The position numbers and the translations under genes were made by a program. Below the pieces are notes generated by a model. It searched no databases and was not told the origin of the DNA. It saw only the letters and a list, made by a program, of their open reading frames with translations. From positions 15,252,001 through 15,316,000 of the forward strand of contig NC_079878.1 in the NCBI RefSeq assembly GCF_029227915.1: a stretch of DNA of 64,000 nt, in the 5' to 3' direction. Source of the stretch: Hydractinia symbiolongicarpus (lineage: Eukaryota; Cnidaria; Hydrozoa; Anthoathecata; Hydractiniidae). This document shows, piece after piece, positions 1 through 64,000 of this stretch. Positions within the stretch are counted from its first letter, which is position 1. Every line of letters starts with the position of its first letter.

Positions 1-257
1 CGTTACAAGGCGTTACAAGAATCACTCTAGCCATTTCCAAAAATTTCACAGTCATTTTTTCATGGAAATAGGTTACAAAGCGTTACAACGTGTTACAAGG
101 CGTTACAATCAGCACGTCCATGCGTTACAAGGCGTTACAAGAATCACTCTAGCCATTTCCAAAAAATTCACAGTCATTTTTTCATGGAAATAGGTTACAA
201 AGCGTTACAACGTGTTACAAGGCGTTACAATCAGCATGTTCATGCGTTACAAGGCGT
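1..257 (+). repeat. End of 122-bp GTTACAA satellite, first copy
   Basis: About two monomers of the satellite seen complete at 7,371-8,537. Each carries clustered GTTACAA heptamers on the plus strand. The array is cut by the window start and runs directly into the small reading frame at 236. Confidence 0.9.
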
Positions 258-478
258 TTGTTTGCCTATCAGATGATGAAGTTTTCCTAACTATACCGAT
301 AGCGGCTTTGAAGGGAGAACCAAGTTTTTGCGAACCGCCTTCACACACGAGGGTACTTAATACACCAGATTATTGGCCAAATCGTAAGAGGAAAAAAAGC
401 CTTTATGTGTACGCCAGTTTTGACTGTAACAAAGTTAAAAGACTATTTGAATATTCTGGTTTTCAAAAATCTTTGTAA
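236..478 (+). CDS. Small conserved reading frame or terminal exon beside the recombinase gene (copy 1)
   Basis: This frame has no family I recognise. The first ATG lies in the last satellite monomer (236), so the N-terminus may be fortuitous. A pyrimidine-rich stretch ending in TATCAG at 272 looks like a splice acceptor, and the coding-like part is 273-478. It encodes about 68 residues with a basic patch (RKRKK) and a cysteine- and phenylalanine-containing tail. The frame is kept in both copies with one substitution (Ser to Gly). The stop is 38 bp from the convergent recombinase stop. It could be a separate small gene or an alternative last exon of the helicase gene of the neighbouring unit. 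I cannot identify a donor for it. Confidence 0.4.
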   Translation: MFMRYKAFVCLSDDEVFLTIPIAALKGEPSFCEPPSHTRVLNTPDYWPNRKRKKSLYVYASFDCNKVKRLFEYSGFQKSL

Positions 479-516
479 ATTTACAAAGTTATTTTTATTA
501 TAAATACAATTTAAAC

Positions 517-2163
517 TTATATAAATTGTTTTGTCTTCGCTCTAACCGCCAATGTACTAGCTTTACGGCTACAATGAAAGGAGTAGTTAGGATCTGCGAG
601 AATGGAAGTCCATTTTGCATTGCCATATTTTTGTAGCCCAGCTTGTAAAAACTTGTCCTCCATGGCACTAAAACTAACTTTTTTCTGTCTCGTTTGAACA
701 GGTGTTTCGTGTTCCAAAGTACTTCCAGACGTTTTCACATTTTTGGTGTTACTATTGATTTCGCTTACAGTTAAAGTACACGTTGTTTGATCTCGTAATT
801 TATCCATACATAACCTGGCTTTTGCAGCTATATTGCGCGATTCAGTCTTCTGGTAATGAACTTTAGCTACCTGCGACGTGTGTTTTTGATCTTGAGAAAG
901 AATTGCTTGTTCTTTTGTTTCTAAGTGTGCAACACTTTCGGTTTCGATGATTTGCCTATATCGTGTAGGATTTATATACTTACCAATTGCTTGATAAACA
1001 ATTCTACCGAATACGTCCGAAATACGCGTCAACTGCTTACCATTTCGACACACTAGTAGATAATCGTTGGTGGGGTTCAATCTTCGTCGTACATTGTCAA
1101 TGTATTCGTTTATTAGTGTGAGTACATCTATGGAAAAATAAAGAGAGTCAAATCCGTATTTCTCCGCAGTTTTAAAGACATTCTGATCTATAAAACCATC
1201 CTCTTTCACGCCTTTAATCATTGTTACTGTAAGAGTTTGATACGTCATGGGTCTTGAAGCCTTCACCATTAAAAATAATACAGCTACTATGAAGGAAGTC
1301 GAAAATGATAAATCGTGTGCTGCGACACATGCACTTGCGTTTTTAGCATTTAACACAATTTGTTTATATTTTTCACTATGGTATGGTATCACCTTTTGTA
1401 AATCATATAGTGTTGCCCAACAGTCTATACTGTTTAGATATTCAACACTTAAGATACACTTCCATTCAGCTTTCATTTTACGAAGGAGGAATTTCTTAAC
1501 ACGGTGCAAATAAATCTCTGCAGCAACAAATACCGACAAATTTTTTTCAGTCGTACCTGCGCTTCGTCTGTAATCAAGCATGTGCCCAATAGCATTCATG
1601 TAGCCAATTATTCCTGAGACGCCAACCTTCCATTGGTCTCTCAAAAAATCTACGAAATCAGAAAGCATATTAATAGAGCCAACACAGTAGTCGATAACAG
1701 GGAATGGTACTTCCCATACCGAAGGAGAATCCTCGCAGCAATATTTGGCATACTTTAAAACTTTACAAGTTATTTGATCGGCCTGAGAATGATCTTTACC
1801 ACCACCACCTGGACTTTTTAACCATGTCCTAAATGCAACTGCCAAATTACATGTTTTAGCAAAAGACGGCATTGAAAATGTGGAGGCGCGCTTTCTTTGG
1901 GGATCTTTTATGCGATTTCTCGTACTGAAGTGGGGAAGTACTTCGTCGATATTCGGTCTTTTATCGAAATAATAAAACCATCCATGACGGTTATAGACAT
2001 GTTTTCTACACCCTCTTTTACTTCCATACGACTCGCTGTCACAATCAGCCACAGGACAACAAAAGCGGTTATCTTTATCAGGCATTAACTTAAGCCTTTT
2101 CGATCTCATTGAGGCTCCCAATGCCTCTTTCCACGCAGGCTTTTGCAAGACTCGTTTTGTCAT
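517..2163 (-). CDS. Tyrosine recombinase with C2H2 finger and Myb/SANT-like domain (copy 1)
   Basis: I start at the ATG at 2,163; the frame is open to 2,193 but without an earlier ATG. Counting from that open frame (558 residues), a C2H2 finger lies at about 46-70 (C-x4-C...H-x4-H). A central helical region is followed by tyrosine-recombinase signatures: the first arginine in ASRPMTYQTL (R314), a second arginine region in NPTRYRQ (about 411-413), a histidine in QKHTSQVAKVHYQK (H438) and the candidate nucleophile Y447. A Myb/SANT-like domain closes the protein (about 505-550, KYGNAKWTSIL). This domain set suggests DNA cleavage and rejoining with two sequence-reading modules. Crypton and DIRS families also use this recombinase fold. 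The pairing with an SF3 helicase gene is what is unusual. Confidence 0.75.
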   Translation of the reverse strand: MTKRVLQKPAWKEALGASMRSKRLKLMPDKDNRFCCPVADCDSESYGSKRGCRKHVYNRHGWFYYFDKRPNIDEVLPHFSTRNRIKDPQRKRASTFSMPSFAKTCNLAVAFRTWLKSPGGGGKDHSQADQITCKVLKYAKYCCEDSPSVWEVPFPVIDYCVGSINMLSDFVDFLRDQWKVGVSGIIGYMNAIGHMLDYRRSAGTTEKNLSVFVAAEIYLHRVKKFLLRKMKAEWKCILSVEYLNSIDCWATLYDLQKVIPYHSEKYKQIVLNAKNASACVAAHDLSFSTSFIVAVLFLMVKASRPMTYQTLTVTMIKGVKEDGFIDQNVFKTAEKYGFDSLYFSIDVLTLINEYIDNVRRRLNPTNDYLLVCRNGKQLTRISDVFGRIVYQAIGKYINPTRYRQIIETESVAHLETKEQAILSQDQKHTSQVAKVHYQKTESRNIAAKARLCMDKLRDQTTCTLTVSEINSNTKNVKTSGSTLEHETPVQTRQKKVSFSAMEDKFLQAGLQKYGNAKWTSILADPNYSFHCSRKASTLAVRAKTKQFI

Positions 2164-2869
2164 TCCGATTTCTTTAAAGTTCTCTAGAAACAAAATTTAT
2201 AGAAAGTTTATAACAATATTAGTTTTTAACAAAGCATAGAAAGTAGGATAAAAAAAAGAATTCATTTGAATAAAAAAAGAATCCTATTAACTATAAATTT
2301 AAAGTTTGAACAACTTACCTTATACTTTACTTCGTATACAAAGTATTAGTTGAGAAACTTCTCATTAAAACAATTCCTTTTTATAATGAAGGACGCTCTC
2401 CATAGCAGAGTTAAGGTAGCAGCGAAAACGGAATTATTTCAAGTGGCACAATATAAATTAGACTGCAGAGTATTCATAATTAAATAACTATTCCTCAAGA
2501 TAATCATTTCGCATATATTATCGTTATGATATATAAAAGAATTCAACGGAACAAATAGAGTGGAACGATATATACCGTCACATAAATTCCATCAAATTCC
2601 CTATGGGAACGACACGTTCTTGTCTTGTGAGTAACAATAGAACAATACATTCCGCTTTTATAACAATGTTTTAATAAGTTGTTAAAGAACACCAAGTTCC
2701 TTAAAAATGGTTCTTTTTTAAAAAATTGGAACATGTAAAGTATTTAATGTGTTTAGGGTGTAAGATAATCGCACATAGAATCACGGACCATTATAATTTC
2801 ATACGCAATATAACCATAGGAGATTATTTTTGTTCCGCTACAGCATTCGTTTGTATTACTTAGCAGAAC
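2164..2869. promoter_or_regulatory. Divergent promoter region between recombinase and helicase genes, with a probable 5'UTR intron
   Basis: About 700 bp of AT-rich DNA separates the two start codons. On the minus strand, an acceptor-like TTTCTAG just upstream of the recombinase start and an AG|GTAAGT donor define a possible 135-nt intron (2,184-2,318). Its upstream exon has no long open frame, so it would be untranslated. The same sequence is present at 10,442-11,087. No TATA box can be assigned with confidence. Confidence 0.4.
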
Positions 2870-5800
2870 ATGGCTAACAGGCAACTGCGAAGTGAAGTTT
2901 TGAAACGCGCCCTGAAGGCATGCATCGTCCAACCGGTAATAAGAAAATATCAGGTAGTAGCCGTTCGTGCGATGTGGGGAAGTGATGTTGATGCCCGCGA
3001 GGTCATTTGGGGCAAGAGAATGCAGATGGAGAACATATTGCTTAGCAACGAACAAGTATCCTGTTTTTTTTCTTGTATTACCTATATGGCCAGACCTCGT
3101 AAGAGAAAGTCGATGAGGAATGAAGGGGAGGAAGAAGAAGGAGCCGACTCTAGCAGTGAAGGTGATAACAGAAACGGCGCAAATGCGCCTGAAACATTTC
3201 CTGGCATTTCTTTCTGGATCGCGTGCGACTTGCCAAACTGTACCTTAAGTCAATTTGAAACAAATTTGTCGAAGTCTTTTATGCAAGCCGGGTTGAATTT
3301 AACAACGTGCAATGCTATACAGACAAGAGGTAAATACTTGAACCTTTTAGTACTTGAAATACTGTCAATGTTTTTCGAATATTTTACGCCACATTTGATA
3401 TTTGTAGGCAAAACCAGTGCATTGCAAGCATTCTCAGGATCGTTATACCAAGTCTTGAAAGACCACAATAGGGAAGAAGCAAAACGGATAGTTGAGATAT
3501 CCCATCGCACAATGATTAGGAGTGCAGCTAGAGATGAAGGTGTTCAACTTGACCACGTTGCTGTAATGGAAAGCGAACAGTACTCGATGAAACCCTGTCA
3601 GTTAATTCTAACAAAAAATATTGATAAAGAGGTATATCAAGATGTAATTCGTGGTTTATCCGAAATCAGATTTACATCGCTTGATTTAAAAGTAATTGAT
3701 AAATCGGAAGGTAAGTTGCCACGAACAAATTTACTTACTTCTCCAATAATAAGACTAAGTTTTTTGTAGAAGTTAAAACATGTTTTTACATTGTTACACG
3801 CATAGGCACAGAAGTAACTATTCCCGTTAAGCCAACTAACAAACTTTGTCAATCCGTGGATATAGTTCGAAGGATGATGGAGAGGAATAGCTTTGGGCTG
3901 TGCAATGGAGGTGTATACAAAAAAATAGGAGAAAGCAGATACACATACGTTTACTGTTGTTCGGTGAAAAGCTATCTCTATCGCTCGTTGAAAAACAAAG
4001 CAATCGCCAACGAAATTACGCCAAATTTACGAGAGTTGGTATTTTTGCTGTCGGACGGCGAGTGCCAAATAATTGATCAAATAACTCTGGATTACAATTA
4101 CATTGAATGCTTGCCAAATGGAGTTTGTTATAACATCGCCAAAAAATGTTTCGATGTCAAGCCAAATTTAAAGGGATCTCCCCGAGCATTCGTACGGTAC
4201 TTTCATCGTGAGGGAAAAAATCCCGAACCAAAGCCATTTATAGAAGGTAATTGTTTTTACTTTTCTTTTAACGCGTTAAGAAAATGTGTTTTTTTTCTTT
4301 TAACGCGTTGTAACATATCAAGGTGGTAGTTGTAACGTGTTGTAACGTATTGTAACTTGTTGTAACGCATTGTCAGTGAAAAAAATGTTTTTTTTTATCT
4401 TTTAACGCGTTGTAACATATCAAGGTGGTAGTTGTAACGTGTTGTAACGTATTGTAACTTGTTGTAACGCATTGTCAGTGAAGAAAATGTTTTTTTTTAT
4501 CTTTTAACGCGTTGTAACATATCAAAGTGGTAGTTGTAACGTGTTGTAACGTATTGTAACTTGTTGTAACGCATTGTCAGTGAAGAAAATGTTTTTTTTT
4601 ATCTTTTAACGCGTTGTAACATATCAAAGTGGTAGTTGTAACGTGTTGTAACGTATTGTAACTTGTTGTAACGCATTGTCAGTGAAGAAAATGTTTTTTT
4701 TTATCTTTTAACGCGTTGTAACATATTAAGGTGGTAGTTGTAACGTGTTGTAACGTATTGTAACTTGTTGTAACGCATTGTCAGTGAAGAAAATGTTTTT
4801 TTTTATCTTTTAACGCGTTGTAACATATCAAAGTGGTAGTTGTAACGTGTTGTAACGTATTGTAACTTGTTGTAACGCATTGTCAGTGAAGAAAATGTTT
4901 TTTTTTATCTTTTAACGCGTTGTAACATATCAAGGTGGTAGTTGTAACGTGTTGTAACGTATTGTAACTTGTTGTAACGCATTGTCAGTAAAAAAAAAAC
5001 GCATTGTCAGTGAAGAAAATGTTTTTTTTTTATCTTTTAACGCGTTGTAACATATCAAGGTGGTAGTTGTAACGTGTTGTAACGTATTGTAACTTGTTGT
5101 AACGCATTGTCAGTAAAAAAAATGTTTTTTTTTATCCTTTAACGCGTTGTAACATATCAAGGTGGTAGTTGTAACGTGTTGTAACGTATTGTAACTTGTT
5201 GTAACGCATTGTCAGTGAAAAAAATGTTTTTTTTATCTTTTAACGCGTTGTAACATATCAAGGTGGTAGTTGTAACGTGTTGTAACGTATTGTAACTTGT
5301 TGTAACGCATTGTCAGTGAAGAAAATGTTTTTTTTTTATCTTTTAACGCGTTGTAACATATCAAGGTGGTAGTTGTAACGTGTTGTAACGTATTGTAACT
5401 TGTTGTAACGCATTGTCAGTGAAAAAAATGTTTTTTTTTATCTTTTAACGCGTTGTAACATATCAAGGTGGTAGTTGTAACGTGTTGTAACGTATTGTAA
5501 CTTGTTGTAACGCATTGTCAGTGAAGAAAATGTGTTTTTTTTCTTTTAACGCGTTGTAACATATCAAGGTGGTAGTTGTAACGTGTTGTAACGTATTGTA
5601 ACTTGTTGTAACGTAGTTCTAAAAAAGGTGCACTGAACTACATTTGTAGGTGTCGAAAATAGCTTCCCAGATAGAAATGTGCGGTTGCGTTTTTATCAAA
5701 AATGGTACCAAATTTTGCTCGCCGGTCAGTATCCCATGAAAGAAAAGAAATTGTTGCTGGTAGGTCCTCCTGATAGTGGAAAGACTAGTTGGTTTGCTCC

Positions 5801-7279
5801 ATTTCAAGGTAATTAAATAAAGTTCGTGAAAACTTCTGACTTTTAGACGGCACTTACTGACATACATTTGTCCTTTTAGGCATTATTCCAGAAATGTACA
5901 TTGCTGGCGTGGTTCGGGATGGTCGATTCTCAGGCCACCTGATAAATAGAAATACACAAGTCGTATTTATGGATGAATGGACTAGCGACAGTCTATGTTG
6001 TGAAGATGCAAAAAGAATATTGCAAGGTAAGTCGATGTCGATGCAGTACATGAACATTTACTTTGAATAAAATGTGGCAATGTGCAGATGGGATACCACT
6101 TTCTCTTATAGGCGGCTTGGTTATGATCCCGCAAAAACACAAAGAACCGGCCCGTTTTCAATACAATTCGGGTTTTTTTATAACAACTAATATAATGCCG
6201 GACTTCGGAAATGGTGTAGATGGTGAGGCTATCCTGCGTCGTCTTGAAGTTTTCGAAACTAAGACACTTCGAGTGAAGGACAATAGCATAACAAGTAAGT
6301 ATCTCATGAGAATAAATGATAACAATGGTGTAAATCAATATGCATAAAAATAAGTAATGACTTTTTTCCCGTAGAGTGGATGAGAATGCACTGCATGGAA
6401 ATATTTGTGTACGTTGCCAGCCAGTTGAAAGACATCTCGCTTTTCACCAGCGAAACCAATGTTGCGAAGAAAAATCAAGTAGGCGCTGTGTACAACGACG
6501 TTGATTGCGATCCGTCGGTCTTCTTGGACGAAGAGCAAACATTGGAAGCATCTAGCAGTTGTCTAAGCACACGAGTTCAGATTGAGAATGCAGTTCCGCA
6601 AGAGGCTATCGACTATGCCATTATTGCGGCCGACGATAGGGATGGCATTTTGTACCATGCGCTTAACTTTGATCATGAACTGTTTGACATAGAAAACAAG
6701 TTACACAGTGCTGAATATATGCGCAAAATGTACGAGATAGCCGCTGGGGCATGGGAGGAAATCTGCCCATTAATTAATAACGATGAGACCTTGGTAGCAT
6801 TCAAACGCCGTAAAAGGATCAACTGGCAGGGTAGTGACACGTTCTACGACACGTGGTTGCTTGCTACAAACTCCTGCCGCGATTTCTTCCCGACGAAAGA
6901 AATGAAGGAGCTCTACCCTGATTGGGCACAACTAATTGAGCAAGACGAAGACGAAGGAGAAGGTAGTAGCCACGACCGCGAAGAGAACGAGGAAGAAGAA
7001 GAGGAAACAAACGAAGAGGAGGAAGGTCATAGGGAAGAAGAAGAAACAGAAGAACATGAAATCAATGCTCAGTCGACAAAACCTGTTTCCACTGTTAAGC
7101 AAGAATATATGCCGTTTTGTCCAGCAAATAACAGTACTGCTTTTATAGACCTCGTGTCAGATGATGAAAGTGTTCCTGAAATTTCTTCAGTAAAATTAGA
7201 GCTATTTTCCGCAGATAATTCAACCACTTCTCTCGATTGTGGTGTTATCTGCATTAGTTCGGACGAAGAAGACAATTAA
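2870..7279 (+). CDS. Parvovirus-NS1-like SF3 helicase, seven exons
   Basis: Exons that keep one frame are 2,870-3,329, 3,408-3,710, 3,806-4,246, 5,650-5,808, 5,880-6,026, 6,112-6,294 and 6,375-7,279. All introns are GT-AG, and the total is 2,598 nt (865 codons). A start at the ATG at 3,086 (MARPRKRK) is also possible. The N-terminal part (acidic, with a basic nuclear-signal-like stretch) is unrecognised. The helicase core is clear: Walker A GPPDSGKTS in exon 4, Walker B TQVVFMDEW in exon 5, and B' (GGLVMIPQKH) plus motif C with sensor Asn (SGFFITTN) in exon 6. The last exon has long Glu-rich tracts and ends in a hydrophobic-acidic motif (VICISSDEED) resembling a SUMO-interaction motif. The likely role is ATP-driven unwinding during element replication. 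No frame is broken, which argues for recent function. Confidence 0.75.
4301..5621 (+). repeat. 102-bp satellite of TTGTAAC motifs inside helicase intron 3
   Basis: About 13 monomers with a 102-bp period fill most of the 1,403-nt intron (4,247-5,649). Each monomer carries about five TTGTAAC heptamers, the reverse complement of the GTTACAA heptamer in the flanking satellite, plus a GCATTGTCAGTGAA segment and a T-run. One monomer near 4,990 is rearranged. Splice sites on both sides are intact. Confidence 0.9.
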
Positions 7280-7370
7280 AAAAAAACTTTTTTGCGTTTT
7301 CCTTCCCTCATATCCCACCACATACTCCTTTTCTAAAGTGACATGCGAAAAGCGGTTTTCTCTACAGAAA

Positions 7371-8537
7371 TAGGTTACAAAGCGTTACAACGTGTTACAA
7401 GGCGTTACAATCAGCATGTCCATGCGTTACCAGGCGTTACAAGAATCACTCTAACCATTTCCAAAAATTTCACAGTCATTTTTTCATGGAAATAGGTTAC
7501 AAAGCGTTACAACGTGTTACAAGGCGTTACAATCAGCATGTCCATGCGTTACAAGGCGTTACAAGAATCACTCTAGCCATTTCCAAAAATTTCACAGTCA
7601 TTTTTTCATGGAAATAGGTTACAAAGCGTTACAACGTGTTACAAGGCGTTACAATCAGCACGTCCATGCGTTACAAGGCGTTACAAGAATCACTCTAGCC
7701 ATTTCCAAAAATTTCACAGTCATTTTTTCATGGAAATAGGTTACAAAGCGTTACAACGTGTTACAAGGCGTTACAATCAGCACGTCCATGCGTTACAAGG
7801 CGTTACAAGAATCACTCTAGCCATTTCCAAAAATTTTACAGTCATTTTTTCATGGAAATAGGTTGCAAAGCGTTACAACGTGTTACAAGGCGTTACAATC
7901 AGCACGTCCATGCGTTACAAGGCGTTACAAGAATCACTCTAGCCATTTCCAAAAATTTCACAGTCATTTTTTCATGGAAATAGGTTACAAAGCGTTACAA
8001 CGTGTTACAAGGCGTTACAATCAGCATGTTCATGCGTTACAAGGCGTTACAAGAATCACTCTAGCCATTTCCAAAAATTTCACAGTCATTTTTTCATGGA
8101 AATAGGTTACAAAGCGTTACAACGTGTTACAAGGCGTTACAATCAGCACGTCCATGCGTTACCAGGCGTTACAAGAATCACTCTAGCCATTTCCAAAAAT
8201 TTCACAGTCATTTTTTCATGGAAATAGGTTACAAAGCGTTACAACGTGTTACAAGGCGTTACAATCAGCACGTCCATGCGTTACAAGGCGTTACAAGAAT
8301 CACTCTAGCCATTTCCAAAAATTTCACAGTCATTTTTTCATGGAAATAGGTTACAAAGCGTTACAACGTGTTACAAGGCGTTACAATCAGCACGTCCATG
8401 CGTTACAAGGCGTTACAAGAATCACTCTAGCCATTTCCAAAAAATTCACAGTCATTTTTTCATGGAAATAGGTTACAAAGCGTTACAACGTGTTACAAGG
8501 CGTTACAATCAGCATGTTCATGCGTTATAAGGCGTTT
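7371..8537 (+). repeat. 122-bp GTTACAA satellite between helicase gene and the next unit
   Basis: Ten monomers start at 7,371, 7,493, 7,615, 7,737, 7,859, 7,981, 8,103, 8,225, 8,347 and 8,469, an exact 122-bp period. Each carries six GTTACAA heptamers in one orientation, then a conserved spacer (AATCACTCTAGCCATTTCC, a T-run and CATGGAAATAG). The array begins about 90 bp after the helicase stop codon. Confidence 0.95.
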
Positions 8538-8756
8538 GTTTGCCTATCAGATGATGAAGTTTTCCTAACTATACCGATAGCGGCTTTGAAGGGAGAACCA
8601 AGTTTTTGCGAACCGCCTTCACACACGAGGGTACTTAATACACCAGATTATTGGCCAAATCGTAAGAGGAAAAAAAGCCTTTATGTGTACGCCGGTTTTG
8701 ACTGTAACAAAGTTAAAAGACTATTTGAATATTCTGGTTTTCAAAAATCTTTGTAA
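8514..8756 (+). CDS. Small conserved reading frame or terminal exon (copy 2)
   Basis: This is the second copy of the frame at 236-478, with the same acceptor-like TATCAG (8,549-8,550) and the same stop. One residue differs (Gly for Ser). One satellite heptamer at its start is altered (GTTATAA). Function is unknown. Confidence 0.4.
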   Translation: MFMRYKAFVCLSDDEVFLTIPIAALKGEPSFCEPPSHTRVLNTPDYWPNRKRKKSLYVYAGFDCNKVKRLFEYSGFQKSL

Positions 8757-8794
8757 ATTTACAAAGTTATTTTTATTATAAATACAATTTAAAC

Positions 8795-10441
8795 TTATAT
8801 AAATTGTTTTGTCTTCGCTCTAACCGCCAATGTACTAGCTTTACGGCTACAATGAAAGGAGTAGTTAGGATCTGCGAGAATGGAAGTCCATTTTGCATTG
8901 CCATATTTTTGTAGCCCAGCTTGTAAAAACTTGTCCTCCATGGCACTAAAACTAACTTTTTTCTGTCTCGTTTGAACAGGTGTTTCGTGTTCCAAAGTAC
9001 TTCCAGACGTTTTCACATTTTTGGTGTTACTATTGATTTCGCTTACAGTTAAAGTACACGTTGTTTGATCTCGTAATTTATCCATACATAACCTGGCTTT
9101 TGCAGCTATATTGCGCGATTCAGTCTTCTGGTAATGAACTTTAGCTACCTGCGACGTGTGTTTTTGATCTTGAGAAAGAATTGCTTGTTCTTTTGTTTCT
9201 AAGTGTGCAACACTTTCGGTTTCGATGATTTGCCTATATCGTGTAGGATTTATATACTTACCAATTGCTTGATAAACAATTCTACCGAATACGTCCGAAA
9301 TACGCGTCAACTGCTTACCATTTCGACACACTAGTAGATAATCGTTGGTGGGGTTCAATCTTCGTCGTACATTGTCAATGTATTCGTTTATTAGTGTGAG
9401 TACATCTATGGAAAAATAAAGAGAGTCAAATCCGTATTTCTCCGCAGTTTTAAAGACATTCTGATCTATAAAACCATCCTCTTTCACGCCTTTAATCATT
9501 GTTACTGTAAGAGTTTGATACGTCATGGGTCTTGAAGCCTTCACCATTAAAAATAATACAGCTACTATGAAGGAAGTCGAAAATGATAAATCGTGTGCTG
9601 CGACACATGCACTTGCGTTTTTAGCATTTAACACAATTTGTTTATATTTTTCACTATGGTATGGTATCACCTTTTGTAAATCATATAGTGTTGCCCAACA
9701 GTCTATACTGTTTAGATATTCAACACTTAAGATACACTTCCATTCAGCTTTCATTTTACGAAGGAGGAATTTCTTAACACGGTGCAAATAAATCTCTGCA
9801 GCAACAAATACCGACAAATTTTTTTCAGTCGTACCTGCGCTTCGTCTGTAATCAAGCATGTGCCCAATAGCATTCATGTAGCCAATTATTCCTGAGAAGC
9901 CAACCTTCCATTGGTCTCTCAAAAAATCTACGAAATCAGAAAGCATATTAATAGAGCCAACACAGTAGTCGATAACAGGGAATGGTACTTCCCATACCGA
10001 AGGAGAATCCTCGCAGCAATATTTGGCATACTTTAAAACTTTACAAGTTATTTGATCGGCCTGAGAATGATCTTTACCACCACCACCTGGACTTTTTAAC
10101 CATGTCCTAAATGCAACTGCCAAATTACATGTTTTAGCAAAAGACGGCATTGAAAATGTGGAGGCGCGCTTTCTTTGGGGATCTTTTATGCGATTTCTCG
10201 TACTGAAGTGGGGAAGTACTTCGTCGATATTCGGTCTTTTATCGAAATAATAAAACCATCCATGACGGTTATAGACATGTTTTCTACACCCTCTTTTACT
10301 TCCATACGACTCGCTGTCACAATCAGCCACAGGACAACAAAAGCGGTTATCTTTATCAGGCATTAACTTAAGCCTTTTCGATCTCATTGAGGCTCCCAAT
10401 GCCTCTTTCCACGCAGGCTTTTGCAAGACTCGTTTTGTCAT
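8795..10441 (-). CDS. Tyrosine recombinase with C2H2 finger and Myb/SANT-like domain (copy 2)
   Basis: The frame is intact and identical to the copy at 517-2,163 except for one Val to Phe change near residue 192, between the finger and the catalytic domain. All catalytic-type residues (R314, R411/R413, H438, Y447) and the Myb-like tail are kept. Its divergent promoter (10,442-11,087) is present, but the helicase gene expected to its right is missing, so this copy would depend on a helicase supplied elsewhere. Confidence 0.75.
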   Translation of the reverse strand: MTKRVLQKPAWKEALGASMRSKRLKLMPDKDNRFCCPVADCDSESYGSKRGCRKHVYNRHGWFYYFDKRPNIDEVLPHFSTRNRIKDPQRKRASTFSMPSFAKTCNLAVAFRTWLKSPGGGGKDHSQADQITCKVLKYAKYCCEDSPSVWEVPFPVIDYCVGSINMLSDFVDFLRDQWKVGFSGIIGYMNAIGHMLDYRRSAGTTEKNLSVFVAAEIYLHRVKKFLLRKMKAEWKCILSVEYLNSIDCWATLYDLQKVIPYHSEKYKQIVLNAKNASACVAAHDLSFSTSFIVAVLFLMVKASRPMTYQTLTVTMIKGVKEDGFIDQNVFKTAEKYGFDSLYFSIDVLTLINEYIDNVRRRLNPTNDYLLVCRNGKQLTRISDVFGRIVYQAIGKYINPTRYRQIIETESVAHLETKEQAILSQDQKHTSQVAKVHYQKTESRNIAAKARLCMDKLRDQTTCTLTVSEINSNTKNVKTSGSTLEHETPVQTRQKKVSFSAMEDKFLQAGLQKYGNAKWTSILADPNYSFHCSRKASTLAVRAKTKQFI

Positions 10442-11084
10442 TCCGATTTCTTTAAAGTTCTCTAGAAACAAAATTTATAGAAAGTTTATAACAATATTAG
10501 TTTTTAACAAAGCATAGAAAGTAGGATAAAAAAAAGAATTCATTTGAATAAAAAAAGAATCCTATTAACTATAAATTTAAAGTTTGAACAACTTACCTTA
10601 TACTTTACTTCGTATACAAAGTATTAGTTGAGAAACTTCTCATTAAAACAATTCCTTTTTATAATGAAGGACGCTCTCCATAGCAGAGTTAAGGTAGCAG
10701 CGAAAACGGAATTATTTCAAGTGGCACAATATAAATTAGACTGCAGAGTATTCATAATTAAATAACTATTCCTCAAGATAATCATTTCGCATATATTATC
10801 GTTATGATATATAAAAGAATTCAACGGAACAAATAGAGTGGAACGATATATACCGTCACATAAATTCCATCAAATTCCCTATGGGAACGACACGTTCTTG
10901 TCTTGTGAGTAACAATAGAACAATACATTCCGCTTTTATAACAATGTTTTAATAAGTTGTTAAAGAACACCAAGTTCCTTAAAAATGGTTCTTTTTTAAA
11001 AAATTGGAACATGTAAAGTATTTAATGTGTTTAGGGTGTAAGATAATCGCACATAGAATCACGGACCATTATAATTTCATACGC

Positions 11085-11308
<224 letters not shown>

Positions 11309-11317
11309 TATATTCAT

Positions 11318-11465
11318 GGACTGTTTTGTTACATGTCGGCAGGGCTGATTTGTTACATCCGGGCGGGATTGCTACATAAATAGGGCTGTTTTGTCACATC
11401 GGGTTGTTTTGTTACGGGAGATCGGGCGGTTTTGCTACCATTCCGGCTGTTTTGTTACCGTGCAT
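11318..11465 (+). repeat. Short degenerate repeats of GGGCTGTTTTGTTAC type
   Basis: Five or six imperfect repeats of GGNCTGTTTTGTTACAT-like words follow the (TAA)n tract. One matching word occurs inverted just before the second (TAA)n tract (TTGTAACAAAACAGCCC near 31,563). They may be subterminal repeats of an element. Confidence 0.5.
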
Positions 11466-13291
11466 AATTTCAAGATGGCAGCGTGATTGGCGGCAGCGAC
11501 ACTCCAACAGTAGTTTAGCAAATCTTTTTGGTTAAGTTTGGGGCCTGTGCTGTATTGTAAACAAAACTCTCTCTACAATAAGTTGTTCAAAGTTTATGCT
11601 GGCTATCTAACTGTGTTTTGCTTTGGTATATATCGCCAGTTTTCATTTAGCTGGCAGCAACACTCGTGTAGATAGCTAGCTAGCTAGCTATCTCAATGGA
11701 AGTATTTTATGTTTGTTTTACTATTATTAAAAAACGTTGTGGAATAGGTGAAATAGCTAGCTAACTTACCCAGTTACAAAAGCTATAGCTAGCTCGTTAG
11801 TTGTAGAAGCTATCTAGCTAGGTTCTTGTAGCTAATTGTAGTGTTTAAAATCATCAGAAGACCAGAGCAGTGTTCAATTTCCCTTGGCTGGCTGGTCATA
11901 TATATTGCGGCGCCAAGCCTTTATCAGTCTTAGGGTTAAAAAAGTTTAAAAAATGTTACTGCTTTTATGACTTGTCTGAAAGTTTGTTACATGTAACTAG
12001 GGTAATTAGCCATGATCCACATTCCCTTGGAGGTTCATCTGGATGGGGGGGAGCTATGGTAACTTTCAATAACCAGCATATATAATAGCCGCATTACAAA
12101 ATTGAACCGGCGTCTCCTGCACAAAGTATGTGAGTTATGTGACCTCCCAAAAATGTATCGAGTGTGTTAAAAGTAACCTTGGAAAAAGTATCTGCTATAT
12201 AGCATTCTATAAGAGCTAGTTTTTTTGACTAAAATATGGACATATTGGATACAATATAATTGTTTTTTTCTTTTAATTCATTTACCCGAAATACAATGTC
12301 TTTCCTGTACCACATTTACTTTATCGTCGTGAAAAAATATAATATACCAATATTTATTCCAAAAACACCAAACTAATTTGTGAAAATATTGTGTTGTGTT
12401 CACTTCTCTGTGAAGTGTCTAGCTAGCATACTGGAACAATGTGCAATATTTCATGTTTTTATATAAATAAGATAGCATAGCTTCATAAATGTACAACACA
12501 AGACATTTCATTCCTAGCCAAACAATTATGGTAGGCATAAATGCTTTTCAAATCATGGATATTAAATATTTATTATCTTTACATTCTTTTTATATAAAAG
12601 TGTCAATTTATATAGTTCTTTTATTGCTTGAGACAACTTCATAAGTTTGTCTGCATCAACATTTCTGGTATTGAACACATTTGTTTCTGGACATTTGTAA
12701 CTTTATTTATATATATTAAGCTGTGAATTTCTATATTACAACTTATATACATCATAGCTGGTCTTTGAATACCATTTGTACCTTGCACAGTGAAGTCGTT
12801 TGTTTAAAGGCATTATACAATATTTTTTATATATACATCAATGACGTTCTTTATCTGTAAAAATGTCATAACTTTTGTTGACATCAGTGTGTGAAAAATC
12901 ATGTTAAAACACAGAAGCTTTTGAATGCAAAAAACATCTTTATATTTATTTTTTATTACTTGGCTGATACACGGAAGAGTTATATGAAAAATGCAATGGT
13001 TTGATTTGTTTATGGCTCATAAAACAGGGATTTTTATGCACCCATTCTTTGGTTTTTGGAGGGCAATAATATAATGATACCATAAGAACACAAGATAATA
13101 TCTATCATTTTTTTTTAATATTTGCATATTCTTTAATATTTCTTTAAGAACAAATGAACAGCTGATTTGCCATAGAGAGTATATATGCGCTACTGGATAC
13201 GGTGGTAGATGCAATTATATATTATATATGTAATGTACTCTTTAAATGATATAAAACTGTCTTTAAAAGCTCTGCTAAAATTCAGACAATA
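11466..13291. other. No gene recognised
   Basis: AT-rich DNA with GCTAGCTA-type low-complexity runs around 11,670-11,830. No frame with a recognisable domain was seen. Confidence 0.5.
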
Positions 13292-13609
13292 TTGACATCG
13301 AAAAACAAATGCCAACTACCACCACTAAGTCAACCCGGCGTATACATTATCTTATGCAAATGCGGCAAAAAATATTTTGGGGAGACGAAGTTGGGAATCG
13401 CTACCCGCTTCGAACAACACAAAGACACCAACATTAAAGAAAAGTGGAGCGCATCAGGAGATTCATTTCACTCTAGTTCTTGTAATGCTGGTTATGATTG
13501 GGACAATGCGAAAATGCTTAAACAGGAATTTAATAAATTTGATCGTAAGGTACGACGTCGATTTTATGTCAATGTAATGACAACCGTTAAAAAAATTTTT
13601 ATAGTCTGA
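13292..13609 (+). pseudogene. Penelope-like element C-terminal fragment with GIY-YIG endonuclease
   Basis: The open frame lacks a start and has no reverse transcriptase upstream. It contains GVYIILCKCGKKYFGET, the GIY-YIG core (GVY...YFG), then a conserved R-x2-EH (RFEQHK) and a downstream FH...C segment. This layout is the 3' end of Penelope-like reverse transcriptase proteins, where the endonuclease nicks target DNA. The copy is 5'-truncated, as is common for target-primed elements. The stop codon lies inside the hammerhead-like motif that follows. Confidence 0.7.
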
Positions 13610-13660
13610 TGAAGACCTCCAATATGGAGGTCGAAATATTACCATAAAAATATATATGCT
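13606..13660 (+). ncRNA. Hammerhead-ribozyme-like motif at a Penelope-like 3' end
   Basis: CTGATGA (13,606-13,612), a perfect 7-bp stem II (13,614-13,620 with 13,626-13,632, five-base loop) and GAAA (13,633-13,636) match the hammerhead core in order and spacing. A short stem III can be drawn (TATT/AATA). I cannot draw a convincing stem I, so activity is uncertain. Penelope-like elements are known to carry hammerhead motifs near their ends, which supports the call. Confidence 0.5.
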
Positions 13661-14836
13661 GAACGACCATGTATATGTTTCTTTAAAGTATATGTAATGT
13701 ACATTTTCTACTCAACTTAAAAAACGATTATCTTTTTCATATTTTGGACATATATATATATATATCTTTCACTGATCCCAAGTTTTAATTTTTCTGTATT
13801 CATACGTCATATGCAATTATGAAATTCTGTGTGTATTTGCATATTTTTAAGATTCTTAATTGCGTAAGGTATATAAATACAGTATTTTTCAAAAAATGAA
13901 ATTAGAAGAACTACAAAATAACATAATTTTGTAGATCGTTTTTCACTGAAACAGCAAAAAAAATCGTTGTCCAACACAAAATACACAAGGGTTTTGACTT
14001 GTACTCTAGGTTTACCTGTACTTTAAGCACTCGATCTCCCATTAAAAGTTGACCAAATAGCTAAAATTGTGTTGTTTGAAATAACGTATTATGCATAATC
14101 TCTTCATAAATTTATTAAATAATATAATGTTACATATATAGATAAATCAAATTGCAAAAGTCAACACGTATTTCTGGTTTATAACTATTACATATCCAAA
14201 ACCTCTAGTGTAAAGTTCTATCCCACATAAAATTTCAATGTGCTATATTCTCTTTTATTGACCTTTTCACAGTTTAAGTTGTTCACTTATTTTCTGTATT
14301 AAAAAAGGAAGTAAACAGAGTGAATTTAATAAGACCATGGGCATTATGAATATTTTGTATTTTCTAAAAAAAATGGTTTTAAGGCATGAAAATTTAGTAA
14401 GTTATTGCCAGTAACCCTACTTAAAACATATGTGAATGATTTGTAACTTTTCTTAATTCATAACAGTTTACTTCCATTTTTCAATTCTCAGAAAAGAGCA
14501 TTGTAACAAAAGAAAGATTTATTTAAACAATAGTTAGTTAAAACTGTGAACTCTTGTATTGCATAATTTATTTAATGTTTTTTAACATCATTTTTATTTT
14601 TTTATTATGTATATGTTTTGTGGCAACTGCTATTTTATATATAAAGGTTAGCCATGTTTGGTGTTTGGTGCCTTATTGTGTATCCTTATTCATAGGAATT
14701 ACTTTTTCTTAGTTATAAAGATAAAGAACCAATATTGAACTAAACTGCTAAGTTGACATGAACGCTGCTAGAAAATATCCAGTGAGTGAATTCATTTTTT
14801 ATGGGGAAATGGGAAAGTGATTTTCAATATAATAAA
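13661..14836. other. No gene recognised
   Basis: AT-rich DNA with a short (TA)n run near 13,750. Nothing I can assign. Confidence 0.5.
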
Positions 14837-15583
14837 CTAGTCGATAAGGCCTGTGGAGAAATCCACTTAGGCAGGAGGGACAATGTAAAAATTGGATATT
14901 TTAGACCTTTTGCTGATGTCAGCAGTGCATATGAAAAAACAAATTGACGAAATTCATTTTATCCGTTGTCTCTATTGTGTAGAGCTCGACACGCTCATGA
15001 AGAGAATGTATGTGATCATGTGATTTTGATGAACGGTTAATGATATATAAGGGTTTAAAAAATATGCTGACGTCAGCAAAGACCCGCGAAAACAAACAAA
15101 ATTAATTTTTAGAAATTTGTTTACCTGTTGGCTTCAACGTATAGGTCTTTAAACGCTGATCAAGAAAATGTATAGGATCATGTACTTTTGACAAACGGTT
15201 ACGGAAATATGGGGGTTTAATTGATTTTTGATGACGTTATCAACCCGTCCATTCCGAAACGGATTCAGGGACCCAGGTTTGGGAAAATTACCCAAATTGG
15301 TCCTATCTGGTCCCTATTTACCCACGCGGGGAAAAATCATTGACACCACCTCGTTTCCAAGTTATTTGGCCTCAAATATTTAAGTGCACTGTAATGGCTT
15401 CATTAATTTAATATAGGATATTGACGTTAGTAGTAGTGTTATTGACGTCGCGCCGTAATGTCATAAAATTTAACATCCGAGACATACTTTTTTCGGCGAC
15501 ATCAGAGAAAATTTCGGCGACATCAAAGGAAAATGACGATATCCACTATGACCGTCACATACACTTCGTATTATTATAAGAGA
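14837..15583 (-). mobile_element. Non-autonomous Helitron, copy A
   Basis: Read on the minus strand it begins TCTCTTATAATAATACG and ends with a GTGGA/TCCAC-type hairpin (here slightly mismatched) followed by GACTAG. It is flanked by A and T. TC at the 5' end, a 3' hairpin and CTRR at the 3' end are the hallmarks of Helitrons. It is longer than the 569-589-bp relatives at 54-56 kb and contains extra internal sequence. No coding capacity. Confidence 0.75.
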
Positions 15584-15755
15584 TAGAAACGTTTTATGTA
15601 GTTATTTATATAACAAATATAGGTATACAAATTATTATATTGCAGCTTTTGGTAATGGTACACAAATGTTGCCCAAAAACTCTAATTCAAGATATTTTAA
15701 ACTTTGTTTCTAATCCGTAAATAGTATCTGAATAGTTTTTCTACTATATTTAAGC

Positions 15756-18467
15756 ATTGATGCAACACATTCCAACTGCTTGGCGAGATTCGTGAACCAT
15801 GCCCATCCCGGTGTGCCAATTGTAAAATGGTGTTACTGGTTCGTGACAAAGTGCGGTATCTAGGCTTGAAGTCTCTAAAACTCATAAAGACTAATGAAGA
15901 GCTTAGATACAATTATGGTGACAAATGCATGTTGTCTTTGAGAAAGCAGGTAATTTATTAACTCTAAGGAACTTTACTGTTATTTTGCTTCCAAATATTT
16001 ACTGCATTTTTTTCTTATAGAAGAACTTGTGTGTGCCATTACATTTAAAAGATATAGAGAATCAGTTAGAAATCATTATTTCTTGTAGTGTACAAAAGTA
16101 AAAAGTAAAAAATTTAAAGATCCAGAGAAGCAAATATTCTCACCAGGATTCTATAATTTCAATTCAAGTTATTAATTGATGTCAAATATTCTTGCACACA
16201 AGGCAGTTGTTTGGATTTTTGTGATCACAAATAAGAAATGTGGTGTTTGTATTCTTGAGCTGTGATTTAAAAGAAGCTTCATTGTGAATTCACGTTTTCT
16301 ATATTTGCACAAACAAAGTCAATTTTTTTCTTGCCTACTGCATGTTAAACTCGCATATTATCAAGGCTCAAAAAATTAGTGTGTTCAAGGTTCTGCTTCT
16401 GTTCTTTCTTCCACTACAAGTTATATAAAAATAAACATCATATATATATATATGATGTTTATCTTTTATTCTTAGCTAAAAAAGATCTCCCATGCAAGTA
16501 TTCTGAAACTGAAGGTATGTATTACATCACTGAATTTCATTTCCTAATAATAAACTAGTAGCAAGCGCTGTTTTTATGTTGCATATTTCCTGAGATGTTA
16601 ATATATAAAACTAGCATTCTTGTTTATTGAATTTTTGTACGATTGCTTAATTAATAACTAAAACTTTTGCTTGTTATTTCAATTTATCAATGATTTCATT
16701 GTAGGAAGGGCAAAAAACTGTAATTGAGGTAGAAGGTGAGCACACTTACAATGAGAAGTATAACCTTTCATCAATAAACGTGCATTGTGACACAATTATT
16801 TTTATAGTATTAAAAGAGCCTTACATGATTATCAGAGATCGTGAAAAAGTAAGTAGCTCTCTCCTTTCTTTTTGAAAAGTTGTCCTACAGAATTTACGCC
16901 TATCTTTTATAGACGTTATGTAGACGTAAAGGTGATTCCTTAGTAAATAATTTATTTAGGAAATCTACGTTTGGTGGTGTTGTTGTTGCAATAATTGTAT
17001 TAGTGTATGAAAAACTTTCCATGATTCCTAGTAGATATTGCACGAAAGGATATCGACTTTGATAGTTTGATGAAAGAAGAAGCTGAACATTTAAACTTTG
17101 AAACTATTTTTTCAGTTTGCTTTTAGGCGGCTAGCTAATTATTTCATTGGCCAGGTTGGTCATGTCAAACTCTGTCCATTTGTCACGCTTCCTCAAGTTT
17201 ACCCGCAAGCTCAGAACCCTTTCTCATTCTTTAACAAAAATAGTCAAATATGTTTTCCATCCTGGAATTTGGCATTGGAAATCTACGAGTGATGATGTGA
17301 ATTAATCCCAACATCACTCGTGAATTATCAAGGCGTTTTTAGGTAGAAACGTATGATGAGCGATTTTTGTTAGACATGATAGTATGTAGTTCATGGACAA
17401 ATGGCATGTTTTCGCAACACGAATTCTTTTTCACGCACAAGTAAAAGGACAATCTTTTATACGTGAAATTTTTAGTTTTTATAAGGTGAGGTTTTTCTTG
17501 CAAGCAACACTTTTCCCAATGGAATTTTTCTCATTATTAAGTAATCGATAAATATAACTTAAAATTGGTAGTATTTATTAACATGCCTCTGAATTTGTAA
17601 CAACCATATTAACACTGACATTGGCCAGCATAAAAATAATCTTTCCCTTATAATCTCTTGATCCAAACAAAATTCTCCCTAGATGTTTCTTCTGTAATAT
17701 TGAATCCAGGTATAAAGTCCGTAGCTTCATGCGATATACTCCTGTTAAGCGACCTTTAATTACTGTAAGTAGCGGATCTGCTTCTGTTTAAATCTGCAGT
17801 TTTTGATTCTTTTTATAAGATGCTAGTTTTTTTAAGGTTTCGTTTCCTTACTTTGACGTTAAATAATCATATCTTTTCTGAATTTAATCGCGATTCCTGA
17901 TTAATCCTGAAAATCTTGTAACTGAGAAAATATATTTTGGTAAGCTGTAAATACAACTTATGGGAGGTGTATAAAAAACGCATTTAGCACCGCTCATACA
18001 TTGCATATTGTGCTATTCACATGGAAGGCAAATAAACTTGAGAATTAGCTTTAACCTGAGATTAACTAAATGACATTTTCACATTTTTCAGGAAACTGTA
18101 AGTACAGCAAGTAGTGTGCCACAGCAAAAATCTTTATTTAGAGTAAGTAGTAGGTTTAATTTTTTGGTACGCTCTCCAAAGATTATCAGAGGTACAATGT
18201 GTATAATGTATTGCCGTGAATGTTCTTTGAAGAAATATCATTTAAAAATACTTATTTTTATTTCTTTCTGTTATACTAGAGCAAGAGAAGAAGTTTATTT
18301 TGCGATAAAGATGTTCAACTGCTACGTCAAAAGTGCTCGTATATTATTGCTAATGGTCCTTTAACGAAACAAGGTGTCACTAAGGCGTTGGAAGGGGAAG
18401 ATATACTAAAAAATTTACTTTTGTACAAATTCGTACTCGTTTGCACTACGAAAGAAAACAACTATGA
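15756..18467 (+). pseudogene. SET-domain gene in small exons, frame broken twice
   Basis: The first piece (15,756-15,949, donor CAG|GTAATT) reads IDATHSNCLARFVNHAHPG, then after a one-base frame change EELRYNYGD. These are the catalytic NH motif and C-terminal motif of SET methyltransferases. Likely following exons are 16,476-16,514, 16,705-16,735, 16,808-16,848, 17,710-17,764, 18,092-18,142 (17 codons) and 18,280-18,467. All have GT-AG borders. The last encodes a basic KRRSLFCDKDVQLL segment and, after another one-base shift, QIRTRLHYERKQL and a TGA. Splicing between 16,848 and 17,710 is unresolved and probably includes an exon near 17,032. It would methylate lysine if intact. The two shifts mean decay or assembly error. 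Confidence 0.55.
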
Positions 18468-20139
18468 ACACATCTGTTCCATGAACTTATGCCAGTCATT
18501 AAAACGAATAACTCTTCGTTAAAATTATTAAACATGTTAATGTTCTGCTTTTGTTTCTTTACTAATTGTTCTTATAATTGATGTTGCATGTTATCCCAGA
18601 GGCAGCACTGCTAACACGCACGATACTGTACTTTCCTAACTTTGACGACGATTATAATACTGAGTTAATTTTTGACAACTAGTTTTAATTAATGAAACTA
18701 AGTTTTGCTAAGCTGACATTTTCTGTAAATACAACCTTGATTAGACAAAATGTGTTTTCTTGCTTAATTTCATTTTGTGTATATAACGCTTGATGCACTG
18801 CTTTCTAAAGTTTATATTTTGTTTATGAGCTGTAAAGGCATTGGTCTTCTCTACTACATCCTATGTATGATTCTGTTTTAGCAAACTTGAATCTTCTTGT
18901 TATTACACCCTCTACTTTCGTAATTTGTATAAGCACGTGTTTTACGAACTCGTTTAAAAGTTAGAATTCAATTTAAAGTTTTCAGAGCATGCTTCATAGC
19001 ATTATTATTGTACTTTTAACCACACGTTTTTAAAGAAAAAATTAGCTTTAATGTAGACTGAAATATCTCTTGTTTGTATATAGTGGAAAATTTTGTGTAT
19101 AATGTAAATATAAATTGAGATATGGATCAGGGACACGTAAACTACTACCTACACTTTATTGGACTTGTCTACTACTTTTCCGACATGCATACCTGAACTA
19201 TTAAACTATTTATTAAAGTAATGGTTGCTGAAAATATCGACATTGCTGTTGCTGAAAGTATCATAGGTGAAGTCATTGGTCAAGAAGCCTTTTCTTCGAC
19301 GAATAAAATTTTAGCAAAAAGTATTTGTATATGATATTAGTAAATTGGTTTGGCCTTGTTCGTTTCGGTTGATATTCTTAACAGTATCGAAAATTTAAAA
19401 AGTCTGGCGCTCACCATAGGCAAACTGGTGGTCTCTTAGGCCGTCGCTTGAGCTGTGGTGAAAAAACTTACACGTCCGCAGATAACCGAATCGGAAAAAG
19501 TTGCACCACAGGTTGAAATATAAAAATCGCATATAAAGCAATTGCATGATAACAAAACTTACGCTAATTTAATAATCGCTAGCCATGCACTTGTGGTATA
19601 CGGACAGCCGCCTCATGTAACAAGCCGCCGCCTAAGAGACTGCTTATAAACCCGAGGTAATTTTACGAAGACTGTCCAAATCTGCTACGGAAGGTGTAGT
19701 GGCATTTTCTATACTCTTTCTCTCTCTCCTGGGACTATAGGAAGAGTTCTGATACCAAATTCGCTTTGGTTTAATGTTAAAAACGCAGGTCAAATAGTTA
19801 TCAGTCTTTTCTAACTTGCAAATAAAAACTCACAGCAGAATATAATACTCTCAACCTCAAAATAAAATACTCTTGTCGCGTATGTAGGGCTTAGATTTTG
19901 TCACTTGTAACAAGCAACCAAATTTAAAATTATTGAATCCGTTACATGAAATTAGTTTGAGGCATACAATCTATGTACTCTTTGCTTTTGTGTCATCAAT
20001 ACGTTTTATGTGTACTTTGTGTAGGCAATTTGGTTATGCAACATCTGCATCCGATCTATCAATCCTGCTACAATAAACTAGTACAACTGATACAAAACTG
20101 TGAGCCCTGCTACAAGAAACTATTCTTGTAATGCAAACT
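18468..20139. other. No gene recognised; contains a short inverted repeat
   Basis: AT-rich DNA. A 20-bp imperfect inverted pair (GTCTCTTAGGC...) lies at 19,431-19,450 and 19,621-19,640. Confidence 0.5.
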
Positions 20140-21240
20140 AGTCGACTAATATAATGTTATCCCGCCCCGTTTAAAACCGTCAATCCTATTTCGAAAAGTC
20201 AGTTTCAGTAGTAGAGACCAATGGACTAATTTTTTCATCATTTTATCTCGTATTTACTTGTCGTAAACGATTTTGGTCAAACATGCTACAATCCCGCCCG
20301 GTTTGAAACCATCAATTCTGTTACGGAAAGTCAGTTTCAGTACCACAGACTGGTCGACTAATACAATCCCGCTATTTCTTTCATCATTTTATCTCGTATT
20401 TACTTGTCGTAAGTGATTTTGGTCAAACATGCTACAATCCCGCCCGGTTTGAAACCATCAATTCTGTTACGGAAAGTCAGTTTCAGTAGTAGAGACTGGT
20501 AGACTAATACAATCCTACTATTTTTTTCATATCTCGTATTTACATGTCGTAAACGATTTTGGTCAAACATGTTACAATATCGCCCCCTTTATAACCGTCA
20601 ATCCTATTTCGAAAAGTCAGTTTCAGTAGTACAGACTAGTGGACCAATACAGTCCTGCTATTTTTATTCATCATTTTATCTCGTATTTACTTGTCGTAAG
20701 CGATTTTGGTCATACTGTAACAACCCCGCCCGGTTTGAAACCATCAATCCTATTACGGAAGGTCAGTTTCAGTAGTAGAGACTAATGGACTAATACAGTC
20801 CTGCTATTTTTATTCATCATTTTATATCGTATATACTTGTCGTAAGTGATTTTGGTCAGACATGTAACAACCCCACCTGGTGTAAAGCCATCAATCCTAT
20901 TACGGAAAGTCAGTTTTAGTAGTAGAGACTAATGGACTAATATAATCCTGCTATTTTGTTCATCATTTTATCTCGTATATACTTGTCGTAAGTGATTTTG
21001 GTCAATCATGTAACAATCTCGCCCGGTTTGAAACCATCAATCCTGTTACGAAAAGTCAGTTTCTGCTGAACTAGTCGACTAATACAATCCTACTACTTCT
21101 TTCAACATTTTATCTCATATTTACTTGTCTTAAACGATTTTTGTCAATCAATGCTACAATCCCGACCGGTGGAACACCATCAATCCTATTACAGAAAACT
21201 TGTCTCAGTGATACAAACTAGAATAATATATAATGTTAAT
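20140..21240 (+). repeat. 146-bp satellite with CCCGCCCGG core
   Basis: About eight monomers. The word (T)ACAATCCCGCCCGGTTTGAAACC recurs near 20,284, 20,430, 20,570, 20,716, 20,862, 21,008 and 21,153, spaced 140-146 bp. Each monomer also carries CGGAAAGTCAGTTTCAGTAG and TATCTCGTATTTACTTGTCGTAA. Monomers differ by several percent, so the array is not new. Similar CCCGCCCGG words occur inverted near 11,355. Confidence 0.85.
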
Positions 21241-21404
21241 AGTTCTTTCAACACTTTGTCTTTTATTTACGATAAACGATATTGGTCGTGAACATGATAT
21301 ATAATGCTGTAAAAACAAACATGAATGCGAGTTGTCGTGGTCAGGAAATACACTATCCTGTGAAAGTGTTTTGGGCATTGTTGGTTCCCAACAGCATAAC
21401 AGTT

Positions 21405-22046
21405 TCAATATCTATGTTTTGGTTTAGTTAAATTAAGTAGTAAGTAATAAAAAAGATTCACACGACAACGCAACCTCCATACCAGGACCTGTAGCGTTTT
21501 CTGAGATGACAATAAAACGCTACAGGCCCTGAAAAAAATTGCTTTCTGTTTTTTGATTTTACGAATATTATGTAAAATAATATTTTCACCATCGATTCCG
21601 GGATCAATGAAACCAAACAACGCACTTAATATTTCAATACTTGACATGCCTGCATAACGTAGTTAGTATACTGTTGGCGTTTGGTAACGAGTTCTTCCTT
21701 CTTCTTAATAAGGTCTTCTGCTCCTGTATTATTGTCCTTAGTATTACTATCAACAATGTCAAAATCGATTTCAGAAATATTACTAGCATTGTTTTCAGGC
21801 TCAACGGACAATTTACATGCTTTTCTTGGTGATAAACGCTACATTGGAGCTTTTCGGAGCCTTTCCTATTGAATATTGTTTTCTTACGCGAGAACAAAGT
21901 TTTTGCTCCCCTTGTCTCGTTTTTATGTGATTACGTAATCTTTTTTTGAAAGTATTATTTCTGCTCATGTTCGTATATTTGACAAGAGAATAACGGAGAG
22001 TCGTATGACACTCAAATCTAGTAATGACGTAAACGGCAAACCTCAT
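21405..22046 (-). pseudogene. Unidentified broken coding remnant
   Basis: Overlapping minus-strand frames read coding-like in pieces: a basic NHIKTRQGEQ segment that resembles the end of a C2H2 finger, then an acidic serine- and asparagine-rich stretch and QQYTNYVMQACQVLKY. The frame changes between them. It may be a relic of a zinc-finger protein or of a transposon accessory gene. No family is assigned. Confidence 0.25.
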
Positions 22047-25000
22047 TATAAAGGAACCTGGAAGAAAAGAAGAGTTGAAGTTGAAAATAAATTTCGTTCT
22101 ACTTCAGTTATTTGCAAACTTTATACAAATCTCGTTTCAGGCATTATTAATCTTGTATACAATGACCACTTTAATACTGCTGTTCCGCGGCAGACAATTA
22201 ACTTGTTTTAACGGCTTGTTTAATTATGTGTCCTCTTTTATAAACAGTTATTAAAAATTATCTTTTCTTTTAATTTTATGGACATGATATACAAAATGTA
22301 CCTTAAACAGGTTTAAACAGGTTTAAAAATGCATGAAATTAGAGAAAGGTGCATTTCCTAAAGATGATATCCTGTTTCGTTAATTAAAACTACAGTGGAA
22401 AAATTTATCGAATTGATATTTTTACCGATATCATTAGCAGAGTCTGTGTCTGACCACCCAGTTTACTTTTGTTACTCAATACAAAATAGAGTATTCCCCT
22501 CTTTCGCCAATTTATTCATTTGTTATAAGCTAAATCAATGAAATGTTTTACTGCGAAGGTGCAAATTAATGCAAGCGTGATTTTAATCCATAGGTGGTTC
22601 TACTAACTTAAATAAAATGCTTATCTTGTTTTGAGATTTCGAGAATACAATATAGACAACGTTTACTGTACGTGTAAGATATTTTGGGAATGGTATTTTT
22701 ATTTTGTCGGCAATAGTATTTTTATTTCGGTTTAATTTTCTTTTAACTACTAGGTTTATTTTAATATTTTATGTATCATGGTTGGACTTTAGTAAATTAG
22801 TTTAGTGCCGTAACCAAAATACACTAATACTACAGCGCTCTTTCTTGTTGCGCAACATAATTGAAGTGCTCAACGCTCGAAGTCCGGAAGACATTACACC
22901 TGCAGACGCCCCACTGGATGTGCAGAATATCTGTCCTTAAGTCTAACCAACATATGTAAACGATTTACCTGCAACTAAACAGTCAGTCAACTTGCCGTAA
23001 AAGGCTGGGTAAAACATTTCGATGTGGCTTAAAGTTTCGATGCACTATAATAATACCAATACCCGTATATTACTTATGCGCTAGAAAAATGTTATACTGT
23101 ATACAGTTGAAAAGAAATATATAAAGGACGGTATAACCTGTGAATTTCCGTATTTTTTTAGATACAAGGTGTTGATAAATAGAAAACCTCATTATAATCG
23201 CACATATGATTGTAGTAATAACACCCGTTCAAATAAATTGCATTCCATCATACTAACAAGTGAACATGGATGCATGAAATAACAATGCAGGAAATATGTA
23301 CGATATGCTGACAAAAATGTCCTACAATGCATGCTTTTATGAAGACATGTTTTTTGGTTGAAAACATCATAAACATATAGCTATCTGCTTTAATAAAAAT
23401 ATGTTATAGTAAAACTAACGCAGCAGTTAATTCTTTAGGTTCCCTGTGAAAATCTTGATAATGTTCCGACCTGAAAAACCTTAAGTGGACAAGTGTGACC
23501 CACGCGAATTAAGGCTGCCCAGGCTGAGGATTTAGTATAGGTAGGTTGGTCATTGCCTATAGTGTTGCACCGTGTTTATAATGTTTTCACAAGTCCATTA
23601 CAAATAAAAGCACAGGTTTTTGCTACATGTCAGACCTTATACCTACCTTGTATTACACACCAGCTTGAGGGCCTTGCAAAGTTAAATCATGTCATATTTT
23701 GGGAATGTCTTATAAAAAAATCAATTGATATTAAATATCTTGATATATTGAACAGCTTGATGATAAATCATCTTAAAAAAAAACATTTATTATCATTAGA
23801 GTGAAATCATCTTCAGGTTTTACAAAATAACTTCATACCAATTAGCCTCCATGACCATTTCGCTGTCAGCGGTATAAAAAACCATAATTTTGCCCTATAA
23901 CTTTAGTAAAAATTAAAATAATGAATTGAAACATGGTATTATGTTTTGGACTGGTTTGGTGCAATAGACAAGATTTTCTTCCTACTATCGTCATAGTGCC
24001 CGAATTCCCGAAGTGACCCATTCCTCAAGAAAACGATAAACTGTTTTTGGCTGCATATTAATTTTGAAAAAGCCTCACGTACAAAAACATGAAGCGTTTC
24101 TCATTATTGAAATCAGCCAGATATAGTCTAACAAAACATGTCATAGGTTTAAGATCGAATGATTTAACCAGTTCGGAGAAATTGCATGTGTTTTCTCAGG
24201 CTTGACGCAGAATATTTAAGTTCATGGCATTAAAGTATGGTTAAATACAGTTAAAGGCTGAAATACGCGATCCTTATAAATGGAAGATAAGATTCTTGTA
24301 TTTTGAAAAAAATTATATGCATTTTTATCCGTCATTTCAAAATAAAACATGGATAGAAACTTTGTAGTCACCTCACAATAAACCTCAGATTTAGTTACAT
24401 ATGGCTACAGATAAAAATATTTGTCGGGTGTATTTGTGAGCAGGCCATCTGTGATATACCTAAGACACCGAGTATTTTAATTTCCAGATATTTTTAATTG
24501 TAACATATTGTAAACAAAGCGAAAATTAAATCTAGATTTTCTGCACACTCGGGCGAACGATGGGCAGTCGCGGTTGTTGTTTAAACTAACGAATCAAAAA
24601 GCACAAAATTACAAAACCATGGAAATAAAAAACTTGTCGGCTGCATGTAGGAACAAATATCGGAAGGGTTAAAAAATTTGGAAATTTTTTCGGACAGGCA
24701 ACTTACCTTTTGACCACGGTGAAAGGTTAAACTGGATACCTTAGTTAATAATTTCTAGTATCAGAAAAAATTCGTGCTAATTAGAAATCGTCTGAAACCA
24801 GTGATATCGTTATGACGTACACTGATGGCTTCGCAATGACGCTTAAAGCAACCTTTAGAAAGCACCTGGAAATGTTGTATAACCCTGTAGCCCATTTAAG
24901 TTTGAGTTCCTTTCGATGACTTTTCACTCCAGTCTTAGCGAATGTCTGAAATGTAAAGTCTGTCGCTGTGGACTAGATTTTCAGTGTTTTTTGTTTCGTT

Positions 25001-25474
25001 ATGTAAGTTCGTGAGGGTGAATGATATACGCTTCAATCAACTCCAAAATTTTGTAAAATATTTACAGAAATCTGTATAACTGAGAGGTCAATAGTAAACG
25101 TGGTTGGTTGATTGCTAGTTCTGAGCTGTGTCCGAAAAATCCCCTGTTTTCTAGAAATGAACGAAGTTATACGCGTTTTCTTTCTGATCTTTTCAACTCA
25201 TTTCTATTAAAGTTTTGTTGTCGTGTGTAGGCATCCAGTTCCGACAGTTTAATTGATTTACGGTCCGTGTACATGAGCTGATCTCGGGTTTTCATTTTCG
25301 TTTTACATCTTTGTCTAGGCAAGGTCATGTGTTCTTCTTGACACATCTCTTTAAAGGAAAAAGGTGTTGATTGAACACATCTGCTAAAACATTTTTTAGA
25401 TAATTCAAGGTTGTGAACGTCGAGGTTGAATTAAAAAGTTTCAATTGGCATTTATGTTACTACTAATGCTAGTT
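22047..25474. other. No gene recognised
   Basis: About 3.4 kb of AT-rich sequence without a domain-bearing frame, RNA gene or clear repeat. Confidence 0.5.
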
Positions 25475-25479
25475 ACATT

Positions 25480-25800
25480 TATTGAAATTACAGACACTCT
25501 AGTCAGATATTTACTGGAACATTACGGAACATTCCAGAACATTCTTGAACATTCATGTAGTATGGACATTGCATCATGTATATATGTACTTGAACTCTCT
25601 AGAACATACCTTGGAACTTTCTTGATGTTTCTTACTAGACGCCATCTTTGTTTCTGGAACATTCTAGACGTTTTTTCTTGTATACTAGTATTTTCTAGCA
25701 AGTTCCATGTAAAGACTATATATAAGCTGACTGTAAACATTTATGTATGTACATTGTGAAGTAAATATATCTTCAGAACCATAACAAATATTATTCAACA
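25480..25800 (+). repeat. Copia 5' LTR
   Basis: A 321-bp direct repeat starting at the base after target duplication ACATT. It contains phased GAA/TTC heat-shock-type arrays (25,517-25,554 and 25,652-25,664) and a TATATATAAG box at about 25,718. No AATAAA was seen in it. Confidence 0.95.
25517..25554 (+). promoter_or_regulatory. Heat-shock element array in the 5' LTR
   Basis: Starting at 25,517, GAA and TTC triplets alternate every 5 bp for eight units (GAA, TTA, GAA, TTC, GAA, TTC, GAA, TTC); only one is imperfect. Inverted nGAAn repeats at 5-bp spacing are the binding site of heat-shock factor trimers, and three units usually suffice. A second cluster (TTC-GAA-TTC at 25,652-25,664) lies about 55 bp before the TATA-like box. 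Both recur in the 3' LTR at +4,391. Heat inducibility is inferred. Confidence 0.8.
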
Positions 25801-25814
25801 GGTTATGGGCCCAG
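25801..25814 (+). other. Primer-binding site matching the anticodon arm of initiator tRNA-Met
   Basis: GGTTATGGGCCCAG directly follows the LTR. It is complementary to the anticodon stem-loop of initiator tRNA-Met, not to its 3' end. Drosophila copia is known to prime from a cleaved initiator tRNA half, so the same half-tRNA mechanism is expected here. Confidence 0.8.
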
Positions 25815-25981
25815 AGTATTGCCCAGTATAACTGAAGATAGTGAGAAGAAACTTGTAAACAAAGTACGTGCACAACTTGACGCCATCTTGGAAATTTGTA
25901 GTTCACGGAATTTTGGTGATTGTTATCACGGAATCAAAACATTGATATTCCGGTATTTAGTTGAAAGTATCCGGAGGAATA

Positions 25982-28900
25982 ATGGCTGCGGAAGCAACGA
26001 AGATTCTTTTGAAACCGCTAAATGGATCAAATTATGCGACATGGAAGTTGCAATGTAAGATGGCATTGGTACGAGAAGGTTTGTGGAAAATTGTTAATGA
26101 AACTGAAGGTGCTCCTGCTGATGGCGAAGCAGCAGCGGTGAAATATGCATTGAGAAGAGACAAGGCATTGGCTACTATCGTTTTATCGATTGAACCGTCT
26201 CTTCTATATCTACTGGGTCCGGATCCAGAAGATCCCGCAGAAGTATGGAAAAGGTTAGCCAATCAATTTCAAAAAAAATCTTGGGCCAACAAATTGGCAT
26301 TACGTCGAAAACTTTATGAGTTAAAGTTAAAGGAAGGACAATCGGTACAGACTCACATCAAAACAATGACGGAGATTTTTGAAGAGTTAGCGATTGTTGG
26401 TGATCCTTTGGATGACGAAAATAAGGTGGTTCATTTGTTGGCAAGTTTGCCGCGTTCGTACGACATGTTGGTCACGGCGCTCGAAGCAAGTTCGGAGGTA
26501 CCAAAAATTGACGTTGTTACAGAGCGACTGCTTCACGAAGAAAGCAAACAGAAAGACATGGTAGAAACAGAGCCAGGAATAAAGGCGATGACGTTAAAGC
26601 ATCATCAGCGTAACCAGAAAGGTCCAAAGTGTTATCGGTGTGGTAATTACGGACATATTAAACGAAACTGTGATCTCAACAAGGCGGGAAATTTTTCGAG
26701 ATCGGATGGAAAGTTCAAGAAGAAACCCATGAACCAAAAAGCTTGTACCGCCGAAAAGGAGGAGTCCGACGAAGAAATCGAACTCGGATTTGTTGTCGAA
26801 CATTCTTTAGTAGCATCCGAAAAGTTAAGCGATTGGATAGTGGACTCTGGAGCCACGTGTCATATGTGCAATGACGAGAGCTTATTTATTGACATTGTTG
26901 AACTCGAGGAACCACAGAAGATTACTGTTGGGGACGGATACTCACTGGAAGCTATTGGTAAAGGGACAGTGGAATTATTCGTGAACATCCCGGATGTAAA
27001 AGTGAAACAATGCCGATTGTATGAAACTTTATACGTACCACAACTGTCTTACAATCTTTTGAGTGTCTCAAAGGGAACAAAGTCCGGTAAGAGGTTTGAG
27101 TTTGGTCAGTCGGAATGCCGTATATTGGATGGCAACAAAGTAGTCGCTACTGCTACAAAGTCTGGAAACCTGTATCATCTCAACTGTAGTCGACAGGGAG
27201 AAGCGGAAAGCGAGTTTGCAATGTGTGGAATTAACGACACAAAAGAATCAATTTGGCACCGACGTTACGGTCACCTTGGGGTTAAAAGTCTGGAAATGCT
27301 GGCAAAAGATAATTTGGTTGATGGATTTGAATACGATTCATTAAAGAATGCAAAGTTTTGTGAATCATGTGTTGATGGAAAGCAGCACCGGACACCTTTT
27401 CCAAAGAAAGGAGGAGTGCGGTCCAATGAATTACTTGGATTAGTGCACAGTGGCGTGTGTGGAAAGATTGAAGAGAAGTCACTTAGCGGAGCTGAGTATT
27501 TTATCACCTTTATCGACGATAAGTCACGACATGTGTCGGTGTATATGCTGAAAAACAAAAGCGACGCATTCCAAAGTTTTGTGGAATGGAAAGCAATGGT
27601 CGAAAAGTCAAGCGGTTCGAGAATTAAAGTATTTCGAACGGACAACGGAGGAGAATACACTTCAAATGAATTTGAGAACTATCTCAAAAGAGAAGGTATT
27701 CGACATGAAACCACAGTTCCAAAGAATCCAGAACAGAACGGTGTGGCTGAAAGAATGAACAGGACACTTGTGGAAATGGTGCGAGCCATGTTAGCGGATT
27801 CAAAGTTACCCAAGCGTTTTTGGGCAGAAGCATTATCAACAGCAAGTTACTTACGAAATCGTAGTCCTACAAGTGCTGTTAAAGGTATGACACCATATGA
27901 AGTTTGGACTGGACACAAACCAAATGTCAGCGATCTTTGTATATTTGGATGCAACGCTTACGCACTCATTCCAAAGGACGAGAAAGCAAAAGTGGATTCA
28001 AAGACGAAACGATGCATTTTCCTGGGATATGGTACGACAACCAAAGGCTTTCGGTTGTACGATGAAGTGAAGAAAAGAGTTTTCTTCAGCAGAGATGTTG
28101 TCTTCAACGAAACCAAATCACGAACTAAGGAGAAGGATGACAAAGAAGCTCCAAAAGAAGTTGTCAAGCAACATGAAGTGGAATGGGAATTTGAAGATAA
28201 TGACGTTGACAAAAATGACAACGGTGAACCTTTACAAACCGATAGGCAGAGACGAGAACGAAAAGCACCAGATCGTTACGGTGATTGGGTATATGTTGCA
28301 GAAGAAGTACCAGATCCAAAGTCAATCAAAGAAGCACTTCAAAGTGATGACAAAGAAAATTGGATCGACGCAATGAAAAGGGAAATCAAATCACTATACA
28401 AGAACGATGTATGGGATGTCGTTGAACTGCCGGATGGACGTAAAGCTGTTGGAAGCAAATGGGTGTTCAAACGAAAGTGTGATGCAGATGGAAACGTAGA
28501 GCGGCACAAGGCAAGATTAGTAGCGCAAGGATTCACACAGAAAAGTGGAATTGACTATGATGAAACATTTTGTCCCGTAGTAAGATTCGAATCAATAAGG
28601 ACAATGATTGCATTGGCAGCGAAATATAATCTTCAACTACATCAATTGGATATAACAACCGCATTCTTGAATGGCGAATTGAAAGAAGACATCTTCATGA
28701 AACAACCTGAGGGTTTCGAGATTAAAGGGAAGGAGAATATGGTCTGCAAGCTGAAGAGAAGTATATATGGTCTAAAGCAATCGTCGCGATGCTGGAATGA
28801 AGCTTTGGATAAACATCTCAAGAAATGTGGATTTACCCCTTCGACGAATGATCCTTGCATTTACACGATGACTTCAGGAGGAGAGATGTTTATATTGGCT

Positions 28901-29863
28901 GTATACGTTGATGATATCCTATTAGCAGGGAAATCAAGTACGCGAATCCAACAAATCATTCAAGAAATTGGTGTAAAATTTGACGTAAAAGACATGGGGA
29001 AGTTACATCATTTCCTTGGCGTTAAAGTCGTTCATCTAGAACCAGGGAAGATATGGATTGGTCAACCAACCTACATCAAAGAAGTGCTAACGAAGTTTGA
29101 CATGCAAAATTCGAAATCTGTCGCAACTCCTACTGAAGCCGGAGCAAGATTGATGAAACCAACAGACGATGATATTCTGTTTGACCAAGACATATATCAA
29201 TCAGCAGTTGGATGTCTCCTTTATCTGTCAACGAAAACAAGACCAAATATTGCATATGCTGTTGGAAACGTTGCAAGATACACTTCAAAACCTACGACAC
29301 ATCATTGGTCTGCAGTCAAACGTATTATGAGATATTTGAATGGCACAGTCAACTATGGTTTATTATATGGTGATAAAAGTGGTTTAACCGGATATTCAGA
29401 TGCGAATTGGGCAGGCGATCTTGACGATCGAAAATCAACATCTGGTTATATTTTCAAGATGAGTGGAGCAGCTATTAGCTGGTTGAGTAAGAAGCAAACA
29501 TGTGTAGCCTTATCCACAGCAGAAGCAGAGTACATTGCATTGTCAAGTGCAGCACAGGAATCTATTTGGTTGAGACGAATTCTTAATGACATGAACGAGA
29601 AATCAGACGAGCCAACTTTGATCTACGAAGACAATCAGTCAACAATTTGTATGGCGAGAAATCCAAAGTTTCATGGACGTACAAAACATATTGACATTAA
29701 GCATCACTACATACTAGAACAGATTACGAATAAGAAGATGACGTTGGTGTACTGTCCGAGCGAGGACATGGTTGCGGACGTATTGACAAAAGGATTGGGT
29801 CGTGTTCAATTTAATGAACTACGCGAAAGGAGTGGTATTTACGAACTATCTGACAGCGAGTGA
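25982..29863 (+). CDS. Copia Gag-Pol polyprotein
   Basis: The first ATG in frame is at 25,982 (MAAEATKILLKPLNG); the frame is also open for a few codons upstream. There are 1,293 residues, normal for the family. Order of domains (approximate residues): Gag with a KPLNGSNYATWK start; CCHC knuckle CYRCGNYGHIKRNC (about 220); aspartic protease WIVDSGATCHMC (about 285); integrase HHCC (WHRRYGHLG...CESC) and catalytic core (RTDNGGEYTS, PEQNGVAERMNRT); reverse transcriptase with YVDDILLAG; RNase H ending in STAEAEYIALSSAAQE and DIKHHYI. Every catalytic motif is present. Integrase before reverse transcriptase places it in Ty1/copia. The stop overlaps the polypurine tract. Confidence 0.97.
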   Translation: MAAEATKILLKPLNGSNYATWKLQCKMALVREGLWKIVNETEGAPADGEAAAVKYALRRDKALATIVLSIEPSLLYLLGPDPEDPAEVWKRLANQFQKKSWANKLALRRKLYELKLKEGQSVQTHIKTMTEIFEELAIVGDPLDDENKVVHLLASLPRSYDMLVTALEASSEVPKIDVVTERLLHEESKQKDMVETEPGIKAMTLKHHQRNQKGPKCYRCGNYGHIKRNCDLNKAGNFSRSDGKFKKKPMNQKACTAEKEESDEEIELGFVVEHSLVASEKLSDWIVDSGATCHMCNDESLFIDIVELEEPQKITVGDGYSLEAIGKGTVELFVNIPDVKVKQCRLYETLYVPQLSYNLLSVSKGTKSGKRFEFGQSECRILDGNKVVATATKSGNLYHLNCSRQGEAESEFAMCGINDTKESIWHRRYGHLGVKSLEMLAKDNLVDGFEYDSLKNAKFCESCVDGKQHRTPFPKKGGVRSNELLGLVHSGVCGKIEEKSLSGAEYFITFIDDKSRHVSVYMLKNKSDAFQSFVEWKAMVEKSSGSRIKVFRTDNGGEYTSNEFENYLKREGIRHETTVPKNPEQNGVAERMNRTLVEMVRAMLADSKLPKRFWAEALSTASYLRNRSPTSAVKGMTPYEVWTGHKPNVSDLCIFGCNAYALIPKDEKAKVDSKTKRCIFLGYGTTTKGFRLYDEVKKRVFFSRDVVFNETKSRTKEKDDKEAPKEVVKQHEVEWEFEDNDVDKNDNGEPLQTDRQRRERKAPDRYGDWVYVAEEVPDPKSIKEALQSDDKENWIDAMKREIKSLYKNDVWDVVELPDGRKAVGSKWVFKRKCDADGNVERHKARLVAQGFTQKSGIDYDETFCPVVRFESIRTMIALAAKYNLQLHQLDITTAFLNGELKEDIFMKQPEGFEIKGKENMVCKLKRSIYGLKQSSRCWNEALDKHLKKCGFTPSTNDPCIYTMTSGGEMFILAVYVDDILLAGKSSTRIQQIIQEIGVKFDVKDMGKLHHFLGVKVVHLEPGKIWIGQPTYIKEVLTKFDMQNSKSVATPTEAGARLMKPTDDDILFDQDIYQSAVGCLLYLSTKTRPNIAYAVGNVARYTSKPTTHHWSAVKRIMRYLNGTVNYGLLYGDKSGLTGYSDANWAGDLDDRKSTSGYIFKMSGAAISWLSKKQTCVALSTAEAEYIALSSAAQESIWLRRILNDMNEKSDEPTLIYEDNQSTICMARNPKFHGRTKHIDIKHHYILEQITNKKMTLVYCPSEDMVADVLTKGLGRVQFNELRERSGIYELSDSE

Positions 29864-29870
29864 GGAGGAG

Positions 29871-30191
29871 TATTGAAATTACAGACACTCTAGTCAGATA
29901 TTTACTGGAACATTACGGAACATTCCAGAACATTCTTGAACATTCATGTAGTATGGACATTGCATCATGTATATATGTACTTGAACTCTCTAGAACATAC
30001 CTTGGAACTTTCTTGATGTTTCTTACTAGACGCCATCTTTGTTTCTGGAACATTCTAGACGTTTTTTCTTGTATACTAGTATTTTCTAGCAAGTTCCATG
30101 TAAAGACTATATATAAGCTGACTGTAAACATTTATGTATGTACATTGTGAAGTAAATATATCTTCAGAACCATAACAAATATTATTCAACA
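29871..30191 (+). repeat. Copia 3' LTR
   Basis: Appears identical to the 5' LTR over 321 bp, including the heat-shock arrays (29,908-29,945 and 30,043-30,055) and TATA-like box (about 30,109). The copy could also drive readthrough into downstream sequence under stress. Confidence 0.95.
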
Positions 30192-30196
30192 ACATT

Positions 30197-31591
30197 GTTG
30201 GTTAAAACAATATCAATCAGTGTTTTGGTTGTTGAATAAACGCGTATTTTAATAATTGTTTAAAGTCTTTAATTTCAAAATTGTCTTTCATTCTTAGATG
30301 ATCACTATTTTGTAGATAATCAGTGATATATTCACCCACATCGTGGTTTCGTCAATATCTTCCTTTTTAACAATTATCATTTAAGGTGAGATAGTTGTTA
30401 AAAAGTTTTTAATAGATGTTCAGAAGAATTCGGAGGCTTGCAAATGATACAAGAAGTAAAAGATTTTGATTTTCTTGGTAGATTGCCTTAATTGTCCTGA
30501 AGACATGCCTGACTATAAAATTTATTCTGTTTCTGATGTACATTTCTACTGTCGTTTTGAAACAAAATAATGTTGAGATCGGTTATACTGTTTCATTCGA
30601 GAAAGGTACTGACAAAGTAAATACGTCGAAATTTTTTATTAGTAAGCAAATCCATAACTTTACCATATTGTCGTTACAATCCACGAATACTTTGATAAAA
30701 CAGTTTTAAGCCCTTTTTCAATCAAAAATCTTTAATTTTGTCTCGTGTTATCCCAGGATGCGTTCCTGTGAATCCGTAAACAAGTACAAAAGTAAACACA
30801 TACATTGTTTTGATGCTCTCAAAACAGGGTTTGTTAAACACATTTCCATAATTTAAAGATTTTGGGAGTCTATGCTAATACTAACGTCATTAAGTTACCG
30901 AAATGAAGTTTATTTAACCATGAAGTTGCAATAAGTAATAGTGATTACTTAAGAAAGATTGGAACGACCGCTATTATGTCTTTCTGAACCGCCTTTTCAG
31001 CTCATCTCATCGGTTATTGAGCTTCACAGACATATCACATGTCATATAGCTTTAGGTTGCTCTATCTTATAATATCTATAGTAATTCCTCCCATTTAACC
31101 TCTCAGCTGTTTCAACAAAGCTTAAATCACTATTAAAAACGCTTTGAGTTTGAGAATTCTTAAATTTCGGTTGCGTTCTACTACCACCTAATATTACCAC
31201 TAATTATGATAACCACTAATTATTATTTCAGAATAATACGTGACAGTGGAAATTTCTTGACACCGGTTGGGTGGAAACACCTTTAAAAGTGACAGCTAAG
31301 GAGGTTTTTTACACTACTGTTATGATACAAAAAGATTTTTAGCAAAAATTTTGTCAAAACGTAAAAATAGTCATGTAAAAAAGTGGCATGTTTTGGGTGA
31401 AATTTTCTTGAATTTTTCAGCTAATCCCCAATTCGAGAGAAAAATAAATGACAAATACAATTAAAATTACTGAGAAGAACAAAATACTACAAAAAAAAGT
31501 AAACAATGACAAAAAAAACCGACGCGTGAGGCAGCTAGCGACAAATTTAATTATCGCACGATTTGTAACAAAACAGCCCGATGGTGCATTT
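30197..31591. other. No gene recognised
   Basis: AT-rich DNA. Just before the (TAA)n tract an inverted GGGCTGTTTTGTTACAA word occurs (about 31,563-31,580). Confidence 0.5.
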
Positions 31592-31816
<225 letters not shown>

Positions 31817-31921
31817 CTGAATAAAAAATATTAAATATTATTCTGATGTTTAGTAGTAAAAATAATAACTAACCAGTAGCCTTCTGTAGTAGCTATCTTT
31901 TTACACTTGTTGTTTTTTAGC

Positions 31922-31961
31922 CAACTGACAAAGACATTGCTCGCAATGTCTTTGTCAGTTG
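31922..31961. repeat. Perfect 19-bp hairpin
   Basis: CAACTGACAAAGACATTGC and its exact complement are separated by two bases (TC). No T-run or gene context gives it a role. It may be the centre of a short inverted-repeat element. Confidence 0.8.
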
Positions 31962-32170
31962 CTTATATTAATCCGAGCATAAGCAGCGTGTAGCTACCCA
32001 CAAGTAAATCTGGGTTAAGAGTTAACTAGCTAGTTAAACCTAAAAAAAGCCATAAAAATCTGCCAAAATGTGTTCTCCAAATATTTTTCTTTTATGCAAA
32101 ACATGTATGCACAGTGTCGGCCATCTTTTTTTTTTACAGTTAATTTTAAGCGTAGATATTATCGTAGATA

Positions 32171-32210
32171 TCATCTAATTATGCGTATTATCTTACGCAT
32201 AATTAGATGA
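32171..32210. repeat. Perfect 17-bp hairpin
   Basis: TCATCTAATTATGCGTA pairs with 32,194-32,210 across a six-base loop. It lies 210 bp from the previous hairpin. Confidence 0.8.
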
Positions 32211-32239
32211 AAAGTCTCGACCAATCACGTTTCGGAATA

Positions 32240-33300
32240 AAACCAGCCTCCTACAGGGCCTTTTTCGTCAGACCTATCAATAAGCGCAGCGCCGATGAGA
32301 GACAAAAAGCCCTGGGAACGAGGTTGCCTAGGACCAATTTGGGTAAGTTTCTTCTAACCGTTGGTCAATAGCACATGATACTATAACGGATAAACAAATT
32401 TCGCGAACCTTTTTTTTGTTTATGCACTGGCTGATGTCAGCAAAAAACCTAAAACAGCCTATTTTTTATATTACAGTATTCTCTTTAATTAGCGGACACC
32501 GTTGGTGCATGAACAAAGTGTCCGCCAGTTAGAGGTGTCCACCTTTTGGAAAGTTTTGCAATGTAAGCTCAAAATTTGAAGAAAATGCGATTTTGTATAC
32601 GAAATGTGTAACTTAAAAAATTAGTGGGTACCTTGTTGGACTTAGACACGAAGAAAGAAGAAAATAACTAAATTGAACGTAATATAACTTTTTTTTAAAA
32701 TAACAAAGAAATATCAACATTATAATATCAACTAAATTAACAAAAAGTTTTTTTAAAAAAACTTTACTTGAAGAAAATTTTTTTTTATTAGATTGTTGTT
32801 TTAAGTTCCTGACCCGAATAATTTCAAGTCTGTCTTTTTAAGTGAGGATAAAGAAGTTCTTTCTTCTATATTGAAATTCTTCAAGTTTATTAATCTATAA
32901 ATCATGGTCAGCGCTTCATGCGTGGTGATCTTCTCTTCAACGTCATCACTTTTAAAATCGTTACAGAGATAGAGAAATGTTTCTTCTGGCGCAACGCACA
33001 TCCAGCGCACGCGCACGCACATCATGACAAGTTCTTAAGGCGCACACCCATAGTCAAACCCAACAAATCGACGTCATGCTATGTTTATCCATGCATATCG
33101 TGGTAAAGTCCCTATAATGCCGTGCTTATCCATGCATATCAAAAATCACACCAAAATAAGTAAAAAATTTCTAGCACAAATGAAGGTAATCCCCCCCCAC
33201 ACACACATACTGATAATAATCAATCAACGCATGCGCAGAAACGCTCTGACAAACGTCCCCCCTTCAAGGTTGAATTGTGTACACAGAGAGAAGAAGAGTT
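32240..33300. other. Helitron-related fragment followed by unassigned DNA
   Basis: Around 32,310-32,460 there are words shared with the Helitron copies of this window (GACCAATTTGGGTAAGTTT; CTGATGTCAGCAAAAAACC). No ends are visible. The rest has no recognisable gene. Confidence 0.4.
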
Positions 33301-33309
33301 GATTCAACA

Positions 33310-33587
33310 ATATTCCGGACCATTCCAAGACGCAAGGCATGTGCAACAAGGCTGTTGAGGAGGATCCTCTAATGTTTGAGTATGTACCATACCGGTTCAA
33401 GACGCAAGACATGTGCAACGAGGCTTTCCTAAAGGACCATGAGATGTTCTGGTATGTGCCGGACCAGTTCAAGACGCAGGATATGTGCAACGAAGCCGTT
33501 GAATATCATGCCTGTTTGCTAAGGCTCTTGCCAAGTAAGTTCAAAACGCAGAATATGTTTAAAAACATGTGTCCAATATGTAGGTGA
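33310..33587 (+). pseudogene. KTQ-M-C repeat protein fragment of a Polinton-type block
   Basis: Four tandem repeats of about 27-30 residues carry the pattern P-x2-F-KTQDMCNEAV...YVP, followed by a stop. The first repeat has no start codon. Repeats of this kind (DUF4116-like) are common in cnidarian and viral proteins, and it lies upstream of Polinton structural genes. Function unknown; a partial copy. Confidence 0.45.
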
Positions 33588-33596
33588 AATCCTCAG

Positions 33597-33938
33597 ATGT
33601 TGTTGGAATGTATATATAAAATGGTACTCTGTTACTGGTTCTCTGTAGAACTGTGCGATAAAATAGGCGCCAGGTGCCCCGTGAGATATAATCCACCACA
33701 GGTTAGTACAAAACATATAATGAAATATGGCTTTTTTCATGTGAAGAAAAACATGGCTGCCCATATGGACGATGGTGGTGAGTATGTGTACGAGGGCTAC
33801 TTTTGTGGAGATGCGTGCTGCTTGGCTTACGTGGAACAGCGAAAGGTGTATGATAGTGCGTACGAAATGTCGCTGTGGTTGTTGAAAAGGTCCCCGCCCC
33901 AGATTGGAGACGCCTCAAAAGATTTGGGGGTGACCTAA
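33597..33938 (+). pseudogene. Putative zinc-motif protein of the Polinton-type block
   Basis: A 113-residue frame includes GGEYVYEGYFCGDACCLAYVEQ, resembling an FCS-type zinc motif, then an aliphatic helix (YEMSLWLLKR). The true start and end are unclear and I do not recognise the family. Confidence 0.3.
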
Positions 33939-34201
33939 CGCAAAAAGAATTTTTGGGGTTGATTTGAAACCAAGGTTATCTTACAACCTTGTTGTAAGAT
34001 AAAAAAAATACTATTAATAAATGTGCATCAACCGTCAATCAAAATTTGAAATGTTTGAAAACGTAGTAGCTATGACATTTATAACCGCATTGGTCTCTCT
34101 CTACCACTAATGGCTCTAGCATTAGTACAAGAATCATTGAAAGAGAAGGAGAATAAGCGGAGGATTCAAGACCTGGAGGATGATTTTTATATTGTAAGTA
34201 A

Positions 34202-34387
34202 ATGGAGCAATGTAAGGACTGCGAACGTATGTTGGATGCGTATGATAGATGTACCTGTGGACGTAGGTTTGTGGTAAAGGGTAAAATCTTGTGTTGGTAC
34301 TGTTACCAGGAATATATCGCGTATAACGGGGGTAGTTGTGTATGTAAAACGATAAGCAATCCTCTGAAGTCGTTTGAATTTCAATAA
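34202..34387 (+). CDS. Small cysteine-rich protein of the Polinton-type block
   Basis: 61 residues from an ATG, with eight cysteines in CxxC-like pairs (CKDC, CTCG, CWYC), suggesting a zinc ribbon. It lies a few bases before the next frame. Function unknown. Confidence 0.4.
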   Translation: MEQCKDCERMLDAYDRCTCGRRFVVKGKILCWYCYQEYIAYNGGSCVCKTISNPLKSFEFQ

Positions 34388-34392
34388 AAAAG

Positions 34393-34774
34393 ATGCTGAA
34401 ATTTGAAGAAGAAATTGTAAACCATAAAATTTTCTACAACTTTGCTGCTACTTTCACAGACATCAACGATATTAATGTGGACTATCTAACAGTGTCAGAC
34501 CCTATCCCTGCCAATGGAGGTAAGGATCAACGTTTTATAGTGGGGTATCATACACGAGACCTCGTAGTAGCCCTCAAAAATCTGGTCCCCGCATGGGATC
34601 AGCCGATACAACGCCCATGCTGTACCAGCGACGAGTCTTGATTTCGAAGAGTACCCCGACTGGGTTGCTAAGTATCGTCAAATCTGGTCCAGGATTGAAA
34701 AATTAATTTCTGAGCAATTGACGACGGAACCAATTAAAAAAGATCGTTACATGAATGCCAAGCTCAAATACTAA
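34393..34774 (+). pseudogene. Unidentified frame of the Polinton-type block, broken near its end
   Basis: It starts at an ATG five bases after the previous stop and encodes 82 residues (KFEEEIVNHKIFYNF...). Coding-like sequence continues in another frame to about 34,774. Close spacing to the preceding frame suggests one block. Not assigned to a family. Confidence 0.35.
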
Positions 34775-34823
34775 GGATGCAATCACAACTAAATTCCACG
34801 GTATGCTAGTACCCTATGATGAG

Positions 34824-35602
34824 CCTTGGAGGAAAGAATACGGAAGGAGAAACAACTTCATTTCTGTACGCTTTAAATGTATTGAATTTTCTATTGTTTT
34901 TAATTTCAAAAGAATCAGTGCGTGAGGTGCTCGACCGAGTCTTTTTCGCAAAAAAATGATTAAATTCCATATTCTCCTTTAATAGGGGCTAACTTTTTTC
35001 TATTGAAATCTGACTGTAACACGCTGCAGGCACGTGATATTTGTATGGAAAGTGTGCCTAATATAGGTCGGTAAACATTGCTGTTAAAAACGTCAACAAT
35101 ACGTTTGGAAAAAAGCGTTTAACCATGATATTAACCTATTTTTGCAGGCTTGAGTATACCACTTTGATCATGAAAAACAATATAGATAGATATGCGCCGG
35201 ACGAGTGCCGACAAAATGTGTGCTGGATTAATGTTTATTCTAACTAAAGAAATAACTTCTTATAACAGAACGTCGTTTTAAAACGAGATATAAACTTTTT
35301 CTTTTTGTTTACAAAAGTGTCGAGCATGTGCTTCTTCGCTAATTATGTTAACATAAGAACAAAAGAAATTTTACCGATTTCAATATGGCTTCTTGTTTTG
35401 ATAATATTATCAAATTCATCATCAAATTATCTAATTGTTTTTATAACCAATCATAGTTGCGAATTGATATTCACGAATAATTTAGTCACACAACCGCCAA
35501 AATTTCAAATTAAGTTTCTATACAGACACCTGCTAGAACCTCACGCAGTGTTTCAATAGAATTAAAAGAGTTGTTTCTCCTTCCGTATTCTTTCCTCCAA
35601 GG
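34824..35602. repeat. Segment bounded by perfect 33-bp inverted repeats
   Basis: 34,824-34,856 (CCTTGGAGGAAAGAATACGG...) is the exact reverse complement of 35,570-35,602. The 779-bp segment has no recognisable gene. It could be a small inverted-repeat insertion or an inverted duplication of the Polinton block. Confidence 0.7.
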
Positions 35603-35654
35603 ATGAGCCATGTCAAGTCAGTGCCATCCTGGCACTATCATCGACACCTTATCA

Positions 35655-35727
35655 CCTTGTACCGACATTCCACAACATGTACCTTACATGTACCCACAGG
35701 TACATGCTGTGGAATGTCGGTACAAGG
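35655..35727. repeat. 29-bp hairpin with one mismatch
   Basis: CCTTGTACCGACATTCCACA... at 35,655-35,683 pairs with 35,699-35,727 across a 15-base loop. Confidence 0.8.
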
Positions 35728-36003
35728 ACTTACAAAGTCGAATGGCTGCTAAGTGAGGATTGAAAAAAACCCATATATTTTATAGGCCATACAAGACCTA
35801 CAAAATGTACAAAAATTAAGGCTTGTAAGCAGGTGGAGACTCTATATAGCGCTTGCATACTGTACAGATTGAAGTTTTTTTTAAACATCGTTCCTGCCTT
35901 TCTCCCGACATTTCGCAACTAACTGGGCACGCTCCTGTTCGCTTATCGCATTGACAATACGGTTGAACCGCTGTTGCATCTGTTCCTTCAATAACATATA
36001 CTT

Positions 36004-37134
36004 TTGTTTTTCTTGGATAATAGTATTGAATTCATAGTATCTAATTTGCTGAATGACCCTGTCAGAGTGGGTTGGACAGGACAAGCCTTGGACTATTGGA
36101 GTATCCAGGTTAATTTCGCTAACCACTGCGCAACTACGTCATTAGGAATCTCTGATAAACACTTGACGGGTTCCGTACCCCTTGCCAACTCTATTTTTAA
36201 ATTTCACGTGTACTATCACATGCGTTGTATTCTGGCAAGAATGAAGGTACCCATGCCGTATGACGACGGTTTTTCTCAGTACAAAAATCCCTACTCAACA
36301 TCCGGGTATGCACAAATGTGTAGGGAATACGGTGCAGATCCTAATGCTTTGTACAAATTCAAGGCTGTCATGTCATCACTCACCAACGGTTCATGGTAGC
36401 GTCAGGTTGATGGTGATTGGGCTAAATTCATTATACCAACAAGTCAGGGCCTGACGTTGAAGGGTCTGACCAGGCTAAGCGAGAGCATTCGCGTCTTGTT
36501 GCTTGGGTCGCAAGCGGGGGCCAAGGCATCCTTAATCGGGTCTGGTGCTGACAACTATACGGCTCGGCAAATTCTGTTGCAAAAATTTGAAAGTATGGTT
36601 CGTCGGGGAGAGAATGTAGGGCATGACATCACACAATTCTAAAAAGTGCTGCAATACGCCCGAACTCCGGCTAAGTTTGCCGTCATGGCCAGCGTGTACA
36701 TGTTGCCCTCAGACATGAACTTGCGTATCGGTAAAATTGAAGGGTGTAACAACAACATCCTGATCGCACCTGCCAATGTAAGTGTTGGGGTCCAAGTTGA
36801 CGTGAATAACAAGCCTATTGTAAAGCCTACGGAGCGGGCTATCAAGCATACCATGCCCTCTAAACATACTACACCTCCTAGACATACTATACCCCCCAGG
36901 CATACTATGCCTCCTAAACATACTATACCTCCTAGGCATACTATACCTCCTAGACATACTACACCCCCTAGACATACTACACCTCCTAAGCATAGTACAC
37001 CTCCTATACATGCTACACCACCTATACATACTACACCTGAACAGAGGGAAGCCCCACAACAACATGAGGATACCAAAGCAGTGTTGATCACGGCAGGGGT
37101 AGGGCTCATCATTGCCTACATATGGCTTAAATAG
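36004..37134 (+). pseudogene. Polinton/adintovirus-type structural protein relic with two in-frame stops
   Basis: A single frame runs through the whole span, interrupted only by TAG (36,397-36,399) and TAA (36,640-36,642). Recognisable parts are LDYWSIQVNFANHC, ISDKHLTGSVPL and a C-terminal membrane segment (LITAGVGLIIAYIWLK). This protein type accompanies capsid genes in cnidarian Polintons, from memory of related sequences. A Pro/His/Thr tract of five-residue repeats (about 36,848-37,030) precedes the membrane segment. It may have been a membrane-active virion component. The start is uncertain. Confidence 0.55.
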
Positions 37135-38475
37135 ATCAAGCTTTTTTCCTTTTTCCAACGTATACCACGACAAACCCAACGGCAGCAGCGATCGTCATGT
37201 ACAAATGTTTCGCTGCATATTCGACAATGGTTGCTGCTACCCTCGGAAAGAATGAGACTATGGTACCAATAATCCCAGGTAAGCAGCACATGCTTTACCT
37301 GCTAGATATTTTAAAAATTTACCCAATCGTTCCAGCTGCTTCTCTACAAACCATTTTCCTGCACCCACCGGAGCACCTCCTCCTGCACCTGTCGCAGCAC
37401 CTCCTCCTGTAACTGCGAGTACAATGGTAGAAATAAGTAGACCGACAGCCGACACGATACTCGCTATGGCCAGACCCTGCTCTTTGAAAAGGATTTTAAA
37501 CTTTTCAAACAAAGACGTGTCATCTGCGGCGATTTTCATCAGGGTCTTCTTAATAACCCTCAGGTGAGAGAAAAGTAAGCCGTGTGCATCTTGCGCGGTT
37601 TTTTTTTTATTCTCCAGGCCTTGAATTTTTTTCCTCAAATTTTCTATTATTTTCCTATCAAGGATAGAAATCTCACCATCGTATACCCCATCTTTCTGAT
37701 CCTCGAGTTGTTTTATCCTAGCTTTTGCCTTGTCAATATCGCCATCGAATAGAATCATTTTAGCTTTCAGTAGATTCATAGCGCCCTTTATAGTCTGTGC
37801 TGCTTGGTTAAGCCCATTTATTTCACGTTCGGTGAGACCTCCTTTATCAGTGCCACCAAACGAAGTTTCTTGTATAAAGGTCTCAGTATGATCTACAAAT
37901 TTCCCGATCTTATCTAACGAATCCATCGAAATTGTATCCTTGTCCTTCTCTTCACCCTTCTCTTCACCCTTCTCTTCACCCTTCTCTTCACCACTCTTCA
38001 CAATAACATCAACCTCTAGCGCAAGTTTCTGGATCGCTGCTCTTTTGTTGGATGTAGTGACAAATTCAGTAAAACTCATATCTCGCACGTCTTGAGCCGT
38101 CAAAACACCTGTTTTTAATAATGTACTTAATGCTAGGAACCCACTCTCATACTTTTTTGTAACCCTTATATCTCTAAAAAAAAGCTGTTCCCCTTCACGT
38201 TTGAAGTTGCCATTTATTACATTTATTTCTAGCCGGGTTTTATTCAGAGGTCCCAGGTTCCAACTTTTACTAAGATGTTTGTAAAAATCATTGACTTTTG
38301 ATTTTAGTTTATCTCTCATGAGTTTACCAAGTGCACCTTCCTGCTGTTGTTCTCCTGACGTTGAGGGCCCCGGTGTTCCAGGGAGTTTTGTTTGCGTAGT
38401 ATCTTCATGTGTATCATCTTCATGTTTTTCATCCTCCCCAATATCATCTTCGTTTGTAAATAATGGGTCATCCAT
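37135..38475 (-). pseudogene. Polinton coiled-coil protein with C-terminal hydrophobic tail, shifted near its 3' end
   Basis: The ATG at 38,475 opens a 405-residue frame that ends at 37,258; a frame change there separates a further 35-40 coding-like residues down to about 37,140. Features: acidic N-terminus, four GEEK repeats, a predicted coiled coil (AKARIKQLEDQ...), then IASIVSAVGLLISTIVLAVTGGG, a Gly/Ala/Pro linker and an amphipathic C-terminus. This tail is typical of a recurrent cnidarian Polinton protein thought to be membrane-associated. It is convergent with the upstream structural gene, an arrangement seen in Polinton blocks. Confidence 0.6.
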
Positions 38476-38501
38476 TTATTTAAAATTCCTATATTAAATA
38501 A

Positions 38502-39738
38502 ATGAGTGCATTTGGAAACAAACTCAACCTTACGCAGAGACGAAGCAGCTCTTCGGTATCAAGGGCAGACGGCAGCGTGTTTAGATCAGTAATATACCTT
38601 CTACAATCAATCAAAATGAAGACTTGTACGTGGATATTCCCAACATGGGGCAGAACGATGTCATATTTCCTGGAAGTCTCAAGCTCTTATTTGACATGGT
38701 GCTGACGGGGAGCAATACGAAACGTACCATTGTCAGTAACATCGGCAAAAGCCTGGTGCGGGACTTACGCATCACTTTGAATGGCAATAAGGTACAGAAC
38801 ATATCTGATTTTAACACCTTCACAGTCTACAGGGACTTATGGCTACCCAAATTTAACAGGGACAACAACCTAATTTTGGAGGGGATCAACCCCAATGATG
38901 GTACCATCAGGGCCTTGCAGGTCAAGGCTACTAAATATGTCGGGACGGATGAAGAGAAGGCCATCGCTGCGGCTTATGGTAACTTTCTGTATCCCGTTGG
39001 GAAAGATGTTTGAGTTGACGAGAGACCTACCGTTTTACCAGGCAGGGCTCTATGAAGGCTACAGTTTGTCCTACATTTTGCGCCATATGGTGACGTGATC
39101 AAAGATGCAGGGACAGCCAAATATAAAATTACCAACATCAAGCTAGAATTCGACAAGATCACTCACGAGGGTCTCGCGAGTGTTATGATGTCAAGGTATG
39201 CAAGACTAGCGTTGCCCTACGAAAGGATACTCCGTAGTAAGGTGGTCACCATGAAAAAGGCTGATACCAGCTACAACCTCCAAATCGATACCCCTGCAAA
39301 GAGTTTGAAAGGCGTCTTACTACTCTTTGTAGACCCTTCAAAAGTGAAGGCTTATTCCGGCGTCAACGAGGTGTTCTATAACCCAAAAATTGAGAAGATA
39401 AACGTCACAGTGGAAGGGGGGAACCCAACGAATTGTATAGTCATGCCATGCTTCCTAAGGACCACCTCGAACAAGTCGTCAATTTATTCGGCAGCCACGA
39501 TTCTAACGTCACGATTGGGCAATTCTTCAATGAGCGATACGCCCTATTCATCGATTTCCGGGCGTCTCCTGATCATACCCTACATAGTGGTACCCCTTTA
39601 CAACGTCTGAGTGATGAGATTACGTTGCACATGACCAAGAAAGCCGACGGCACCGGGGATTTCAGGTGCTATGTGTACCTTTTGCAGGATGCGCAGTTGA
39701 ATATCCTAGACGGTAGATTCCACAGCGTGGAGTACTGA
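38502..39738 (+). pseudogene. Polinton major-capsid-type protein relic, several frameshifts
   Basis: Coding-like sequence continues across three frames, with changes near 38,600, 39,010, 39,095 and 39,435. Recognisable stretches are DLYVDIPNMGQNDVIFP, AAAYGNFLYPVG, SLKGVLLLFVDPSK and the C-terminus YVYLLQDAQLNILDGRF. From memory this matches the double-jelly-roll capsid-like protein of cnidarian Polintons. It starts 26 bp from the divergent coiled-coil gene, so the two probably shared a promoter region. The frame changes make it inactive. Confidence 0.6.
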
Positions 39739-39769
39739 AATAAATGGCAACCTTGGCAATCATGGCAGG

Positions 39770-42239
39770 ATGTGGCCACAAAACGATATCAATCAAGGTC
39801 CAGTAGACCATGAAATGTGTGTTCATGTGTTTGGAGCAGCAGCATCCCCTAGTTGCAGTAATTATGCCCTTAAACGAACTGCAACCGACTTTATAGATCT
39901 ATTTGGAATTGCAGCAGCTGAAATACTAAGAAAGAACTTCTATGTAGATGATTTATTAAAGTCTGTGAGGGAAAGAAAAGTGGCGATTGAATTAATAAAG
40001 CAGGTAGTGAATATGTGTCAAGCAAGAGGATTTAACCTTGTGAAATTTGTATGTAATGATTTCAACGTTTTAGAAAGTCTTCCAGACGACAAGAAGAAGA
40101 TTTCATCTTCACCACTCGATATTAACACTTGTAGTGACCCAACTATGGAAAGAGCTCTTTTCGTGAAAAGCCCATGACACGCAGAGGGATGTTATCGATG
40201 CTAAGTTCAATATATGATCCATTAGAATTTATTGGACCGTTCATTCTTCGAGGTAGAAGAATAATCCAACATCTGTGTTGTGACAACTTTGGTTGGGATG
40301 ACAGAGTACCAGTAGACGTTGTGGAGAATTGGCATAAGTGGATAAGTAATGTTAGAAAGTTAGAAAATGTCAAATAAATCGATGTTTTCATCCAAAAGAT
40401 TTTGGAGAAATAGTTGAGTCTGAACTACATCATCTTTCTGATGCATATAGTAGTGGTTATGGTCAGGTGTCTTATTTGAGGATAAAAAATAAAAGAGGGA
40501 GGATACATTGTGCCTTTGTATCTGGAAAATCAAGAGTGGCCCCAAAGAAGTTTATATCAATACCACGTTTGGAGTTAACCGCTGCTGTTTTGTCGATCAA
40601 GATGTCCAAGGTCATAAGGAAAGAATTAACATATCACATAAATAATGAATTCTTCTGGACGGATAGTCAAGTCGTTCTGAGTTACATTTGTAATTCAGAA
40701 AAGAGATTTAAAATTTTTGTGGCAAATCGGATTCAAATCATTAAGGATAACTCAGATGTTAATCAATGGCATTACATAAACACTAAGGACAATCCAGCTG
40801 ATTATGCTTCTCGAGGAATAAAGGCTGATCAAGACAAGGCAGAAATATGGTTTAATGGTCCAAGCTTTCTTTGGCAGCCGAGACATGTTTGGAAACAACC
40901 TGATGTTGCTGCAGAAATATCGGAAGATGATCCGGAAGTTAAGAAGTCTGTGCATGTTAACATGATTACTATCCAGAATGACGTGTTGTCAAGAATTGAA
41001 AACCGCTTATCAAGCTGGGAGAAAGCAAAAAGAGTATGTTTTTAAATACATCTTTATATTACGATATCGTATTGAGCAAAGAAGACAAGAACAATCATTG
41101 TTAAAAGTTGATCATCCACATCTTAAACATCTTAGTGTCGACATGATGGAACATGCAGCATCTAAAATTATCAGTCTACTGCAAGAAAAATATTTTGCAT
41201 CAGAAATCGATTCTCTGGGAAGGAAATCAAATTTAATCTCATCCAGCACCATATATCAATTAAACCCATTTCTTGATTCTCATGGAATATTACGTGTTGG
41301 TGGAAGGCTAAGAAACGCAAATTTTGACGAAAACGTAATCCATCCTATCCTGCTGCCAAAAAATTCGAAGATAACAGAATTAATTGTTCGTTGGTGTCAT
41401 GAAAAGGTAGCTCACAGTGGAAGAGGAATGACCTTAAATGAACTTTGTGGAAATGGAAGAGGTAAGGTTGGGAATCAGTTAATGGGCAATTTACCAAAAG
41501 AGAGATTACAATCAGAGCCGCCATTTACGTATTGTGGAGTTGATATGTTTGGTCCCTTTGTAATCAAGGTTAGGAGGAATGAATTAAAAAGGTATGGAGC
41601 AATGTTTACATGTCTTAGTAGTCGTGCTATCCATATTGAAATAACATCATCAATGGACACAGATTCATTTATACTCGCATTAAGACGTGTTATTGCCAGA
41701 AGAGGAAACATTAGAACCATGATTTCTGATAATGGATCAAATTTTGTTGGAGCTCAGTCAGAACTACGCAAAGCATTTGAAGAAATGGATCAAAAGCATG
41801 TCCAAGAATTTTTATCTAACCAAGGTAGAGAGTGGATAATTTGGAAGAAAATTCTCCAGCAGCTAGCCATATGGAGGGAGTATGGGAACGACAAATACGT
41901 TCAGTAAGATCCATATTGACCACACTTTTAAAGACTCACGCAGGTTCTCTCAATGAAGAATCACTAATTACCTTGATGACTTAGGCTGAAGCAATTGTTA
42001 ATTCCAGACCTTTGACTGTTGAAACACTAAATGATGTCAACAGTATGCAACCATTATCCCCAAGTCAACTTCCTACAATGAAGAGCAAGGTGATAATGCC
42101 ACCCCCTGGATCATTCTCACAACCTGATCTATATAGTCCCAAACAGTGGAGAAGAGTCCAATACTTGGCGAACGAACAGAAAAAGGTGATATTGGAGCGT
42201 CCAATTCACAATCTCGTTTTGTTGGTTGAAATTGCGTAA
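39770..42239 (+). pseudogene. BEL/Pao retrotransposon pol fragment
   Basis: The first part is the reverse transcriptase palm (VHVFGAAASPSCSNYALKRTA, then NFYVDDLLKSV) to 40,177. Then follow LSSIYDPLEFIGPFILRGRR, an RNase H region (RLELTAAVLS, FWTDSQVVLSYI) and an integrase with FTYCGVDMFGPF and MISDNGSNFVGAQSELRKAF. Frames change near 40,175, 40,375, 41,040 and 41,810, and no LTR, Gag or protease was found. The order protease-RT-RNaseH-integrase and the CVDMFGPF signature place it in BEL/Pao. The 5' break is sharp at about 39,770, directly after the capsid relic. Confidence 0.75.
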
Positions 42240-42531
42240 GATTCCCCGACGAAGGAGCCTTGTTGTGTTAGTTTCAAGATGTTCCCATCTTGAGGGGAGC
42301 CAGATGAAACAGTCTTTGTTTTGTTTATGTTTTTTATGTGTAAAGTTATGTGGAAAGTTCATGTATCTGTTTTGATGTTTATGAGTGTACTGAGTCTCTA
42401 TGTGTATAACGGTTTGTGATTCATTTTATATAGTTGTGTTCCTTAGGGACTGTTATGCATTGGGGCATGCTTATTGACATTACCTTTGTTCTTTACATAA
42501 TGGTAATGGCCTTAGGTATGTCACAAGGGAA

Positions 42532-42552
42532 TATATATATATATATATATAT
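42532..42552. repeat. (AT)n run
   Basis: Short dinucleotide run between the BEL fragment and the 3' end of the Penelope-like element. Confidence 0.8.
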
Positions 42553-42605
42553 TATTTTTATGTTTTGTTTTCAAGAAAAAAACTACATTAATTTTGCTAC
42601 TTAAA

Positions 42606-42632
42606 GTTTCATGCTTCTTAGCAATCTTCAGG
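42606..42632 (-). ncRNA. Hammerhead-core-like motif downstream of Penelope-like gene
   Basis: On the minus strand CTGAAGA, a short stem (TGCT/AGCA, four-base loop) and GAAAC occur in hammerhead order. CUGANGA is the consensus, so the A at the variable position is acceptable. Stem III and stem I are not evident. It lies about 165 bp after the endonuclease stop codon. Confidence 0.3.
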
Positions 42633-42796
42633 CAAATGATACAAATTATACAAGTTGGTACTAACTAAAGTATAAACCTTTTAATTACGTGATAAAACGT
42701 AATAAAACAAATAAATACATTGTTCGTTACAGTTCATTTCAGCCATTTCAAAGTAAATTTGTTGCGATGGCGACATTTGTTGATAAGTTCTGTTCT

Positions 42797-44700
42797 TTAA
42801 TTTAACAGTCCCTTCGGTTCAGCTCGTACAATTGCTATTTTTTCTGTTAGGCACAAGTCACACGTGCGCGCTCCTGTCTTATACGGCATTGCACGTTTTT
42901 CAATACTCCATAAGATTTCAAAGTCTGTTCCGTCGTCTTTTAATCTCCAAATTAATTTCGACAATTCGGTTTCGTTTCTGTATTTCTCGTGTCGAAAGGA
43001 CTTTTTGTGGTTGTTAAACCTTTCTTTAAATTCGCCTTCGCATAATCCGTAGTAAAATTCCTTCTTGTCTACGTATTTGACTTCCGCTTTGTAGATGATG
43101 CATGCAGCTAAACAGTCACCATTCAGTGGACACTGGGACTTTTCCCGGCAATTGCAAGGTCGTTGTTTTTGCCTTTCTTCAGAAGTGAGAACTTTTTTAT
43201 TATGTCCCTTTATGATGTTTCGGATGTTTGTGCTACATGAATAGCTCAACTTGAGGGTGTTTTTGTTGAAGATTTTATAATATTTGTGATCTTTACTGAA
43301 GTTTTTTCTAACAATCTTGAGAAATGATCGTCCAATGTCTGTTTTTACGTTTTTACTGAACGGCGGGTTGAACCAAATTATCTTCCTTTGGCGATTAGGG
43401 CGTTGTTTGGGTTTACTCGCGTATGCCATTGTGCTTTTAAATCCGCTGGCGGAGAGTGAAGCTTCGTATAAAGGCTTTGCGTCATCAAATGCTTTTCTGT
43501 TACATGATGTCGCAATTAATCTTTCATTGACCATCTTTGGAATGACTTTCAATACATTATTCGGGTGGTTTGAATTAATGTTAATGTATAGCGGATCGTT
43601 GTTGGGTTTCCTGTAGGGTTTGTAGGTTTTACTATTCACGTTAAATGATACATCCAAAAAGTCTGTTTCAATCAGGTTCGTTTCGATAGTTACTGACAAT
43701 TTGTCTTCCTTAAACAAGGTTATGATGTCCTTTCGAATTTTGTTCATTCGTGGTCCATTGGCGTTTTGGATAATTGCAAGTCCATCGTCTCTGTATAGAC
43801 CAACATGTTTGATATCGATAATATTGCTGATCTTTTTTAATATATATAGTCCAACTAACTCACAGATCTCCGCTCCATCGAATGAACCCATTGTTACATC
43901 GAAAAGAACGTTTCCTTTTTTAACCCAAGTCGATGATTTATCAAATAACAAGGACTTCCGACTGTGCCTTATTATATCGAGGACTTTGTTGTCGATTGGT
44001 ACAGCAGATCTTGCGAAATTAATTGCTTTGTCGAGTAGTTCTTCAGAGATAGAAGGGTAAAACTCGACAATGTCGAATTTGATGAATTTTGACTTTGCAT
44101 CAGTTGTTGTTTTTTTGAACCATTCAATTACAGTAGATGTATCTCGCCATTGGTTGACCTGCGTTGCTTTCTGAACTTTTTCTATGATGGTCTCCAAGTA
44201 CTTTTTACTGACGATTCCCATGTCTGTTTTGGCTGGATTAATTAATCTGCACTTGACATTTTGGGGGAAGTTTGGTTTGTGGTCTTTGATTGTAATGTAG
44301 GCCTGTTTCTCTAAGTAGCATTGCATTTTGGCGTCCAAATCTAGCGATTTTGCGATTTTTTTGGCCTCTTTGTTGATGTTGGTTTTTAAAGAAGTACTAC
44401 ATTTTTCATACGATTTTGTGATATTTTCTGTAACGAGTTTGTTGTAATCATTTTTCGGAAGTTCGTATAGGTTATTAGTTTTATCGGCGAAAGCAAATAC
44501 ATTTTCGGAATTTTGGATGTTCTTAACGTCTGTTTTTAATTTGTTTAAGAACGAATTGTCAACATTGCGGAATTCGATTTTTCGGATGAGGTCGTAAAGG
44601 TCGTTTTCGAAGCTTGCAAGGTTCGGGTTAACAGTTGGGGTTGCAGTTGATTTAAAACCGAAAGATACGTGTTCGTGCTCGTCTTCTTTTATAAAAGCTC
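42797..44700 (-). pseudogene. Penelope-like reverse transcriptase with GIY-YIG endonuclease, lacking its start
   Basis: The frame is open from about 44,700 to the stop at 42,797, but has no in-frame ATG near its 5' end. Reverse transcriptase motifs: template contact AYITIKDHKPNFP, motif A KFDIVEFYPSIS, motif B MGSFDGAEICELVGLY, motif C GLYRDDGLAI. The C-terminus has a CxC...CPLNGDC zinc motif (CNCREKSQCPLNGDC), then the GIY-YIG endonuclease (FYYGLCEGEFKERFNNHKKS). Such proteins copy element RNA at nicked targets. The catalytic body looks intact; only the inverted 5' end disables it. Confidence 0.8.
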
Positions 44701-44766
44701 CTGTTTTTGTTGAGCACTCTGAACACTCTACACACCACTGTTTACAAGATTTTACATTATTGTTTT

Positions 44767-44942
44767 ATGGTCATGGAAAGGAGAAATCTTGGTTACTCGC
44801 TAAAGAATATCCCGATACCACCGGAAAATACATACTTAAAATGTTTAATGGACAAAGTAGAAAGCCTTATCAAACGAATACGATGGAAGGCATATTTCTT
44901 CGATAAAAATAACGAAAAAGAAGACGAGCACGAACACGTATC

Positions 44943-44943
<1 letters not shown>
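44767..44943 (+). pseudogene. Inverted N-terminal piece of the Penelope-like gene
   Basis: From an ATG it reads MVMERRNLGYSLKNIPIPP, then a lysine-rich segment, and ends at KEDEHEHVS, where the minus-strand body begins. It runs into (AT)n. It is the missing start of the neighbouring frame in the opposite direction. Confidence 0.65.
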
Positions 44944-44979
<36 letters not shown>

Positions 44980-45737
44980 CAAGGCTTCGTAAGGTCGAGA
45001 GGACTAGGTCCGAATGAATAAGCTACGTCACATCGTGCAGAAAGTCCGTAAGCTCAGCAGCACACCTTCTAAAAGTTTGTTTACTTCTTCTTGCTTACGT
45101 CTTGTAATAATGACGAAGATTATAATTTAGAAAACATGGAATTGAATAATTCTCTTCATGAAAAAGGCAAAGCTACAGCCACATGACTTTGAACTTCTTG
45201 TGTCTCACAAGGGAGAAATTAATAATGATGCAAAGTGACGAGGTGCCTTTTACTGACTCAAAGTAACGCTCTTAGCAAAATATTTTCTTTTTAAAGAAAT
45301 AAAAAATATGTATAATCGCTTTTTTTAACATTCTTTTCGTCAAAAAACTTTATCATTTGCTTCAGTAAAAAAGCCAATTTATTTTTATTTCACAATTCAG
45401 AAATATTTTTCCTCCGCACGCGCTTTTTTGCATACAAATGCAAACAAATTTTATGTAACGTTGAAAATTTCGCCTTGATGGAGGACCATTCAAATGCGTG
45501 ATCGAAAGATCGAATAATGTTCGGGTCGTGATAAGTTGGTAAAACGGGGGTATTAATATTGTATAAATAAAAATCATTCTTATGGTAGGTCAGAAATGCG
45601 TTGCAGATGCTACTGACTTATAAGTAGTTGTTTTGACAAAGCTGTTTTAGAAACTGCATTATCAGCATTACATGCAGCCTTAAACAGTTACAAAGATTGA
45701 AGAAAATGGATACATATACCCCCTGAAAATATTCGGC

Positions 45738-46940
45738 ATGTCCTTCCATCAAAAAAGCTTCTTTTTTGAAAAACAAAGAATTCTTCGCTCCGGATTATCA
45801 CGTGAGGCAGAAAATATATCAACAACAAATGAAAATATTGAAAATCTTGATGATATTGAAGATCTTAATTCACCTTTGGAACTGGAAAATATGCAATCAC
45901 CAGAAAGTGAGAGTACTATTTCGCTGGCCTCCCCAATTTCTGTGTCAGAGAGGGAGGAATTATATAGAGAAATGGATAATCTTCGCGCTGAGAATAGAAA
46001 ACTGAGAGCAAATCTTCCCGTTGATTTGAGTGTTGCTTCAATTCGAAGAAACCCGGGCAAGTGTTTGATGTTAACCGGGTTGCGTTTCGAAGTATTTCAA
46101 ACATTACTCACATATTTATGTACCGAAAGTGAAAGAAAACCCACAAGATTGAAAGCTAAAGACCTGATCCTATTAACAATTATCAAATTGAAACACAATA
46201 TGAGTTTTGATATGCTATGCTACATTGTTAATATTAGTCGTTCCACCGCTGTTGAATATTTTTGGACATGGGTAGATGTTATGTACAAGAAGCTCAGAGG
46301 AATGATAAGAATGTCAGACAGAGATAATATATTCAAAACAATCCCCAGTGTTTTCAAAGTAAAATTTCCAAGATTGACCTCTATAATTGATTGTTTCGAA
46401 ATATTCGGCGAATCTCCAGCATCACTGTTAGCAAGAGCTCAACTGTACAGTCAGTACAAAAAACATTGTACTATCAAGGTGCTCATATCATGTACACCAC
46501 TTGGTGCAATTAATTTTATTTCAAAATGTTATGGTGGGCGTGCATCAGACGTTCAAATCACACGAGAATCCGGCTTCCACTTGAGTAAATACCATATGCC
46601 TTCAGATCAGATCCTTGCAGACAGAGGTTTTACCTTGAGAGATGAATTTGCTGCCGGCAGTTCTTCTGAACTTATTGTACCATCTTTCACAAAGGGAAAA
46701 AAGCAATTGGCAGCTGAGGAGGATGAAAGCTCGAGAAAAATAGCTTCAGTAAGAATACATATTGAACGTGTTATTGGTTTGATGCGAAATCGTTACCTTA
46801 TTTTGAAAGGGACATTACCACTGAGAATTATAAAAAATATAAAGGATGAGGCGCATTCATCAACACTGGCTAATTGTGATAAAATTGTGACAGTTTGTGC
46901 TGCACTCACTAACTTGGGTGAAAGTATAGTATATAAATAA
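45738..46940 (+). CDS. ISL2EU DDE_Tnp_4-type transposase
   Basis: A 400-residue intact frame from an ATG. The N-terminal third is acidic and serine-rich with a coiled-coil-like REELYREMDNLRAENRKLR. A helix-turn-helix-like segment (KDLILLTIIKLKHNMSFDMLCYIVNISRS) precedes the catalytic domain. Candidate acidic triad: IIDCFEIF (first D), ILADRGF (second D) and RIHIERVIGLMRNRY (E). It should cut and paste the element through its inverted repeats. Relatives often carry a THAP finger, and none is visible here. An upstream exon may be missing. Confidence 0.8.
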   Translation: MSFHQKSFFFEKQRILRSGLSREAENISTTNENIENLDDIEDLNSPLELENMQSPESESTISLASPISVSEREELYREMDNLRAENRKLRANLPVDLSVASIRRNPGKCLMLTGLRFEVFQTLLTYLCTESERKPTRLKAKDLILLTIIKLKHNMSFDMLCYIVNISRSTAVEYFWTWVDVMYKKLRGMIRMSDRDNIFKTIPSVFKVKFPRLTSIIDCFEIFGESPASLLARAQLYSQYKKHCTIKVLISCTPLGAINFISKCYGGRASDVQITRESGFHLSKYHMPSDQILADRGFTLRDEFAAGSSSELIVPSFTKGKKQLAAEEDESSRKIASVRIHIERVIGLMRNRYLILKGTLPLRIIKNIKDEAHSSTLANCDKIVTVCAALTNLGESIVYK

Positions 46941-48146
46941 GATCGAGATTGTATATATCTATATTGCTGAAATACTTTTTGTATATCACATACATACATC
47001 ATAAATCTTCATCATATTTGCATTATGTGTCTTTTTTTCTCTTTTTCAATTTCCTACAGTCTATACAATACCATATTTTCCGAGTAGGCAATTTTTTCAA
47101 TTTTAAACATGTGGGATGGAACCATTCATCACAGCTATCGCATGCAACCATTTCTCCTGTTGGATCATCAGTTTTACATATACAGTAAAGCTTTTTAGTG
47201 GTAGGAGTATTAACAGCAGGCGATTCAGCGGTGTCAATCTCGGTGTTTTCACTTTTTCGTGTCATCAATTCAATAAGGATAATGTTTTTCCAAAATGAAT
47301 CACACGATGGAATGACATTTTTCTCAAATTCTTCATCTTTTGATATTCTTATTATTATAAATTCAGTTGGTGTCCAGACCATAAAGTCACACCACTTGAC
47401 AGCTGTTGTAAATATTTCTAGTTGAACTTGGTAGTAATAAGTATGATTATTTTTCAAAGTATACCCATTGTTTACATCATATGTAATATAAAACTTTCCA
47501 GAATAAATTTCTTTTTTCAACGATTTCTCTTTCAAACTATATGGACACTTTACTTCCAACACACCGAAACCACAACAGTCACATGATGTTGGGGCATCAG
47601 GAGAGGATCCATACCATTCCAGTGGCTTTCACATGTTTGATTGTTTGAACCCAGCCATCATGGAAAAATTTGTAAGCCTCTAAAGCTTTGTAGTTTTCCA
47701 TTGCTTCGGGTGTGAAAATTCCTACAAATGGAAAGTCAACATTACACTGGCTGTGTCATGGATGAGATAGAACAAGGGGGGGGGGGAGATCATTCAGGGT
47801 CATATGTATATACAGTCGACGCTCATTATCTCGAACCTCCGTTATCTCGAACTTTCTCTATCTCGAACTTTTTCTTCGGTCCCTTGAGTTCTGTAAGCAA
47901 CAGTAGGCAAAAAAACGTTCGGTATCTCGAACCTCCGTTATCTCGAACTTTCACTATCTCGAACTTTTTTCTCAGTCCCTTGGACTGATTTACGCTCGTT
48001 ATCTCGAACTCTTGAAGAGGAATTTTGAAAAAAGAAGACCTTGCACTGCTTGTTTTAAAGTCACAAAATGTTGCAATAAAAAGAAGACATTCCATTGTAA
48101 AACAGGTAGATTTTGCAATGTTTTTTTCGTGATTTCCTTTGTCAGA

Positions 48147-50384
48147 ATGCCACCGAAAAAAAAGCTCGTTGTAAAAACTTTGGCAGAAAAATGCCAAGCA
48201 TTAAAAGAATTGGAAAAAGGTATTCCAAATAAAGATATCGCTAAAAAGTACGGGGTGCCTAAAAACACAATATTAACTTGGCTAGCCAATAAGGAAAAAC
48301 TTTTTTCTGCTCTCGAAAAATCTTCGAGCAAGAAAAGAAAGATCAGAGATGGTAAATTCTCAGAAATAGATTTTGTCGTGTTCAAATGGTTTGTTTCACA
48401 ACGAAGCAAAAACATACCAATCGATGGGACAATACTAAAGAAGAAAGCTAAAAGCTATGCACAGGAGCTTGGAGTAGAAGATTTCAAAGCTTCAGACGGT
48501 TGGCTTGGTAAATGGAAAAAAAGGTAAGAATATTAAATCTCTTTTTTTCGAATTGGTTTTATTTTGATATTAAAATCTTAAAAAGACTAACATAAACTAA
48601 ATATGTTTCTTGAGTATCTCGATGCACTTTTCCGTTCCAATAAATGTCAAATTGCATGGCACTTGCATGCCTTCACCATCTCCCAAATTAACTGGTTTTC
48701 CAGTCACAGTTACTTTGCACGAGCTTAATTCATCAGCTCTGAGGAAATAAAATATTGTTTTAGCAAATTTTCCAGATTTTCCAAGTGGTAAATGTCCAAC
48801 TATCTTGTTTTCTTTCTTGACACACACAGCATATTTGTCAACGGGATTATTAGGCTCTCCTTCGCATTGTAAAGTCTCCCCATTTTTTGGAGTCCACAAT
48901 GCTTTATAAACGTGGAACCCCTTAACATGTGAAGCCAATTCAAATTCTTTTATCATTACAACATTGATTAAATTTTGATCAATTATCATTTTTGCAAGAT
49001 CCATCTTCTCTTTTTTCTCCTGGTTTGCTTTTCCTTGTTGCCATGCACAAGTAATAATGATAATGTTCACAGGGTGTTCACACAAGAATTTTTAAAAACA
49101 TTCGAATTGAAATTCGAACATTCGTATTCGAAAAAATGCACGAACAGGTTAACAATAAATCTTTTATACAAGTCGGTATTTGTTTTATTTTCTATTTCAG
49201 GCACAATGTAACGTTCAAGACGGTCGTTGGTGAAAGCAATTCTGTTCAACCTGATATGATAGCATCTTGGTTTGAAACCACTTTACCAACATTATTAACT
49301 AACTACAAACTAGAAGATATTTACAATGCCGACGAATTCGGTCTCTTCTACCAATGCTTGCCAAATAAAACGTATCACTACAAATCCGAAAAATGCTCTG
49401 GGGGTAAAAATAGCAAAGTCCGAATTACCGGGCTTGCAGCTGCCAATGCTGTCGGAGATAAACTACCAATGTTTGTGATTGGTAAATCGAAGAAACCAAG
49501 GTGCTTCAAAAATGTAACATCCCTGCCCTGCAGGTACAGAGCGCAGAAGAAGAGTTGGATGGACAGCTCTCTTTTTGAAGAGTGGGTGCGAGAAATCAAT
49601 GCAATGTTTCTAAAAGAAGGTCGAAAGATAGTCTTGATCATCGATAATTGTCCCGCTCACCCTGATGTTGGTGGACTGTCCAACATTAAATTGATTTTCT
49701 TACCTCCAAATACAACTTCTGTGTCACAGCCGATGGAGGTGGAACCAAGGTGTCATAAGATGTCTTAAGTCTCTTTATCGCCAAAAATTGGTCAACATGA
49801 TGATTCAAAACCTAGAAAAAGGCAAAGATCTTCCAAAAGTTTCAATTCTGCGTGCTCTTCAAATACTTGTTTCGTCGTGGGACAAAGTGAAGAAAGAAAC
49901 CATCGTAAATTGCTTCAAGAAATCAAAGATTTCCAAGAAAGCTCAACAGAATGCAACTGATGATATTGATGATCCATTTAAACAACTGGAGAAAGATCTC
50001 ACACAACTGCGTGCCATTGACGATACCATTATTCCTGCTGATCTCTCGGCCCGTGATGTTGTCGATATTGACCAAGATTTGACCACAATCGAAAATCCCG
50101 TGACTGATGAAGAAATCCTTGAGTCGGTACGGCCAAGTACAGATGAGAATGACGAGGAGCATGATGAAAATGCCGATGTCATCGAGGTGTTTGATGAGCC
50201 AGTAAGCAAGCCAACAAAATCAGAAATAAACACTGCAGTGGAGACTTTACAAAATGCTTGTCTATTCACTGATGATGTAAATGACATGCAACGCCTCCTG
50301 CTTCGCTTTGAAGATTTGTTTCTTAAAAGTGAAATGAAAAACAAGAAGCAAACTAGTATTTTGAGCTTTTTCGATCAAAAATAA
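48147..50384 (+). pseudogene. Pogo transposase (CENP-B-type HTH plus DDE), frame broken by 7 bp
   Basis: Exon 1 48,147-48,523 encodes MPPKKKLVVKTLAEKC, a Psq-type helix-turn-helix (NKDIAKKYGVPKNTILTWL) and a CENP-B-type DNA-binding segment ending GWLGKWKKR. A GT-AG intron (48,524-49,200) leads to exon 2 with the DDE core: IYNADEFGLFY (first D), IIDNCPAHP (second D) and LIFLPPNTTSVSQPM. There an extra GGTGGAA at about 49,734 shifts the frame; reading resumes as VIRCLKSLYR-type sequence and runs to 50,384. The last catalytic Asp region is at the shift. The acidic C-terminal tail is otherwise intact. Probably inactive in cis. Confidence 0.75.
48597..49004 (-). CDS. HIRAN-like protein inside the pogo intron, opposite strand
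   Basis: From the ATG at 49,004, 135 residues: MDLAKMIIDQNLINVV, then GFHVYKALWTPKNGE, EPNNPVDKYAVCV, KIVGHLPLGKSGKFAK and VPCNLTFIG. The G-x-x-Y...EPxNPxDxxAV...GHLP pattern is that of HIRAN domains, which bind DNA ends in Rad5/HLTF helicases. Here the domain stands alone. It is intact although the surrounding transposase is broken. It is probably an accessory gene of the transposon that could target DNA ends, but that is inference. Confidence 0.65.
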   Translation of the reverse strand: MDLAKMIIDQNLINVVMIKEFELASHVKGFHVYKALWTPKNGETLQCEGEPNNPVDKYAVCVKKENKIVGHLPLGKSGKFAKTIFYFLRADELSSCKVTVTGKPVNLGDGEGMQVPCNLTFIGTEKCIEILKKHI

Positions 50385-51705
50385 TGTATGTAATTGTAAT
50401 CAACAATAAGTATACATGTACGCAAAATGCTGTTTTCTTTATTATCCATTTCCCTTTCTTGACCAAACAGTTCCTTCAAGTACCCTTAATTCAGGTGAAT
50501 TTTAATTTTAAAAGCTTGCCCACAGATACTTATGACCGAACTACTGACCCTTGCCCTTTTCTGAAAATTTCAAAAAATTTCGAAAAACTCGTTATCTCGA
50601 ACTTTTTATGAAATACGCTCGTTATGTCGAACCTCCGCTATCTCGAACGCTCGCTATCTCGAACTTTTCTTTCGGTCCCTTGGGAGTACGAGATAACGAG
50701 CGTCGACTGTACTTACTTGGTGTTTTTATCAAGTAGTGATATAGGTGGTGATAGGTCAAACTTGGCCACTCAGTCGGATCGTCAATCCAATCGTCAGCAG
50801 GGAGCTTGTAAGGGCATTTTTCAAGGCCTAAAACGAAAACAGTAATTAGCCATGTCAGTTCAGTTTATTATGGTTGTTTGTGCCATGAAAACTTAAAAAA
50901 AATATTTACCAAGCGTTTGTAGTTTCTCTTGATAACGTTTGGCAGCTTCTGCAGGCAGTGAATCACTGTAATCATATGACATTTCTTTTCTTTTTGAAGT
51001 TTTATCTACTCTATAAACAAGAAACCCTAGTTACTGGCTTGAAAACTGAAGTAATGCCGTAATGTTTTCCCCTAATTCATAATGGTAGCGAAAAATCGCG
51101 CGAACCGTGACGTCACATCGGAGCGAAGAATAGAAACTTGAGCGCTACGAAAGATACATGTGTTACTAGAAAACTTTTTTGTTTGTGTTTTATTGGAAAT
51201 TGGTTTAATGTTCTTTTATTTAATATAAAAATGTACAAAACGTTATTTAGTTGTGTTGTGTGGATATAAGTATAAATAATAAAATGAGAAGAAATGAGAA
51301 ACTTTGATCGCGTTCACTAACTGAAATGGCATTTTTACAAAGTGGCAATATTTTAATATGGAAGTTTATTTCCTGGAGATCTCTTTTAAAAGAACTATCA
51401 GTGAAGTGCGCTAACCAAATATAAAACTTGATCGCTTGGTAGATCACCTGCACTACGTATTTTGTTTAGCCATTTTTGAGTTCTTTCTTTTTCACAGACG
51501 GGATTTTGTGAAAGCTTACTTTACGCTTCTCTAATTGATTGGTACATCGAAACGCAGAGCAACTAACCATTTCTTAAAGATTTAAACATAAATTACATAC
51601 AAAAAGCGATTTAATGTAAGATATAGGTCTTAACATGAACGTTCTCTGCGGTCGCTTAAACTTTCTGCACGATGTGATGTCATTACTTATAATCGGGTCC
51701 AGTCC

Positions 51706-52289
51706 TAAATGAAATCGCGCCTGTCTGTTTTTTTATGAGAAAAAAATTGAGTATGCGAAGGCTTGTACAACAATTTTAAATAAGAAAAACAAGTAAAGTA
51801 AGTTTTTTTTTATTTCTTATGCTTTTCTGAGTCCCCTTTAAGTGCAAGTTTGAACAAATTTCTACTTTTTAACTTGATTTTTTTATGTTGTTAATATATT
51901 TTGCCTATGTGATGCGTGTGGATGGCAAAACTGAAAATCACATCATGTACCCCACAACTCATCTCATGTCCGCCAGATTAGATAGAATACCGTGTGGTCT
52001 TGGTATTCTATCTAATCCCGCAAACATGTGAATTTAAACATGTCTTGCCAATGAAATAAAAATTACAAGGAATTCAAATTTGTGTGTGCAGCGATTTTTA
52101 AGAATATAAAATCGCCGCATAAATATTTAGCCATGAAGAAATTATGCACGCAATGAAACAGTTTTTCCTATTTTTAGGTTCGGCATTCACAACCAACACT
52201 TGACATAGTATAAAAAAGAAGAAACTCGACAGAGTATAAAAGCTAGATATTTAGACAATCAGATATTTAGACAATCAGATATTCAGATT
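51706..52289. other. Intergenic DNA with a 16-bp hairpin
   Basis: Only a hairpin at 51,976-51,991 / 52,002-52,017 (GATTAGATAGAATACC, 10-base loop) stands out, near the left side of the Helentron remnant. Confidence 0.5.
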
Positions 52290-52361
52290 TATTTGGTTTT
52301 TTGGTTACTTATTGGTAAACTTACTGGTGAACTTACTGAAATTATTAAGCCCGCTGAAACT

Positions 52362-53090
52362 ATGTGGTTATTAAATAATATGACAGAGGATTCTCTAGTT
52401 TTTAAAGGTTGTTTTTCTTGGTCACACGTCTCCACTGCTATTGTGAACCACGCGTATAGAAACTGCTGCTGTATGGTTCTTTTACTTTCCGGTGATGTTG
52501 AAACTAATCCTGTGCCTTCTGTTTTAAAGTCGGTACAGGGATCTTTTCATCAAAGGGATGTCAGGCTTGGAGCTTTTATTGGCACACAATGTTTGTGTAA
52601 TTCCCTGTTTCCGATCATTTGGTTGGCTATTGAAAAGGTTTCATTTTGGGACTCAGGTGATCTTGATCATATCCTCTGCGAAAGAACACAGTTGTACACG
52701 AGCCTAGGTTACACAAACCAGTACTTAAGTGCAAGTGACCTCCCAAATAGTTTGACTGTTGAAAACGAGGTCATACAAATACAAAGTTTAGAAAATATTT
52801 CTCATATTGTTATAGATAATAGCACTACTTTACGTACATTTCATATTTCATCACATTGCGATAAAGGACAGGAATTTTGGGCATTATAAGCGGCGTTAGT
52901 TTTGCTATAAATTGAGGCCACCCACAAATTTATTTATTTGATCCTCATAGCCGAAATAGTTTTGGACAAATAACAGAATGTGGTATCAGTCCTTTTAAAA
53001 TTTGATTCATTACAAGAAGTTGAAAACTACATACGCGAAATATAAGTGTCCCCTAGTCAAGGAAGGTGTCTTGAAACTCAATATTTTAAA
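52362..53090 (+). pseudogene. Helentron cysteine protease with N-terminal 2A-like sequence
   Basis: From the ATG at 52,362 the frame runs to a stop at 52,889. It contains LLLSGDVETNPVP (2A-like) and then the protease start SFHQRDVRLGAFIGTQCLCNSLFPIIW with the catalytic-type Cys in QCLCNS. After a stop, coding-like sequence continues to about 53,090 and includes IYLFDPHSRNSFGQ, the histidine region. This protease family is OTU/herpes-tegument-like. The frame is broken, so it is inactive. Confidence 0.6.
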
Positions 53091-53185
53091 ATACTGACAA
53101 CTGAACAGATAACTGATAACATTATGCTTTCCGTTCGTAGAAAGAGAAAACTGGATCTAAACAAAAAGTACCGTAAATCCGAAAG

Positions 53186-53335
53186 AGCTTTCACGCAGGA
53201 CAGATCTATGTAGCATTGAGTCGAGTCACGAGCTTAGAGGGTTTATACTTAACGGGGACATTTTCCAGATCAGCTATTAAATCAGACACACGAGCAACCG
53301 AACAATACAATTATATGCGAGAACACTCAAAATTG
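53186..53335 (+). pseudogene. PIF1 helicase C-terminal fragment
   Basis: The frame reads SFHAGQIYVALSRVTSLEGLYL, helicase motifs V and VI of PIF1-type Helitron helicases, then TGTFSRSAIKSDTRATEQYN. Nothing of the ATPase core is present. Confidence 0.65.
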
Positions 53336-53383
53336 ACATCAAAAGATACTGGCGTAATTAGTGAAAATTCAATCATAGTAACT

Positions 53384-53987
53384 TTGCTTAATACAAGATT
53401 CTACAACAAACATAAAAATGATATTAAGTCCGATCGCGTTCTCATGGAAAGTGATTTATTATGCCTAACAGAAACTCAGATACCATTTAAGTCATACTGC
53501 GACACAAAACTAGATTACTTTACTTTAATTCCAAACAACAATGTGGATAGGTTTTCTAGTCTTTTAGTTGGTTATAATGAAACTATAGCATTGTCTGGAT
53601 ATTGTAAAAATTCCAGGTGCAATATTTTTTAAAATGACGAAGAAAAGGTTTCAAAAGAAGGCTGTTAGTTTTCTACTTCTATATCGTAAAAATTCACTTA
53701 ATCGAGATGATTCATTATACCTTATTCAACATTTTTTGGGAGACGAAATCGCTGATGTTATACTCGGAGATTTTAATGTAAATGCATTTAGTGACAAAAA
53801 CTATTTCCTTGATTTTCTCAATGAATGTAAACAGGTTGTAACCTCTCCAACTCATATATCCGGTTCACTTATTGACCACATCTATATCCATAAGAATGTT
53901 CTAAACACCTTTGAAATTGATACGCTCGTCAAAAATGTATATTTCAGTGATCATGACGCAGTCAGGCTTAGACTTTCTCTAACATGA
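53384..53987 (+). pseudogene. EEP-type endonuclease of a Helentron, one frameshift
   Basis: The first frame has LLNTRFYNKHKNDIKSD and LLCLTETQI (metal-binding Glu). After a stop near 53,632 the next frame has VILGDFNVNAF, SLIDHIYIHKN and YFSDHDAVRL, the Asp/Asn and His motifs of exonuclease-endonuclease-phosphatase domains. All catalytic motifs are present across the two frames. In Helentrons this domain follows the helicase. Confidence 0.65.
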
Positions 53988-54171
53988 TGTTTACGGAATC
54001 TTTTAGAAGGGCTACGTCCAGTCAATTTCAGAACGACAGATATTTACGTTGGGTTTACTTTATTGTTTTCATTTTTAATTTTAAACTTGTTAAACTTTGA
54101 TTGCATTGCAGATAACAGGCATGGCGCTTTTGTTCTCTGAGGATAGTCTCGCACTATATGCTTATTATCTA

Positions 54172-54760
54172 CTAGTCGATAAGGCCCGTGGAAAAATCCA
54201 CTTAGGCAGGATAACAGAGAAAAGCAACCATCATTTAAATTTTGCAGACATCAGCAGAGACCTGTGAAAACCCAAAAAAAAATTTTCAGAAATATGTATA
54301 CCTGTTGACTTCATCGTATAGATCTTGAAGTGCTGATTAATAAAATGTATAGGATCATGTATCTTTGACAAAAGGTTGCAGAGATATCAAGGTTTAAAGG
54401 TTTTTTGATGACGTCATCAAACCGTCCATTCCGAAACGGATTCGGGGACCCAGGTTTGAAAAACTTACCCAAATTGGTCCCAGGTTGTCCCTAGTTACCC
54501 ACGCGGTGAAAAAACATTGACGTCGCCACCTCGTTTCCAAGTTATTTGGCCTCAAAGTTTTAAGTGCATTGTAATGGCTTCACTAATCTTAATTAACTTT
54601 CCTTTTACGTCAATACTATTTTATCGGTAAAGTTTGGTAAATTACAGAACAATTTTATAGGCGATGTTTTATAGAATTTGTTAAAGAAAATTTTGAAGAA
54701 TGTAATCCACTTTGCAAAAGTGACAGACAGACACACGGAATTAGCGTATTATTATAGAGA
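54172..54760 (-). mobile_element. Non-autonomous Helitron, copy B
   Basis: On the minus strand: TCTCTATAATAATACG start, GTGGATTTTTCCAC hairpin and CTAG end, flanked by A and T. 589 bp, no gene. About 98-99% like copy C. Confidence 0.8.
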
Positions 54761-55022
54761 TGCTGATGGCGGAAATCTTCAAACCATCGGGCTTCTTGTT
54801 TTAGAATCATCGATGCGATCGATTCGACCACCTTCGTTTGAGTGGAAACCCGCCTTTAGGCTACTTCAAAATTTTAGGTGTGGTCACACTAATTTAATGA
54901 AAGCAACGAAATCTCTATAATAAATAAATAATAAATATAATAATATTTGCACTGCTGACGTCAGCAAAAAACTAAAACAACCTATTTTTGCATTGTTCTT
55001 CTGCCTAAGTAAGATTACTCCA

Positions 55023-55607
55023 TCTCTATAATAATACGCTAATTCCGTGTGTCTGTCTGTCACTTTTGCAAAGTGGATTACATTCTTCAAAATTTTCTTT
55101 AACAAATTCTATAAAACATCGCCTATAAAATTGTTCTGTAATTTACCAAACTTTACCGATAAAATAGTATTGACGTAAAAAGTTAATTAAGATTAGTGAA
55201 GCCATTACAATGCACTTAAAACTTTGAGGCCAAATAACTTGGAAACGAGGTGGCGACGTCAATGTTTTTTCACCGCGTGGGTAACTAGGGACAACCTGGG
55301 ACCAATTTGGGTAAGTTTTTCAAACCTGGGTCCCCGAATCCGTTTCGGAATGGACGGTTTGATGACGTCATCAAAAAACCTTTAAACCTTGATATCTCTG
55401 CAACCGTTTGTCAAAGATACATGATCCTATACATTTTCTTAATCAGCACTTCAAGATCTATACGATGAAGTCAACAGGTATACATATTTCTGAAATTTTT
55501 TTTTTGGGTTTTCACAGGTCTCTGCTGATGTCTGCAAAATTTAAATGATGGTTGCTTTTCTCTGTTATCCTGCCTAAGTGGATTTTTCCACGGGCCTTAT
55601 CGACTAG
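55023..55607 (+). mobile_element. Non-autonomous Helitron, copy C
   Basis: Starts TCTCTATAATAATACG after an A, ends with the GTGGA-TTTTT-CCAC hairpin and GACTAG followed by T. It is inverted to copy B with 262 bp between them. Confidence 0.85.
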
Positions 55608-56176
55608 TCTCTTATAATAATACGGAGCTTTTGTCTGTGACTTTTGCAAAGTGGATAAAATTTTTTTGATAAAGTCTATAAAACATCGCCTATAAATTTG
55701 TTCTGTAAATTAGCAAACTTTGACGTTAAAGCAATATTGACGTCAAAGGAAAGTATATTACGATTAGTGAAGCCATTGCATTGCACTTTTAAATTTAAGG
55801 CTTAATAACTTGGAAACGGGTGGAAATAACTGACGTCATCTCCTGCGTGGGTAACTAGGGACCACCTAGGACCAATTTGGGTAAGTTTTCCAAACCTGGG
55901 TCACCAAATCCGTTTCGGAATGGACGGGTTAATGACGTCATAAAAAACCTTTAAACCCTAATATCTCTGCATCCGTTTGTCAGAAGTACACGATCCTATA
56001 CATTTTCTTGATCAGCGTTTCAAGATCTATACGATAAAGGCAACAGGCATACACATTTCTAAAAAAAAAATTTTGTGTTCTGACATGTCTCTGCTGACGT
56101 CATCAAAATTTAAATGACGGTTGTTTTTCTCTGTTATCCTGCCTAAGTGGATTTTTCCAGGGGCCTTATCGACTAG
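55608..56176 (+). mobile_element. Non-autonomous Helitron, copy D, abutting copy C
   Basis: Its 5' TCTCTTATAATAATACG starts at the base after the CTAG of copy C, giving a head-to-tail pair. It ends in a slightly mismatched hairpin and CTAG at 56,176, followed by T. Several percent diverged from B and C. Confidence 0.85.
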
Positions 56177-57000
56177 TAACTTAATAAAAAAACAAATTTA
56201 GTTAATGAACTAAAATTTTTAAAGGTTTGGATGTTATGGAGCTTTAAAAAGAACGTTAACAGGAGACATAGGGGGTGAACGGATATATAAACAATAAATA
56301 GTAGCAACTATAAAATATGTATATATTACTTAAAATATACATCTCATTAAAAATCACGGTAAAATAAATAAAAATATGCTTCACAAAAATATCTGTTTAT
56401 AAATATATATCTAAAATCATCTAATATTTACATAAATGATTTTTACGCCATAAATTCTCGAACGTAGCCACGCGAGAAAATATTTAAATCAACAAATTCA
56501 ACCTTTTTTCGAATCGCGAAATTTATCAAAGTCTTAAATAAAACTACAATATGCATTACGACTGATTTTTGGTGTTTTTAAAAAATTAAAAATTAAAAAT
56601 TTTGTCGGTTGAAATTTATAAAGTTTCTTAAACAAAATTTTTACTTTTATGTTCCAAAGTTCCTAACCACCATATTTCCTCTAATAAGGGCGCTTATTGA
56701 TGGGGATGTTTATTAGCGGGCGCTTATTACGGGAATACAGTATTCTTTTTAACTTTTTATAAACTGATATCTTATATAGGGAAGCGTTAATGTTTTTTTT
56801 AAAGATTATTTAAAAACTGCTACACAGAAAATAAATTTATAGTACGACATCTCCTTGTGCGCGAAGGAATATTTTCGGATTGCGTGAATTTAAACTTCAC
56901 GCTTGAAACTCCTATATTACTCACAATACAGTAAAATTAAACTGTCCGCACTGCGCATGTCTAATAACAAACCTAGTAGAGTAGAAACAAAAGCCAACGC
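56177..57000. other. No gene recognised
   Basis: AT-rich DNA without a domain-bearing frame. Confidence 0.5.
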
Positions 57001-57463
57001 TCAAACCAGATCATTGCTGGTAACAGATAGAATGGTGATATTCTGTGAATCCGCCGTGACATTGTTGACATTCTGCTGTTCGTATTGCTTGCTGACAAGT
57101 ATTCTCCTCATCTCTTCCTCCTTCATCGCATTGTTAGTAGGCGGCATTTTCAATGTGCTCAAATCACCCCATATTTTTGCCGTCAATTGCACATCATTGC
57201 ACGCCCGTTGTTCACAAGATACATCCACCGAACTTCGTTCTACTGTGGATGATTCTTCACGGGCTTCTTTTTCAGGCGAAACAGTTGGGGAACTACGTTT
57301 TCGTAGGTTACACGCATTTGCTAGGACTGAACGACGAGTCGCTGAATTTCTTTTTCTTTTCAAACTCACTTGCGCTTGTATGCTAACACTATCTCTTTCT
57401 TTTGATACACTAGCTAGTGCAACCGATGTGACGCTTGAATAGCTCGACGGTCGATGTTCCGGG
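57001..57463 (-). CDS. Possible last exon of an unidentified gene
   Basis: An acceptor-like TTTAG ends at 57,464, and the open frame runs to a stop at 57,001. It is Ser/Arg-rich with a nuclear-signal-like KRKRNSATRR and a helical KEEEMRRILVSKQYEQQN tail. No family is recognised and no partner exon was found; the adjacent transposon would separate it from any upstream exon. Confidence 0.3.
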
Positions 57464-57852
57464 CTAAAGGTACAAGTGATTAAAATAAAAGTGCGGTGAA
57501 GAGGTGTAAGTTTTGTATATGGGCATGACAAACATGTGATGGACCCCAAGGGTCACTGTATTGCGCTTTTTTATCTGCTACGCGCTTTTTTAAAAATGTT
57601 AAAGGTTTTTTAAAATGTTTCACGGCTTAAAAATGCAACGCGCTTTTCTATTTGATTGTTACGCGCGTGTATTAATGTAACGCGCTTTTTTTAAAAAAAT
57701 GCAACGCGCTTTTTTTTTCTTTAAAAAAGCACTTTTTTAAGTCCGCCACATAGCCACCATTTTAAATTTAATTAAAACAAAACTAAGGAACAGAGAAAGC
57801 GAGGCAGTAGTGTGTGTTAGGCTCTCTTTGTGTGCTTGCTTGACAAGACAAG

Positions 57853-58260
57853 ATGGATAAAAAAACCATTCGAGAAGAAATAGAGCGATATAACAGAGAT
57901 AGAGATACATGTGTCAAAGGTCATTCCAACCCCAGTAGCGGTGCTGTTACTACTACTACTGTTGCTGCTAACAACAAGGGTAAATAAAAAAAAGCAAGAG
58001 ACTGAGAGAAGAATGACGAATCTTCTGAACAAAGTAAGGAGTGGTAAAAACAAGAGTTCTTTAAAGCTTTTGAAAACAAAGAACGTTTTGATGCTGGAAG
58101 TAAGCTATAAGACGGTTAGACAAAGAGAAGGTGGGGGCTCAAGGTTATGGATATTCCATGTGGTGGTGGCATAACATTTAAAAAAGTTTTAGAAAGAGCA
58201 AGAGAATTTTCATAACAATGGCTCAAATTTTTTCATGGAGCATAAAGATGAATGCTACAT
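57853..58260 (+). pseudogene. Partner gene of the integrase-like transposon, broken
   Basis: Starts MDKKTIREEIERYNRDRDTC and, after frame changes, continues as RQREGGGSRLWIF and FKKVLERAREF. Cnidarian relatives with an N-terminal RYNRGR-like start and a GGGSR...DIP...AR block occur beside integrase genes (from memory). Function unknown. Confidence 0.4.
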
Positions 58261-58589
58261 GACTGTCAATGATGGCCGGAAGGGTATTATTATTATATTT
58301 AAAGCATGCTTTTAAATAAAGTGTAGCAGAAGATACATGTTATGATTTTATTATGTATTTTTTTTTAAATATAAAACTTTATATACAACTAGTTTTATGA
58401 ATATTCTTCGATCTTTTCCACGAGAAATAAGTACAGGTGTAAAGCCTCCCATACAGTGCTTGCTGTATTCCTGTTGCTATCTCTTGCCAGTGTCAGGGCG
58501 AACTGCGAAAATCCAACTGAGTAATCAGGGGGGGGGGGATGTCACCAACCTATACGATCCCTTTGCAGTATCGACCAAAATGACTCGAT

Positions 58590-59123
58590 TCGTTGATTAT
58601 GCGTAGATGTTCTCTGGCATTTTGTTTCTTGTTGCTACCTCTAACCATTTCAACTTTCTGGAAAAGCCATCAATAACCCATGGTTGCCGAAATCAAACGG
58701 CTTCAGTTTGTCGTCGCCATCTATGTGCCATACAAAGTTTGGGCCATTTGCAACATATATTTTCGACGGTGTAATCTACGCCTTCTTCTCAGTTCAACTC
58801 CATCTGGATCTAAATGTTTTATAATTTGTCTTACGTCTTCTCGCCTACAAAAGCATCCCTTCGATGGTAATGATTTATGAATCCTTCTATAACCTATGTT
58901 CGATCCACTACCACTCAATTCATCTGCAACAGCTTTCACTACATCCTTCCTAGCACTTCATATCATGCAAAGGACGTCTTCTCATACCTTTCTTGCGGAA
59001 TCATCTTTTCAAAGTGATAGCGCTTATGTCACAATTGTGACTAACTCGAAGGAACTCCAAGATTTCAGTGTATGTCAGACCATCTTCAAAATATCTATGA
59101 ACTGCTTCGTGTATATCCGCCAT
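58590..59123 (-). pseudogene. Integrase-type transposase (rve-like) relic
   Basis: The start MADIHEAVHRYFEDGLTYTE and a helix-turn-helix-like LEFLRVSHNC are followed by stops, then GSGSNIGYRRIHKSLPSKGCFCRREDVRQIIKHLDPDGVELRRRRRLHRRKY. The beginning of the catalytic core follows (WHIDGDDKLKPF, first Asp), then a frame change and FSRKLKWLEV. The rest of the DDE core is missing. This family resembles retroviral integrases but sits in a DNA transposon. Confidence 0.6.
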
Positions 59124-59520
59124 CTTAACATTGCAGCATGGCGAAATGACATAAATATATTGTTTCTCCCAAGATAGAAAACGTTGTATGTTGATAAGTT
59201 ATTTTGCATCTTTATAACAAAAAAATTTTTACGTGAAAAAAAAGTGCGTAGCAAAAAAAATATATAAAAAATATATAAAATGCTCGTAGCAAAAGAAAAT
59301 GCGCGTTGCAAAAATAAATTTGCGTTACAAAAAAAATGCGCGTTGCAAAAAAATAAATGCGCGTTGCATAAAATAAATGCGCGTAGCAGCTGACCCTTCA
59401 GGACCATCGTATTTATTTATTTACTTTTAGAGGAGGGAAGATAACAGCAGAAAATACAACTTGTGGCGTTCCTTACAACTTGAAAATATGAGTTTCAAAA
59501 AATATTCGAAATTTTTAAGC

Positions 59521-62462
<2,942 letters not shown>

Positions 62463-64000
62463 CTAAAAGTTTTCAATACATTATGTTTCATTCCAATGCT
62501 CTTTCACTTTTAATTGTTTTTTGACATGTTTCTTCTGTGATACATTAAACTGAATGTTAACTCTTTTTACATGCAGTTTCAACAGGATATGCATTATTTT
62601 TATTCCCTTTTTTAACAATAGACCTATTTCCATATCCATTTTCGTTCCTTGGAATATACATACCAAAATACAGATATGGTTTGTTTACTAGCAATATGTG
62701 CAAAATTAATTTGTCATACAGATTGTTATTAACAATTGGTGATAATATGAGATAATAGCATGCTTCAATGGGCCGTTATAATGCTTTTTATTATTATTCT
62801 TGGTGTTAAATGAGCTAGGTAATAGCTAGCTCTGAATATGATATAAGTAGCTAGGCTAGTTGGCTGGCTGCTGACTTGTTCCAAACAACCGTGAAATTTC
62901 AAGCTATTTACCAAAATTGGTGATGCTGCTGGTATATATCCCGTGTCTCCAGTTATTGAATGTACCTTATTTTTTAAACATCTGTGAAAGTAACATTAGC
63001 CAGGCTTACTGACTGTGGTTTTAAGTGAAACTAAGGTTAACAAAAGGGATGATATCCTAATTTTTAAATTTTGTATTCAGAGAGTTACCATCTTGGTAAT
63101 TTTTCAGGCAAATAAAATTGAAATTTTTCCTTGAGAGGATCACTTCACAAAACAAATTAAAAATTGTTTGAAAAAAACACAAAATGGTTACTGACGTACT
63201 GCCTAGAAAAAAAAAAGTTTCTGTAAAATTTTGTCCACAAAATACTTGTCATGTCGAACTTTGACTTTAATAAGTGAAAACAATGTGAAATTTTTTGTGA
63301 AATTTTTTGTGAAGTCAAAAACAAAATTTTTGGTTTTATATTTTCACAAATCGACATTTTGAAAAAATTTCATCGAGATTATTCTCTGTAAAAACAATTT
63401 GGACAATTCTGCAAGATTAATTTTAAGATTTCATAGAGACTGAGATTTTGACAAAATTAAGCACGTTTACAGCTGAAATCCGACATTCTTAAGAAAAAGT
63501 ATATTATTATTATTATTTTTTTTTTGATAAAAACCTAAAAAAATAGGGTGTCATTGAAAAAAAACTTTACTTTTTCTATATATGAAGATTTATGGTAAGC
63601 TCTAAGCTCTATCAATTCACATTACTTACAAACTGTAAGTAATAAAGTTAACCATCACAATGCTTGATGCAAATGTACGATTATTGACAATATGCGAGAG
63701 TAGTGACAGTTACATAATCACAACAGCCGATAGTTTGAAAATATTAACTTTAAAAACCATTTTACGCAACAAATGTTGAAAAATGATTTATTGATTACTC
63801 ATGCAGTTAAGCTATAGCAACAAACCTGCAAAAAATACTTGTGAAAATACTATAAGAAAATCCAGCCTTTTTATTATTCTTGATGTTAAAATCTCTTTAC
63901 TGCCACTCCCCTTTCCCCCGAAGTCAATGTCACTTTTCTTTAGCACTCCACGTTTCTGGAGTACTTCTGTTAGCATCAGTCAAGCATATTTCAATATTGA
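62463..64000. other. No gene recognised; possibly intron of the minus-strand gene
   Basis: AT-rich DNA with runs of A and T. No domain-bearing frame. Confidence 0.45.

Follow-up and report, generated by a model that had tools for sequence, protein, structure and literature searches.

The genome of the colonial hydroid Hydractinia symbiolongicarpus contains an element of ~8.3 kb that carries two genes, for a tyrosine recombinase (YR) and an SF3 helicase, and two arrays, facing each other, of the 7-mer TTGTAAC. It is young, dispersed mobile DNA found nearly exclusively in simple TAA repeats, and we consider it, with a probability of about 0.8, to be a site-specific YR DNA transposon that behaves like an integrative plasmid. 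The window, i.e. the whole 64 000-nt stretch analysed (C4:15252001-15316000), contains the final 1.3 units of a tandem array of four, which extends leftward beyond it to C4:15230614 and has four left and four right ends. The tandem period is 8278 bp (the first 2806 bp differ at 3 positions) and dispersed copies occur over the genome, in agreement with the recurrence of the unit reported in the initial annotation. The element span given there (517-7279) includes two real genes; as a span, however, it is a circular permutation, and the integrated unit is 2814-11084 (Table 1). Similarly, the two genes, described there as divergent, are so in the circular or tandem form only, whereas in the inserted element YR and helicase converge. 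Apart from the YR and helicase frames, no ORF of at least 150 aa is present in the unit; an 88-aa ORF at 212-478 (a possible third gene) had no Pfam match. No inverted pair of at least 60 bp was found in the unit. Between 11085 and 64000 of the window, blastn detected no further element copies and tblastn no YR; the helicase gave two chance-level tblastn matches only (E 0.58 and 0.71).

Table 1. Features of the element in the window (positions are those of the window)
Feature	Position	Strand	Remarks
Preceding unit of the tandem array, right part	1-2806	.	Period 8278, 3 mismatches
YR gene, preceding unit (C2H2 - YR catalytic domain - Myb)	517-2163	-	ATG frame, 548 aa
Imperfect inverted repeat around the core, candidate recombinase site	2793-2827	.	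Arms 2793-2805 and 2815-2827, 10/13 paired, 9-bp spacer
7-bp core, internal junction (AATATAA in the window)	2807-2813	.	Compared with the other four internal junctions (TATATAA)
Last complete unit of the array, 8271 bp	2814-11084	.	Ends mapped genome-wide at 21 outer left and 21 outer right junctions
SF3 helicase exon 1	2870-3329	+	
SF3 helicase exon 2	3408-3710	+	
SF3 helicase exon 3	3806-4246	+	
102-bp tandem array inside helicase intron 3	4278-5613	+	65 x TTGTAAC, plus strand
SF3 helicase exon 4 (Walker A)	5650-5808	+	
SF3 helicase exon 5 (Walker B)	5880-6026	+	
SF3 helicase exon 6 (B', motif C)	6088-6294	+	
SF3 helicase exon 7 and stop	6375-7279	+	
122-bp tandem array between convergent 3' ends	7367-8536	-	55 x TTGTAAC, minus strand
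YR gene, last unit	8795-10441	-	Second copy of the 517-2163 gene
Outer right junction: core TATATAA (11085-11091), then (TAA)n microsatellite = target	11085-11307	.	

The YR carries a C2H2 finger at its N-terminus and a TRF-like Myb domain at its C-terminus. Residues R305, K332, R402, H429 and Y438 are invariant in 40 of 40 aligned sequences, and R404 is kept in 39; these include the catalytic residues already named from the sequence as R314, R411/413, H438 and Y447 (numbering of a 558-aa frame, equivalent to R305, R402/R404, H429 and Y438 in our 549-residue numbering). The best Foldseek match of an AlphaFold model was the XerA recombinase (E 4.6e-3, probability 1.00), with no match at E ≤ 0.001, and the YR core matched none of the Pfam YR families at the family cut-off. 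On the basis of Pfam scans, the model match and residue conservation, this protein is the sole recombinase or transposase of the unit. Its relatives amount to 854 database proteins; none was confirmed in prokaryotic genomes, where the YR alone was sought. The 17 YR copies of equal length (three of 20 were excluded for other lengths) differ on average by 3.6 of 1647 bases and some are identical between chromosomes; therefore, the element has spread recently. One of the 17 (at C4:9.20 Mb) lacks the ATG and two contain a stop.

The helicase gene (plus strand, 2870-7279) consists of seven exons, free of stops, and six GT-AG introns, all phase 1. All 16 homologues share the Walker A K/T, the Walker B DE, the K of B', and the IT of motif C with the R after it; motif C has N in 11 and Q in 5. 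With motifs A, B, B' and C present, the protein qualifies as an SF3 helicase, and the helicase motifs and unbroken genes of the initial annotation stand. Its 'NS1-like' label proved too specific. The best Pfam matches of single homologues were DUF5906 (1.2e-6) and PPV_E1_C of papillomaviruses (2.4e-5), both ahead of Parvo_NS1, which was matched in only 2 of the 16, at 0.024; the window's own exons matched no Pfam family above cut-off. The best structural matches were D5/E5-type SF3 helicases, and in a viral structure library parvoviral NS1 models appeared beside D5 helicases and phage primases. Exons 1-4 contain no HUH or HUQ nuclease motif; a HUQ triplet occurs in 3 of the 16 homologues, at a single alignment column just ahead of the helicase domain. 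Kinship with parvovirus NS1 was rejected on these grounds, as was a parvovirus as such (no HUH, Parvo_NS1 at best 0.024, no capsid gene, no hairpin ends). Relatives of the helicase were found in Clytia and a coral, and a second, profile-based search returned 10 proteins, 2 of them new.

Copies were counted over the genome. Both ends are present at 18 sites representing 23 units: 15 single-copy sites, spread over many chromosomes and all having the same two ends, and three tandem arrays. Three weak right-end matches and one partial left-end match are excluded from the end counts; L047 (C7) lacks a left end, and L068 was used in place of L011, whose right end was missed through an insertion. A convergent YR accompanies all 22 Walker A loci. 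When old copies are included, a YR lies near 31 of 32 helicase exon-7 loci (convergent in 30), the lone helicase being at C7:16.66 Mb (62%); conversely, helicase exon 7 is missing within 4 kb of 6 of the 38 YR entries, each of them a fragment. These numbers follow merging by hand of 56 YR rows to 38 entries (C8 entered twice) and of 47 helicase rows to 32. No non-autonomous copies were seen; in a by-eye comparison a YR match stood beside each of 26 strong right-end matches. Within the Hydractinia genome, this pairing and the exact common ends corroborate the earlier proposal of one mobile entity with both genes. In this genome the proposal thereby withstood the refuting condition set for it in the initial annotation, that the two genes are never found adjacent elsewhere.

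The TTGTAAC motif occurs 120 times in the window's unit, at a spacing of exactly 10 bp in 39 of 64 steps in the intron array and in 36 of 54 steps in the 3' array. At least five TTGTAAC were present in the intron array of all 16 copies whose retrieved sequence extended to it. Arrays with such helical phasing are typical for initiator binding, which argues against a reading where the element is a Crypton-type YR transposon that does not replicate, its helicase is a captured passenger or regulator and its arrays regulate transcription. Replication is indeed something that we infer, the Clytia and coral homologues are without tested function, and the Myb domain of the YR could be the array binder. 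However, the ATPase motif residues are retained throughout the helicase homologues, and the YR adjoins the helicase even at two copies diverged to 57-71%, so that we consider a passenger helicase unlikely.

The combination of genes invites comparison with several known systems. The yeast 2-micron plasmid is a circle with a YR and repeat arrays, and bacterial integrative plasmids and ICEs hold an integrase and a replication initiator in one unit; the element resembles these in having a YR with repeat arrays, and an integrase together with a presumed initiator. The 2-micron plasmid, however, is not known to integrate at a target or to encode an SF3 helicase, and the initiators of the bacterial elements are of other kinds. 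Polinton-like viruses and virophages can combine a YR and an SF3 helicase in one element, and polinton-like viruses carry capsid genes. Papillomaviruses, polyomaviruses and the RepE1 cressvirus groups are not known to have a YR. Unlike Polintons, polinton-like viruses and virophages, the unit is small and shows no capsid or packaging ATPase gene (no further ORF of at least 150 aa, no capsid family in Pfam scans) and no long inverted pair; polinton-like viruses measure 14-40 kb (PMC12220804). It shares an SF3 helicase with papillomavirus E1, polyomavirus large T antigen and cressvirus RepE1 (PMC11071296), which are initiators on circular DNA. It differs from these viruses in having a YR and no capsid, and in helicase exons that fall below Pfam cut-offs. 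DIRS/Ngaro retrotransposons were rejected (no reverse transcriptase in Pfam scans of the unit's ORFs and exons), as were Helitrons (no RepHel with HUH Rep and SF1 helicase in Pfam and HUH motif scans).

Cryptons, according to Kojima and Jurka (2011; PMC3212892), have a YR, no terminal inverted repeats and short terminal direct repeats thought to be the recombination substrate; a circular intermediate has been proposed, and in animals the YR is the only gene and has no C-terminal domain. The element is likewise a YR DNA transposon without a long inverted pair and with short terminal cores (TATATAA/TAATAA/TCATAA), but it departs from animal Cryptons by its C-terminal Myb, seven-exon helicase, two TTGTAAC arrays and fixed simple-repeat target. 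The nimaviral telomere-repeat YRs, described in PMC10871703 as having a C2H2 domain and as not closely related to Crypton or DIRS YRs, are alike, by description, in C2H2 and in simple-repeat insertion. Endogenous nimaviruses are, however, large and rich in genes and target (TAACC)n or 28S rDNA rather than (TAA)n, the words SF3 and Myb are absent from the main text of that paper, and no nimaviral core gene stands beside our YR among frames of at least 150 aa. In the literature search (Repbase and Dfam being outside its scope), none of the matches listed shows a eukaryotic element that lacks a capsid and combines a YR with an SF3 helicase. The initial view that this pair is undescribed in eukaryotic transposons is in line with that result; among these matches we found the pairing described for no animal transposon.

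These likenesses raise the question of an endogenous DNA-virus remnant that has lost its capsid genes, be it polinton-like, cress-like with an E1-type Rep, parvovirus-like or nimavirus-like. Such SF3 helicases are common among viruses, cressviruses with E1-type Rep are reported to have left traces in anemone genomes (PMC11071296), and endogenous nimaviruses with a YR insert into simple repeats (PMC10871703). Yet the same ends close the unit at 18 sites, it has no ORF of at least 150 aa besides the YR and helicase frames, and in IMG/VR no relative of the YR or helicase was confirmed (0/4 and 0/41 pattern stretches, respectively); a viral remnant is thus very improbable.

The ends point to the target. 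TAA-type repeats abut all 21 outer left ends and 20 of the 21 outer right ones, while 0.77% of window positions pass the same test. Pure TAA runs of 9 bases or more were found within 40 bases of 21/21 left and 19/21 right ends (404/52500 window positions), and runs of 30 or more within 60 bases of 18/21 left and 14/21 right ends (225/52500); exact (TAA)10 accounts for no more than 0.16% of the genome. The repeat at one further right end (L089) is a mixed TAA/TAACAA one, and another right end (L017, on C6) is without a TAA repeat. At three insertion sites the element lies in a (TAA)n run adjoining a repeat family, and in all 19 further copies read from that family the run is present with no element right end within 700 bases. 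Exact ends were mapped at 21 left and 21 right junctions; the empty sites available for the comparison with filled ones, a check suggested in the initial annotation, are paralogous copies of the repeat family. TAA-type repeats are therefore the insertion target, and at three sites the run demonstrably belongs to a repeat family that carries it without the element. That the runs are instead slippage products of the TATATAA core, formed after insertion, is hardly credible: run length does vary and the core ends in TAA, but runs of tens to hundreds of bases stand beside nearly identical young copies, and the 19 element-free copies of the repeat family that were read have the run too. Weaker still, and practically dismissed, is the notion of two unrelated adjacent elements, or of host genes inside a satellite-like tandem amplification, for although TRF-defined repeats constitute 15.7% of the Hydractinia assembly (PMC11067881), 15 single-copy sites share both ends and each of the three arrays terminates at that same core. 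Genome-wide gene pairing and common ends refute the host-gene, nested-insertion and adjacent-elements readings alike.

At tandem junctions a single 7-bp core is restored, TATATAA in four of five and AATATAA in the fifth. Right ends have exact TATATAA in 19 of 21 cases; left cores (n = 21) are TATATAA in 7, TAATAA in 13 and TCATAA in 1, a variation that simple crossover does not fully explain. Of 60114 midpoints in the background, 62 score as high as the inverted repeat at the core; when 31 positions are scanned freely the signal is weak, with 129 of 1899 random places reaching that score.

Because the genes are paired, the ends lie exactly at TAA and the 7-bp core is restored, we favour a YR transposon with TAA microsatellites as its target and a helicase of its own. 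The data strongly imply a circular intermediate, although no circle was seen and tandem arrays contain the same junction as a circle would. There is good support for two steps, in which the YR would join the unit ends at core TATATAA to give a circle and would recombine the circle core with TAATAA of a microsatellite, and therefore no long target duplication would arise. Helicase-driven replication at the TTGTAAC arrays is what we infer to follow. With moderate support, the SF3 helicase, acting at these sites directly or via a partner, would unwind the circle and, by analogy with E1 or large T antigen, recruit host polymerases, so raising copy number before reinsertion. Tandem arrays may, also with moderate support, come from integration of multimers or from insertion beside a resident copy. 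Only 56 bp separate the core from the helicase ATG downstream of it, and ~640 bp of shared upstream region remain with the YR; because the core separates the helicase from that region, its promoter is possibly lost in a lone inserted copy and, speculatively, would return only in the circle or tandem. In its fullest form the proposal is of a new animal transposon class, a capsid-less, self-replicating nuclear integrative plasmid whose Myb-tagged YR targets TAA microsatellites, whose SF3 initiator amplifies the circle from two facing TTGTAAC arrays and whose helicase is on only once rejoined to its promoter; this we advance tentatively, at slightly less than even odds.

Animal YR DNA transposons have been described with the recombinase alone, which leaves open how they gain copies; an element that adds a replicative helicase of viral type allows this to be put to the test in a laboratory animal. 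It also connects transposons with small DNA viruses and with integrative plasmids, and provides an example of a DNA transposon addressed to a trinucleotide repeat. Since its ends are exact and its copies nearly identical, it is a practical candidate as a tool for inserting DNA at chosen sites. The number of YR relatives, together with the helicase relatives in Clytia and a coral, suggests a wide family.

The window contains a tandem repeat with an 8278-bp period (3 mismatches across the first 2806 bp); the similarity ends at positions 2807 and 11085, the integrated unit being 2814–11084. Its features and those of the remaining window are listed in the table.

Features of the window, with positions in the 64 000-nt stretch
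Feature	Position	Strand	Details
Recombinase frame, copy 1	517–2163	minus	548 aa
Helicase gene	2870–7279	plus	between the two recombinase frames; seven exons
TTGTAAC array of intron 3	4308–5612	plus	65 occurrences; 39/64 steps exactly 10 bp
TTGTAAC array	7374–8508	minus	55 occurrences; 36/54 steps exactly 10 bp
Recombinase frame, copy 2	8795–10441	minus	548 aa
Diverged partial arm copy of the inverted repeat at 54157–55622	15098–15407		
Copia-type LTR retrotransposon	25480–30170		one open 1300-aa frame (RVT_2 1.6e-81, gag, integrase); 300-bp end segments identical
Frame with rve integrase core match	40978–41907		E 5.9e-8
DDE transposon frame	45738–46940		DDE_Tnp_4 and HTH_Tnp_4
DDE transposon	49136–50384		DDE_1 split across two frames, second match weak
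Near-perfect large inverted repeat	54157–55622		arms 444 and 170 bp, 98%

The initial annotation assigned a tyrosine recombinase (YR) and a helicase to one mobile element, and their adjacency elsewhere in the genome bears this out. A search with the Walker A pattern gave 22 loci, all with a YR gene in convergent orientation at 2.3–3.4 kb, several distances differing by whole 122-bp units. With helicase exon 7 as the query, YR was found within 4 kb at 31 of 32 loci (30 convergent). Two of these loci, at 15.98 Mb on contig C8 (not convergent) and 24.14 Mb on C1, are decayed copies of 57–71% identity that are still paired with YR; therefore, the pairing is old. The YR protein itself gave 56 genomic matches, of which 20 cover residues 1–549 and 16 of these are free of stops.

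Searches with the ends of the element yielded 26 strong right and 26 strong left ends. Both are present at 18 sites, which together hold 23 units of 6.8–11.6 kb: 15 sites have a single unit, and three are tandem arrays, with four units on C4 and two each on C9 and C10. Three right and three left ends have no partner. The array to which the window belongs spans C4:15230614-15263084. Internal tandem junctions account for 5/26 ends on either side; the other 21 on each side are outer ends, and every one of them was read. Four internal junctions read CATACGC-TATATAA-CCATAGG, with AATATAA as the core in the window's junction. Exact TATATAA continues 19/21 outer right ends, and the last bases at the outer left ends are TATATAA (7), TAATAA (13) or TCATAA (1). 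An imperfect inverted repeat centred on the core (10/13 positions paired, 9-bp spacer) is matched by 62 of 60 114 background midpoints; since 129 of 1899 random places equal it when nearby positions are scanned freely, it is suggestive. One copy (C2:18274947-18278000) has an insertion of ~2 kb near its right end, the end junction being intact. Diverged right-end matches (69%) also lie ~12 kb from YR fragments (68%) in two stretches, C1:8946821-8958799 and C1:11116819-11128795, and perhaps represent a second, larger family of this kind.

The element is real, well bounded and recently spread. Among 17 YR copies that share one length, the mean difference is 3.6 of 1647 bases; the copies on C14, C3 and C10 are identical, as are those on C1 and C2. 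Relative to the column majority, 22 substitution events were counted, 13 nonsynonymous (including stops) and 9 synonymous; the resulting pN/pS of 0.38 is a weak sign of constraint.

The insertions are found in TAA repeats. Pure TAA runs of 9 bases or more lie within 40 bases of 19/21 outer right and 21/21 outer left ends, and runs of 30 or more within 60 bases of 14/21 and 18/21, respectively (background: 404 and 225 of 52 500 window positions). One right end borders a mixed TAA/TAACAA repeat; another, on C6, has the core followed by unique sequence. The 480.9 Mb searched contain 13 344 forward and 12 633 reverse windows of exact (TAA)10, so that such runs make up no more than 0.16% of the genome. 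Three insertions, on C1, C3 and C9, have right flanks that are 95–99% alike and belong to an abundant repeat family (of 677 first-look candidates, 40 were scored). These filled sites were compared with paralogous empty ones: all 19 other family copies read have a (TAA)n run of 9–264 bases at the insertion position, and no right end of the element was found within 700 bases in any of them. At these three insertions, then, the TAA run most likely came first. A (TAA)n run is present at the border in every copy of the family read, and the family may serve as a landing pad for the element.

A database search at E ≤ 0.001 gave 854 relatives of the recombinase, and 39 of the 120 listed were aligned with the window copy. 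As initially annotated, the YR gene is unbroken and its motifs are visible: catalytic R305, R402, H429 and Y438, together with K332, do not vary in the 40 sequences. In a zinc finger, C37 and C42 are kept in 40/40, H56 in 39/40 and H61 in 38/40. The C-terminal part of the protein resembles a Myb domain (37/40 members match Pfam Myb at E ≤ 1; TRF1 is the top solved match of its profile, E 4.6e-6). XerA is the top Foldseek match of the AlphaFold model (mean pLDDT 86; E 4.6e-3, probability 1.00), followed by the Myb domains of TRF1/TRF2. No Pfam YR family scored above its cut-off; therefore, the assignment stands on motif, fold and behaviour combined. Unnamed RefSeq proteins of H. symbiolongicarpus (P0001 and P0123 in the protein search) correspond to the recombinase and a portion of the helicase. 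An 88-aa open frame (212–478 and 8490–8756) between the 122-bp array and the YR 3′ end has no match in Pfam and may be a small gene that has escaped recognition, or a terminal exon of the element.

The helicase gene is likewise unbroken; each of its six introns has GT-AG borders and lies in phase 1, and the exons are free of internal stops. Searched at E ≤ 0.001, the protein has 20 relatives, including Hydractinia, several Clytia and one coral (Oculina patagonica) protein, and a profile search added two. The Walker A K/T, Walker B DE, B′ K, motif C IT and the following R are identical in 16/16 homologues. The annotated SF3 class holds, but the NS1 label is too narrow: among these homologues searched singly (Pfam, E ≤ 1), DUF5906 and PPV_E1_C were each matched by five (best 1.2e-6 and 2.4e-5), whereas Parvo_NS1 was matched by two (best 0.024). 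The model of a Clytia homologue (P0124, mean pLDDT 73) matched poxvirus D5/E5 and the SaPI5 primase-helicase and, lower down, AAV Rep68; matches in a viral structure library include D5 helicases, phage primases and parvoviral NS1. No HUH motif was found in exons 1–4. On these grounds the protein is an SF3 initiator-type helicase with no visible nicking domain, which would make unwinding in the manner of E1 or T antigen likelier than rolling-circle nicking.

The two TTGTAAC arrays face each other and are iteron-like; window positions 11085–64000 hold 15 occurrences on both strands together. The intron array is present in all 16 genome copies whose fetched stretch extended to it; in three more the stretch stopped short of it. 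Most probably, YR would recombine the core repeats of a unit, releasing a circle with a single TATATAA core, and would insert it by recombining this core with TAATAA of a microsatellite. In the circle both genes would diverge from ~700 bp of common upstream sequence, so that the divergent arrangement initially described would apply to this form and to tandem copies but not to the inserted unit, which is convergent. The helicase would probably unwind the circle at the TTGTAAC arrays. What the sequences show directly is the ends, the target, the pairing and the recent spread; excision, the circle and its replication are inferred from them.

Like the element, Cryptons have a YR and short terminal repeats without inverted termini; unlike it, they are described in the text of PMC3212892 as having no replication gene, in agreement with the initial annotation, and those of animals as having no C-terminal domain. 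The word helicase is absent from the main text of that paper, as are Crypton and recombinase from that of the Hydractinia genome paper (PMC11067881). Passages of PMC10871703 describe endogenous nimaviruses whose C2H2-bearing YRs, no close kin of Crypton YRs, enter telomere-type repeats, a related YR family entering 28S rDNA; this entry into repeats is the closest published parallel found for the targeting. For the helicase it is the E1-type Rep of cressviruses, with traces in anemones, as described in part of PMC11071296. None of the best-ranked matches in the openly accessible literature describes a YR with an SF3 helicase in a capsid-less eukaryotic element. Gene pair and target set the element apart from the described YR transposon families available for comparison, and there is a fair chance that this YR DNA transposon will prove to be a class of its own.
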